Part shown: piece after piece, positions 1 through 64,000 of the stretch | How positions within the stretch are numbered: the stretch's first letter is position 1 | Layout of the letters: each line of letters begins with the position of its first letter | NCBI RefSeq assembly: GCF_040712315.1 | Contig: NC_134019.1 | Location: 36,547,873 to 36,611,872 of the forward strand | Source: Castanea sativa | Taxonomy: Eukaryota > Streptophyta > Magnoliopsida > Fagales > Fagaceae | Length of the DNA stretch: 64,000 bases | Reading direction: 5' to 3' | Made by a program: the position numbers and the translations under genes | The notes under the pieces: generated by a model | What the model was told of the DNA's origin: nothing | What the model saw: only the letters and a program-made list of their open reading frames with translations | Databases searched by the model: none

Positions 1-47
1 ATGGGAGTTAGATTAGTGCACAATAGTCTTTAGGGCAAGTGGGAGAT
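1..47 (+). mobile_element. 3' internal end and polypurine tract of a Ty1-copia element
   Basis: The bases just before the LTR contain GGGCAAGTGGGAGA, a purine-rich tract in the position and style of a copia polypurine tract, directly followed by the TG of the LTR. Gag-pol would lie left of the window, so the element itself cannot be assessed. Confidence 0.6.
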
Positions 48-1705
48 TGTTAGGATTAGTGCCCTTAAATCCTATTGTATGATGCTATGTATGATATTAT
101 GTATGACATGATGTATGACATGATGTATGACTTAATATTGTGATTGATAAAGTTATTTTATTATTATCTAAAATAATGGTAACATGAATATGGGACATTA
201 TCATATAGTCCATGAGATGCATTGTATGTGATTTATGTGAAAAGTCACAGAATATGTAAATCACAAGTTCTTTGTAAACTCAGAATTTATAGTTCGTAGT
301 CGGTGATGAAATTGGACATTTCATCTGCGAAGACTATAACGTGTCAACTAAGATAATTTGTCTTGATCATGGAAGTGGAGACTTCTAGTTGATATGTTGA
401 TATGTTTTAAGGGTTAAAACATATTGAACAGGACCGCTGTGAGATTTATTATTCTCCTAATGACTGTCAAATGAATAATAAATCTCACGACTTCTATTTG
501 CATGAACTCTTAATCATGAGAGAATAATGGACTTGATCATGAAGTGTAGGTTGCTTTGATATATCAGGAGTGAGATCTGAAGTAACGGTCAAAACCTCAG
601 TATGTTGGGCAGCCACATTTAGTGTTGATGGAACATATATTCTCAAGATGGAATTCATAGTCTCTTGATGGAGATATAAAATATTCTCTTGAGATAAGTT
701 TAATGGTTTCAGTTATTCAGAGAGTTAGGCCTAACCACTTTAGTAAAAAATTACTAAAGTATATATTTATGAAATTGGATTTCATAAATATATAATGAAT
801 AACTTTAAAGGATTAAATCGGGTACTCAAGGATAAGATGTAGTAATTTACAAAGTGGCAGTCTACATTTACGACTTTGTGTTACTACGAATATTTTATGA
901 AGGGGTTACGTGTATAATAAAGTCTTGGGATATAATTTATTAATAAGGCCTAGAGTGCAATTATATTTATATAGTGGTATTAAATATAATTAATGGTAAC
1001 TTTGGACTTGTCAAAAGTTGACGAAAAAGCCCAAGGCCCATTGGAGCTAGTGTCTTATTGGTCCCTTTTGGTCCCACTCCAAGCCACACACTAAAGCCCA
1101 ATTGGAAAGGCCCAATAGGCCAGCCCAATTAGATAATCAGTTAGTTATAAAGGGAGAAACATACAGTTTTTTTTTTAAAAAAAAAAAAGAGAGAAAAGAA
1201 AAATAAGAAACGGTGTGTGAAAGAGTGTGAGACACACTTTCATTCTCCCTTTGAAAACTGATTGAGAGACTACACATCTTGGGCGTAAAGTGGAATTGGA
1301 GTGAAGATTAAAAGTGTTCCCAAATGCTTCTAATCTTTGTTTTGAATTTCTCCACACCAAGGTACGCTATCTTGTTCTTAAATTCTGAAATTTACATAGT
1401 GCACGTTATCAATCATGAATGAAATAGATCCTAGTTCGTTGCTTCCGCTGTGTGTTTTGCATGAGATGCAAAACCAGAATTTTTCCTTCAGGTTTCCCCC
1501 CAGGTTTTTTACTGTGAAACTGGTTGGTTTCATTGGTTTTCTTGGGTCATCATATCTTGTCGTATTTATTTTTCCGCTGCATTTAGTTTTGACATGATAT
1601 TGATGTTTATTTGTTTTAATAAGTTTTATGCATGATAAATCTAATTAACAACTTGGGTTTTAAAAACTTGTTAATTCTATCAACCGGGGTCTAAATTTCC
1701 CAACA
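48..1705 (+). mobile_element. 3' LTR of a Ty1-copia retrotransposon
   Basis: This 1,658-bp block opens with TGTTAGGATTAGTGCCC after a polypurine tract and closes with AAATTTCCCAACA, giving the TG...CA ends of an LTR. A TATA-like motif (TTATAAAGGGAG) near 1145 and a following pyrimidine/purine-rich leader fit an LTR promoter. The 5' LTR and coding region are off the left edge, so LTR divergence and target-site duplication cannot be checked; the bases after the LTR are TGTAA. The short frames inside are not genes. Confidence 0.75.
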
Positions 1706-1963
1706 TGTAAGAACATGGAACAGAGTAGACCTGTTTCTTGATGCATAACCTTCAAGGAAGCAACCTACTACAACAATGATCATTGATGGTTAAGCTTGCT
1801 TCATTTGATAACTTTTGTTTGATCCCTGCTCACACATATATGAGTAACATTAATGTTACTCAAAGGTGAAAATCAAATAGAAGGAATATTAATGCATGTT
1901 TAGAGCAAGATTAAAGTGGGGTAGGGGGTGGAATTGATAATAGTTCAAGATTAAACTAATATC
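1706..1963. other. Unit A left edge, sharing a short repeat with the kelch intron
   Basis: No gene is seen. About 1830-1950 matches, in reverse complement, the kelch copy 1 intron at about 9186-9285 (shared pieces include GGTGGAATTGATAAT and GCAAGATTAAAG). The last eight bases, CTAATATC at 1956-1963, are half of a target-site duplication whose partner lies at 10540-10547. Confidence 0.55.
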
Positions 1964-3210
1964 CATAGTTTTAAAAACCGGACCGGACCGGCCGGTCCGA
2001 CCGGTTCAACCGGGAATCGGTCATCAATTCGGTCCGGTTATGTTATAAAACCGAAAATATACTAAAAACCGTTAAACAGTAAAAATCGGCCGGTTCAACC
2101 GAAAAACCGGAAACTAGCGCAGTCGAACCGGTTATGGCCGGTTGGGTTGAAAACTAAAAACTACACCGTTTTTTGACTTTTTCCCAGCCTAAAACTACTT
2201 TGTTTTGGAACATTCTGGTCAGTTTTGGGCGAAAAATGCTTTTTCGCACTGAGTGCTTCTGCAGTTCTGCCTTTTGCAAGATTTTTTTGACAAAAAAAGC
2301 AAAAGAAAGAAAGAAAGGAGCGACGAACGACGATCGCACAGTGACGATGTAATGCTCTTCAAGATTTTTTGACCCAAAAAAAAAACCTATGTCTGTTTCC
2401 GTCAGTGAGACTGAGAAGGAGGCGGAGAAGGAGTTTTGTGAGGAGATTTCAGATTTGTGAAGAAGAAATAGAGAAGGGGGAACACGTAAGGAAATGTGTA
2501 GGCTTGGAAAAGTGTAAAAAAAAACAGAAGGCATTGGGAAGGTATTTTTCTTTAAATGGGTGGATGACCTGAAGAGATGTGCAAGCAATAGGCACTAGGC
2601 TTTGCGAAAGTCAAAAAGAGGCCTTCGGATGGTAAAAAGTACAAATGGGTGGATGAGAAAAATTTATGATATTAATAAATAAATAAAATAGAAAGCAAGA
2701 GATAAAGATGTAGAATTAAAATTTTAAAACGGTGGAAGATTTATTCAAAAACAAAAAAGGTGGAAGAAATCACTCATCAAACGGTGGAGAAGAAGGGAAG
2801 AAAAAAAAAAAAAAAAAAGGAAAAAGCAAAAAAGGATTGGACATAGCTTAGGCAATGGGAAAAGTCCTTCTCACGTCACTTCATCTTCAATAGTTATCAA
2901 TTTGGACAGGAAACTAACAAGTAAAAACTAACCTACAAACATATAATATTTCAATTTATTATATTAAAGATGATTGTCTTGTAATTTTATTATGTTAAAT
3001 TTTTTAAAAAGATGTTATATATTGTATTTTTTTAATGAAATATATTTATCACCATTAGTTTGTTAGTTTTAGTATATTAAAATATTATTAATTATTTATA
3101 TAATTTAAATAAATAATAATTAAATTATTTATGACGTCACCGGTTCGACCAAAAAACCGGTATTTAGTTCTTTTTTCGGTTCTTTCACCGTACCGGTTTT
3201 TAAAACAATG
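1964..3210 (+). mobile_element. Non-autonomous hAT-like element, copy A
   Basis: The 1,247-bp element has terminal inverted repeats CATAGTTTTAAAAACCGG and, read inward from the right, CATTGTTTTAAAAACCGG, with many internal ACCGG motifs near the left end. Copy B at 10548-11813 is a near-identical inverted copy. No transposase is visible: the 67- and 144-codon frames recur in copy B as passengers of the repeat and look like nothing known. The 8-bp flanks are CTAATATC (left) and GGTAGAAC (right). They do not match each other, but each matches a flank of copy B, the mark of an inversion. The hAT assignment rests on 8-bp duplications and CA-starting ends, not on a protein. Confidence 0.8.
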
Positions 3211-3352
3211 GGTAGAACACAAGTAGTCCAAAAATGCAGTCAATATGCAAACGATTTTTGCATAACATGGGGAAGGGAGCAATGATTAAGCTTTCTTCCT
3301 TTGAGAGCCTTGACGTCTTGGTCTGGAATCACAGAATGAGAAAATTTTTGTT

Positions 3353-3387
<35 letters not shown>

Positions 3388-3429
3388 TTGGACTAGAAAG
3401 AGGACCAATAGAAACTGTCGTAATATTTA
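3211..3429. other. Segment shared with unit C, inverted here
   Basis: About 3216-3345 is the reverse complement of about 31460-31600 (for example AGAACACAAGTAGTCCAAAA and its complement near 31555-31575). It follows element A directly and is part of the inverted stretch. A T-run near 3356-3385 follows. There is no gene. Confidence 0.6.
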
Positions 3430-3823
3430 GTGTGTATTTGGATACCACTTATTTTACTGAAAATTAAAAATAATTAAAAAAAAAGATGCTACGTCTACAA
3501 TATATTTACAACATTTTCACAATAAACCATAGGTGGTTATTTGTTATTGGTTCAAATTTGAACTTAACATGAAGATTACTTTTTTGCCCCAACAATAACA
3601 ATTAGTAACAACCTGCCACTTAGGATTTGTTATAAAAATGTTGTGGACATATCATTTTTCGTAAAAAAATATATATTTCAGTTATTATTTATTAATGAAA
3701 CCACTGTTCTTATGCCTGTTTACACTGTTCATGTCCATGAACAATGCAAGTGGCGCTGCACTTAAAAAAATAATAAAAAAAAGCCAAAAATGTTGGACGT
3801 GGACGCGCAAAACAAACGAAACC
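3430..3823. mobile_element. Tourist-like MITE carrying a nested MITE
   Basis: The ends GTGTGTATTTGGATAC and, inverted at the right, GGTTTCGTTTGTTTT resemble the GGGTCTGTTTGGAT ends of the other Tourist copies in this window. TTA occurs on both sides (3427-3429 and 3824-3826), the usual PIF/Harbinger target. The middle is interrupted by another MITE (3485-3665). Confidence 0.6.
3485..3665. mobile_element. Palindromic MITE (ACAACATTTTCACAA family), copy 1
   Basis: The ends ATGCTACGTCTACAATAT and GTTGTGGACATATCAT are roughly inverted, with AACATTTTCACAA and TTATAAAAATGTT inside them. Related copies are at 5060-5205 and 23164-23357. It is non-coding and inserted in a Tourist-like MITE. Confidence 0.5.
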
Positions 3824-4048
3824 TTAGGGTCCAATTATCAAGTGTCTTTAAACTATTTGTTAATTTATAATTTTGGATATGAGAAAAACAAAAGTTTCTC
3901 ATAAATTTTTTTTAAAAAAATCTTTATTAAATTAATGTTTTTAGAGTATTTGTTAATTTTTCTGTGTCATTAATCTAACTTTGGAATGGGAAGAATCTTA
4001 CTTCTAGAATCTGAATTTTGTTCAGACAGATAGAGAGTGAAAGTGGTA

Positions 4049-4255
4049 TTACAATTACATTATTACAATCTTTTAAAAAAATCCTAGCTACTTCTAGAAT
4101 CTCAATTTTGCATCAAATCAAAGAAAAGGGGGCAATGCGCGGGTGCATGTTTAGAAATCACATTTGAGTCGAGTGTGGTTGAATGATTTGATGCAAAATT
4201 GAGATTCTAGAAGTAGCTAGGATTTTTCTAAAAGATTGTAATAATGCAATTGTAA
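4049..4255. repeat. Near-perfect 72-bp inverted repeat with 63-bp loop
   Basis: Arm 4049-4120 and arm 4184-4255 are reverse complements with two mismatches that I can count. A transcript would fold into a long hairpin. It may be a small foldback transposon or a young small-RNA precursor. No coding sequence is present. Confidence 0.8.
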
Positions 4256-4448
4256 AAACGTCTTTAAATGTGACCCGTATCTTTGAAAAATAATGCTTGA
4301 AAAGTGATTCACAAACATGCACGTGCGCATTGCCATCTTTTTTAAAGTTAGAACTTAGACCGACGACCCTTGTACCTTCTGATCCCACCGCAGTGTGAAA
4401 AGAGTTCCCTAATACAAAATTCCATTTTACACATGTCCAAACTGATGA

Positions 4449-4874
4449 GTCTTTTGACTGAATATTATAAAAAATAATTTTTTTTTTAAGGAAGTTTATT
4501 TATGATATGGATATTGTTTAAACTTATTTGAGAAAATGAGGAGAGAAGTAAATTTCGGCAATAGTATTGTCGAAATTTTGAAGAATAAAAAATATAAGAG
4601 AGGAGAGAGAAATGATGTGATGGGAGAGAAAAAAAATTGAATTTCGGTGATCACGTGTTCTATCACTGCAAGTTCATAATTAATATATATATGACAAAAC
4701 TTGGGTACAGTTCCTTAGCCCTTAGGTGTGTTCCTTAGATTTCTCTCTCAAGATTTAGCCACGTGACTACTTAATTAAAAAAATATACTTCCTTCTCATG
4801 AGAAAAAATCCATATAGCAGAATTTTAAAAGAGAAACCTAAGGAACAACACCTAAATACCTTACTTAAGTCTTG

Positions 4875-4908
<34 letters not shown>

Positions 4909-5522
4909 TAGGGAAATGATTAGGAGTATGGATTGGGGTGTATGTTTATTTTATACATATATTGTGATCTAGTTTATATGAATTGGGGTGCCATAATTCC
5001 TTTTTTTTTTTTTTCCTTTCCCCTACAATTTCAGCAACTTCATTGCCTTAGTTCTTTTTTGATTATTCACAATATTTTCACAACAAATCTTAAATAGCAG
5101 ATTATTACAGGTTGTTATTGGTAGGGTAAAAAAGTAATTTTAATGACAGTTTTAAATTATAACCAATAATAACTAACTATCTATGATTTGCTGTGAATGT
5201 AGCACCTTTTTTTTTTTTATCTCTCATCTCCCTTACAATTTCGACAACTCCATTGCTTTAATTCCTATTTTTCTCTTGGGCACTCCTCTATTTCAGGTAG
5301 CTTACATTTTAGGCAGGAATTTTAGTAACTACATCACCGAAATTCAATTTTCTCTCTCTCTCCCCCGTCACATAATTTCTCTCTCCTCTCTCATACTTTT
5401 TCTCAAAATTTTGGCAACGCCATTACCGAAATCTACTTCTCTTCTCATTTTCCCAAATAAGTTTAAACAATACCCATATCACAAATAAACTTCATTTTTT
5501 GCAATATTTAGTTAAAAGACTC
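4449..5522. mobile_element. Element with long (~200-bp) terminal inverted repeats
   Basis: About 4449-4665 and about 5332-5522 are diverged reverse complements. Landmarks are GAGTCTTTT with its complement AAAAGACTC, GTTTAAACTTATTTG with its complement, and AATTGAATTTCGGTGAT with its complement. Arms this long suggest a foldback or Mutator-like element without a gene. The interior holds an (AT)n tract near 4880-4905 and a second MITE. I could not fix the target-site duplication. Confidence 0.55.
5060..5205. mobile_element. Palindromic MITE, copy 2
   Basis: It begins near ATTCACAATATTTTCACAAC and ends near TTTGCTGTGAATGTAGCAC, with the internal GGTTGTTATTGGTAGGG shared with the copy at 23164-23357. 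It is non-coding. Confidence 0.5.
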
Positions 5523-6383
5523 CCAAACTCATTATCTAACTAGGGTTAATTACTTGATTGACCTTTGACACCATCGTTGGTAATTATCTTCTTCTCTCAA
5601 AAAAAATCATTGGTAATTAAATGATCCACATACAAATTAAAGGGGATAATCCATGCCCCAATTATATATATGAAATGGGTTCAAGTTATCCTCATATAAC
5701 TATACAAAAATTATACTTTTTCTAAGTCATAAATTTCCAAAACATCTAAGAGTAAAAAAGAAAGCATTATTACCTAATTAATAGCATCATTAAATACCTA
5801 CCTAATTAATAGCATCTTTTACCTCTTTCCTTATCAAATACTTTTTGCGTCACTTAAGTCTTTCACTATAATCTCTTTTTTATGCAATTCCTCGTATGTT
5901 TCTACTCTCTCCCACTTTCTAATTAAGCTTTCATTCAATAAGTTTTTTTTCCTTCCCCCTATGTAAAACCTGTATCACTTTCCTCATCCTATTTTAGAAG
6001 ATGTTCAAGTAAAAATATTCATAGTAGAGGAGTTGCAAATAGCATCACACAACTACAACAAGACCACAAATTTGTTGGGAAGGGAGCCTATGACCTACTT
6101 CGGGAAAATTTAAAGGACGCTCTGAGGACATTGGTTTGGAAAATATTCATAGAAATTTTTCATAGAAAAAGAAAAGTAATTTATTTTTTTATGGCTTTTT
6201 ATATTCCCCATAATAGTGGTATCAAAATTTTTCTAAAATGATTTACTAACAATTGTTTTAAGGGCATCCGTTATTCCGTTGACATGGCCAACGATTACAC
6301 AATACTTAGACTAGAGAAACAAATTCTTCTTCAAAGAATGTAATTTTTAAATTTAGGAGTGGGGTAATAAGTAAAATACTTTA
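5523..6383. other. Unit A intergenic DNA colinear (inverted) with unit B
   Basis: About 5525-5670 is the reverse complement of about 25622-25720. Shared words include TAATTACCAA, GATGGTGTCAAAG, TAATTAACCCTA, AATGAGTTTGG and CATGGAT. This is intergenic DNA of the duplicated unit, reversed in unit A. The rest is AT-rich with no gene that I can support. Confidence 0.55.
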
Positions 6384-6758
6384 GGGCAAATTACAACTTA
6401 CCCACATGTGGTTTAGTTGAAATTTAAGTTTCCTACTTGTGGTTTAAAATTTCACACTTTACCCACATGAGGTTTGACTGAAATTTAAATTGCACACTTG
6501 TTGTTTAAATCTCATGATGCAAGTGTTCTACTGGATTCTTTTTTATCTTATTTGATCTTGTATTTTTATGTTTTTTTTGTGTTTTTGGATGAGAAAGACA
6601 TAAAAGTGGAGAAAATTTATATATTTAGCCATGTTTTTAACAAAGGTAAGTTAATGAAATCTAATTGAGCTAATCTCAAGTAGGTAAAATGTCAAATTTT
6701 AAACCACAAGTAGGCAAAATTTCGGTCAAACTACAGGTGGGTAAGTTGTAATTTGCCC
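6384..6758. mobile_element. Mutator-type MITE with perfect 9-bp target duplication
   Basis: The ends GGGCAAATTACAACTTACCC and, inverted, GGGCAAATTACAACTTACCC are the same. Further inside, copies of CAAGTAGG and CCACATG(A/T)GGTTT recur in both orientations. AATACTTTA lies on both sides (6375-6383 and 6759-6767), the 9-bp length expected for Mutator-like transposition. No transposase is encoded. Confidence 0.85.
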
Positions 6759-7365
6759 AATACTTTAATTACTCTTTTTTTTAAAGAAGAAAAGTTATAC
6801 TAAGAGTAACTTGGATCCAATCGACAGAGATATATATCTATATTCCAACCCACACACACACACACACACATATATATAGTCCAAATTTGGTGGTGTAACA
6901 CATTTTACACCATTCAATAAGAGATTACTACATCAGTTTTTTACTTATAACTCAATACATCATCTTATCCAAAAAAAAAAAAACTCAATACATCCTATCA
7001 CACATAATAGCATCTCAATGTATTTTAAATTGAGTTGAACTTTTAGATGGGTATTAGAATCAATTGGATGTGGTTGTGCCTATTATTTAATATGCGATAT
7101 GATGATGTGACATATTAGAATTAGATGGTATAAATCTTGGATTTTACACCACATCCTTATAGATTTTTTTTTTTTTTTTTGAAAAGAACATTCTTATAAA
7201 ATTTAATTTCATATAATATAGATGAGAATTTTAAGCATAGACCAATTAACATAAAATGTGCATTTAGCTGTTATAGTCTATGCTTGAATAAATACTCTAC
7301 TCTATCCATTTTGCAATAATTGGAAAATATCTTAATAACGAATAACAAGCATTCTGAGGGCAGTA
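6759..7365. other. AT-rich intergenic DNA with (CA)n and a possible MITE
   Basis: A (CA)n(TA)n tract lies at about 6848-6877. GGTGGTGTAA near 6891 and TTACACCACAT near 7144 are inverted and may be the ends of a roughly 260-bp MITE. A T-run is at 7167-7180. There is no gene. Confidence 0.4.
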
Positions 7366-7500
7366 GGTTCTAGTTAGTTCAATTGGTAAAGTCTTTGATG
7401 GTTGAATAAGAAATTTGAGATTCAATCTCTGCCTACGCCAAAAACCGATTGGTTTCTTGATCTTTTGATAAATAACTATCATCATGAGCGGATTGGTTTC
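7366..7500 (+). mobile_element. tRNA-derived SINE, copy 1
   Basis: TAGTTCAATTGGTAAAG near 7375 looks like a polymerase III A box and GAGATTCAATCTC near 7418 like a degraded B box, spaced as in a tRNA. The body AACCGATTGGTTTCTTGATC followed by TGATAAATA is shared with the copies near 25290-25470 and, inverted, 34326-34432. It does not fold as a functional tRNA. Confidence 0.6.
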
Positions 7501-7639
7501 ACTTCTGCTCTTGCCTCAAATATTTATAATTTTATAAGCATAGGTTGCATTATTCACTTCTTCCCTTTCCTCAAATATTTATAATTTTATAGACATGATT
7601 GTTACGATTTATAATCTTTGCGTTGGTGATCCCAAAAAA

Positions 7640-7840
7640 AGAAACATAGGGCCAATTCATGGCAGCACGTAGGGCCTTGGTATGTGCATTTTTATTATAT
7701 TTTTGGGTTGATAAAGAGCCCATTATGTTAGGGCCCAAACTGGACTTACCAATACGTGTATATATATATATATATTCAAACGGAACCCTAACCTAAATCA
7801 CCAAATCCCAACCCTAAAACCGTGACCCTTAGCCCAAGCA
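7640..7840 (+). promoter_or_regulatory. Promoter and 5' leader of kelch copy 1
   Basis: The stretch ends at the ATG of kelch copy 1. It contains GGGTTGATAAAGAGCCCATT, GGGCCCAAAC and a (TA)n run that can serve as TATA box. The same sequence recurs upstream of kelch copy 2 (about 22640-22770) and kelch copy 3 (about 50780-50915), so it belongs to the duplicated gene and is not random intergenic DNA. Confidence 0.55.
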
Positions 7841-9016
7841 ATGGAGGAGATATGGAAGCATGAATATGTGATCAGTTTTTGTGGGCATCGGTGGGTACCG
7901 TATGAACTGGAAGAGTCAAATACTACTCATCAACTAGAAGAGTTGTATGCCTGTAAGATTCCATACTCAGACGACGACTCACCTTCTTGTTCAATCAAGG
8001 TATATCCTTTTTCGCCCATTCCGTTTTCGTCAGTGAAGTTGTTTGGGGTTCGCAACACTCATGCGTATGGAGGGTCCCGTCTGTACACTATAGGCGGCAT
8101 AGATCCCACCTCCGATTCCAAAATAGTCGATCCCTTAGATTACAATATTTATAAACTCTGGACCCTAAAGCTTGATAGCGATAGCGATGGTGGTTGGAAG
8201 CCTCTTCCTCCCATGAATTTTCCTGGTAGACGCTCCTCTTGCTCCATCGTCCTCGACGCTAAGTTATATGTGTTTGATGGCTTCTCTTCTGAGTTTTCTG
8301 AAAATTGTGGCTGGATGGAGGTTTATGACCCCATCTCAGGTACATGGGAGTCCTTGCCCAGTCCTCATCTTCCTGTTCCTCCTTGTTCTGTTCGCATGTA
8401 TGCAGCTCTTGAATCTTAGCAACAGATTGTTGTAGCTTTACTTTGTGATCCCAAATTGAACAACTTTTCTACGTTATTTACTTACAACATCAGCAATCGA
8501 TGTTGGACAAAACTTGTGCATCACTTCGAAGTACAACCTGGGTATCCTCTCTCATTTTATAGAAGTCCTGTAGCTGTTGGTAATACTCTCTATTGGGGTT
8601 CTGTTCACTTTGATAGAGGCTATGATGATATCCGTATACATGCACATGCTTACGATTTAGATAGGGATAAGTGGCTCGTCGACTCTTTGAACGTTTTTCG
8701 CCGTGGCGTCAATAGCCCAATTCTTCTGGAGGATGAACTTCTGGTAGATACAGGCCATACACCACCTTTGCTCCATTTAGCTGATCAGAAATTCTGCATT
8801 TTCCTCCACTCTACCAACCGCAAACACACTTTCCACCACAATAAGGAAGGCAATAAGCACGATTATATCAATTGTCTCATACTTGAAATTTCTCCACCAA
8901 TATTCGATCGTGACAAGGACAAGGACAATAGTACGGACTTGTGTATTTCCATTGTGTCCATCCATAAGTTTCCCTTCGATGGCGAACTAATCTTCCACGA
9001 TAGCTTGTTGCTGTAA
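7841..9016 (+). pseudogene. Kelch-repeat (galactose-oxidase-like) protein, copy 1, one premature stop
   Basis: One frame runs 392 codons from ATG to the TAA at 9014-9016, broken only by TAG at 8417-8419 (codon 193). Kelch copy 2 has AAG there (ESKQQ), so the stop is a derived change. Visible kelch features are SRLYTIGGID near residue 80 and LYVFDGFSSEF followed by GWMEVYDPISGTWESLPSP near residues 145-178. The second half has TLFTYNISNRCW, GNTLYWGS and AYDLDRDKW. I see no F-box at the N terminus. GTAAGT overlaps the final codons and could be a 5' splice site. A protein ending at codon 192 would lack half the propeller. The exact family and function are unknown to me. Confidence 0.8.
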
Positions 9017-10547
9017 GTTTTCTACTTTCTCTCTCTCTATTTCGCTTTCCTTTTCCATGCTTGCATAAATTTATCTGCTGTCTAGGCTAGCATTAACAAC
9101 AAAACACCTGGTATTTATTTTGATGTCTTCACTAACAATCGATCTTACAAAGCCTATATTTCATGTGCCACCTCTAATCGGACCCATTATCAATTCCACC
9201 CCCCAACCCTCTTTAATCTTGCCCTAAACACACTATCTGATTTTTGGATTTTTAATAACATTACTGTTACTCATTTATGCGAGATTAGTTTAGCAAAGTA
9301 GTCACAGAGGATTCTGCCATAAATACAGACCATTGTATTATTTCACTCAAGCTTAATGGAATCAGTTACAGCTTTTCCCTGATATTTTCTCTCTTTCTGT
9401 GAATCACTTTTGTTATGCTCATTTTGAAGCTTCTGCTTTTGAGTTTGGGGTGGTTTAGCATCTAGACGTGCATGTGTGTATAATAATATGAATATATGTG
9501 ATGTATGCCTATCATACATTTAAACTCTTAGTATGCGTGCAGTAGCATTTCAAAAGGCCCTTTAACCTTTTCTTTATAAGATATATCTCTATGTTTGATT
9601 TTAATAGTATATCATTCCTGTAATCCTTTCTCCGTTTAGGTCCCTAATATAATTCTTTATCTTTTGCCTTCAATTTCGAAGCTGCTTTTGTCTATTTACC
9701 ATTTGATGCTGTATGTTGCTCTAGGCTTGTAAGTTGAAATTAGTAGGGGATCCGAAAGGAGCATTGCTAGTCACAGAATTTGCAATGCGTGATGGAGATG
9801 AACTTGTGAACAGTTTGGACTTTGGAGATGTATTTTCTCCAAAATTAAATAGTTGTGAGATTATGCGTGCACATTTTTATTAGTTTTTTACTTCACTTTC
9901 ACCCAAGATATTAGTTTACTATTGCTTACAAGTTTTTTTTAAGGGGTTATACACTATAACATGGTAGACACTATAACATGCTATATACACAATCATAGAC
10001 ACAACATAACGTAGACTAAAACGTCTAGTCTTGAGCAAATTGATGCTTCCAATAATAAAAGGTGATCATAGCAAAAGGATGATAATAAGATTGAAATTGA
10101 AAAGGATAGAAGATCAGTTAATTTTCAGGCTCAAGCTACCTACAATGACCCTATAAGCCTAACCCTTCATCTTCCATATAACAATTGAATATTGACCTTC
10201 AATAGTCTGAACAAAATGGGCGATGGACTAATAGGCATTCTCTGCTCTAGTTTTGACATTTCATGCACCGACATCTTTTCTGTGTTTAATGTGGTTATTT
10301 ACTTGATAAAATAAATTGTTTGATGTTGTTTTCTTGTTTGAAATTTTAAATTCAATTTCCATGTTTCTGGTGCAAATTGCGGTTAATCCATTATATTTTT
10401 TTTTTTCATATTAAAATTAATCTTTTTTCATCTTGTTTTTTGCCCCTAAACCATGCAAAACGTTCCACTTCACGTCAATGTCTTAAAATCAAGACTTCAC
10501 TATACTCTGAGCTAATGAAATATAAATAAGATAACATGAGATATTAG
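9017..10547 (+). other. 3' part of the duplicated kelch locus with a candidate second exon
   Basis: This stretch is the inverted counterpart of 18665-20160 in unit B. After a TCTAG acceptor, 9725-9883 is open for 52 codons (ACKLKLVGDPKGALLV...RAHFY, then TAG). The unit B copy begins AFKLKLGDLKGALLV and then breaks. Joining the GTAAGT donor at 9013 to this acceptor gives the wrong phase and a stop after a few codons, so the splice is unresolved. The segment ends with GATATTAG, the flank of element B. Confidence 0.5.
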
Positions 10548-11813
10548 CATTGTTTTAAAAACCGGTACGGTGAAAGAACCGAAAAAAGAACTAAATACCG
10601 ATTTTTTGGTCGAACCTCAATGATCGAACCGGTGACGTCATAAATAATTTAATTATTATTTATTTAAATTATATAAATAATTAATAATATTTTAATATAC
10701 TAAAACTAACAAACTAATGGTGATAAATATATTTCATTAAAAAAATACAATATATAACATCTTTTTAAAAAATTTAACATAATAAAATTACAAGACAATC
10801 ATCTTTAATATAATAAATTGAAATATTATATGTTTGTAGGTTAGTTTTTACTTGTTAGTTTCCTGTCCAAATTGATAACTATTGAAGATGAAGTGACGTG
10901 AGAAGGACCTTTCCCATTGCCTAAGCTATGTCCAATCCTTTTTTGCTTTTTCCTTTTTTTTTTTTTTTCTTCCCTTCTTCTCCACCGTTTGATGAGTGAT
11001 TTCTTCCACCTTTTTTGTTTTTGAATAAATCTTCCACCGTTTTTAAATTTTAATTCTACATCTTTATCTCTTGCTTTCTATTTTATTTATTTATTAATAT
11101 CATAAAATTTTCTCATCCACCCATTTGTACTTTTTACCATCCGAAGGCCTCTTTTTGACTTTCCCAAAGCCTAGTGCCTATTGCTTGCACATCTCTTCAG
11201 GTCATCCACCCATTTAAAGAAAAATACCTTCCCAATGCCTTCTGTTTTTTTTTACACTTTTCCAAGCCTACACATTTCCTTACGTGTTCCCCCTTCTCTA
11301 TTTCTTCTTCACAAATCTGAAATCTCCTCACAAAACTCCTTCTCCGCCTCCTTCTCAGTCTCACTGACGGAAACAGACATAGGTTTTTTTTTTGGGTCAA
11401 AAAATCTTGAAGAGCATTACATCGTCACTGTGCAGTCGCTGGCTCGCTGCTCCTTTCTTTCTTTCTTTTGCTTTTTTTGTCAAAAAAATCTTGCAAAAGC
11501 GAGCTAACAGAACTGCAGAAGCACTCAGTGCGAAAAAGCATTTTTCGCCCAAAACTGACCAGAATGTTCCAAAACAAAGTAGTTTTAGGCTGGGAAAAAG
11601 TCAAAAAACGGTGTAGTTTTTAGTTTTCAACCCAACCAGCCATAACCGGTTCGACTGCGCTGGTTTTCGGTTTTTCGGTTGAACCGGCCGATTTCTACTG
11701 TTTAACGGTTTTTAGTATATTTTCGATTTTATAACATAACCGGACCGAATTGATGACCGATTCCCGGTTGAACTGGTCGGACCGGCCGGTCCGGTCCGGT
11801 TTTTAAAACTATG
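10548..11813 (-). mobile_element. Non-autonomous hAT-like element, copy B (inverted relative to A)
   Basis: The 1,266-bp element is the reverse complement of copy A with only scattered differences, including the same ends (CATTGTTTTAAAAACCGG at the left, CATAGTTTTAAAAACCGG read inward from the right). Its 8-bp flanks are GATATTAG (10540-10547) and GTTCTACC (11814-11821). These are exact reverse complements of copy A's left and right flanks. That pattern is expected if recombination between A and B inverted the DNA between them. The open frames inside mirror those of copy A and are not genes. Confidence 0.8.
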
Positions 11814-11821
11814 GTTCTACC

Positions 11822-12338
11822 ACAAGACACAGAACTACCCTTCACTGCTATTCACAGAAGAAGTGTCATAATTATGCTCCAAAAGAATAAAAATTTGTTT
11901 TTGAATTAAATGTCCGTTTTAGATTATTTTTGTTACTATATCCCTCAAAAATAATTTATTTCCACTCCAATTTAGAATTTAAACCAAAGTTTTACTCAAA
12001 AAAAAAAATTAAACCAAAGAGTCTAAATAAGTCATTGAGTCTAAAAGACTCTTTGGTTTTTACACCAAATAATTCATTTTTCACAAAAATTAATAAATTA
12101 GATGAACACGATGCATAAAATTAGACTCCAATTTAGAATTTATTTAAATTTAAACTCTTCGGTTTTACACTCAACTAGTGTGTAACTCCATGCATATGTA
12201 TGGGTACAATTAAAAACAATCACAATTATATAGTTGAAATTATACATTTTTTTTAGAAGATATTCAAATTATACATGGTATTAGGTTACACTTTTTTTAA
12301 ACCATATATTTCTAAAACATGTAATTGTTTTTCATTGA

Positions 12339-12380
<42 letters not shown>

Positions 12381-12654
12381 GATTTAGAATTTAATTGGAT
12401 TTAGGCTCTTTAGTTTTTGCACCGAATAATTTACCTGCCACAAAAATTAGAAACTTAGATGGACACACGACGCAAAATTAGACTCCAATTGAAATCTAAT
12501 TGGATTTGGTCCCTTCAATTTTTACACTCAATAATTTACTTGGTAAAAAAAAATTTAAAATTAAATGGAACATGGGGCACAAAATTGAGAATTCAATTGA
12601 AATCTAATTGGATTTTCTCAAGTTTTGCTTTAAATATATATATATATAGTCAAT
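11822..12654. repeat. AT-rich DNA with diverged ~115-bp tandem repeats
   Basis: From about 11930 to 12625, four or five degenerate units recur, each with words such as GACTCCAATT, TCTAATTGGATT, TTTTACACTCAATAATT and CACAAAATTAGA. A (GT)n(AT)n microsatellite at about 12340-12380 splits the array. No gene is visible. Confidence 0.5.
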
Positions 12655-13060
12655 TTTAAGCTAATTAACAGATTAATCCCAATTGTTAATGTAATTATAG
12701 AAACATTTTTAAGGTTCAAATGTACTCCAATAGTGATAACCCAAGAATCATTTAAGGAAACATTTTTAAGACTTTCTTGTAATATGTAAATTTTGGATAA
12801 TTGTTGAGTACTCCCGAAGTACCATAAATGTGTACTCCCTCATCTCACATAACTGTGGGTCTCACTAATTAAATTAATGGTGGGACTCACAATTCATGTA
12901 AGGGGAGGAGTACACATTTATAATACTCCGGAAGTATTCAATAATTTTCCGTAAATTTTAACCTAATTAACCAATTAAGCCCAATTGTTATATAATAATA
13001 AGAATCATTTAAGGAAATTTTTTTCAAGACTTTCTTGTATTTTGCTTTTTTTGAGATAGT
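12655..13060. repeat. Two-copy direct repeat of the duplicated unit
   Basis: AAGCCCAATTGTTA, AAGAATCATTTAAGGAAA and AAGACTTTCTTGTA occur twice here (about 12655-12785 and 12951-13040). They also occur twice in unit C (about 32100-32220 and 32410-32545). The tandem repeat is thus older than the split of units B and C. Confidence 0.65.
12795..12950. mobile_element. Mutator-type MITE, 156 bp, perfect 9-bp target duplication
   Basis: The ends GGATAATTGTTGAGTACTCC and, inverted at the right, GGAAAATTATTGAATACTTCC extend into arms of about 45 bp (CATAAATGTGTACTCC). GTAAATTTT flanks both sides (12786-12794, 12951-12959). The homologous place in unit C near 32410 reads ATGTCAATTTTAAGC without the element, a natural empty site. 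Confidence 0.9.
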
Positions 13061-14519
13061 TACAACATGTTGCTAAAACCATAACTCGAACTATTTTTCT
13101 TTAGAACCCCAAACAATTTGTGCATTAGGAGATGCCAATTAAGTTACAATGCTATTACTAGACTTTCTTGTAACTAGGTTTGCAATGTATGTCAAAGTTC
13201 ATTTTTTAAACTAATATATAATTCACATAATTTAGAGAAACAAAGTGTTTCTTCATGATATAAATTCATATTCCTCAGACCTTTTCTTGAGGCAGAGGAA
13301 ACTTCTTCACCAAAAGAAATATTGCAAGGCCTCTCTGAAATTTACAGTGTCCGGGTAGAAGTGATTCGATTTTTTTTTTTTTTTTTTGGTTTGATAATTT
13401 ACACATGAAAGGGACATTATAATTATCATGGTAATAAGTAAAAACCTTTAGAGCAAAACTGCACCTTCGTAATAGTTACATTAATTTATCTATTACTATC
13501 TTCTAAAAAAAAAAAAAATCTATTACTAATTTTCAACCGCATAGGAACCCAGCAAGAATAAAAGAAGAATTCCTTCTATAAATATCCAAAAAGTTCTTCA
13601 TGAATAGATTCTCATAAAAAAAAAAAAAAAAAAGTTTTCATGAATATGGATCTATCTAAAACCAACAATTAATTCATAAAGGTTTTCTAATAAGCAGAAC
13701 ATTTGGACCAAACATCCTAGGACCCATCTAGTTTTTCAAAATGAACTTGGCATATCAACATGGTTTTCTTTCTTATCAAAAAATAAAATAAAATAAAAAA
13801 ATAATACAAAGTTTTCTTAAAAAAAAAAAATCCCAAATGCATTATACTTCGAAGTTCACATTCTATTATATATCCATTACATTTACATCAAGCCAACAAA
13901 ATAGAAATTACAAGCTAAACAAATCTAAAATTCAACAGGATAAGACCATCACAGCTACAATTCTCCATTGCCACTTCTATTTCTGCTCCTCAAGAACCTT
14001 CTACTCAGCAAAAATTTGTCTTGGCATCTGAAAAAATAAAAAGACATGAACTCCTCAAATCCTCGTTCACTCAAAACACACTAAGGCCCAACCGCCCAAG
14101 AAAAGGGTACTGAAAGAAAGACAAAGTAAACAAGTAGGTGAGAGAGAAAGTTACAGTACTTACGAAGAATATATAAGCTCACTTTCATTTGATTTAGAAT
14201 ACGTATAAAGTAACAGATCATGAACCATGCTCAGCATCAATCATAATAACATAATACAAAATTAGAAACCAAGTGAATATACCGGACAACCAAATAGAGT
14301 TATCGTTAAAACTATGAAACAATTTGGTTCAGTTGGAGAGAATCAGAGTAGGAGTACGAGCAAACTCATAGAGATGAGAGGGGGGATTAGTGAGAGCTTG
14401 ATTTGTGTTGAATGGCTCAAATCACCGTTCCAAAAAGGTCTTCACAAATATGCACATAACCTTTTGTCTAAAACCTTCATTAGAACAATGATTTTTTAAC
14501 ATGAAATTGAAATAGCATC
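13061..14519. other. Non-coding DNA of unit B shared with unit C
   Basis: Pieces match unit C at about 32560-32680, 33455-33560, 34500-34740, 35350-35640 and 38040-38220 in the same order and orientation. Examples are GCATTATACTT, TTACATCAAG, CAAAATAGAAATTA and GATTTAGAATACGTATAA. Unit C is interrupted by insertions that unit B lacks. There is no gene apart from the decayed downstream end of the membrane-protein copy. Confidence 0.6.
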
Positions 14520-15185
14520 GCGGAGTTCGTACCATTGATATATTGGTAGAAGAGATAGGCAACAAGGTCGAACGATCTTGGTGCTGAAGGCGATAATACC
14601 TAACCAAGATGGGCATCATGAGTCCATATAGCCATTCTAGTGCGAATTGCACCGCTTTACTCATTTTCTCATAAAACCATCTTCTTAACCAATCAAGTAA
14701 AATGAGAAAAGCACACATTAGTACGAACATGAAAGCAATATAATCGAACCATGTAAGTGGAGCTGAAAAAATCTATAGATGCTATCAACATCACTGCAAG
14801 TATGGCTGCGAATTTGCTGATGTGACCGCGCGCAAACAAGACCATATATGTTATCAGCTGCGAGGTTGAACTTGGCTTCAGCTATGGGAGACACAAAGAA
14901 AACAATCGAGATGTAAATGAAAGCCTCTATGGTAATTGGGTGAGTAGCATGAGGATTAAAATCCGTGTTAAGATACTTCAATGGAATAAATGAGACAAAT
15001 AAAGGGATCACAAATGCAAAGATTTTAAGTCGTGTGTCATGGGGGAGTGGAGAAGGCAATGAGCTTCTCAGCTGTTGTGATGGTAGAGATGATATGAACC
15101 CATGCGCTGAGAGAGAGAGAAACCAGAACCTGCTCCCTCGAATCAAATTTCTATCCGAAAAGAAAACTGGGTCCTTACTTGTCAT
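14520..15185 (-). pseudogene. Broken copy of the multi-pass membrane protein at 38494-39102
   Basis: Reading leftward, the first part matches the intact unit C gene closely (GFISSLPSQQLRSSLPSPLP, IFAFVIPLFVSFIPLKYLNT). An extra base near 14833 (TTGCGCGCGGTCACATC where the intact gene has TTTTTGGTCACATC) throws the frame. A second length change near 14773 restores it, and the end resumes as FVLMCAFLILLDWLRRW and LLPISSTNISMVRTP. The ancestral stop TGA has become CGA, so the frame runs on. Two frameshifts plus a lost stop make this a pseudogene. The N terminus before GFISSLPSQQ also differs from the unit C copy. Function of the family is unknown. Confidence 0.85.
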
Positions 15186-15485
15186 GAAATGGACTGAAAA
15201 GAAAGATAATTGGAGTTACTGATGAAATGGATTGCATGGGATCATTTTACTTGTCATGAAATTATTCCCTCCATTTTAGAGGTATGTATATTTCCTTTTT
15301 TTTTGTGATTGGTAAAACTTGTGAGATTGGGCTTTGAAGCTGGGTTGTATTCTTTGGAGTCCTGGCTGCCAAACTAAGTAGAATTGCTCTTTTGGTTATA
15401 CATGCTTTTGCATTTAATTGATCTCTTACTCCAACTGAAGTGTAAGCGTTTCTTAAAGAAACTCTGTGATGTATGTAAATTTCAG

Positions 15486-16657
15486 GTTTTTGGTTATGCA
15501 CAAATATTTGCAAAAATTGGAGATGCAAGGGCTATAGTGGACTCTGTAAATGCAGGGCTTAGCTAACCTGGTCTACTTTCAGCAAGCATTGCTTTAAAGG
15601 TTGTTACTGTCAATTTGAGTTTATCCAAATTTGACAAGATGCCAATTTTAACTTGAAGCTGCTTTAGCCATATGGTCTTTGGAATAAATAGCATATATAT
15701 CCTCTCCTCATAAACTACTAGTGGAAGGTTGCTTTTATAATCAGAAAACCAAAAAAAAAAAAAAGGAAAAAAAAAAAGACTTTATTATAATATTTTTATG
15801 GCTTTAAATAACTAGAAAGTGTACAAGATTTTTACATGCAAGTATGAAAATGATATTGAGAGGAGAGTTCTTCCTGGGAAATTTTGTTATGATAAATTAT
15901 AATTTGTTAATGATTTAATATATAATGCCACATATTAATGACGTCCTGTTTAGAAACCAACTAAAAACTCACACTGATAAGTGACGTCATTAATATGTTT
16001 TTAACGAATGTTGTAATGATACAAGTCACATATTTTCTTAGTGGTTAGTGCAGGATGAAATGTGAAAATCCATTGCAGAAAGTGGTGGTATTGATGCAGT
16101 TCTCCAATGCATTGATGACAGTGGTGAACAAGTTAACAAAGTTGTTGCTAAAGCTTGCTGTTCTTTGGTATCCAAGGTGTGAAGACATCCAAATTTTAAG
16201 AGAGTTGTAGTTTTTCATTTTCTTTATTGCAAGCATAATGTCAAGACCAAATTCTCATGACAAATGTGGTGGAGTCTCTGGTTTCAACTTTGAGTGTTCA
16301 ATCATGATGGTTTCTGCAAACTTATTTGGTGAAGAGTCATGGAATAACTCTCACCTTCGATGAGGATAGTGGCCCTTATGGTGGATGAACAATTCTCTGT
16401 ATGTAACCCAGAGGCCCAATTGGCCTCTAATGGACGCCAAAGGAAAGAATTTTCTAACCTAAACCAGCAAGTTAACATCTCTATTGCTTTGATTATTGTT
16501 GCTTGTAGATGCAATTAAGCACCTCTAATGTGTTTCATTTGATTAGTTGGCAGGAAGTGATACAAACAAGATTGCCATTGTCGAGAGGGGCTATATGGAT
16601 AGGCTAATCAAATTGTTAGCGATATTTTCTGATGACCCTTCTGTGTTACAAGAAGCA
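15486..16657 (+). pseudogene. ARMC6-like armadillo-repeat gene fragment
   Basis: Three exon-like blocks with splice-site borders read like plant armadillo repeat-containing protein 6. Block one (15486 to about 15614) gives VFGYAQIFAKIGDARAIVDS with an in-frame TAA at 15564-15566, then PGLLSASIALKVVTVN. Block two (16054-16176) gives a TGA at 16063-16065, then AESGGIDAVLQCIDDSGEQ and KVVAKACCSLVSK, followed by a GT. Block three (16547-16657) gives LAGSDTNKIAIVERGYMDRL and IFSDDPSVLQEA, then homology stops. Both gene ends are missing. Units A and C have no counterpart, so this piece arrived in, or survived only in, unit B. Confidence 0.8.
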
Positions 16658-18664
16658 AGGGAGCTGCATAGTAATGGCATCTGCAATCAATTTATATATA
16701 GCCCTCACAACAGAAAAACTTTTAGTTCTTCAATCAAGTCTTATTGGATGTTAGTTTTGCCTTCCTAAAAGCTCTGTGTATACATTACAATTCATAATTA
16801 AATATTTATATTCGTCAATAACCTTGTAATTTAGTGGCATAACTTGATTTTCATTATAAGGAGAACCAAATTTTGAATCTCCCTTTATGCACTTGTTGGA
16901 ACAACTGAATGATCAAAATAAACAAAATTTGCTAAATTCTGTGACTTGTTTCATTACAACATTCGTTAACAATATACTATTAAGCTTCATCCTTTTGCTT
17001 ACTATCTTCCCCAACTTCTAGGCCTTCAGTGCATCATATTAATTTAGCCAACAAGAGACAATTGAATCATCCAACCCCACAAACCAACCTAAAAATCTAA
17101 CGCAATTGACATGTCCTGTTTCAAATTGGGAATTTAGCATTTATAAGTTTGAGCAGAAGACCATAGATTTGGTGGGAAGAATGAGAGAAGCAACAGAAGA
17201 AAAAACCCATTAATGGTTAAAACAGGAGGGAGGAACCAAAGGTTCAAAACCAAAGAAAAGTTCAAGAGGTAAACAGAACCACCTATAAAAGCATTCTCAA
17301 GTCAAGCCCTGTAAACTTTGGACTATGGCTACACTACTTACAAGAAAAATCTATGAATTGGTTCTATCCTCAATTTTGTACAGTTGTATTGTTGTGAGGG
17401 GTCTGGTTACTTAATTTCATTGGCTCCCTGGAAGAACCTGAAAAGTAAAAGGATTAAGTTCATTTGAAGGGAGGGCCAGCTCAAAGTAAAAAGGATGAAT
17501 AACATTAAAAATTAAGCATTTATCCATTCAATTGCAGGCAACCTATGTCACAAAAAATCCTGGTTGCCAGTCATAATATCAAACAATAAAAGAATGGTTC
17601 TAGGATACCAATTGAATGCCAATCCGCTAATGGAACATCTAGTTGTATGCCTCCCTTTCCTAATCACGTCTATCAGTAACTGTAACAGTAATTAACATTC
17701 AGAATTCCATCCCACCTATTCAGCCAAAAAAGTCCCACTACACCTAAAAAATTTATTCCCAGTCCATACATATAGCTTGCATTAATGTACCAACTTTCTT
17801 CTTAGCAGCAGCAAACTCTTTCTTTATTCTAGCTGAAATAAAGAATAATTACAAATAGGCTTTCAGAAGAAAAAATGTGTAATTTGACTATATATTTATC
17901 TTAAATATTGAACAATTAGTAAATGTTCATAAATTCAAAACATAATATCCTTCACAAATCACAACCATCTTATGTTTGAGACTACTTGGATCTGATGCAC
18001 ATAGATATTAAATGTGGAATCCAGAATGTTCGAACCAAAAACTGAATAAATTTTCTTTTTCTTTTTTTTTTTTAAAAAGTCATATAAAGAACTTAACTAA
18101 ACATCTGTAGTAAAACTTCAAAAATAAGTGATGAAATCCGGAATTGTCACTAACCATCATTTGGCTCCAGATCTTGGTGATCACATCATTAATATTGGAT
18201 CCTATCTCATCGAACATGCTAGGTAAATATTTGATGGGGGAATAAACTGATAAAACCCCCTAGCGGAGGGAAAGGCAGGAGAGTAAATAAACCTTTTAAG
18301 AAACTTTTTAAGCAAAAGTAAACAAATATGGGTGAAAGTGGAGTAAAAATACTAATAAAACTGTGCATGCATATAATAACCATGCTAGAGATTGCTACCG
18401 TTGCCATAAAAAAGAACTCTAGACTCATACTTGTTGATGAAAAAACATCATTAACAAAAGTACCACAAAATCAACTGCAAGAAAAATCAGTAAAAATGAA
18501 TATTTAAACATATCATATCATGATAACTAATTCAATCAAAATAGTGTTCTAGTTAATTCAATGTGTAAAAAAAAATTAGTTCGTAATTACAATAAGGATC
18601 TCAAAACTAAGATCACTAAAAGGTGTCAATAGCAAATTGTGTGAATACTACTGCATAAATAATT
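16658..18664 (-). pseudogene. Eroded multi-exon gene of the duplicated unit (unit B copy)
   Basis: On the minus strand, exon-sized pieces with AG/GT borders are visible. 18218-18155 reads MFDEIGSNINDVITKIWSQ followed by MM and a GTTAGT donor. About 17832-17770 reads RIKKEFAAAKKKVGTLMQ after TTTCAG. 17437-17417 reads VLPGSQ then TGA after TTTTCAG. The last two recur in unit C near 46730-46680 and 45750-45725 with few changes. I do not recognise the protein, and order and phase are uncertain, so this is an exon-like remnant and not a gene model. Confidence 0.45.
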
Positions 18665-19934
18665 TTAATCTAACAAAAAATAGATATAATGGATTAACCA
18701 CAGTTTGCACCGGAAACATGTAAACTGAATTTAACTTCTCAAACAAGAGAGCTACATCAAACAATTTATTATATCAAATATGCAACCACATTAAACATGG
18801 AGCAAAAATGATGTAGGTGCATCAAAGCTAGAGCAGAAAATGCCAAAGTCCATTTTGTTCAGCCTATTAGCTATTATAAGACTCGTCTTTTGTTTGTCTA
18901 AGTTATGTTTTGTTTATTGTTGTACTCAACATTCTATTGTCATGGGACTTTGAATGAAATTGGAAGGTTAGGATTCAAAGATGAAGGCTATGATTTTAGG
19001 GTCATTGTAGGTAGCTTGAGCTAGAAAGTGATCTTCTATCCTTTTCAACTTAAATCTTATTGTCTTCCTTTCACTATGATCTCCTTTTATTGTTGGAATT
19101 TCTTCTTAGACCCTTTGCAAGCTTCAATCTGCTTAGACTAGTCAATTTTTTTAGTCTATTTTATGTTTTGTCTACTATTGTGTATTTAGCATGTTACAAT
19201 GTCTACTATGTTAAGCGTTCGAACTATGATTGGTCGATGAGGAATAAACTGATTAAACCCCTTCAAAAAACTTGTAAGCAATAGTAAACCAATATCTTGG
19301 GCGCAAGTGAAGTAAAAACTAATAAAAATGTACATTCATAATCTCACAACTATTAATTTTAGTGAAAATACATATCAAAACTATTCACAAGTTCAACTCT
19401 GTCACGCATTGCAAATTCTGTGACTAGCAATGCTCCTTTCAGATCCCCTAATTTCAACTTAAAAGCCTAGAGCAACATACAGCATCAAATGGTAAATAGA
19501 CAAAAGCAGCTTTGAAATTGAAGGCAAAGATAAAGAATTATATAAAGGACTTAAACGGAGAAAGGATTACAGGAATGATATACTATATAAATCAAACATA
19601 GAGATATATCTTCTAAAGAATAAGTTAAAGGGCCTCTAGAAATTTTACTGCATGCATACTAAGCGTTTAAATGTATGATATCACATATATTCATATTATT
19701 ATACACACACATGCACGTCTAGATGCTAACCCAGCTAAAATCATTAATGAACAGAAACTTCAAAATGAGCATAACAAAAGTGGTTCACAGAAAGAGAGAA
19801 AATATCTGGGAAAAATTGTACTAAAAACCAAACTATGGACAAGTTCAAACACTTGCCACCAATCTTCAAATAAATAAAATAATGCTAAATAGCGAGAGAA
19901 GTAAATTACAGCAACACGCTATCGAAGAAACTTA
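18665..19934 (-). other. 3' part of the kelch copy 2 locus
   Basis: This is the inverted match of 9340-10410. It includes the candidate second exon (about 19390-19475 on the minus strand), where GALLVTEFAMRD is preserved but the frame then breaks. Shared words include GGGTCATTGTAGGTAGCTTG and CTAGAGCAACATACAGCATC. Pieces also recur in unit C near 47100-47170 and 48170-48230, showing that a third kelch locus existed there. Confidence 0.6.
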
Positions 19935-20152
19935 GAGTCCGTTTGGATAGAACTTATTGCTGAAAACTGAAAACTGAAAACACTGTACAAAAATAATTTT
20001 TTAATGTGTAAAAATTACTGTTCATCTCAAAAAGTACTGTTCATTGGCCTAAAATCACTGTTCATGGCCAATGAACAGTAACACATGCGCGTGGAAAAAA
20101 AAAAAAAAAAAACGGCCAAACGTGGACGCAACTGTGCTATCCAAACGCCCTC
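19935..20152. mobile_element. Tourist-like MITE, TTA target duplication
   Basis: The ends GAGTCCGTTTGGATAG and, inverted, GAGGGCGTTTGGATAG are flanked by TTA on both sides (19932-19934, 20153-20155). The interior has inverted ACTGTTCAT motifs and an A-run. It cut away the 3' end of kelch copy 2, whose homology to copy 1 stops here. Confidence 0.85.
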
Positions 20153-20160
20153 TTAGTTGG

Positions 20161-21291
20161 TCATTGATGGGGATACTTATGGATGGACACAATGGAAATA
20201 CTCAATATCGAGGAACGGTTGAGGGAATTAAGCTTGTGATCATCGTCACTGTCGGCCTCACTACTATCGTCCTTGTCCTTGTCATTGTCATAGTCATTGT
20301 CACGATCTAATATCGGTAGAGAAATGTCAAGTATGAGACAATTGACATAGTCCTGCATAATGCCTTTCTTCTTATTATGCGTGAATGAGTGGAGGAAAAG
20401 ACAGAATTTCTGATCAACTAAATCAAGCAAAGGGATGTACGGGGTTCATCTGCCAAAGTTCATGCTCCAGAAGAATTGGGCTGTTGCCGCGAATAATGTT
20501 GAAAGAGCCGTGGAGCCACTTATCCCTATCTAAATAGTAAGCTTGTATATGGATATCATGGCTTCTATCGTAGTCAACACTAAGAGCCCCAGGTTGTATG
20601 TCGAAGTGATGCACAAGTTGATGTTGTAAGTAAATAATATATAAAAGTTCATCAATTTGGGATCACAAAGTAAAGCTACAACAACCTGTTGTTTAGATTC
20701 AAGAGCGGCATACATGCGAACCGAAAAAGGAGGAACAGGAAGAGGAGAACTGAGCAAGGACTCCCATGTATTTGAGATGGGGTCATAAGCCTCCATCCAG
20801 CCACAATTTTCAGAAAACTCATAGGAGAAACCACCAAACACATACAACTTACCGTCAAGGACGATGGCGTAAGGGGAGCGTCTATCAGGAAAAACTCATA
20901 GGAGGAAGACGCTTCCAACCATCACTAAGGTGTTTAAGGTTTAGGGTCCATAGGATCCAGAGTTTTCTTGAGTCATCTGTATTGGAATCGAATGGTTCTA
21001 TGCCGCCTATAGAATACAGACGTGACCCCCTGCATGCATGAATGTAGCGATTTCCCAACAACTTCACTGACGAAAACGGAGTGGGCAAAGAAGGAGATAC
21101 GGTGATTGCAACCTTTTCCTTTGTCGGAGAAGAAGAAGAAGGGTGGCACAGTGAATCTGAGTCTCAGTCCGGGTGTGGAATCTTAAAGGCATACCACTCT
21201 TCTAGTTGATGATGATCTGACGGGTGCCACCGATGGCCACAAAACCGATCACAAATTCATCAACAACATCTGGCTTCCATATCTCCTCCAT
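20161..21291 (-). pseudogene. Kelch-repeat protein, copy 2, frameshifted
   Basis: It starts at ATG 21291 (MEEIWKPD...), then breaks early: the shared text (GFCGHRW, HHQLEEWYAFKIP) lies in another frame. Later pieces are SRLYSIGGIEPF, LYVFGGFSYEFSENCGWMEA, YDPISNTWESL, ALESKQQVVVALLCDPK, LVHHFDIQPG and YYLDRDKWLHGSF in alternating frames. An acidic D/N/K-rich tail precedes SIVSIHKYPHQ. It supplies the AAG codon where copy 1 has TAG. Several frameshifts and small deletions make it non-functional. The 3' end is replaced by a Tourist MITE. Confidence 0.85.
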
Positions 21292-21399
21292 TGCTTGCTT
21301 TGAATCAGAAAATAACACGAGAAGAAGATATAATAAGGGCTAAGGGTCACGGTTTTAGGATTGGGATTTGGTTATTTAGGGTTCTGTTTGAATATATAT

Positions 21400-22500
21400 C
21401 TATACTAATATTTAAGGGGCTTCTCTTATTTAGAATCTTCATTATTTTTTTTTTTAAAAAATACCCCTACATCCGCTTTAAAAAAAAAAATGCCCCCACA
21501 TCCCTATATTTCAGTAGAGACAAAACCAAATGACAATCTGGTAAAAATACAACTCTAACTCCACTTAAACATTGCTTTATCCACTTATAAATTAGATTCT
21601 CAAAATAAAAATTATGTTAAAATGGAAAACTGACCCTCTAACTTTTTTCAAATTTCATTTCAATTATTTAACTTTGTTTTTGTTCATTTCAGTCCTCTAA
21701 GATTTATTCAATCAATGCCTTTTTGTTAACTTTTGTTAAAAATTTCGAAAACAAAAATTTGGAAAATATTTCAATCATTAATTGAATTTTTTTAATTTAA
21801 ATTTTTTGAAAAAAAAATTATAAAATTGAAAAATTAACCACAACATATAACAAAAGTTGATAGAAAAGTCTTAATTGAATAAACTTGAAAGTTAAAGGAC
21901 TGAAATAAATAAAAACAAAGTTAGAGGACTGAAATGAAATTTGAAGAAATTTAGAAAGTCAATTTTGCATTTTGCCCTAAAAATTATATATATAAAATAA
22001 AAACACAATTTTTTTTTTTTGCTACAAAATAGGACCACTAAAATAAAAAAAATCATTATCACACGCCCTTGTTTGGGATCCTCATTTTTTGTTCAAAAAT
22101 GCCCTTACATCCTTATATATAAGTAGATACAAAACTAAAGGACAATTCGGTAAAATTACAACTTTAATTCCCACTAAAATATTGCTTTATCCACTTATAA
22201 ATTAGATTTTCAAAATAAAAATTATATATATAAAATAAAAAAACATTTTTTTTTTGCTACAAAATAGGAACACTAAAATAAAATAAAATAAAAAGCATCA
22301 TCACACACGCAATAAGGCTCTTCTTTGTAGGTATTTTTTTTATAGGAACTTGGGGTAGTTTTTTTTTTTTTTTTTAGAACATGGGGTAGTGGGAAGTTTT
22401 ATGGAACATGGGGTAGTTTTATAAACATGGTAGGTTTTTTTTTTCAATTTTATCAATTTACGATTTTAACCTCATTTTTATGTTTTAAGAATAAGGATAA
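21400..22500. mobile_element. AT-rich insertion with internal repeats in the kelch copy 2 promoter; Helitron-like start
   Basis: The kelch leader is interrupted here and resumes near 22640. The insertion begins TCTATACTAATATTTAAGG, similar to plant Helitron 5' ends. It contains two related blocks (about 21440-21630 and 22075-22330) sharing TGCTTTATCCACTTATAAAT and CTACAAAATAGGA. Between them, 21610-21960 has inverted words (GTCCTCTAAG..., GAGGACTGAAATGAAATTTG). No helicase is encoded and I cannot fix the 3' end. Confidence 0.35.
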
Positions 22501-22503
22501 TTA

Positions 22504-22507
<4 letters not shown>

Positions 22508-22569
<62 letters not shown>
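22508..22569. repeat. (TA)n(GA)n microsatellite
   Basis: About 28 bases of TA are followed by about 34 bases of GA. Confidence 0.95.
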
Positions 22570-22572
<3 letters not shown>

Positions 22573-22634
22573 AAGACAATAACTAACTTTCAAAATTCTC
22601 TTAATATATAGAAATAGAAATCGATAAAACCTAT

Positions 22635-22770
22635 AAGAGTTGGATTCGGTCCTTCGGATATAAAGTCCAGTTTGGGCTGTAATTGTATAATGCCCTATCA
22701 TAATGGGCTCTTTATCAACCCAAAAACAAAAAAGTACATATTGGGCTCTATGCTCTGCCATGAATTGGCC
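22635..22770 (-). promoter_or_regulatory. Displaced promoter remnant of kelch copy 2
   Basis: TAATGGGCTCTTTATCAACC and CTGCCATGAATTGGCC are the complement of sequence just upstream of kelch copy 1. It is separated from kelch copy 2 by about 1.2 kb of inserted DNA, so the promoter is detached from its gene. Confidence 0.6.
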
Positions 22771-23163
22771 TTATGGGCTCCTAAACTCTCTGCAATCCCA
22801 TCAAAGTACCAGTAACTTGCTTATTTTTACTTTATTTTGTATTTTAGTATTATGCATGTGCGATGCACTGCTTAATCAAAATTTATATGTAAATAGTATT
22901 TTTTATTAATTTACTTAAAATTAGATAATAGAATAGATTAAATAAATAAATAAATATTTTACGTTTAAGTTATCTCTATATATTAAGAGGATTCAAAAAG
23001 TTAATTATGAATTCAAAAAAGTCAAAAATATCTCTAATTTAATCAAATAATCTTTATTCTTGAAAAAAAAAAGGATTAAAATTGTAATTCAAGAAAATTT
23101 TAAAAAAAACATATCAAAGAAAAAAAATTCTAAAAATTAGCACACCCTCTATTTAAATAGAGA

Positions 23164-23357
23164 AATGATATGTCCACAACATTTTTATAATATATTTATA
23201 ACAAATCATAAGTGGCAAGTTGTTACTGGTTGTTATTGTTGGGTTAAAAAAGTAATGTCAGTGCTAAATTTAAATTTGAACCAATGGTCCAATAACAACT
23301 AACCACCTATGATTTATTTTGAAACTATTGTAAAAATATTGTGAACATAGCACTTCT
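23164..23357. mobile_element. Palindromic MITE, copy 3
   Basis: The ends ATGATATGTCCACAACATTT and, inverted, AAGTGCTATGTTCACAATAT enclose inverted GGTTGTTATTG and CAATAACAACTAACC. It is the best preserved of three copies (others at 3485-3665 and 5060-5205). Confidence 0.6.
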
Positions 23358-23745
23358 CATTTAAATATATTTCACCCATGTTTAATACATTTTTTTCCCT
23401 AAAAACTAGCACATATTAATCACCATATATTAAGACGACTGAAAAAGTTAGTTATGGTTTTAAAAAATGTCAAAAATACCCATAATCTAATTAGATAATT
23501 TTTATTCTTAAAAAAATAAAAAATATGGTTAAAATTTTAATTTAACAAAATTCAAAAACAAAAAAAAAATACTAGAGAAAATTTTTTCCTAAGAATTATC
23601 ACACTTCCCCTCAAAAAAAAAAAAAAAAAAAAGGAATTATCACACTTTTTATTTAAATATATCTCACACAAGTTTAATACATTTTCCCCCCTAAAAACTA
23701 GTATAATAAATTCAGATTTTGTGAAACTAATGAGGCATTATGAAA

Positions 23746-23748
<3 letters not shown>

Positions 23749-23834
<86 letters not shown>
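23749..23834. repeat. (AT)n microsatellite, ~86 bp
   Basis: This is an uninterrupted AT dinucleotide run. Confidence 0.95.
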
Positions 23835-23840
<6 letters not shown>

Positions 23841-25284
23841 AGTAATAACTTATTAAAAGAGTGCAATAAATATGTTTGTTTGAAAAATGCATAAGATGAT
23901 TTATTCTTTTTTTCCATATATTATTTTTGTCAATATCATGGAACAAAATTTTTATGTTTTTCTTCAAACTTATGTGGATTTGAATTTTTCATTTATTTTT
24001 TTGCAAAATTTGTCATTATTTAATATACATATATTTTTGTTTTTTGTTTTTTTTTTGGGTTACTTTATCCCTTTTTTTTTTATGTTATCTAAATTAGATT
24101 TTTTTAATTAAGTTTACGTTAATGTTAATACATATTGGCTATCGTTTGATACTTTATCCACACACCAAAAAAAAATTAACATTTAAATTAGGCTAAAAGT
24201 AAAATTGTTACTTTATAAAAAAAATTGATACAATACTTATTGTTACTTTATCCAAATAAGTCAATAAGAACAAATAGAATTAGAGTCTTACTTAAACTTG
24301 TTTATTAAATGGATAAGATGAAGATTTTAAATTGTAATCAAATTAAAAAAATTTATCAACTTGGAAATTATAGGAGAAGAAAAATTATATATATTTTTTT
24401 AAAATCTAAAAATCTTTAAAAATTCTACAATTAAAGATGCATTAGAACGTGTAGTGTAGTAATTAAACAAAATTTGTTGTTTTTTTATAATACACTAAAC
24501 ATAAAAATAAGGATTAGATGAAGAATTTGGATTGTATTCAAATTAAGATTAAATAAGGATTAGATGGATTATATAAAGAATTTGGATTGTAATCAAATTA
24601 TGATTTTATCAACTTAGAGATTATAGGAGAAGAAAAATTATATATGTTTTAAATACAAAAATCTAAAAAAAAAATATATTGCAATTTGGTGAAGCCACAT
24701 GACACAACCACTACGTCTACGTCCAACTTTTATTACATAGTATATGATTTTGTCTTCAATTTTAGCCCTTGATTTTTTAAGCTATCTATCTTCATAGTGC
24801 TTAGAAATGAATTGAGAATTTGGAAAATTTGTGTGTTTATTGTGTTTTCTTGCTTGTTTTTTCATTTCTTGTAGGACTAAAGGTTTTTTTTTATTAATAC
24901 TAACTTACTAAGCAAACCTCTAGTACAACACATAAGCTGCAGCAAAGTTGTGCCTTAGCCCCCAAATTAGGTATTTCAGTCTCACTCTCTCTCATTTGAG
25001 CAACAAGTAGGCTAAGAGTTCTATCATCTCACTTTTTCAATTCCTTTGTACTATCCAAAATAGAGAACTTTCTGCCTCTATCTTTCTCTCTTTCTCTATT
25101 TCAATAATGACCCATGTGCATTGTGTAGTATGTTAGTCCATTGAAAGATATTTTCTCTACAATAAAAAATAAAATAAAAAATCTAGTGGATCAAATAGGT
25201 CCAAAATTACAATTTGGATACAAATTTTCACCCACGTTTTCTCGACTATTATAAGCATGACTTTTGTAAAGTTACACTAAGTGT

Positions 25285-25470
25285 AACTTGAACCCATTTC
25301 AACTAGTAAAGTCTTTGAGTATCAGTCGGTCGCCTTGTAGCCAGTGTCTAGCTCAGGTTCGAAGATTGACTAAAAGACCGTTGAATAAGAAATTAGGAGT
25401 TTTCCTACACTAAAAACTAATTGGTGTCTTGATCTGATGATAAATAGCACAATTATAAGTAGATGTCATA
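25285..25470 (+). mobile_element. tRNA-derived SINE, copy 2
   Basis: CAACTAGTAAAGTCTTTGAG, CTCAGGTTCGAAGATTG (B-box-like) and CTAATTGGTGTCTTGATCTG followed by ATGATAAATA match the SINE family seen at 7366-7500 and 34326-34432. A second, nested tRNA-like piece may be present around GCCAGTGTCTAGC. Confidence 0.55.
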
Positions 25471-25526
25471 AGTTAAAAGTCTAAAATAACAAAAAAAAAT
25501 TTATAAAAAAAAAAACTTGCACCCAT

Positions 25527-25528
<2 letters not shown>

Positions 25529-25621
<93 letters not shown>
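25529..25621. repeat. (TA)n(GA)n microsatellite
   Basis: About 28 bases of TA are followed by about 64 bases of GA. Confidence 0.95.
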
Positions 25622-25625
<4 letters not shown>

Positions 25626-26937
25626 CATGGATCATCACCTTTATTTCATACGTGGATCATATAATTACCAAAGATGGTGTCAAAGTAATTAACCCTATTA
25701 AGTTAATGAGTTTGGAAATGTGTAAGAGCATTCGACTGGTGGAGGCAAATTGCTAAAATGCTAAATTTATCAACCAAATATAACAAAATGCTCCTGCATC
25801 AATGGAGGAAAAGCCAACATTTTTTGTTGTTAAGTTACAGTGTACAACCATCTTTGCATGTGCACTATATGTAGCTCAGATGTTAAACAAAAAAAAACAA
25901 TATTACATTAGGTCCTCCACTGTAGCTCAGATAATTAAAATTTTTTTTCTCTTCCTTTCTTATTTTCTCGTCACACGCCTCCTCTCTCTTCTCATCCTCC
26001 ATTGTAGCTCAGACTTTTTGTTTATATTATCTTATTGTATTGAATGCTAAAATAAAACCACTGATGTTTAATATTTTGTAAAGTGGGGTGGTAAAATAGA
26101 TAAAAATATTATTTTGTGGTGTCAAATTACTAAATTTTTACCACCACCAATATTGATGCTCGTAATTTTGGATTGTGAAACCCTTTTTACATTGTGGTGG
26201 GATCATAAGAGCATTCCCATCAAAGCTTCTAAAAAGTTATCATTTACCAACTCAAAAATCAATTTTATAACATATAACACATCACTTTACAATATCTCTT
26301 ACATCTAAACTTCTATTTTTTTTAACACTTCATTTAAATATTCTTTCTTTATTATTTTTTATTCATTTTGTACTCTTCCTCTCTCTCCTCTGTCTCTCTC
26401 TTTCTCAACCCAACTATTCTCAGCACCGCCGGCCTCCACATCCACTCCCCCATACCACATCCACCTACCATCACCGCCACCAGCCACCAGCCAGATCCAC
26501 CGCAACCACAAACAACAGCAGAGAAAAAAAAAACTCCACATCCACATCCACCGTCGAACAAAAAAAAAATTAACAACAATTGGACCAAATCAACATCAAC
26601 ATCCACCCACCACACCCTTCACATCCACATCCACATCCAATCAACAGCAGGAAAAAAAAATCAAAATCAAAATCAAAATCAAAATCAATTGGACCAAATT
26701 ATGGATCTTCTAGAGAAGACCAAGGAACACGAGTGACCCAGGAACACGATCCGCATCGGTGACCCACAAACATGATCCACTACCACAAGCCGACCCAACA
26801 GCAATCAGACCGTTGGTGACCCAGGAACACGACTCACGACCGTCGGTGACCCAAAATCAAAATCAAAATCACTACCCACGACCCAGTAACACCGCACCGT
26901 GACCATCAGACCACAACGGACCATCAAACCATCAAAC
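25622..26937. other. Unit B right edge and the repeat-rich host of the hAT insertion
   Basis: About 25622-25720 is the direct-orientation counterpart of 5525-5670. After it come GAGCATT-starting, MITE-like stretches (25728 and 26209 onward). From 26400 the DNA is C/A-rich with repeated CCACATCC and AAAATC units, which produce low-complexity open frames on both strands that I do not call genes. Confidence 0.5.
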
Positions 26938-27419
26938 CAAAGGCGACGCTACGTGCAAGTCAGGGTGTTCCTAGGAACACCCTGACCCAAAAAAAAACTT
27001 GAAAATTTTTTTTTTAATTTTTTATATTTTCTCTATAGTAGGAACACCCTTAATCACAGAATTAGGAACACCCTCAAATTAAAATAATAAAAAAAATTAT
27101 ATGTTCTACTTTCAAGCCAAAAAAAAAAAGCCCAAAAAAAATTTTGAACTAAAATCTAAAAAAACAAAAATTGTAACAGAGCCAAGCCCATTGCAAGCCC
27201 ACGGTAAGCCCAACAGATTATAGAGGTAGGTGTAGCAAACCCACGGATTCTCCACAAAAAAACAAAAAAAAACAAAACAAAACAAAACAAAGCAACGCCT
27301 CAGTCAGTCAGTCCCTAAAGGTCTAAATCAGAAATCACTAAAGGCATTATCAAAAAAAAAAAAAAAAAACCACTAAAGGCCTAAAGCAAACCTAAACTCA
27401 GTCCCTCAGTCAAAGCAAC

Positions 27420-27800
27420 GCCGCTAGAGCTTAAGCCAACAGATGGAGATCGGATCAGTCATAGCTCGCTCGTTGGAGATCGGATCATCACAGCTCGCTC
27501 GTTAGATCAGATCGGATCAGTCCAGATTGCCGTTGTCGCTCGCTCGCCCCTCCGCGTCATCGCCGCTCGTTCGCCCCTCCGGCCTCTGCGTCGTCATCGT
27601 CACAGCTCGCTCACTCGCCCCTCCGCGGTGTCGTCGTCGCTCGTCGCTAACCCTCATCAGACTATCGGAGGACGGAGATCAACAGATCACTCGTCGCGGC
27701 GTCGCCTCGTCATTGCCTCATCCTTCAGGCCTTCCTGCTCGGCTACTCCGGTGCTCCCTCCCTCAAGGTACTTCTCTCTCTTTTTCTCTCTGACTCTCTG
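27420..27800 (+). promoter_or_regulatory. CpG-rich leader of the hAT element
   Basis: This is the most GC- and CpG-rich stretch in an otherwise AT-rich window, with repeated GCTCGCTCG and GGAGATCGGATCA words. It runs into CTCAAGGTACTTCTC, a plausible 5' splice site followed by a CT-rich intron. It lies upstream of the transposase ATG at 28576 and probably held its promoter and first untranslated exon. The 88- and 81-codon frames here look non-coding. Confidence 0.45.
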
Positions 27801-28575
27801 TCTCTCACTCTCTCTCTCTCTCTCTTTATTCTTTATCTTTAATAAGACTAACTCTCTCTCTTTACTCTTTTGATTCTTGAACTGTGAGTTTGTCTGTGAT
27901 TGGCTCATTTTGGCCGAACTTTATCTTTAAGTCTTTAACTTTATTAATTTTTTGTCTGTTTTTGACTTTTTGAATTTGGCTTTTATCAGTTTATCTTATT
28001 CGTTGGTGTTGATGTTGGTGTTGGTGTTGGTGTGTGTAGTGTGTTGGTGTTGGTCTCTATATTAATTATCTTTTAGAGTAACGTGTGATTGTGAAATTTT
28101 CTGTTTGGCAGGGGCATCAAGCATGAGGCGTGCTTGTGTTGTGTGTTGAGTGGGGTGGGGTAGATGGGCACATGGGGGGGCCGGGCTGCACATTACACTA
28201 CTTTAGTGCTTTAATTACTGTGCTGCCCATGGGATGTGTAATGTGCACATTAGTGGCTCCTTTAGTGTAAACAATATAACAAATTAAAGCAATATAATTA
28301 ATGACAAATAAATTAAAGCAATATCGTTTATTGTTAGGCTAAACAACAATAATTAAAGCAACATAATTAACCAATACATTATAAAAGAAAAACAAATTAA
28401 ATTATGTTAAGATAAACAATAATTAATAATTTTATAATTAATGAAACAACAATATAACAAATTATAGTTTATAAAAGACAAACAAATTAATGAAACAACT
28501 AAACAACAATAATTAATAATTTTATTAATATTTCAAATGAACTTATAGTTTATTGTTTATTCTTTTGCTAGAATT

Positions 28576-30938
28576 ATGGACAAATATTTGATAAGAAAAC
28601 CGCGTACCCAAGATTCATCTCCTATGCAAGATTCATCTCCTGTGCAAGATTCATCTTCATCTTCTAAGCGAATTCGTGTTGACTTTAACTTAGAAAATCT
28701 TCCTTTAGATCCTAGTCTACGACAAAAGATATCATATTATCATCGTAATAATCATGATGAAATAAGAAGACATTATTTAACAAAAGGCCCTTGTCAACTT
28801 GTTCATGAGTTCCTTGTATCAAATTTTTCTAGAAAGCCCCGTCGATTTAGATCCGACTGGTATGTAGGTAGAAAATGGTTCGAATATAGTATAGACAAGG
28901 ATGCAGCATTTTGTTTTTATTTCTACCTATTTGGGCAAGATGTTGGTAAGCAAGGAGGAGGTGAGACTTTTGTAACGAAGGGATTCAAACTTTGGAATCA
29001 GCTTGTGAAGTTAGATTCCCATGTTGGAGAAGTTAATAGTGCTCATAACCAAGCTGTCAAGAAGGGTGAAGATCTACTGAAGGAAAAGCAACACATTCAA
29101 AATGTTTTTGTTAAGCAATCAAATCAAGAAAATTTTGAATATCAGGTTCAATTAAATGCAATAATTGATTGCATAAGATTCCTTTTATGTCGAGGATTAG
29201 CTTTTCGTGGTCACGATGAATCTCAAGGTTCAAGTGATAAAGGAAATTTCCTTCAGCTTCTACAATTTTTGGGGGATCACAATAAATCTATCAAAGAAGT
29301 GTTGCAAAATGCTTCGAAAAATTGCAAGCTTACCCACTCTGATATTCAAAAAGACATTATGAATGCAATTGCACGTGAAACATCCAAAGTCATCATCAAG
29401 GATCTTGACAATGGGTTCTTTTTAATATTAGTTGATGAGTCACGTGATATCTCAGTGAAAGAACAAATGACTCTTGTTCTTCGTTATGTGAACAAAAAAG
29501 GAATTATTATAAAGCGGTTCCTTGGTATTGTACATGTAGCAAGTACCACCGCTTTGTCACTCAAATATGCTATTGAATGTCTACTTTGTGAACATAATTT
29601 GAGTTAATCAAACCTACATGGGCCAGGTTATGACGGGGCTAGTAATATGCAAGGTGATATCAATGGTCTCAAAACTTTAATTTTGAAAGAGAATAAGTCA
29701 GCATTTTATGTCCATTTTTTTGTTCATCAACTTCAATTGACACTTGTTGCCGTTGCTAAAAATCACATTATCATTGCTGAATTTTTTTATGTGATTAGTA
29801 ATTTAGTAACTATTGTTGGAGGCTCTTGTAAGAGACGAGATGCTCTTCGAGATGCACAATTTGCCAAAATTAAAGAAGATTTAGAGAATGATGTACGTAG
29901 AAGTGGGCAATGTTTAAATCAAGAGACAAATCTTAAACGCCTTGATGATACACGTTGGGGATCATATTATTGGACTATTCTCAACTTGATTTTGATGTTC
30001 TCTGCTGTTATTGATATACTTGAGGTTATTGAAGAAGATGGCCTCTCCGACCAAAAAGTTGAAGCTCGATCTATTATGAGGCCAATTCTATCTTTTGAAT
30101 TTGTCTTTGCTCTACACTTGATGAAAAAAATTTTAGAGATCACAAATGAGTTGTCAATAGCATTGCAAAAAAAAAAAATCAGGATATAGTAAATGTTATG
30201 GATCTTGTTAAAGTGTCTAAGCAACGATTGCAAGTGATGAGAGATGATGAATGAGAATCTTTATTGACTGAAGTGTCTTCATTTTGTACTACACATGATA
30301 TTTCTATTTTGAACATGGATGAAATATTTATAGTTAGTGGGAGGCCACAACGCAACACTCAACAAAATACAAATTTACATCATTATCATGTTGAGCTATT
30401 CTACACAGTCATAGATATGCAACTTCAAGAGCTCAACAACCGTTTTTCTGAGGCGAATACCGATTTGCTACTTTGTATGGCTTGCTTGAATCCAAGTAAT
30501 TCATTTGTGGCTTTCGATAAGGAAAAGTTGATACGTCTAGCTAAGTTCTATCCCTTTGATTTTCTTGGGACAAATATTTTGGCACTTGACTCTCAACTTC
30601 AGAATTACATTTTTGATATGCGCAGCAATGACTTCTTTTTAGAGCTTCAAGGAGTTAGGGAACTTGCTGAAAAGTTAGTGAACACAAGGAAGCATGAGAC
30701 GTATCCATTAGTCTATTTGCTTGTGAAGTTAACTTTGACCCTTCCAGTTGCTACTGCAACAGTAGAAAGAAGTTTTTTAGCAATGAAATATATAAAGAAC
30801 GAACTGCGCAATTGAATGGGAGATCAGTGGATGAATGATTGCTTGGTTGTGTATATTGAAAAAGATGTAGCTTGTAGTATTGCTAATGAGACTATCATGC
30901 AACGATTTCAAAATATGAAAACTCGTAGAAAGCAATAA
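28576..30938 (+). pseudogene. hAT transposase (TTF zinc finger, DUF4371, hAT dimerisation), decayed
   Basis: It starts at ATG (MDKYLIRKP) with three QDSS repeats. It continues through a TTF-type zinc-finger region (SDWYVGRKWFEYS...AFCFYFYLFGQDVGKQGGGE, where one expected Cys reads Phe). The catalytic-core text is FFLILVDESRDISVKEQMTL, GYDGASNMQGDINGLKTL and LKRLDDTRWGSYYWTI. The C-terminal dimerisation motif is LPVATATVERSFLAMKYIKN. Breaks are TAA at 29605-29607 (same frame continues), a length change in the A-run near 30170-30180, TGA at 30252-30254 where a Trp is expected, and TGA at 30813-30815 where an Arg is expected. Coding homology ends at the TAA 30936-30938. It cannot make a full transposase. 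Confidence 0.9.
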
Positions 30939-31066
30939 TAAACTTTATGTATTTGCGTGTTTTTTGATTGTTGTTATTGTCAATATATAAAATTTTCTTT
31001 TTATTAGATTGTGTAATTTATGCTTGTTGAGGAATACCCTGAAAAAATTTCCTGGAGTCGCCACTG

Positions 31067-32221
31067 CATCAGACCATAGAACCCATGACCATCAGACCAC
31101 CATCGCCGGATCACATCCATAGAGAGGAAAGAGAAGAGAGAAGTGAGAAAAGAGAGGCGTTGTGAGAATAAAAAAGTTTTTTATTTTTTACAATCTAGCT
31201 ACAGTGAGTTGTTATTGATAATTTTTTAATAATTTTTTTAATAATTATGAGAAAGAGAAAAAAAATTTAAATTTTTTTTATATTTCTCATAAAAGTGATA
31301 TAAAAACTTTTCTAAAATGATTCATTGGCAAATACCTTAAGAGCATCAGATAATCGGACTCTAAATATTATGGAAGCTACTATTTATTCTCTTTGTTGTC
31401 CAATTGAAAAAAAAAAAAAAACCTCCTCAGCAAATTTCTCTTATGTGATTCCAATTTGTTGACCAAAAAGATATCAAGACTCTCAAAGGAAGAAAGCATA
31501 ATCATTGCTACCTACCCCTCATCATGTTGAAATTGTGTGCATATTGTCTACATTTTTGGACTACTTGTGTTCTAGAGCATGTAACAGCTACTCATTGATA
31601 AGAGTGAGATTTGTGTCCAGTGGTCAGTTCCACTGGATACATTAGGATACAGACACGTGTCCAAAATTGAACAAGTGTCCGCATCTCAACATGTCCAGTG
31701 AAATTGGCCACTGGACACAAGCCCCACCCCATTGATAAAGGGTCCTAATTATGCTCCTGAATACTCGTGGGATGCTTTTATTTTTTATTTGTTTTCTTTC
31801 TACGGGATTGCAGGTGTCTTTATTAGCTTTTATTTGTGATGTACAATTTCATATAACTATCTAAGCATCAAGAAGGGCATAATAAACGGCAAAATGCTTC
31901 GGAAAGTTGAAAATAAATGTAGATCCAAAGATTTATTTGAAAGTAATTATGTATTGACGATAATACGTGGACTACAGATTGATGGTTGGGAGAATCCAAA
32001 TTTTACAACTTATGCCAAATTTAAGTTAATTAAGCTAATTAATAGGTTCTCTCCTTTTCCTGCGTGTGTGTATTAAAATATTTATTATTCTAAAAAAAAA
32101 CTAATTAATAGGTTAAGCCCAATTGTTAATGTAATTTTAGAAACATTTTTAAGGTTGAAATGTACTCCAATAGAGATAGCTCAAGAATCATTTAAGGAAA
32201 AATTTTCAAGACTTTCCTGTA
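31067..32221. other. Left edge of unit C: non-coding DNA
   Basis: About 31460-31600 matches (inverted) 3216-3345 next to element A, and 31735-31760 resembles unit B near 11865. A small palindromic MITE is at 31609-31720. The DNA from 32099 onward carries the unit's AAGCCCAATTGTTAATG repeat. No gene is supported. Confidence 0.5.
31609..31720. mobile_element. Short palindromic MITE
   Basis: TTGTGTCCAGTGGTCAGTTC near the left and CACTGGACACAAG at the right are inverted, with GTATCCAGTGGAA-like text repeated inside. About 110 bp would fold into one hairpin. Confidence 0.55.
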
Positions 32222-32408
32222 AGAATAACGCTAGAAATACAAATTTTTTTACAAAAAATTTTACAAACTGCTGATGTGGTGAGTGATTATTAAAAAATGG
32301 AAAAATGATGTTAATAGTAGGCCTAGATGAAAACCAATAAGAAGTTGGACACATCAACATTTTGTAAAAATGTTATAAAATAGTTTATAACTATAACATT
32401 ACTCTTCT
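32222..32408. mobile_element. MITE in the unit C direct repeat
   Basis: It begins AAGAATAACGCTAGAAATAC and ends TATAACATTACTCTT, roughly inverted (AAGARTAAYGYTA). It interrupts CTTTC(C/T)TGTAA, which is continuous in unit B near 12772, so unit B serves as an empty site. Confidence 0.55.
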
Positions 32409-32681
32409 TGTAATATGTCAATTTTAAGCTAATTAAGAGATTAAGCCCAATTGTTAATGTAATTATAAAAACATTTTGAAGATTCAAATGTACTCCAATA
32501 GTGATAACTCAAGAATCATTCAAGGAAATATTTTCAAGACATTCTTGTAATTTTTTTTTTGCTTTAAATAGTTACAACATGCTGCTTACAGCACAATTCG
32601 AACAATTTCTTCCTTAAACCCCTAAGCAATTTATGCATAGAGAGATGTCAATTAAGTTACAAAGCTCTTAATTAGGCTTTC

Positions 32682-33452
32682 TGTAAGTGCACAATTGTAC
32701 CCGGACCCAAAAACAAGTGTTGGGCTCGGGCCCAATGAGCCTTATACAATAAAATTTGTAAAGTATGGATTTGAAATCTAGGTTCGGGAGGTTGGAAGTT
32801 TGATTAACAAGCTAGAGTGCCACTATCTGTGCAAATAGTAAACGAATATGACCAAGAGACCTCCTCGGACGTAAGTCGAGGACGATTTGTATATATATTC
32901 TCTTTCTATGCCAAAGTTTACAATTCTTAGTTCCTTTTTTTTTAGCAGAAAGTGTAGATGCCCCTTCTCTTTCCTCTCTCGTTTCCTTATATATTTATTC
33001 TTCACTGGTTCATCCACGTGTCATACAAATCTTCCCCTTGGATACTTGTCCCATCCACCACCTTCTTGAAGTCTTCAAATAATAACAGGGAGGCTGAATC
33101 CTACTGTTCATAGGTCATTTCCCCATTAATGCGGCCAGGGAGGTAGATGCAGGGCCTTTAATGTGGTGGTAGCAGCTTTTTCCTTAAATATTTCTCACAT
33201 GTCTCTGCTTCTAAAGGGTGCTTGGATCACCCTCTTACCTACTAGTTCTTCCAGAGTTCTGCTTCTAACCCATTTAGCAAGTCCCAGGGTCATTGCTGGA
33301 CCTATCCGAGGAGACACTCATCCTCGGACAACTCCTTGGACTACTATAATGCGGATTGACTTGTGGACCTAGAGGCCCTGATCAAATCAAACTGGTACTA
33401 GCCAATTAGGCCCAAAGCCCAAATATTTATTCAAGAGTTTTTACCCCCCACA
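32682..33452. mobile_element. Solo LTR, 771 bp
   Basis: It starts TGTAAGTGCACAATTGTACC and ends TTTTTACCCCCCACA. Flanks CTTTC and CTTAC agree at four of five positions. Unit B near 13170 runs straight through the site, so this is an insertion private to unit C. There is no internal region, hence a solo LTR. Family not determined. Confidence 0.75.
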
Positions 33453-33946
33453 CTTACCCTTTACTAGATTTACAATGTATGTTAAATTAAAGTTCATTTT
33501 TTAAACTAAATATAATTCACATAATTTGTCATTATAACTATCATGGTAATAACCTTCATTTGTTTTCTTCTATCTAATATGGTTCTGAGCTAAGCATGTT
33601 GCTTTATAAGGTGTATAATAATGTCAAACAAATGTACGTAAAGTCAATACACAACTCATTTCATCATGTTGTTTAACCCCATTGATTGTTACACTTAAAA
33701 AGAAAACTAAATAAATTTGGAGGATACAGTTTCTATTTTAGGGTAACTTATCTCACCATCAAACCGAATTTAGTGGAAAACTGCACCTCCTTAATTTGCT
33801 ACGTCCAATATTTAACTTATTTATTTTTTACCACCGCCCACCTTTGGTACGGTGGTCACTCCACAAGTATAAATACTTGTGAAGTGTGGGAAATAAGGGC
33901 CAGAGTTTAAGTTTTTAGGAAGGAGCTTCACATACATATACACTTA
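33453..33946. other. Unit C non-coding DNA
   Basis: It resumes the unit B match at TTACTAGATTTACAATGTATG (compare about 13178) and continues with AT-rich DNA. No gene is seen. Confidence 0.5.
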
Positions 33947-34207
33947 GAGGGCGTTTGGATTCAAGTCAGGCGTCCACGTCCGCGTTTTTGTTTTGTTTTT
34001 TTTTTTTTTTAACCCAGCCGCATAGATTGACTTTTCAGTGATGAACAGTGCACAAATGCACTGTTTACGGGTCCCACAAATTTCACTTTTCAGCAACTTT
34101 TTCATTAAAAATGGGTCCCACAGCACTATTCACACATTTAAAAATTATTTTACTACAGTGTTTTCAGTTTTCAGTTTCAGCAAAATAAGTTCTATCCAAA
34201 CAGATCC
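33947..34207. mobile_element. Tourist-like MITE, TTA target duplication
   Basis: The ends GAGGGCGTTTGGATTC and, inverted, GGATCTGTTTGGATAG have TTA on both sides (33944-33946, 34208-34210). It has the same family interior as 19935-20152, including GTCCCACA and ACTGTT words. Confidence 0.85.
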
Positions 34208-34325
34208 TTAGATTAAGTTAGAGTAAAAATTCTATCTTGTATAAAATAATAATAATAATAATAATTAATTTAAAAAAAAAACTTATTTATTTTTTTAAAG
34301 ATAATTTCAATATATGATGTTCACT

Positions 34326-34432
34326 TCTGATAATTGCATTTTATCATCAGATTAAGACACCAATTGATTTTTTTGTATAAGTGATGATTGAACCTCAAAT
34401 TTCTTATTCGATGATAAAAGACTTTATACCCA
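34326..34432 (-). mobile_element. tRNA-derived SINE, copy 3 (fragment)
   Basis: Read on the minus strand, it has TAAAGTCTTTTATCATCGAA, GAGGTTCAATCATCA (B-box-like) and CAATTGGTGTCTTAATCTGA, matching the other two SINE copies. Confidence 0.55.
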
Positions 34433-34755
34433 GAAAAGGAAATTAATCATTTAGGAAAAGTTTGGCTCTTCTCTGGCTAAATTCTTAATACATTAATTTA
34501 TCTATTAATTTACAACCGCATAGGAACCCACAAAGAATTTTTTTTTTTTTTTCAAAGACGTTGAAATTTGAAATTTCATGTCAACATTCAAAAATAAGCT
34601 CTTCATAAATATTCCCTCAAAAATAAAAAAGTTCTTCATGAATAGATTCTCATCATAAATAAAAAAAAAATTCATGAATATGGATCTATCTGAAACCAAC
34701 AATACAGAAAGGTTTTCTAATAAGCAGAAGGTTTGTAACATGAGTTATCACCACG

Positions 34756-35342
34756 CAGAGGCGGCTGCACATACACTTGGGGTTCAAATGAACCCACTTA
34801 CTTGAAAAAAAAAATTATTTATGGATTGGATTCAATTTAATTTACTAATTTAATTTACTCAAATATATTTTTCACACCTTGTTTTAAATCTTGCACACCC
34901 TGATTACATATTAGCTTATCCCGCAATCAAACAACTTAGTGTATTATTTGTGTATGGATGAGAGTGATTATGTGGGTTAATAATTATATAGTGCAAGTCG
35001 AGTTGAGTTTTGTCATTTAGTTTAAAATATTTTTATAAAAACAATGACAAATATATAACCACAATTGCATAAAAATAAAAATATTATACAAACTTAACAA
35101 AATAAAATGGTTACACTTACGTTGACAATAGATAATAACAACTAATAATAAACTATTATTAAACGATTTCAAAATATGAACATTCGTAGAAGGAAATTGT
35201 AAAACTTTATATATTTGTGTGTGTGTTTGTGTGTTTTTTTTTTTCAATAACTCAATATACTTAATTTCTTTTTTATATTAAATTTTGTTTAATTTAAATT
35301 TCTTAATAACCCCCCTAGAAAAAATTCATAAACCTGCCACTG
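34756..35342 (+). mobile_element. Non-autonomous hAT derivative, 587 bp
   Basis: The ends CAGAGGCGGCTGCACATAC and, inverted, CAGTGGCAGGTTTATGAA resemble the 4.1 kb hAT element. The right half retains its transposase tail (AACGATTTCAAAATATGAA at 35162), which supports origin by internal deletion of a related element. Flanks TCACCACG and TCTTCATG match at five of eight bases, so it is old. Unit B is uninterrupted at the matching place near 13700. Confidence 0.75.
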
Positions 35343-35645
35343 TCTTCATGTAATATCTGGCTATCATATTCATACATTTGGACCAAACATCTTAGGACCC
35401 AAATTTATATTTCTAGTTTTTCAAAATGAACTTGGCATATCAACAAATTTTTCTTTGAAAAAAAAATCCCAAATGCATTATACTTTGAAGTTCACATTCT
35501 AATATCCATTACCTTTACATCAAGTCAACAAAATAGAAATTAGAAGCTAAACAAATCTAAAATTGAACGAGCCAAAGCAATAAAAAAATGAAATAAGGAA
35601 TAAGACCATCCGAGCTATAATTATCCATTGCCATTACTATTAATA

Positions 35646-36275
35646 GGATATGTTTGGTTGGGAAGATTTTGGGGAGAATGAAAAAAGAAGTGAAAAATAT
35701 GAGAGAAAATAGGTGGAAGAGGTGCTTGGTTGGAAGGGGGAGGGAAAGAGAAAAATGTTAGAGCCGGTTTTTTTTGTATCTTTGGGCCCACCAAAACTTT
35801 TACTCTTCTCAAATTAGGGAGAAAATGAGGGAGAAAAGGAGAACGTGTATTTTGGACTAAATTGTCATTATTCAGCAACTTTTTTGTTTTTTGGGTTTCT
35901 TTTATTCGCATTGTTAGTTGGTTTTGGCTTATGGTTTTTTATTTTTTATCTTTTATCTTTTGGGGGTGCTTATCTCCCTTTTTGTCATTTTCTTCTTTTT
36001 GGTTTTACCTGTTTCTTTCATTCTTATTCTTTTTTCTTTTTCCTTTTAATCTGTTTTGGATCTTTTTGGCTGGTGCTTTTTAAAAGTAAAAAATATAAAT
36101 TGAAGTGTCCATACACATTTTTTTAATAAAAATATATGTTGCCTTTTGTTTTATTTAATAAGAACGTAATTATAAATTTATACCAATTTCATTTTACATC
36201 TCTCATTCTTTTTCTCAACCAAACTAATGAATTTTTTATGTCTCAACTTTTCCATCCTCCCAACCAAACACATAT
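35646..36275. mobile_element. TIR element (TTTGGTTGGGA ends), ~630 bp
   Basis: TATGTTTGGTTGGGAAGATT at the left and the inverted ATATGTGTTTGGTTGGGAGG at the right bound a stretch that interrupts the unit C match to unit B. Overlapping pyrimidine-rich open frames inside are low complexity. I could not define a target-site duplication. Confidence 0.5.
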
Positions 36276-36289
36276 AAGAAAAAATTAAG

Positions 36290-38015
36290 GGTCCGTCTGG
36301 TACGTGTGTATAACAATAGTTTGCAATTTTTTTGGAAATATGTGTGGGTGAAAACGTGTATGGAAATACGTGTAATGTTGTTTAAAAACTGAAAACGTGT
36401 GTTTAAACTTATGTACCAAATTTCATATCCTCCCACTTTTCTATTAATCATTTCTCATTTTCTATCCTTTCACTTTTCCACCCCCTCCAATTACAGATAT
36501 CAATTTGGGTTAGCATGTCGTGTCGATGTAGTGGTATCTAGTTAAATGGCTCAACCCAAACTCAACCAATTTAATAATCTTGTCATGGTCCTTTAACCCT
36601 AAGAGCATCCACATCAGCTCGTAGATAGTCTTCTAAAATACAAAAAGTGCTCAATTTTGCATATTTTAACCAAAAAACCCCACATCAGTCTTCGTAAAAA
36701 TATCTAAATATACACAATGGTCTTGTAAATGAACAGTAACCGTGCATAAATACACGGTTACTATTCACCGTGTAAATTATTTTTTTATTCTTTTTTCTCT
36801 CTCTTCACTCTCTTTTTCTCATTTCCTTCTCACCTCACTCTCACGGTTACTGTTTACAATGTTAAAGAAATGAATATTTTATTTGAATAAATGTGTATAA
36901 TAGACAAACTGATGTGCGTGTTTTGTAAAAATAGATGTGTAAAATAGAAAAAGTAAGTTTTAGATGTGCAAAATGGAAAAAAATTTGCACATACCGATGT
37001 GGATGCTCTCACAACCTGTTAATGAAACAGGTTGATACAACATGACCCACTTGACACACTTAATAAACGGCTTGTGTTGGAGTGACAAATATAACACGAC
37101 CCATTTCAACCTGCCTAATATTAAACAAGCTGGGTTGACACAAATTCAATCCATTTAACCCGCTTCAAAAAAGCACCTAATAAATATTGTTATAAATTTA
37201 ATACAAACTTATAATATAAAAATACCTATTAAGGATACAATTTGAAAGTTAATAATAACATCAAATACTTAAAACACATTGTCAAAAAGTTCAAAATAAC
37301 ATCATAATACTTAATAAATATTAAATCCATGATGTAATACCATGTTACCATCCATCTAGAAATAAATTATTTACATCCTAAAAAATGTGCATACACTTCA
37401 ATCCAAATCAAATAACATAGTTCAACAAAAATATGACATCCACAAAATTCGTCAAATACTAAGTATCAATATTGAAGAGAGTCCTTGTTATCTTGAACAA
37501 GCTCTCTCCATAATGTATTATCATTTTCTGTTCGTGTTTAATGAAGTTTATGCCTTTTATCCAAATATATATATATATTGAAAGAGCTGGAGCAACCAGT
37601 AAACTGATTGTGACTATGATTATGAGTATCATCCATAGATGCTTTAGTGTTTGTAAAGTCTCAACTTACAATTACATCACTTATAAGTTTTTGTAATTAC
37701 TTACTTTTCTTTTTTAATTTAAAATATAAGTTGGATGTAAAAGGTATTTGACAGATCTAAAATAAAATGAATATTTATTTGGTATACAATTTAAACAAAT
37801 TGTATTAAACGGTTCATTTCATGTTGACACGAATAAACTGATGTGTCAAACGTGTCAATTACAGGTCATGTAAGTCAACCCGCTTATGAAACGTTTTTTA
37901 TTATTATTATTATATCTCTTTACCCGTTTATGACCCGAACTTGCTATGCCCTAACCCCAACCCATAAAAACCTGCGTTGTATTCATGTAATGTCAAACAT
38001 TAACACCCTTGCCTC
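36290..38015. mobile_element. Nested MITEs and a hAT-like 'GACACGA' element
   Basis: About 36291-36425 starts GGGTCCGTCTGGTACGTG, a Tourist-like left end. From about 36500, words such as AACCCG, GACCCAT, TTGACAC and CACGAC repeat in both orientations to about 38010. This is the same vocabulary as the hAT element at 39747-40324, but the ends are not clear. A GAGCATCC element (36603-37008) is inserted in it. Confidence 0.4.
36603..37008. mobile_element. GAGCATCC-ended MITE, 406 bp
   Basis: The ends GAGCATCCACATCAGC and, inverted, GAGCATCCACATCGG are nearly identical over 15 bp. Flanks are TAA and TCA. Inverted CGGTTACT motifs occur inside. It is a PIF/Harbinger-like non-autonomous element related to 47209-48128. 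Confidence 0.75.
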
Positions 38016-38493
38016 CAACCAAACAGAACCTTAGGCCCTAAATAGGGCACATAATGAAAAATAAAGTATACAGAGTAGGTGAAAGAGCATATTACAGTAT
38101 TTACGAAGAAAATATAAGCTCACTTTCATTGATTTAGAATACGTATAACGTAACAGATAATGAACCATACTCATCATTAATCATCATAACATAATACAAA
38201 GTTAGAAACCAAGTGAAATATACAAGACAAAAGGAATATTAAATAAATAGAAACAAACTCGCTTACGTTGAATAAATTACAATCTAAGATTTTACAAAGA
38301 CTCTGCGCAAAATCATATGGAATACACATAGCTATATATAAAGCTTTTCTTTTTCTTTTTCTTTTTCCTTCTTTTTCTAAAAAACTATGAAACAAATCAA
38401 CGTCCCAAAAGAGGTCTTCACAAATGTGTAAATATTTTTTTATCAGAAACCTTTATTAGAACAATGATTTTTTAACATGAAATTGAAATAGCA

Positions 38494-39102
38494 TCACGGA
38501 GTTCGTACCCTTGATATACTAGTAGAAGTGATAGGCAACAAGGTTGAACAATCATGGTGCAGAAGGCGATGATACCTCACTGAGATTCCCATCATGAGTC
38601 CACATAGACATTCTAGTGCAAACTGCACTGCTTTCCTTGTTTTCTCATAAAGCCATCTTCTTAACCAAGCAAGTAAGCTGAGAAAAGAACACATCATTAT
38701 GAACATGAAAGCAATATAATCGAACCATGTAAGTGGAGCTGGAAAACCTATAGATGCTAGCAACATCACTGCAAGTATGGCTGCGAATTCGCTGATGTGA
38801 CCAAAAACAAGCCCATATATATTATCAACTGCAAGGTTGAACTTGGCTTCAGCTATGGAAGCCACACAGAAGACAATCGAGATGTAAATGAAAGCCTTCA
38901 TAGTTCTTGGGTGAGTAGCATGAGGATTAAAATCGGTGTTAAGATACTTCAATGGTATAAATGAGACAAATAAAGGGATCACAAATGCAAAGATTTGAAG
39001 TCGTGTGTCATAGGGAAGTGGAGAAGGTAATGAGCTTCTCCGCTGTTGTGATGGTAGAGATGATATGAATCTATGCGATGGTCGATACAAAAATGAAGAC
39101 AT
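38494..39102 (-). CDS. Uncharacterised multi-pass membrane protein, 202 residues, intact
   Basis: A single uninterrupted frame runs from ATG 39102 to TGA at 38494-38496. After a basic, Ser/Pro-rich N terminus (RRSSLPSPLPYDTR), hydrophobic stretches at residues about 35-52, 70-87, 102-121 and 126-147 look like four membrane spans. An amphipathic stretch follows near 155-175 and the tail is His/Ser-rich. I do not recognise the family. The unit B copy (14520-15185) is clearly homologous but frameshifted, so this is the surviving member of a duplicated pair. The start was chosen because it is the first Met of the frame and no longer frame extends upstream. No intron is evident. Expression is unproven. 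Confidence 0.6.
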   Translation of the reverse strand: MSSFLYRPSHRFISSLPSQQRRSSLPSPLPYDTRLQIFAFVIPLFVSFIPLKYLNTDFNPHATHPRTMKAFIYISIVFCVASIAEAKFNLAVDNIYGLVFGHISEFAAILAVMLLASIGFPAPLTWFDYIAFMFIMMCSFLSLLAWLRRWLYEKTRKAVQFALECLCGLMMGISVRYHRLLHHDCSTLLPITSTSISRVRTP

Positions 39103-39480
39103 CCCTAAAGGTTGCTAATAAAAAAAAGTTTGAGAAGACTGACTTCAGAGACTAAAAGGTTGCTAGATGAACCAAGGTGAACAAAATTGAACCACCAAGG
39201 AGGACTGACTTTAGAGTGAGCATATAATATGAAAAAATTGATGGATCATGGACAGTGACAGCTAAGGTGAGGGGGGAAAATAAATAATAAAAGGAAAGTA
39301 CAGACTAAGTGAATGTGTTCGAAAAAAAAAAAATAGAAATACACTCGCTTACATGGAATAAATTACAATTTAAAATTGGTTAAGTTACAAATTGCACCCT
39401 CTAATTTGTCTAAAATTCAATTTAGTCTAACAACTTCACTTTCATTCAATTTCAATCCTCTCATTTTAAAGTTTATTCAA
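39103..39480. other. Non-coding DNA after the membrane-protein gene's 5' side
   Basis: GAAGACTGACTT and CAAGG words repeat loosely. No counterpart of the unit B ARMC6 fragment is present here. AT-rich DNA follows, with no gene. Confidence 0.4.
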
Positions 39481-39699
39481 TTGAAGTCTCTCAATAATCT
39501 TTGTTAAAAAACCTATTGAATTATTAATATTTTTTAAAATTTTAAAAATAATGCTTCTCTCTCTCTCTTTCTTGTAGGGGTGGCAAAATTAGATATGACC
39601 CGTGAACCCGACACAACACGATACAATTGAAGTCTCTCAATAATCTTTGTTAAAAAACCTATTGAATTATTATTATTTTTTAAAATTTTAAAAATAATG

Positions 39700-39747
<48 letters not shown>

Positions 39748-39795
39748 AGGGGTGGCAAAATTAGATACGACCTGTGAACCCGACACAACACGACA
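39481..39795. repeat. ~150-bp tandem duplication spanning a transposon end
   Basis: ATTGAAGTCTCTCAATAATC, the AAAAATAATGC(TTCTC)n tract and TAGGGGTGGCAAAATTAGAT followed by ACCCGACACAACACGA occur twice in direct order (39483 to about 39627, then about 39628-39795). The second (CT)n is longer. Confidence 0.85.
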
Positions 39796-40324
39796 CAAAA
39801 TTAGCAGGTTATGGGTTGAGATTTAATGAGTTCATGTCATATTCATGTTGACACAACGAACCCGTTGATAAATGGGTTGGGTTAGGGTTCAACCTATGAA
39901 ACCCGTTTGACCCATCTGACCCATTTAATTAAATGAAATTTTACCAATATACCCTTCAAACACTAGGTATATAAACTTATTAGTTGTTGTAATTTATTTT
40001 ATTTGACATATTGTGATTGATTATTTATGATTTTGAGATATGCTTTAGTTTTAAATAATTATTTGTGATGCAGTTACTCATTAGTTCTGAACTTTATATT
40101 TAAAATATTTATTTGCTTGTTTTTTCATAATTGTTTTTCTTCATTTTGATAAAATCAGATAAACAAGTCGACACGACTAACCCGTTTAATAAATAAGTCA
40201 TGTAAGGATTAAGGAATCTTAACCCATTTAATAAACATGTCGAGTTAGTGTTGACCCATATAGTCAACTACGCATGAGTTGACATGACACAAACCTGACA
40301 CGCGAACACAAATTACCATCCCTA
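39747..40324 (+). mobile_element. hAT-like element, 578 bp, perfect 8-bp target duplication
   Basis: The ends TAGGGGTGGCAAAATTA and, inverted, TAGGGATGGTAATTTGTG are flanked by CTCTCTTG at 39739-39746 and 40325-40332. The interior is full of GACACGA/AACCCG/GACCCA words and encodes no transposase. The first ~50 bp were copied again by the tandem duplication at 39481-39795. Confidence 0.85.
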
Positions 40325-40768
40325 CTCTCTTGAATTGGTGTCACAAGCTTAGATTGGACATGGAGATAGTTGGCTAGGGATTTTTGAGCTTCATCTTTCC
40401 ATTGTTGTTGTCCCCGACGTAGTCAAATTTGCTACCAAACCCAATTGAGGATTAGGTGTGTGACCTTGAACTCCAACACATCCTTATTAGGTCCCCCATT
40501 GGCCTTTAGCAATACTATGAAGACTCTAACTTTGTCCAACATCAAACTCTTACCTTTCACAAACATAGCTGTTTAATCAAAAGTTAATTTTAACCTTTTA
40601 ATTATCTTTTCTAGATTACTTGAGATGGATTAAGATTTGTTGTTGTTATATTGAGATGGACTAACATTTGTTGCACTTATTTTGAGATGGATTTCGGTAT
40701 ACTTATACTAGCTCAAAGTGCAATTTAACTTCATAGATTGGGTTTGGGGTCTAGAAACACATAATTTA

Positions 40769-40970
40769 GGGTCTGTTTGAGATCTACTTATTTTACTGAA
40801 ATTGAACACTTTTTGTTGAAAGTACTATAGATAAAAGTAAAAGTTAACTGAAATAGTATAATGGAACCTATGAATAGTACCAAAAAGTGCAGTAGGGCTC
40901 ATAAATAGTAGCAAAAATAAGTTGAATAATAAAAATAAGCTGGTTTTTTAATTTGGAGCCAAACGCACAC
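40769..40970. mobile_element. Tourist-like MITE, left of a tandem pair
   Basis: The ends GGGTCTGTTTGAGATC and, inverted, GTGTGCGTTTGGCTCC have TTA at 40766-40768 and 40971-40973. The right TTA is shared with the next copy. Confidence 0.75.
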
Positions 40971-40973
40971 TTA

Positions 40974-41172
40974 AGGTCTGTTTGGATACTGCTTATTTTG
41001 CTGAAAACTGAAAACTTATTGCTGAAAACACTAAAACAAATTATTTTTTAAAGCTGAAAACACCGTGTATAACACTTACTACGTTTTTCTGTGGGTGGCT
41101 GGTCCATGAACAGTGCGTAGGACCCGGGCTCCAAAACACCAAACACAGCAAGCGCCCAATCCAAACGCATGC
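40974..41172. mobile_element. Tourist-like MITE, right of a tandem pair
   Basis: The ends AGGTCTGTTTGGATAC and, inverted, GCATGCGTTTGGATTG have TTA at 40971-40973 and 41173-41175. The interior has CTGAAAACTGAAAAC as in the copy at 19935. Confidence 0.8.
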
Positions 41173-42231
41173 TTAATAGGACTTTTAAAATATGCACAAG
41201 TTAACAACTAGAGCAAATGAGAAATCCTAAAAGACTAAGTTCCTAAAGTGACTAAATTATACTACTGGCCTAATTGACTTAGTGTTCCAATCTTCTTCCA
41301 TGATGCATAGTTGCCTTCCATGTGGCATAAATGAGATAATGGGCGGTTATTTCCATCAACGTCTATTGGCCACATTAAAGGTACTTGAGTTTCTGGTTGG
41401 TAATGAAATGTTTTTTTTTTGGTTTCGCTTTTAGTATTACATGCCAAAACGCCTTTTCTTTTCTGTTTTTGACATTTTTTTTTTCCTTTCATGTAAATTT
41501 AGGAATTCAAAGCGCAGCCACAACAGATGTGAAGATTAGCTTTCTTTTCTTTCTGAGAAACTGACAAGGCTTTGTCTATATTAATCAATCGAAAGAGGAA
41601 ACAGATTACATCTGATCTGAAACAGAAACATTAGGAAGAAAACTTCCAAACCAAATAACAATATCAGCCATTTCTTTAGCCTTGCGAGCTAGTAGTTGAG
41701 CCGTGGAGTTTCCATTTCTACGGGCATGAGAAAATTGGCAAAGCTAGAAAGATGCGGCTAAAGCTTGAGCATCTTGAATAAGATTTCCAAACGGGGCTAG
41801 CAAATCCTCATTATTCTTGTTTTAAATTGGGAATTTAGCATTAATAAGTTTGAGCAAAAGACCAAGGATTTGATGGGAAGAATGAGAGAAGCAGCAGACG
41901 AAAAACCCCATTAATTAAACAGGTGGGAGACATGGGAGGGACCATAGGTTCAAAACCAATGAAAAATATATATATATTTTTGCATAACAGGTTCATGAGG
42001 CAAATAGAACCACCCAAAAATGCATCTCAAGTCAAGCCTGTAAACATTGTCCAATGTTTTATGCAAACGATACTCTTCAGGTAAAATGTCAAAGTTTAAG
42101 AAGAGCTTATTTAAATTTTTACTGAAAGTCTGATAAGTATACTTGCACTTTAAATTTTTTTGAAAAAGTGAAAAAATGTGGATAAAAGTAAACTTTGAAA
42201 AAACTGTACATCTATTCTATATTTATATCTA
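41173..42231. other. Unit C non-coding DNA
   Basis: About 41820-42045 matches unit B near 17110-17325 (TTGGGAATTTAGCATT, AGTTTGAGCA, TGGGAAGAATGAGAGAAGCA). The match stops near 42045 and resumes near 45640. Between 41500 and 41800 I see no recognisable gene. Confidence 0.5.
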
Positions 42232-42582
42232 TATCTATAAATATTGTTACGCTCATATTGAGCCACATCAGCAGTCACATCATCATTTTTTGTTTCCAAT
42301 TTTTTTATATATTTTTTAAAACATTTTCTCATTTTAGGTGACTTAAAAACTCCATTATTTAAAAATTAAAATATCTTTTAACCATTATTTTTATTATGAA
42401 CTTTCCGAAATTCTCCCTCACTTTTACCTCTTCATCTCCCCACTACTTTCTACCTTAATATTATTCTTTCTCTACAATTTTATCTTCCTTTATTTTGATT
42501 CTTCTTATTCTTAACATCTCACTATAAATTTGACATTTTTCTTTTCATTCTATGCATAGTTTTCTCACACAAAAAAAGGTTA

Positions 42583-42645
<63 letters not shown>

Positions 42646-45566
42646 ATTTTTTGTTTGATCTTTTTTTATTGCTTCAATTCTTTACGTTGATGAATTTTTG
42701 TGTTAATTGGAATTTTACTTTGAGTTGATGCAATTAGTTTTGTATTTTAAGTTGTTGTCTTTTATATTTTCTTTGATTAAAAATTATCCTACTGCATTAC
42801 ACATATAGTATATAATAATATTGATGATACAAAGAAAATCAGTAGACTGGATGCTTTGGATTTCAAAGGTGTGGTGACTATCTTGAAAGCCTAAAAAAGA
42901 AAGAACAATGATCATAGGTGACCGGAGTTGCTAGCCAAGAATACTCCGATGGCAAAGTTAGTTTTCTCTCTTAAATTTTAGAGTTCCAACTTTTCAGGAA
43001 ATGTAAAAACGTACTTTTGTCTTGTCTGAATGGGCGTTTATATAGTATACCCTGAAAACGGTTATTAGATTTGTAACCTCCCCTATATTTAAGGAGGTTT
43101 GAGGGTTCAAGAATAACTTCCACAACTGTTTAGGAGTTACACTTTTTCGTATAACTATCACTGGAAGTTATCCATGTGATAAGGAGTTATTGTACTTAAC
43201 TTGGATTTCACTCACGTCCTGGAACATTAGCATGTAGGCAAGTTCATGCTTGAGAATTTTCCTAAGTGTCAGGAGCTTGTCCAAGAGCCTCCCTAACGAG
43301 CGTGCCCTGTTCCCAGGGAAGGTCGTCCTTCTATAAACGACCTTCTCATTTTCCTAACAGGGGCTCTTCCAGGATCCTTCCTGATGAGCATACCTTATTC
43401 CTATGGAAGGTCGTTCTTCTATGGACGACCTTCTCACGGACGGTTATCCTCACATGGATGACCTTCTTGTGTGGATGCATCTTCATTCTCTGGACGGCTC
43501 CTTTGGACGACATGGAGTTGGTCAAATTTATCATTCACTATCAAATATAATATTATTATATTACATAGAATGATTTGGATAATTTGATGTTTTTTGCTAT
43601 ATATTTTATTTTTACTCTTTTTCCTCTCATCTTATTTTATTCAACATTTAAACCCAGTCACATTCTCCATACTATTAAATTATGCAGCACAAATCAAGAA
43701 AATGGCTAGACACAAACCTGCCTTCCTTTACCATACATTGGGGAATCAATATATTTGTGTGATATAGGGTCATATAATTTATAACTTAGATAGCACCCTT
43801 TGAATGTGTCTAGGCCTATAGATTGAGCAATTTGTAAACTTAAAAGGCTATTGAGAATGAATTTTTTGAATCAAGTCTAAAAAAATATAAACTACTATAT
43901 ATCATTTAGACAAAAACTTTTATCATAGATACATTAATATTTTTTTGCCACAAATTTAAAATACGCAAACTTAATGATTTTATATTATGTGTTAGCATCG
44001 TCTCTGCTTCTTCTTCTTCTTCTCAAAAATATTATGTATCATCTTTAAAGGATGCCAACAATATTGATCTTATGGGAAAAGTTACATGAAATATTGAGAA
44101 AAAAATGTTTTATATTACAATCTACTAAATTTTTTTCTAAAATATTAAACCTTTCTATTTTTCATATCACTAACGTGTTTTACAACTGCCACGTGTATTA
44201 ACTAAGTCTTAATATTCTTAAGTTGTTTTGGCAAAAAAAAATAAAAAATAAAAAATAAGGTTGTCACAAAAGAGGAGTTTATGTAAAGTTTTTTGCAAAA
44301 TAAAATACTTGTTTTGTAAGGCCACCAAACTTGATAATTTGCAAATAATGGAACCACTCGCAACAATATTTGCATACTTATATTGTTCCAGCTAAAGCAA
44401 TTGTGTATACTATTAGTCTTCAAAAAACACACATCTACAAGTGGTTAAACATTCATCTTGGGTAGTTTTAACTTTTCATATAATTTTACCTTTACATATT
44501 CATCTATTTTAATTTAGATTTTTTTTTCAAAAAAAAAAACTTCAATTTAGATATTTTTAAGTAAACAATGAAATAATGATTCAGGAATAATAAAAAAATA
44601 AATCTATACATATTTATCTTGTGCGGTTGTAATTTTATATATAATTTTGCGCTTATATATTCATCTGCTTTAATTTAGATGTTTCTAACTTAATAATGAA
44701 ATCTATAAACAAAGTAATTAAAACAATCATATTTCTATAATTCAAAAAGTCACAATTTCTTTTTTCAAAAAAAGGCCTTTTATATTTCCTTGAAATTATT
44801 TTTAAATTATTTTTTTATTAAACCTTTGACATACCACTAACCTAACCACTTCATACATTAAAAAAATTTAAGGCTTATTATTATTTCATATATTATGGAT
44901 ATCTTAATTGATTGAGACCAAACTAGATAAATGACTTTCATATTTCCTTGAAAATTCAGAAGGAAAAAAAAAACCGTTTGACATACCACTAACGTAACTA
45001 CATCTATAACTATTTAAGTCATCCATGGTATATATTTTTTATTGATAACCATAAAATTTACAACTAACAAGGGAACATACAAAGTAATAAAGAATAAATG
45101 AACAAAGAAAAAAAGAAATGAAATCAAACGTCAATTAATAACCATTATTTGAAAAATAAAAAAGTGGTCAAGAGGAGTAAGAAACAAAATAAAGATTGTT
45201 ATACGGAGGACATTAAAAACTTTATAGTGCAATAAAATCAACAATTAAATATAATAATACAAAATTTAAACTTAAAACTAATCAAACTCTAACTAGGGAA
45301 ATTATATATATATATATATATATAATCATAATCTTCATACATTAAGACTTTAAAAAATGTAATCATTAGTGCTACCTCTTATTTAATGTTTATGTTATGC
45401 AAATCATCAACCAATAAATATATGATAATGGTAAAAAATGTTATAGACAAGATTATGAAAAATATGATAAAACTTTTTTTTTTTAACTCTTTATAAAGTT
45501 TAGGGACTAAAATAATATTTTATCTAAAAAATCATTACATGCAACGCACAGATCTGCGATTAGTAA
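42232..45566. mobile_element. Possible Helitron-like insertion hosting a solo LTR
   Basis: Unit B sequence is interrupted here. The block may begin TCTATATCTATAAATATT after an A. It may end ATGCAACGCACAGATCTGCG followed by ATTAG and a T, a short hairpin close to the end as in plant Helitrons. No Rep/helicase is present. Apart from the (CT)n tract (42588-42642), the solo LTR and a (TA)n at 45300-45325, the DNA is plain AT-rich. Confidence 0.35.
42822..43543 (+). mobile_element. Solo LTR, 722 bp, perfect AATAT target duplication
   Basis: It starts TGATGATACAAAGAAAATCA and ends TCATTCACTATCA, with AATAT directly before (42817-42821) and after (43544-43548). A TATA motif, GTTTATATAGTATACC, lies at about 43034. 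It matches the LTR at 58389 along most of its length (GTAAAATCGTAC/TTTGTCTGAATG, TAACTTCCACAACTG), then degenerates into GGACGACC repeats. Confidence 0.85.
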
Positions 45567-45639
45567 AAGCTAAAACTTAAAACTAATGCCAATGACACTC
45601 TTTAATGAACAATTCATCAGTGTGAGCCCGTTCTAATAT

Positions 45640-47208
45640 GGCTACACTACTGACAAGAAAAATCTAAAAATTGGTTCAGTCCTCAATTTTGTACAAGTGT
45701 CTTGGTGTGAGGGGTTTGGTTACTTTCGTTGGCTCCCTGGAAGAACCTGAAAAGAAAAAGGATTAAGCTCATTAGGAGGAAAGGCCAGCTAATTAAAAGT
45801 AAAAAGGATAAATAACATTAACAAAATGAAGCATTTATCCATACAACTGCGAGCAGCCTATGTCACAAAAATCCTGGTTGCCAGTCATAATATCAAAAAT
45901 TAAAAGAATAGTTCTAGTAGGCCTCTAGGATACCAATTGAATATTGGCAATCTGCTATTGTAACAGTAATTAACATTCAGAAATCTCGCTCCACCTATTC
46001 AGCCAAAAAAATCCCACTACACCTTAAAACTTGTAGGAAATGATTTCCTCCAATTGAGTCCTCATTTTCCCTCTCATGAGCAACAAGTGACATTTATTTA
46101 ATTTTTAAATGTCACATGTCTTACATTTAAATAAAAATGGAAAAGAATTAAAAGGTTCAATGAGAGGAGATCTTATCCCAAAATGTATTCCCGGTTCACA
46201 CATATAGGGGCAATTTGTTTTTTTTTTTTGTCATCACTCATCACTCCTCACTCAATTTTCATCACTCATCACTCATCACTTAAAATACCACAATTTCCCA
46301 AACCCCACATTTGGCACCTTAACTCAGACCATTTTTCAACTTCAAAAACAGACCCATTTTTAAAACTTAAGTCAAAAGTTTCGGCTGGGTTTCACCCCAA
46401 AAAAAAAAAAAATCAGTCTGTTTGTCAAACATTGCGGCTGGGTATGTGGGTTTAATTACGAAAATATCATCATAACTCTGTTTTCATAACTTGAAAACAT
46501 CTAAATTGTGTTTTCAGTTTCCATAACTCATCACTCTTAAATCAGATAATTGAGTGATGGAAACAAATCCAAATAGAGTTTTTTTTTTTTGTGGGACGCA
46601 CATATTTTGAGTTATGAGTGATGGAAACAGAGTTATGTATAGAAACAGCAAATCCAAACAGCTACATAGCTTGCTTTAATGTACCAACCTTCTTCTTAGT
46701 GGCAGCAAACTCTTTCTTTATTCCAGTTGAAAAAAAAAAAAACAAAAACAAAAACAAACAAACAAACAAAAAACAAAACAAAACAAACAAATAGGCTTTC
46801 AGAAGAAAACATATATAATTTGACTTTTTATTTATTTTTCTTAATTATAGGACAATTAGTAAATGTTCACAAAGTCAAAACAGAATATCCTTCACCTCCT
46901 TTCACAAATCACAAGCAGTACTTATTTTTTTATTTATAGGACACAAGCAGTACTTGGATATAATGCACATCGGTATTCAAATATGGAATCCAGAATGTCA
47001 AAACCAAAAACAGTGAAAATTTTGATTAAAAAAAAAACCATATGTTGTTCTATAAGGCACTTAACTAAACATCTAGAGTCAATCTTCTAAAAGTGGAAGT
47101 CAAAATTCATATTATTATACACATGCACGTCTAGATGCTAAACCCACGCCAAAAGCAGAAACTTCAAAACGAATCCTTCTCTTTTTAAGGCACGCTGCTT
47201 GGAAGTAA
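45640..47208 (-). pseudogene. Eroded multi-exon gene of the duplicated unit (unit C copy)
   Basis: On the minus strand, an exon near 46730-46680 reads GIKKEFAATKKKVGTLKQAM, and TTTTCAG near 45752 is followed by VLPGSQRK and a stop. Both match the unit B remnant. The MFDEIGSNIND exon of unit B is missing. An insertion with Tourist/TCACTC-type repeats at about 46030-46640 separates the pieces. The function is unknown and the remnant is certainly broken. Confidence 0.45.
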
Positions 47209-47804
47209 GAGCATCATCAGTTGTTTCATAAAAAATGTCATTTTGACAAAATAAAAGTCTAATTTATTATTTTACCAGATCATTTTACAATATCACATTC
47301 ATCAAATGTTTTATCATTCAATTTTATACATTAAAATAATATAGTATATCTTCCCTGTCATCGTTATCAACATCAACAACAACAACGGCACATCCACCAC
47401 TGCCACACAACAGCCACCAATAACCACTGCCACAACAACATCGATCAGCCACCATCGGCACAAACCCACATCAACCAACGCCACCTTAAAATAAAATACA
47501 ACCAGAGAGATCGGCACGGCAAAAAACACAACCAAATTAAACAGACCCACATCTACCGACACAAACCCACATCCCAAATCAAACAAACCCAAAAGCAAAA
47601 CCCACCACTACAGGCCGATTGAGAGAAATTCGATGGTGGGAGGTTTTGATGACGTGGTGGATGGCACAGCAAGCTCGGTGGCATGGTGGGTCGGGTTTGT
47701 GTGGTTGTGTTGGCGGACGGCAATCTGAGAGTGTAGGTCGGGTTCGTGTGGCGTGGCTTAATGCTCCGGCCTAGGTTTTGTCGGAGAGGGAGGCAATGAC
47801 GTGG

Positions 47805-47878
<74 letters not shown>

Positions 47879-48128
47879 AGATACAATTCAGTAAGAGAAT
47901 GAGGAGACACGAGGAAGAAAGAGGAGATGAGGAGACAAAGGAAGTGGGCCCAGCGAGAATAAAAAAGTAATATAAATTATGAAAAATGTGTACAGTGGGC
48001 TCTCAAATTTAAAAACGTACTGTAGCATGTTTCAAAAAATTGACACATATAAGACATCTAATGAGGCTCATATTTTGAAGTTTGGTGTGCCAAAAATTTA
48101 ACATTTGGCACACCTACTACATATGCTC
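47209..48128. mobile_element. PIF/Harbinger-like element, 920 bp, TAA target duplication
   Basis: GAGCATCATCAG at the left and the inverted GAGCATATGTAG at the right have TAA on both sides (47206-47208, 48129-48131). The left half is rich in ACCACC/CACCAC words that give a long low-complexity frame on the minus strand. It encloses a (GA)n tract. It splits the remnant of the third kelch locus. Confidence 0.75.
47808..47876. repeat. (GA)n microsatellite
   Basis: An uninterrupted run of about 69 bases of GA lies inside the GAGCAT element. Confidence 0.95.
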
Positions 48129-48253
48129 TAAGGGATTGAGGCACAGCCATCAATAGCTCCACCAGGGCACTTAACCAAACTATTCCCAACTTCAAACACT
48201 TGCCAATAAATAAATAATGTTCCACTAAAAGGAGCAAAGGTGGTGAATGGAAG

Positions 48254-50124
48254 TTTTTTTTTTTTTTTTTTTTTTTTTGAGCTAGAAGATAGATATTTTA
48301 TTGAAGTAGAGTAAGTATAATATCATCTAGCTGGACAATACCAACAAAACAAAACAACGAATACAATATCAACAGCTACAGAAAAACAATGCAATTCAAC
48401 CAACTCTTCTAAAATGCCAATAGCCCCTTCTAGGATGATTTTTGGATGATGTTGGATTCTGTCAAAGTAGAATTTATTCCTTACATTCCATATTGCCCAA
48501 GACACCATTGTCCAGCTTCTAACTCCAGCTGTGGAAGCTTCTTAACAAGCAATTTGATTAAATTGAAGAACTCATGAGCCTCATTTGAACACTTCTGAAG
48601 TTTACCCCGACACATAGCCCACACGTTTCTGGCAAAAGGACATTCCCATAGGAGGTGTCCAACAGATTCTGATGACTGGCAACAGAATTCACAATGAGTT
48701 TTAACTGACACCTTTCGCCGAGAAAGATTCTCCCTGGTCGGCAGTATAATATTGAAACAAGCATGCCATAAGAAATTTCTGACCTTTGGTGGAACATTCA
48801 AAATCCAGATTTTTATCCAGTGATGCCGATCTTGCCCAGTAGTAGAGTGCTCAATTCTGGATCGTTCCTTCATCCTTAGCACCACCCGATATGCTGATTT
48901 CACAATGAAGACATTATTAGTATTTTCAGTCCAATTCAAGTTGTCATGCTCTAAAGTTCTCAATAGATGTATAGCAAGTATTTCCATCTGAGTCCTGTGA
49001 GCAAACAAGTCAAAAAAAATTTCCCTATCCCACTGCATAGTGCTGTTATCAATCAGATCCCTGACATACATAATAGGCCGAGTATCCCCTAGAAAGATTG
49101 GCTTATGGGACAGCCATTTTTGGGTTGATACTTCAATTGTTCTCCCATCTCCTACCCTCCACCGTGAGCCTTCTTTAATGATATCCCTTGCTGCCAACAA
49201 ACTCCACCACGCAAATGGAGGATTATTACCAAGGTCTACATCCATAAATGAATACATAGGGAAATACCTGGACTTGTATACTCTGTAGAACAGTGAGTGG
49301 GTGTTGTGAGTTAAATGCCACGCTTATTTAGCTAATAACACTAAATTGAACGCTTGGATATCATGAAAACCCATACCACCATTTTTCTTTGGAGTACATA
49401 ACTTCTTCCAGTTAATCCAATAAATTTTCCTCTCATCTTTTGTTTTCTCCCACCAATATTTTGCCAGAGTAGAATTCATTGTGTCACATAAAGCCTTAAG
49501 AATTTTAAAAATACCCATAGAGTAGGTAGGTACGGTTTGAGCCACCATTTTTACTAGAATTTCACTTCTTGCCTTTGAGATGAATATTTCTTTTTACCCC
49601 ATAACTCTTTTGGTAATTTTTTCCTGCAAGTCTCTAAATGTATTCATCTTTGATTTACCCCCAACCTTAGGAAGTCCAAGGTATTTTTCACAATCCTTCA
49701 TAATTCTTCCTCCTATCAAATTCTACTCTACTCCCTTAACTTCTGGTGCAGTATTCTTGCTGAAGAAAATCAAAGTCTTCAATCTATTAATTGCTTAACC
49801 TAAAGCCCTTTCACAGCAATCTAGCAAATCAAGAAGGTATTGGCATTCTTCCACTATAGCTTGCCAAAATATGAAGCTATCATTTGCAAATAGAAGATAA
49901 GAGATATTTACCCCATTATTGCATGACATAATACCATGGAGCCTATGTGATGCTACTGCCTTTCGAATCAGAAAGGATAGGCCCTCCCCCTACATGTTCG
50001 CCACGATTGTGCACCAACTAGACTAAGGAAAATGGAAGGGGCAGGTGCTTTGAAATTCTCATTGTCATTGGTACAAAGGAATCTCTTGAGTCTAGGTCTG
50101 GAACCTTATGGTCCGTTTGAATTT
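48254..50124 (-). mobile_element. 5'-truncated L1-type LINE, decayed
   Basis: On the minus strand, the 3' end is a poly(A) tail (T-run 48254-48279) and the 5' end is truncated. ATGGAAG flanks both ends (48247-48253, 50125-50131), and unit B's GAGAGAAGTAAATT near 19893 is the matching empty site. Reading from the 5' side: YLLFANDSFIFW (the usual FADD of reverse transcriptase reads FAND), WWEKTKDERKIYWINWKKLC, GGMGFHDI, then a stop at LAK*. Next come HDNLNWTENTNNVFIVKSAY and a zinc-binding region, CEFCCQSSESVGHLLWECPF, with a further frameshift near 48500. It is a dead copy. Confidence 0.85.
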
Positions 50125-50131
50125 ATGGAAG

Positions 50132-50302
50132 TAAAGTAGAGTTAACCGAAAATTAGCCAACTCTATCTTTCGATTGTAGTTCGACGAGTAACTACAAGGT
50201 GATCACGATGTCAATAGAAACCGATCATAAATTCCTCATTTGGCCTCCATATTTCATCTATTGAATGGAGCTTCTTCTTCTTCTTCTTCTTCTTCTTCTT
50301 CT

Positions 50303-50396
<94 letters not shown>

Positions 50397-50460
50397 GAAG
50401 AATCAGAAGAAGAAGAAGAAGAATGTAATAAGGGCTAAAGCTAATAGTTTTAGAAAAAAT
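50132..50460 (-). pseudogene. Kelch-repeat protein, copy 3: 5' stub only
   Basis: On the minus strand, IDEIWRPNEEFMIGFY followed by TGA corresponds to MEEIWKPDVVDEFVIGF of copy 2, but the start ATG reads ATA. Upstream, the leader (AATAAGGGCTAAAGCTAATA) matches the leaders of copies 1 and 2. A long (CTT)n(CT)n tract has expanded between leader and start. Everything downstream was lost or replaced; the LINE sits directly next to it. Confidence 0.8.
50271..50391. repeat. (CTT)n(CT)n microsatellite
   Basis: About 12 CTT units are followed by about 42 CT units in the leader of kelch copy 3. The Ser/Leu- and Arg/Glu-repeat open frames here are artefacts. Confidence 0.95.
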
Positions 50461-51419
50461 TATAGAGTGATTAGGTGAATTACGTCACTTTTGCGTAATG
50501 GTCCATCATTCCATTGAAACTAAAAGACCTCGCTACTGAGCATTCTCAATGTGTTAGTCATTCTATAAGTACAAGTTCTTGTGGGATAAAGGGCAAGTGT
50601 CCGACTTCAAATATTTAGAAGGGAGCTTTACAAACACGTACACTTACATTAAGTTATAAGAATTTTATCAGCAGAGTTTTTAAAAAAAAAAATTTAAATA
50701 AAAACTCTCACCCAATTAAAATTACTGAACCACTTTCAAATAAATCTCCGCTTTTTCCTAGAGTAGTCTTAGTGCATAAAGGATCGGATTGGGCCTTAAT
50801 TGTATAAGGCCCAAACTATATATATTCATCAATCAATGGGCTCTTAATCAACCCAAAGAAAACACACACCCACACAAATGTGCTCTATGTTCTGCCATTA
50901 ATTGGGCTATGGGTTCATTCTGGCATATATACTTCTTCTTTTTTGAAGGTCGGCATATATACTAATCACGCCCTAATGTGTGCGGAAGCTTCTTTTTTTT
51001 GGTAAATTACATACTCCTTTTTTTCGATTAGAATTACATAGTCCTAAAGTCCTAAACTTTGTTGAGAATATCTTGTTTATTTCGTATTAAAAAAAATATA
51101 TTCCTAAACTTTACACCTTGTGTTCTAACCTTTAATTGTGTTTTAGTCCTTGTGCCGTGTCAAAAAAAAAAATTTAATGGAAAGTGCTGTGTCAATTTAA
51201 ATGAAAAAAAAAAATTTGTTGATGTATCAAATCGACTAATTAAGCATTATTGTTGATGTACCAAACCTGCAATTATTGTCGTTTTTATTATACTGTTATT
51301 CATTCATTATTATATGGGGCCCTCTAATAAATCCAATGCACCAATCCTAGAATGGTATCTTTGTGCCTTAACTTTGGTTTTGGATGGGAACAAAATATTA
51401 GTAATTGGGACTCAAGAAT
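50461..51419. other. End of the duplicated array; promoter remnant of kelch copy 3
   Basis: About 50780-50915 carries AATGGGCTCTTAATCAACCC and TTCTGCCATTAATTGGGC, matching the kelch promoter region (minus strand). The remainder up to the CACTA end is AT-rich with no gene. Confidence 0.55.
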
Positions 51420-51816
51420 CACTACAAGAAACATGACTTGTTTCATCCCACTTTTTTCAAGGGTTCACTAAAAATGGTTGGAACAAACGCTAACAAACTG
51501 GCACACTAATTATACTCTGACTAATTTTATTGCAATGGTCATCAAAACCCTTGAAATAAAATTAAAAACTAAATCCCCGGGTAATTGCTGCCTCCAAATT
51601 TTACATTCTTCAACAAAATTCTAACACAACCCTTAATAAAAGATATCCAAATGTTTCAAAACCCTCGAAATAAACTCTCTCTCTCTCTCAAAAACTCAGA
51701 ATTCAGAAAACCAATTTTTGAATAAAATCTTTGCTCACTCTCTTAGAAAACCCATTTTCATTTTGTTCAACCATCCTCCCTAAAAAACTCTCTCTCTCGA
51801 ACTTTCAAAAGCTTTC

Positions 51817-54800
51817 ATGGAGTCCAACAACAGCAAATACACAAAGACCATCAAATTCCTCTGCATGATTGTCAGCCCTACGCGCACCTCCGTCGCGCCC
51901 TCTCTTTCGACGACGACGTCCGCGCCGGCTTCCCCGAGCCGGAGCCTGAGGTCGAAGAAGAGGATCAGGAGGAGGACGACTTCGGTTGTCCTTCAATGGA
52001 TCCGGAGCCGGGCGCGTTACCGACGAGTTGCTTGTGGGATATACTCAGGAGGTTGCCGCCGGCGGGGCTTTTGTCAGCGGCGAGAGTTTCGAAGTCGTGG
52101 AGAGAGACTTCGAAGAGGTTGTGGAAGGCGGCGGAGGAGCTCAGGCTTAGGGTTCCAGCCAGAGCTCAGGTCGGTTTCGTAGGATCAGTGTTGCAGAAAT
52201 GCCCAAGGCTCGTCAGACTCTCCCTTAGAATGGAAAGGTTAGGGTTTCTGATATGAAATTCTGTCAGATCTAGGGTTTCACCGGACCGATCGGATTGTTC
52301 TAACGGACATTAAGCTTAAACAACATGAATTGCTTAAAATAATTGAACCTTAATGAATAAAATGAACTGAAAGTGCGATGTGAACTTGATCTATAAGGAT
52401 CGATGTGAGAAAACGACGTCGTAGTGTTTGATCTATATAGATCGACGCGAGGAACGATGTTATACTGCTCGATCTAATAGCATTTTCAATGTGCTCTTTA
52501 ATGATTCCCAAGTGTTCAATGCGTTTTTAGCTTTCTAATACTACAATGCAGTGGAAGTAAAGTAATGATGGAAAATTGAGTTTTGTTTTTTGTTTTTTTT
52601 CCTTTGAGGTTGACATATTTTTCTATAAATAAATAAGGCTTAATATGTGAATGGTCAATAAAGAATAATATTGGTACTGTGGATTTTTAATTTTCTAATA
52701 TTTCTTTTGTTGTTGTTGTTGTTGCAGTGATTTGGATGCAACAATGTTAGCTTGCATTGCATTTTCATGCCCTAATCTGGAATTTATGGAGATCTTGAAA
52801 TCCGATACCGCGATTAATCGGATCAATGGGTATAATTCCTGTTCTCTTTTTGTTTTTGTTTATTTTTTGGGTGAAATTATCGGGTTGTCTTGTATAATGC
52901 ACAATGTGATCTACACTGCAAATCTAAAAATTAGTTTAGAAGTAACTTTATTATTATTATTGGATGGGGCTGTTATTCTCTCACATCTATTTTCATGTTT
53001 TAAATGTAGACATTACTTTTTGGCCTTTTAAAATGTGTACATCAATGCATCAATTTTGTAAAATAGTGGATGTAAAATGACTCAGAATATTTTCTCTGTT
53101 TGATATTTGGATGCAATTGTTATAGATATATTCTCCCATGTGTGTGTGCGTGTGCCCGCGCGCGTGTGTGTTATGTGCAATAGTTTACTCTATGAAGCTA
53201 TTAAATTGAACTAATTTTTGTGGGTTTGGTTGCTGTGCTTTTAAATTTTCATAACAGTGTTGGATTTGTTTCTGTGCTTAGGATACCAACTGGTTAGTTA
53301 CCACTTATTTTGGTTTTGTTTTACCACTTATTTTGGTTTGTGCTTAGGCCATTATTTTTGCTGCTACATGATCCATAGCATTTACCGTTTTTTTCCTCAA
53401 GCTGGCAAAACTGTTTGTATCAATTGGTTGATTGATAGAGTTGATTTTATGAATTTCAAATGCAGCGATGAATTGGGTCGTTTTGTTGCGGATAAAAGAT
53501 GTCTTAAAAGCCTTAAGATGGAAGGGTGTTCTAATCTAGGGGGTTTTGTTCTTTGTTCGTCAAGCCTTTCTACACTTTGGCTTTCGGATCTTTACTCACA
53601 CTCTAAGATGGTGATTTTTTTTCCCTTTTCCTTTTTATTATTGCTTGAGGTGTGATCTTTCTCTAGAATTGCAATTCAATGTTTTCTTTCTCTTCTGCAT
53701 TTAAGTTAATTCCTTTGTATGTGTCCATAGGTTTTTAACTGCCCAAATCTCAAGGAGATTTCCTTAGAATTTTATCGTCAAGAAAATGATAGCACTGATC
53801 TTACTACCATGGTTGATGGTTTGGGAAGGAATTGCTTAAGGTTGCAAAACATACACATTGCATCGGTTCGTCTTTCTCATTCTGTTGTGCTTGCTCTTAC
53901 TGCTGCAAATCTAAGGTTTGTCACATATCCATGATTTATGACTTTAGTGTGGTATTTAGTAATTTTTTTTGACATGTCTAGAATTCTTCAGATACTTCGC
54001 TATTTAGCAACTGAAAGTCCTATTTTGACCACTGGATAGCAATAATATAAGTTGGCTGCTTCACTGTTCAGGGGATTGCGAATGCTTTCACTTGTTCTTG
54101 GATCTGAAATCACTGATGCATCTGTTGCTGCCATTGCTTCAAGCTATCCGAACTTAGAATTGCTTGACCTGAGTGGGTATGTTTTTCCTCCCAAGTACAA
54201 CTGTTTTCAACCTTCCATAAGATGGTTAATTGATTGTGTTGGTATTGTTACCAAGTTAAATACTGGCTTGTACATAATTTACAAGCACTATGAAATGAAT
54301 CTGTCCTAATATTAAAGAAAATACCAGAATAGGGACTTATAAGGTAAGAATTGCATGTGGGAGCCAAAACCTTTTTTTAAAATGAGCATTGCTATATCCA
54401 ATTTTGATTTTATGCTCCCATGTTGAAGGTAACCATCATGACTATGGATGCAGAGTAGCATTTTTATCTTACGAATCTCAGAACTTTCATGTTTGTGTAA
54501 CACTGTAAATTGCCTTAAGTTTGCCTACTGAACAAGTTGGCTTGAACCTTCATTTGTAGGCTTTGTAATAAGAGTAGAAAATGTTAAAATATATGTAAAC
54601 TTCAAGATGATTGCTTCTTCACTACTCATAATGTTTGAGATTTTTTTTAATGCTATACTTCTATTTGCAGATCAAGCATTAGTGATAGTGGCATTGGAAT
54701 GATCTGCAATGTGTTCCCTGAAACACTTTCAAGACTCCTCCTTGCTCTTTGTCCTAATATTACTTCAAGTAATTACCCATTTGAGGATTTTTATCTGATT

Positions 54801-56188
54801 TTTAGTCTTTTGTTTGGTAATCTTTGTTTTCACACTGCCTCTGTTCATTGAAGCGTTGTCTGTAATTTTCAGGTGGCATTCAGTTTGCTACAGCTCAATT
54901 GCCACTTCTTGAGCTCATGGATTGTGGCATGACCATTTGTGATCCCAATTCCCAAAATGGAATCCCTGATGAAAGCAGTGATTGGGAATTAAGAAACACT
55001 GCAAACCCTCATATTTACCAAAAGCTGATTATCAAGCATGGTCGGCTGAAGAAACTCAGTTTGTGGGGTTGTTCTGGCTTAGATGTGAGACTCTTTAAAT
55101 TAAAAAGTTACTTGTGTATTCTTGTATGGTCTTCTCTTGGGCTCTTAGTTTGTGAATTTGAATGCAGGCTTTATATTTAAACTGCCCAGAACTGAATGAT
55201 CTAAATCTAAACTCTTGTAAGAATTTGCATCCAGGTATGTTATTTGATGAATCATTCTTAGATAATGATCGTAATTTTTCTTTATTATCAAACAACATAT
55301 AATTGATGACCATGTTTATGTATCCAGAGAGACTGTTACTTCAGTGCTCCAAATTAGAAAGTGTGCATGCATCAGGCTGTCAAGAGTTGTTGATAGGGGC
55401 CATTGAAAGTCAGGTAAGATAGAATCCAAAAACAGCTTTGTGTACAAGCTGTGTTTAATAATCAGAAAACTGAATCTTGGAAATAGATCCATCTAAATTG
55501 CATGATCAACATGATTGCAGCATTGTACTGTGTTAGTGCTAAATTCTCTGATATTTAAATGTTAGGAATCATTGATTCATTTACTATCTAAGTTGGTAGG
55601 CAACTATAGTAAGAATCGACTAATAGCAAGCAAAGTTAACTCCTACACATGGTTGAAGTGCACAGCAAGCTGAATTTTAATTTCATTTTTACAATAAGTT
55701 TTGTAAATTCTAAGAATGAATAATGGTTCTTTTTTGGGGATATGATCATTCTTGCTGCATTCACCTTATGTTAGGCATAAATTCTGATTCTCAAGGCACA
55801 GTTTTGTTGCAATCAGGACCCAGAAAACCTTATTTCTGCGATTACAATCTCTTTTTTATTTATTTTTATAATCTTATATACTATTGAGACAAAACATTTA
55901 CAAGATACAACTCTTGGTAGATTAAACCTCAGATTCTCGTCCTAACTTTTGTCTTAATTAATCTTTGAAATCCTGTTGTAGATTAAAACCATAGCATAAA
56001 CTTTTATCCACGATTTAAGGAAATTGAATTTGATTTCAGCAAAGATAAAATTGTTCTTATACTTGTGTTGTTCCCTTGCATGCTTGCAGGTCAGTAATGA
56101 TTCCCCTGCTGTGGAAAGTGTATTACCATGTAAACGTTTAGCTGATGGCTCCAAAAGGGTTCGGGTTCCACATTTTCTAAGTGCTCAG
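51817..56188 (+). CDS. FBL17: F-box/LRR-repeat protein 17-like gene, ten exons visible, ends incomplete
   Basis: Exons with GT-AG borders: 51996 (or upstream) to 52237, 52728-52829, 53466-53610, 53731-53915, 54072-54176, 54671-54768, 54873-55084, 55168-55234, 55328-55413, 56090-56188. Together they give about 447 residues from Met 51996. An F-box (LPTSCLWDILRRLPPAGLLS, ARVSKSWRE) is followed by leucine-rich repeats (MLACIAFSCPNLEFMEIL, ASSYPNLELLDLSGSSISDS, LKKLSLWGCSGLDALYLN). FBL17 acts in SCF ubiquitin ligases that remove CDK inhibitors in the plant cell cycle. The frame stays open upstream of 51996 (FDDDVRAGFPEPEPEVEEED) without an in-frame ATG. The ATG at 51817 is one base out of frame, suggesting a single-base loss. 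After VPHFLSAQ a GTAAAG donor has no recognisable next exon. A captured, probably non-functional copy is my preferred reading; an endogenous locus with nearby CACTA pieces is the alternative. Confidence 0.75.
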
Positions 56189-56584
56189 GTAAAGCTGAAA
56201 ATAACTTGTTTAACTGCGAACATTGTTTGAATCTCTGGATTACTGACATCAAATTGGTTATGGGAAAATCCCACAGCATGCTATTGTTTAAAAAACAATA
56301 GAGATAAATTCTATACTATAGTTTATGTTCCAAATTAGTTCTTCAGTTACCTGATTGGGTGTTGGTGTTAATTATTGTAGGACAAGATGTGTTAGTAACC
56401 ACATCTTATTGTTGAGAAATGCTGAAATTATTGAAGTGGATTGAAAAAAAAAAATGTATTTTTCAAAATTTTGTAACTTCAATTTGATATTTAAGCTTTG
56501 GTTCCTAATAGTTGCAATTGGGTGACATTTTTCTTTTGATATCTATTTGCACTAATATGCTTCTTCAATATGGTAGTTTCAACA

Positions 56585-56588
<4 letters not shown>

Positions 56589-56649
<61 letters not shown>
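56589..56649. repeat. (AT)n microsatellite
   Basis: About 60 bases of AT lie just inside the right subterminal region of the CACTA element. Confidence 0.95.
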
Positions 56650-56652
<3 letters not shown>

Positions 56653-56977
56653 GCATGATTGTGGTCTTTTTTTTAAATAAAATAAAATCTTATTTTGAGG
56701 GTCAAGAGACCCCTTAAAATAACTTTATTTATCAAGGGCTGTAAATATAAATCTTTTAAACCTTGGTAAAAGGTTATTTAAGGGTCTCTTGACCCTCAAA
56801 ATAAGATTAGAGCACTTGTTTTGAGGGTCATGAAGGCTCTCAAAATTTTCTTTTCGACGGTATATGTTTCAAAGGTTATCAAGGGTCTATTGGACTCTTA
56901 AAATAACTTCTTTCAAGGTTTTTTAATACTTTTTTTAGGGGTTTTGACCCTTGAAAAAAGTCTGATTTGTTGTAGTG

Positions 56978-58388
56978 AATGGGCCGGCAATTAATGGCCT
57001 TGATATTGTAGGTCAGCCCAATAAATTCTAAGAGATTGTAGTTCTGGGCTTCATTTTAGCCATTAAAGCCCATTGGTATCATAGGATTTACATGAAGGGT
57101 TTGTAAAGTCTAAACTTGAGTCCAGTGTACTGATCCTAACACAACATGATTCTAAATCGTATCCAGTTTACTTGACACGATTTGAATACGTATCCAAAAC
57201 TAAACATGTGTTCAAATTGTGTTGAGTCGAGTGTACTAATGCATTAGACCTAACCCGTGTCTAAGGTTGTATAATCTTTCCTTTTTTTTTGAAAAGAAGA
57301 ATGGAACCACTTTATTAATCTATGAAAAATTATGGTGTTACATCAAGATTTATGGAACCACTTTATTGAACCTTGTTGTGCAATAAAAGAATCAAGATTT
57401 TCATATGTACCAAAAAAGAAAAGAGTATTAAAGTAAAGATATTTCCTACTTAGTTTATGTAATCTTTACTTTAATACTCTTTTCTTTTTTGGTACATATG
57501 AAAATCTTGATTCTTTTATTGCACAACAAGGTTCAATCTTAGGGTTTTTTTTTTTTTTTTTAAATTACAAGAAGAAATTTTATGAATTAAATCAATTGAC
57601 ACACATGGCGAAACAAATTTTAAGGTTATTAAAGTTGTATGAATAATATCGAAACCAATGAATTTGTGTTGTAATCATATAACATAGTACTATCCAATAC
57701 AAAAAGAGTTGAGTCCTAAAAATTGTGGTTTATCTATTTTATTTTTATTCATTCTAACTAAATAATCTATGAATAAACTCTGACTACGCTTACGTTTTGC
57801 CTTCAGCTTCCCTACACTTTTATGATGTTGTAATCTTTAGGCAAGTTTGATTCTTTGAGCATTGCTGCTTCACTACTTGTTGTATGATTGAACTTCCTTC
57901 CCATTTCATCTCTACTTCATAATGCTAACTGCTAAGGTTAGGCGCATCATTCTAAAACAATTTCTCATTCTCTTCCTTCTGGCCATATTTGTATGTTCCA
58001 ATAGGGGATACAAAAAAAAACTTAGAAATTTAAAAGTTTATGGAACCGTTTTGAGATTTGACAAGCATGGAGGATAAACAGGTAATGTAATCCAAAAAAT
58101 GATTTATAAAAAAAATAAAAATAAAAAAGTTACTAAGTGGTATAAATTGATGAAAGTTATATCATATATAACTTGAACCCATACTTTTTTTAATAAATAA
58201 GTGGAGCAAGCACCAATTTTCTCTTTTTTCAACCATTCAATTTACATGAAGATAAAATTCAATTTTGAGTGTTTGATATCGTATAATTAACACATGTAAA
58301 TGTTCTATCCATGATATATTTGAGAACTTTAAGATATCATCGACAAACAATATTTGTCGACATAACAAAACAGTAATAGTATATGTAT
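56978..58388. other. Intergenic DNA with a perfect long inverted repeat
   Basis: No gene is visible. The missing last exon of the FBL17-like gene was looked for here and not found. ATGGAACCACTTTATT occurs twice near 57301 and 57354. The T-run at 57547-57561 and AT-rich DNA follow. Confidence 0.5.
57365..57537. repeat. Perfect 76-bp inverted repeat, 21-bp loop
   Basis: Arm 57365-57440 and arm 57462-57537 are exact reverse complements by inspection. Pairing stops at 57364/57538 outside and at 57441/57461 inside. A transcript would form a perfect 76-bp stem. Exact identity suggests a recent origin. Confidence 0.9.
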
Positions 58389-59068
58389 TGATGATGCGAA
58401 GAAAATCAGTAGGCTAGATGCTTCGGACTTGAAAGGACTACTTGCTCTTTCGATGACCTGAAAAAGAAAGAAAAGAAATCAAAGGTGACCGGGGTCGCCG
58501 GTCAAGAACCCTCTGATGACAAAGTTAGTTTTCTTTCTATATTTTTGGAGTTCCAACTTTTTGGGAATAGTAAAATCGTACATTTGTTTTGTCTGAATGA
58601 ATGTTTATATAGTGTCCTAAGAACAGTTATCAAACTTGTAACCTCTCCTGAATTTGAGGAGGTGTGAGGGTTCAGAGATAACTTCCACAACTGCTTGGGA
58701 GTTACATATTTCTCACCTAACTATTGTTGAAAGTTATGCGTGTAATAAGGAGTTGTTCTACATGCTCAGGAATTTTTCTAAGTGTCCAAGGTTCGTCCAA
58801 GGGTCCTCGTCCTGAGGGCTTCCAGCCGAGCGTACCTCGCATCCTGGAGAGGTCCTTCCTTTATGGACGACCCTTTCCATGGACGAGGTTCATGACGACC
58901 TGGGACGACATGGCGGGGTTCTTGTGAAACTTGACCACATAAAACCTCATCCAAACTTCTCCCTGTATGGACGACCTTCATGGACGAGGTTCTGACAACC
59001 TTCGATTGTTTGGTCTTGCCCTAGACGACCTCCATGGACGATTATTTGGAGTTTATCCCCCATCAGTT
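58389..59068 (+). mobile_element. LTR of a gypsy-type (Transposase_28-carrying) element
   Basis: It starts TGATGATGCGAAGAAAATCA and is homologous to the solo LTR at 42822-43543, with a TATA motif GTTTATATAGTGTCC at about 58602. It runs through GGACGACC-type repeats to a CATCA near 59068. The right boundary is less sure than in the solo copy because the repeats differ. The partner LTR would lie beyond the window. Confidence 0.6.
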
Positions 59069-59086
59069 GCCCCCTTGTCTATAGGT

Positions 59087-61002
59087 TGTCTACAGCCCAA
59101 TTCTCGGTGTTGTTTAATGGGACCCCGGCTGATTTTTTTGGGAGTTCGAGGGGGTTGAGACAAGGGGACCCGCTGTCGCCCATGTTGTTTTTGGTTTTGA
59201 TGGAGGTTCTCAGTAAGATGCTGCAAAGAGCTGAAGGGGCTGGTTTAATTCGAGGTTTTAGGGCTCACGGTAGACGAGGGGGAGGGGTTTGTGTATCGCA
59301 TCTATTGTTTGCGGATGACACGATTCTGTTTTGCGATGCTGATGAGGAGCAGATTCTTTATATTCGGATGCTTCTTCTTTGTTTTCAGGCAGTGACAGGT
59401 CTTAAGGTTAATGTGCTGAAAAGTGAGATGGGTCCTATTGGGGAGGTTCCTAATATCCATGTCTTAGCAGAGCTTTTGGGATGCCGGATTGGATCTTTGC
59501 CTATGACCTATCTTGGTATGCCTTTGGGGGCGTCCTTCAAGTCCCCTACTGTTTGGAATCCTATCTTGGAGAATTTTGAGCGTAAGTTGGCCGGTTGGAA
59601 GAAGTTGTATTTGTCAAAAGGTGGAAGACTAACGTTGCTTAAAAGCACTTTGTCTAGTCTTCCCACTTATTATCTGTCGCTTTTTACCATCCCTACGCAT
59701 GTGGCCAATAAAATTGAGAGGTTGCAAAGGGATTTCTTGTGGGGGGAATCCAAGCTTCATTTGGTGGGGTGGGATAAGGTGTGTGCACCTTTGAAAAATG
59801 GTGGGTTAGGGGTAAGGAAATTAACTACCTTTAATAAAGCTTTACTAGGGAAGTGGTTATGGAGGTTTGGGATTGAGGAGACAAGGCTTTGGAGAAGAGT
59901 CATAGCCCTTAAGTTTGGGGAAGATTGGGGGGGATGGAAGTCCAAGCTAGGTAGAGGGGCGCATGGGTGTGGCTTGTGGAGAAGTATCCGAATGGGATGG
60001 GAGGATTTCAGCAAGAATACTTTCTTTGAGGTAGGGGTGGGGGATAGAGTGAAGCTTTGGACTGACCATTGGTGTGGGGAGTCTCCTCTTCAGTTGTCTT
60101 TTCCGAGCGTGTATGGGATTGCATCCAATAAAGAGGCATCGGTGGCCTCTTCTCTTGAACGGTTGGGGATTGAGGAGCGGAGAAGCTGGAATGTTCGTTT
60201 TATTCGGAGTCCTAATGATTGGGAGATGCGTGAAGTGGATGATTTTCTACAAACATTGGGCTCCAATCTTCCTCACACCGAAAATGTAGATCGTATGCGA
60301 TGGAAGTTGACAAAGAACGGGGTCTTTGATATTCGTTCGTTTTACAATAAGTTGAGAAGCTCTGCGCCTATTATCTTCCCTTGGAAAGGGGTTTGGAAGG
60401 TTAAGGCTCCTAGGCGTGTCTCTTTCTTTGTGTGGACTGCTGTTTGGGATAGGATCCTTACAGGGGATAATTTGAGGGGAAGAGGGTTGGATTTTGTCGA
60501 TTGGTGTATCATGTGCCGCTGTAATGGGGAGACGGCGGATCATTTGTTATTACATTGTGGAAAGGCTTCTAGACTGTGGAGTTTGGTTCTTAGATCTTTT
60601 GGGTTTTCCTGGGTCTTGCCTAGATCGATTGCGGATACTCTATTCAGTTGGTGGAATTGGCTTGGAAAGCATTCGTCTAGCATTTGGAATTTAGCTCCTT
60701 TATGCTTGATGTGGTGTCTCTGGAAGGAACGCAATAGGAGGACGTTTGAGGACATGGAAAGTTCAGACGACCAGCTTTTGGCTTCTCTTAGTGGCACTCT
60801 GTTTGATTGGTCTAGGGCTTGGGGACTCACCTCTAGTGAATCTCTCCCTACGTTTCTTAGTTCTCTTATGTGTTCTTAGTTTTTTCTCCTCTTTTTTCTT
60901 TTTCTTTTTCTCTTCCCTGTGTACTTATCTCTCTGCCTTATGTCTTTTGCATAAGGTAGTGTTTTTTTGAATGCACATATTTTTACCTATCAAAAAAAAA
61001 AA
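59087..61002 (+). mobile_element. L1-type LINE, 5'-truncated, with long open reverse-transcriptase frame
   Basis: A 597-codon frame to the TAG at 60877 begins within the reverse-transcriptase domain ([24 protein letters not shown], the catalytic [13 protein letters not shown]). It continues through the thumb/connection region ([35 protein letters not shown]) to a C-terminal zinc-binding region ([19 protein letters not shown]). The 3' end TTTTTACCTATC is followed by an A-run at 60992-61002. Endonuclease and the RT fingers are missing. No matching target-site duplication was found. It is inserted in, and so is younger than, the surrounding LTR element. The intact frame is an inert fragment. Confidence 0.9.
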
Positions 61003-61338
61003 GCATGTAAAACGATGTCATTTTTGGACGTGTGTCTTTATGTTAGCTGTATGTGTGCCACGTGTCGTAGCTTCATTGGCAACTTGTCATGTCGATTTAA
61101 TTTCTCAAGGGAAATGCTAGGTGGCGTGTCTTGATTGGTCACGTAATTCGAGACACCATTTTTCAACGCCTTTAAATAGTGGATTTTCTCTCAAACCCTC
61201 TGCACTTTTTCAAATTTTCTTTTTTGACATCCTCGTCGTAGTGCCTCGTCAAGAAGTTTCCTGCGTCCGTAGTTCCCTTTCATTTAGACTCAGGTATTTT
61301 CTACATCCTCGTCCTCGGGTTTTAAGCTTTCTAAAAAA
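61003..61338 (+). promoter_or_regulatory. Leader of the Transposase_28-like gene
   Basis: GTGCCACGTGTCGTAGC holds a CACGTG G-box. CCTTTAAATAGTGG near 61170 is a good TATA box about 170 bases before the ATG at 61339. It resumes the host element after the LINE insertion. Confidence 0.5.
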
Positions 61339-63591
61339 ATGTCTATAGAGCTTTCCTCGTCTAGCAATAGCGTTGACAGAGCTATAGACGAGTATCATGA
61401 CCCTAGTAGTTTTAGTGGGTCTAGTGATAGTAGTAATGGTGATAGCCATAGCAGTAGTGAGGGAAACACCACGGACGAGTATACGTCAGGTGTTCCTGGG
61501 ATTCCCTTAAAGGAATTTCAGGAAAGCCTTAGGACGAGGACTGAGTCTGGGTCTAGGGCTGGCACTAGTGCCCCCTCGTCTTCTACTCAAGACGAGGAAG
61601 AAATGGTCTATAGTTGTGCTGTTAGGGTTGCCTCCAAGACAAACGAGAGAAAGTTAGGCCTCCTTAAGTCTTGGTACCAAATCCCTGAAACTTTAAATCC
61701 TAGAGTACCTATGCATGATGAGTGGTGTTGTCAGCCCCGTTTTGGTGTTGGCATTTATGAGGCTTACCTCTTGGGGGGTTTGAGGTTGCCCCTCAATGCC
61801 TTTGCCAAGGAGTTGCTTTCTAGGTTAAGCTTAGGTATTTGTCAGTTCAACCCCAATGCATGGAGGCTAATAGTCGCTATGCAAGTTTTATGGAGGGAGG
61901 TGTTTGAGGGGGATCGTCCTCTTACTGTGGGCGAGTTCCTCTACTGTTATAAGCCCTCTGAGATTAACCAATCCCTTGGCTTTTACCAGCTTACAGCCAG
62001 AGGGAGAGATTATAGGCTGATTAAATCCTTAGTCACCTCAAATAGGAAATGGAAGACGAAGTTCTTCTTCGTCTCTGGCTTTTGGGCTAGACGCCCTATT
62101 AAGGTTGACAGGGATTCATTCCCTCCCTACACAGGAGAATTAGGAAACCTTCGTCCTGAAGGTATGTCTGGCTGTCCCTTCAACTTTTGTTACACTTCGT
62201 ATTGTAGTCGTCTAATCACCCTCCTCTTTTTTGTAGGTGCCAGACGACCTCATTTAAGCAAGTTTTACCTTGGACGAGTTCAGAAAGCTCGTCTACACCC
62301 TGAAAGGGACTTCCACTCCTTAGTCACCTTCCAACGCCTCGCTACTTGGGGACTTGGTCCTGCGCCTACTCCTGAAGCCACAGCCCACGAGCGTACAGTC
62401 CGTAGACATAAGTTTTTATTTTTAAATGATTTCTTGTCATTTCTAAGGGTGATTCTAACGAATTTCTCTGCAGGAATGGCCACCATGAAGGAGAATAAAG
62501 GGAAGGAGATAATGGACGAGAATGTAGGGCCAGAGGTTTAGCCTCAACCTCGTCCTGCCCTCGAGGAGTCTCAGCCTTGTCCTGTCCTTGAGGAGTCTCA
62601 GCAGTCTCATCTTGGGAGTTGATTTGGGGAATCTTCTAAGCAGACGTAAGGAAAAGAGGGCCAAACATAGGTCGTCCAAGGCTAAAAAGGCTCAAACCCA
62701 GGACGATCAATTCCACCCTTTCCTTGTCCCCAAGAGTCCCATCCAAATTTCAGATGTTGATTCTGAACCGAAGGATTCTCCGTCCGTGCAGATCTCGTCC
62801 AAAGCTGACCCTCCTCCCTCGTCTCAGCCTTCTCAACAAGCCCCTCAAAACCTTCTTTCCAGCGAGGGCTTGGCTTGGGAAAGTTTTGAGAAGGTTATGA
62901 CGGACGAAGACGTGATGGTGTGCTATGACATGTATCTAAAGGATTTTGAGCGTTCTGGCGTTCATGACCTTTTTAAGGTATGCCCCCTTCTTTCTTTCTT
63001 TTTTATATGTATATATGCCTCGTCTTGCCAGTTTCGTATATATGCCCATTATAATGAAAATTTTAATTTGTGTAGGCTATGTCTAAGTTTATTACCACGT
63101 ACAGGCAGGCAACTGAATTGGATAAGACGAGGATTCTGCTGGAGAAGACAATCCAAAAGGGAAAGGACGAGTCTACAAGGTGGGCTGAAGTAGCTGCCAA
63201 GGCTAAGGAGGATGCGAAGAAGCTAAGGAGCAACGTCGAGGAGTTGAGGATAGACGTCAAAGAGAAGGACGCTCGTCTTGAACTCCTCTAGAAGAAGAAC
63301 AACGAGCTTAGCACCCTTCTTGCCAAGGCTAAGGGAGACGCGGTTGCAGAGTTTCAGGCGTCCAAACAATTCACTAATCTATTGGACACCAACTACGCAA
63401 CTGGGTTTGAGAATTTCAGGATGGAGGCAGTGGAGAACTTTCCTGAAATTGACTTCAGCCACATTAAACTTAACCTTGGTGGAGCTACTTCAAATTCCCT
63501 CCTCCAGACGAGCTCAGAAGACGCTAATATTGAGGATGATGCCTCTACAAAGCCAGCTCAGGACGATCCCAATGCTGATGCTCCTCCTTGA
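61339..63591 (+). pseudogene. Putative gypsy-type transposon protein (Transposase_28-like), decayed
   Basis: It starts with a Ser-rich, acidic N terminus (MSIELSSSSNSVDRAIDEYH). The conserved domain follows: IYEAYLLGGLRLPLNAFAKE, FNPNAWRLIVAMQVLWREVF, FLYCYKPSEINQSLGFYQLT. A 75-bp in-frame intron (62162-62236) joins LRPE to GARRPHLSKFYLGRVQKARL. A second intron probably ends at the CTGCAG near 62474. Later blocks are GLAWESFEKVMTDEDVMVCY, then after another intron (ends about 63076) a coiled coil rich in Lys/Glu (AEVAAKAKEDAKKLRSNVEE) and a C-terminal FENFRMEAVENFPEIDFSHI. Breaks are TAG 62539-62541, a frame change near 62600-62640, and TAG 63289-63291. Its role is unknown; such proteins are seen only in transposon-like contexts. 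Confidence 0.75.
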
Positions 63592-64000
63592 AGACAAGAT
63601 TTTTTTATTAATCATTCAAAGTGTTTGTTTTTGTTTCTTTATTTTGGTCCACTGTTTTTAGGACATTTTTAAGATGTATTTGAATACAATTTTCTCGTCC
63701 AGAGTTTTCTAGACGAGTTTATTAACAATTACCTTTTTAAGGCTTACTTTGTAAGGGTTTTTGGGCGATGGTCGTCTACCATTGTTTTAGACTTTGATAA
63801 ATGCATACTTTTATCCAGTATTGGATTTTATTGTTTAGACTAGTTTATGCTATACTTTCATCATTAGATGTTATTGGCTTTTAAGTAGTGAGCATTCTAA
63901 GTGTTGTATGGTCGTCCATTCATTTTTCTTATGGACGACCCACATATGCATGGACGTCTTTGTTAGCCATAAATTTTTTTTTAAGTATGACTCGTCTAAA
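63592..64000. other. Downstream part of the LTR element
   Basis: Further GTCGTCC/GGACGAC words (63769, 63912, 63933) show that the element continues to the right edge. No frame is recognisable here. Confidence 0.45.

Follow-up and report, generated by a model that had tools for sequence, protein, structure and literature searches.

Evidence for a 7.3-kb inversion between sister hAT-like elements in a kelch tandem array of Castanea sativa

Introduction

Small inversions leave few traces. The stretch of DNA analysed in this study (the window; 64,000 nucleotides of Castanea sativa, contig C7 positions 36547873-36611872 in a genome of 716 Mb and 13 contigs) holds two inverted copies of one hAT-like element about 7.3 kb apart, and the short duplications flanking them are exchanged between the copies. 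A sequence-only reading of this locus had proposed that the two copies recombined with each other and thereby flipped the DNA between them, including a gene. Was the intervening segment really inverted and, if so, by which route? Positions are given in window numbering (C7 position = 36547872 + window position), and negative values lie upstream of the window.

Two inverted elements and their target duplications

Element A (1964-3210, plus strand) is bounded by imperfect terminal repeats, CATAGTTTTAAAAACCGG and CATTGTTTTAAAAACCGG, and element B (10548-11813, minus strand) is its inverted sister; no coding capacity was recognised in either. On its left, A adjoins the outer copy of a target duplication, x (CTAATATC, 1956-1963), whose reverse complement, the inner inverted copy GATATTAG, adjoins B at 10540-10547. 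The second target duplication, y, has its inner inverted copy (GGTAGAAC, 3211-3218) at the right end of A and its outer copy (GTTCTACC, 11814-11821) beyond B. The elements, their ends and all four 8-bp flanks had been described correctly to the base, the flanks of B being reverse complements of those of A. When the two flanks of each element are compared directly, they match at only 3 of 8 positions, and two exact 8-mer matches of the exchanged kind would arise at the local base composition with a chance of about 1.2e-9.

A and the reverse complement of B share 1225 identical positions and differ by 19 substitutions and 4 indel events, which gives 98.5 percent identity at compared positions over inverted repeats of 1.25 kb. 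It could be argued that both elements really carry direct duplications and that the assembler flipped the unit between them, since misrouting through an inverted repeat of 1.25 kb would produce identical swapped tags. However, the 123 kb around the locus are free of Ns, the assembly of 716 Mb in 13 contigs suggests long reads, A and B differ at 23 places, and the interval between them is shorter than 10 kb and so spannable by long reads. Misassembly is thus unlikely.

The hAT superfamily is characterised by 8-bp target duplications, short terminal inverted repeats and a hAT transposase. The terminal inverted repeats of A match at 17 of 18 bp, and the seven other full-length copies listed from the genome all carry direct target duplications, identical at 8/8 positions in six and at 7/8 in one. 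Neither the longest frame of A (146 aa) nor that of B (110 aa) has a Pfam match. Including A and B, the genome contains at least nine full-length copies of the family; these come from the 40 of 764 candidates that were scored, copy counts being lower bounds. Short forms of about 540-570 bp, in which both end regions are kept and the middle is gone, were also seen (C7:10497943-10498496, C9:44661487-44662055 and C1:34023809-34024346). In a downstream unit, at 28549-30815, three open pieces retain parts of a hAT transposase (Pfam DUF4371 and Dimer_Tnp_hAT). Exact pattern scans of viral and bacterial collections gave no match. An 8-bp near-duplication inside A and B had been considered as their private footprint, a reading that first rested on seven distant translated relatives; it is ruled out, since other genomic copies have the near-duplication too, altered in one of them (L006).

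Inversion of the intervening segment

Reversal of 3211-10547 (about 7.3 kb) turns CTAATATC and GTTCTACC into two direct duplications, as the sequence-only reading had claimed. It also restores colinearity with the rest of the tandem array, of which this locus is a part and which extends upstream of the window: between 1-15200 and 15201-50000, the score of the best chain rises from 2206 to 4198 bits. On a 200-bp grid of 2850 trial inversions, the best chain is shared by 187, all of which start at 0-3200 and end at 10600-12600. At a finer scale, the colinearity expected near 25622-25720 is seen between about 25.62-25.72 kb and the two pieces 5523-5587 and 5606-5657, and that expected near 31460-31600 between 31358-31574 and 3213-3433. 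All these colinear pieces belong to one paralogous block, so that what had been counted as three independent signs are two, the duplications and the block.

The flipped segment does include a gene, kelch copy 1 (7841-9016, plus strand), which is damaged in this assembly by an in-frame TAG at 8417-8419; Pfam Kelch_1 and Kelch_2 score above cut-off before the stop. Given this stop, nothing points to a functional effect of the flip. The second paralogous unit (18660-21404; kelch copy 2, coding on the minus strand, with the kelch 3' flank) is oriented as unit 1 would be once restored. A tblastn search with oak-type kelch proteins found one further kelch-coding copy in the window, at 20308-21291 on the minus strand, and beyond these two copies only short scraps; at the DNA level, kelch copy 1 likewise has a single other match within 123 kb, at 20284-21297. 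The claim that reversal aligns copy 1 with copies 2 and 3 is therefore borne out for copy 2, whereas no third copy was found in the window. Eleven relatives of the kelch protein were found at 58 percent identity or more, and every one of the five whose source is named comes from an oak (Quercus rubra, twice, Q. robur, Q. lobata and Q. suber; 81-83 percent). Segments of the kelch flank form a tandem array with unequal losses from -30855 to 47172, in which flank pieces recur several times.

An empty target site in an upstream paralog

One unit of this array, about 29 kb before the window, carries the y site unflipped and element-free: the reverse complement of 3211-3791 is joined there to 11814-12206 via a single GTTCCACC. 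The stretch from -29586 to -29012 matches the reverse complement of 3211-3791 at 89.7 percent (alignment length 594), that from -29019 to -28614 matches 11814-12206 at 94.8 percent (alignment length 406), and what the two matches have in common is the 8-mer alone (GTTCCACC, compared with GTTCTACC). In 300-bp comparisons, with unpaired ends included in the gap positions, the inner side shows 276 identities, 11 mismatches and 37 gap positions, and the outer side 294 identities, 6 mismatches and 12 gap positions. Thus, the left end of the interior and the right exterior flank adjoin in this paralog in the unflipped order. The junction at y is contiguous there, with a single target copy and with DNA neither lost nor gained.

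The tags, the colinearity and the upstream paralog together support an inversion of 3211-10547 at the element ends, as far as can be judged from comparisons within one genome. A coincidence or a rearrangement of another type, such as breaks rejoined by end joining next to unrelated insertions, might be considered in a tandem array that is heavily rearranged and whose units keep different segments. However, inverted copies of one element sit exactly at both breakpoints, the swapped 8-mers have a chance of about 1e-9, and the y junction is contiguous in the paralog; we regard such an origin as highly improbable.

At x (the left junction), no bridging paralog was found in 123 kb, and of the four other places in the genome that match 10300-10547 none extends beyond 10421. 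The flank outside B (11822-15109) has direct-orientation matches in the upstream and downstream tandem units, the downstream match beginning near 12644. The paralog of the reverse complement of 3213-3433 in the downstream unit (31358-31574) ends in the y site; similarity just past it is weak and resumes at the paralog of about 12644. This 31.6-kb unit had also been considered as a bridge of the y junction, but it bridges weakly and was replaced by the upstream paralog, its bridge score being reached by 8/300 shuffles over 40 bp, 7/300 over 60 bp, 195/300 over 100 bp and 172/300 over 200 bp. Because the duplicated blocks beside y are only 89.7 to 94.8 percent identical and A and B 98.5 percent, the insertion of the element and the flip are likely to be younger than the tandem duplication beside y.

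A and B as sister copies

To place A and B within their family, the nine listed full-length genomic copies were aligned and trees were built from partitions of the alignment. The closest relative of A is B and vice versa, with 19 substitutions between them against at least 27 to any of the seven other listed copies. Seven substitutions and a 9-bp gap, spread over 2116-3152, are common to A and B and occur in none of the seven others; in A this gap sits within a longer one. Each of the six overlapping partitions places A and B as sisters; the ultrafast bootstrap values are 100 (whole element), 93 (first half), 100 (second half), 99 (middle), 94 (right) and 64 (left, 1964-2310). Among nine copies, 8.6e-4 pairs as close as A and B would be expected by chance. 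Given this figure and the sister relation, the second copy is most likely a local derivative of the first. A start from two independent, unrelated insertions is rejected, A and B being mutually closest among the nine listed copies and also linked.

Several unlinked pairs have as many substitutions as A and B or fewer (L003-L004, 19; L003-L005, 17; L005-L006, 16; L004-L005, 11), and therefore the split between A and B may predate the flip. Nine changes can be assigned to B and five to A; the remaining five, all in one cluster, cannot be assigned to either copy. This cluster comprises 7 of the 19 substitutions within 14 bp (2322-2335), a density reached by none of 20000 random placements. It adjoins a stretch predicted to fold into a DNA hairpin (z -2.77, a fold matched by 1 of 200 shuffles), and in the predicted hairpin region of the element (2250-2345) clustered complex changes occur at the shoulders in A, B and L006, the last being altered at the cluster site and at a second site across the hairpin. 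We infer that the cluster reflects one local event, a template-switch mutation, with no bearing on the inversion; the region 2250-2345 is possibly a local mutation hot spot.

The uneven divergence between A and B had also been considered as a gene-conversion tract. The excess of substitutions in 1964-2335 (14 vs 5, p 9e-5) falls to p 0.027 if the cluster is taken as a single change, and further removal of methylation-type transitions leaves p 0.43; this candidate was abandoned. Against the seven other genomic copies, no chimerism of A or B was seen, although chimerism between copies that were already sisters would be invisible.

One transposition or two steps

Exchanged duplications alone do not prove recombination. 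While the inversion stands, recombination between A and B as its mechanism is not established by the tags, because transposition of a hybrid element also predicts them. According to Delprat and colleagues, exchanged duplications agree with ectopic recombination but leave hybrid-element insertion possible, the discrimination lying in chimeric vs identical copies; hybrid-element insertion is described there as leaving two identical copies, with an outcome strikingly like that of ectopic recombination (PMC2775673).

Here, a single transposition is slightly preferred over a local hop followed by recombination. It would have started from one element at site x, inside its own duplication CTAATATC. 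After replication, transposase would have paired the left end on one sister chromatid with the right end on the other, and the paired hybrid ends would have inserted 7.3 kb away at y (GTTCTACC), a site presumably free of any earlier insertion in this lineage. Joining in the inverting direction would give x-E-y' ... x'-E'-y with the amount of DNA unchanged, which matches the order seen. One event of this kind would account for the copy number, the proximity, the inverted orientation and the swapped tags. We put the probability that 3211-10547 was flipped between the sister hAT-like copies by one hybrid-element transposition, which also made the second copy, at about 0.47. The fuller version, that one non-autonomous hAT-like element, in one transposition of hybrid ends between sister chromatids, copied itself and flipped the kelch segment of the tandem array, the pre-insertion target being still visible about 29 kb upstream of the window, is held tentatively, at a little short of even odds.

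On the other hand, A and B are no longer identical (19 substitutions and 4 indel events), and a local hop with later ectopic recombination would lead to an identical arrangement. In addition, PMC8225341 counts against the single transposition: sister-chromatid transposition of maize Ac/Ds is described there as giving inverted duplications and composite insertions, with simple inversions unnamed in the passages concerned, and non-identical tags are taken as a mark of recombination. In the two-step course, which combines the recombination of the sequence-only reading with a local origin of the second copy, the element would have hopped locally from x to y (or from y to x) in inverted orientation, both sister insertions having direct duplications, and ectopic homologous recombination would later have flipped the 7.3 kb. 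Exchanged duplications are its classic signature in the relevant passages of PMC2775673 and PMC8225341, inverted repeats of 1.25 kb at 98.5 percent identity are a plausible substrate, recurrence is reported in 11 of 16 human inversions between inverted repeats (PMC3961182), and the divergence between A and B resembles that between unlinked copies. However, two events are required, and neither chimerism nor a conversion tract could be demonstrated when A and B were compared along their length, as had been suggested for locating a conversion or crossover point. We consider the two-step course a serious possibility, somewhat less than an even one.

Comparison with known systems

Close to the present case is the Galileo inversion 2z3 of Drosophila buzzatii, whose breakpoints likewise carry a DNA transposon in two inverted copies with exchanged target duplications (PMC2775673). 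There, single target copies are described in the uninverted DNA, here one was found for y only; the Galileo copies are chimeric, whereas the sister relation of A and B holds along their length; and uninverted chromosomes were sequenced, whereas here a paralog stands in for them. Galileo belongs to the P superfamily and its inversion is cytologically visible, in contrast to the 7.3 kb between hAT-like elements in this study. P-element hybrid insertion resembles the present case in its two inverted copies, described there as identical, and in an outcome like that of recombination (PMC2775673), and maize Ac makes 8-bp duplications as here (PMC8225341, PMC4270019). The P-element and Ac/Ds cases were induced or arose in the laboratory, and their transposase is known (PMC2775673, PMC8225341, PMC4270019), whereas the present event is deduced from one assembly; the sister-chromatid products described for Ac/Ds are duplications and composite insertions and not, as here, a simple inversion (PMC8225341). 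Recurrent human inversions likewise involve a segment between near-identical inverted repeats, but in those polymorphism and recurrence were typed, whereas here one assembly was read (PMC3961182).

Among titles and opening lines of abstracts in the mechanism literature, a scope with few subscription journals and hence a weak negative, we found no naturally occurring inversion in a plant whose hAT duplications are exchanged, and the parts of PMC2686159 consulted contain nothing on the subject. The relative importance of inversion mechanisms in plants has been said to remain to be explored (review, PMC7093584). The present locus preserves both insertion scars, one empty target copy and the sister elements, so that haplotypes of related trees could tell one-step transposition from recombination.

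Other repeats in and near the segment

Within the inverted segment, a foldback insertion (4447-5522), which we take to be MULE-like, has inverted arms of about 200 bp (78 percent) and near-duplicate flanks, CCAAACTGAT (4437-4446) and CCAAACTCAT (5523-5532). It is absent at the paralogous sites about 25715 and about -46600, the second being judged by eye. An Rfam scan of the window gave no match.

Repeat DNA at 1-1706 parts the left flank of A from the remainder of the upstream unit. Its part 47-1539 is paired with -6747 to -5267 at 98.4 percent, an arrangement like that of an LTR retrotransposon, and at least 39 other places match 1545-1706. The left flank of A itself (1835-1941) resembles the reverse complement of 9186-9279 in the inverted segment (74 percent) and is perhaps the tail of an upstream copy of the kelch 3' flank, cut by the repeat DNA. 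Farther downstream, reverse transcriptase domains (RVT_1 and zf-RVT) lie at 58996-60879 and a zf-RVT fragment at 48481-49323, both presumably LINE-like.
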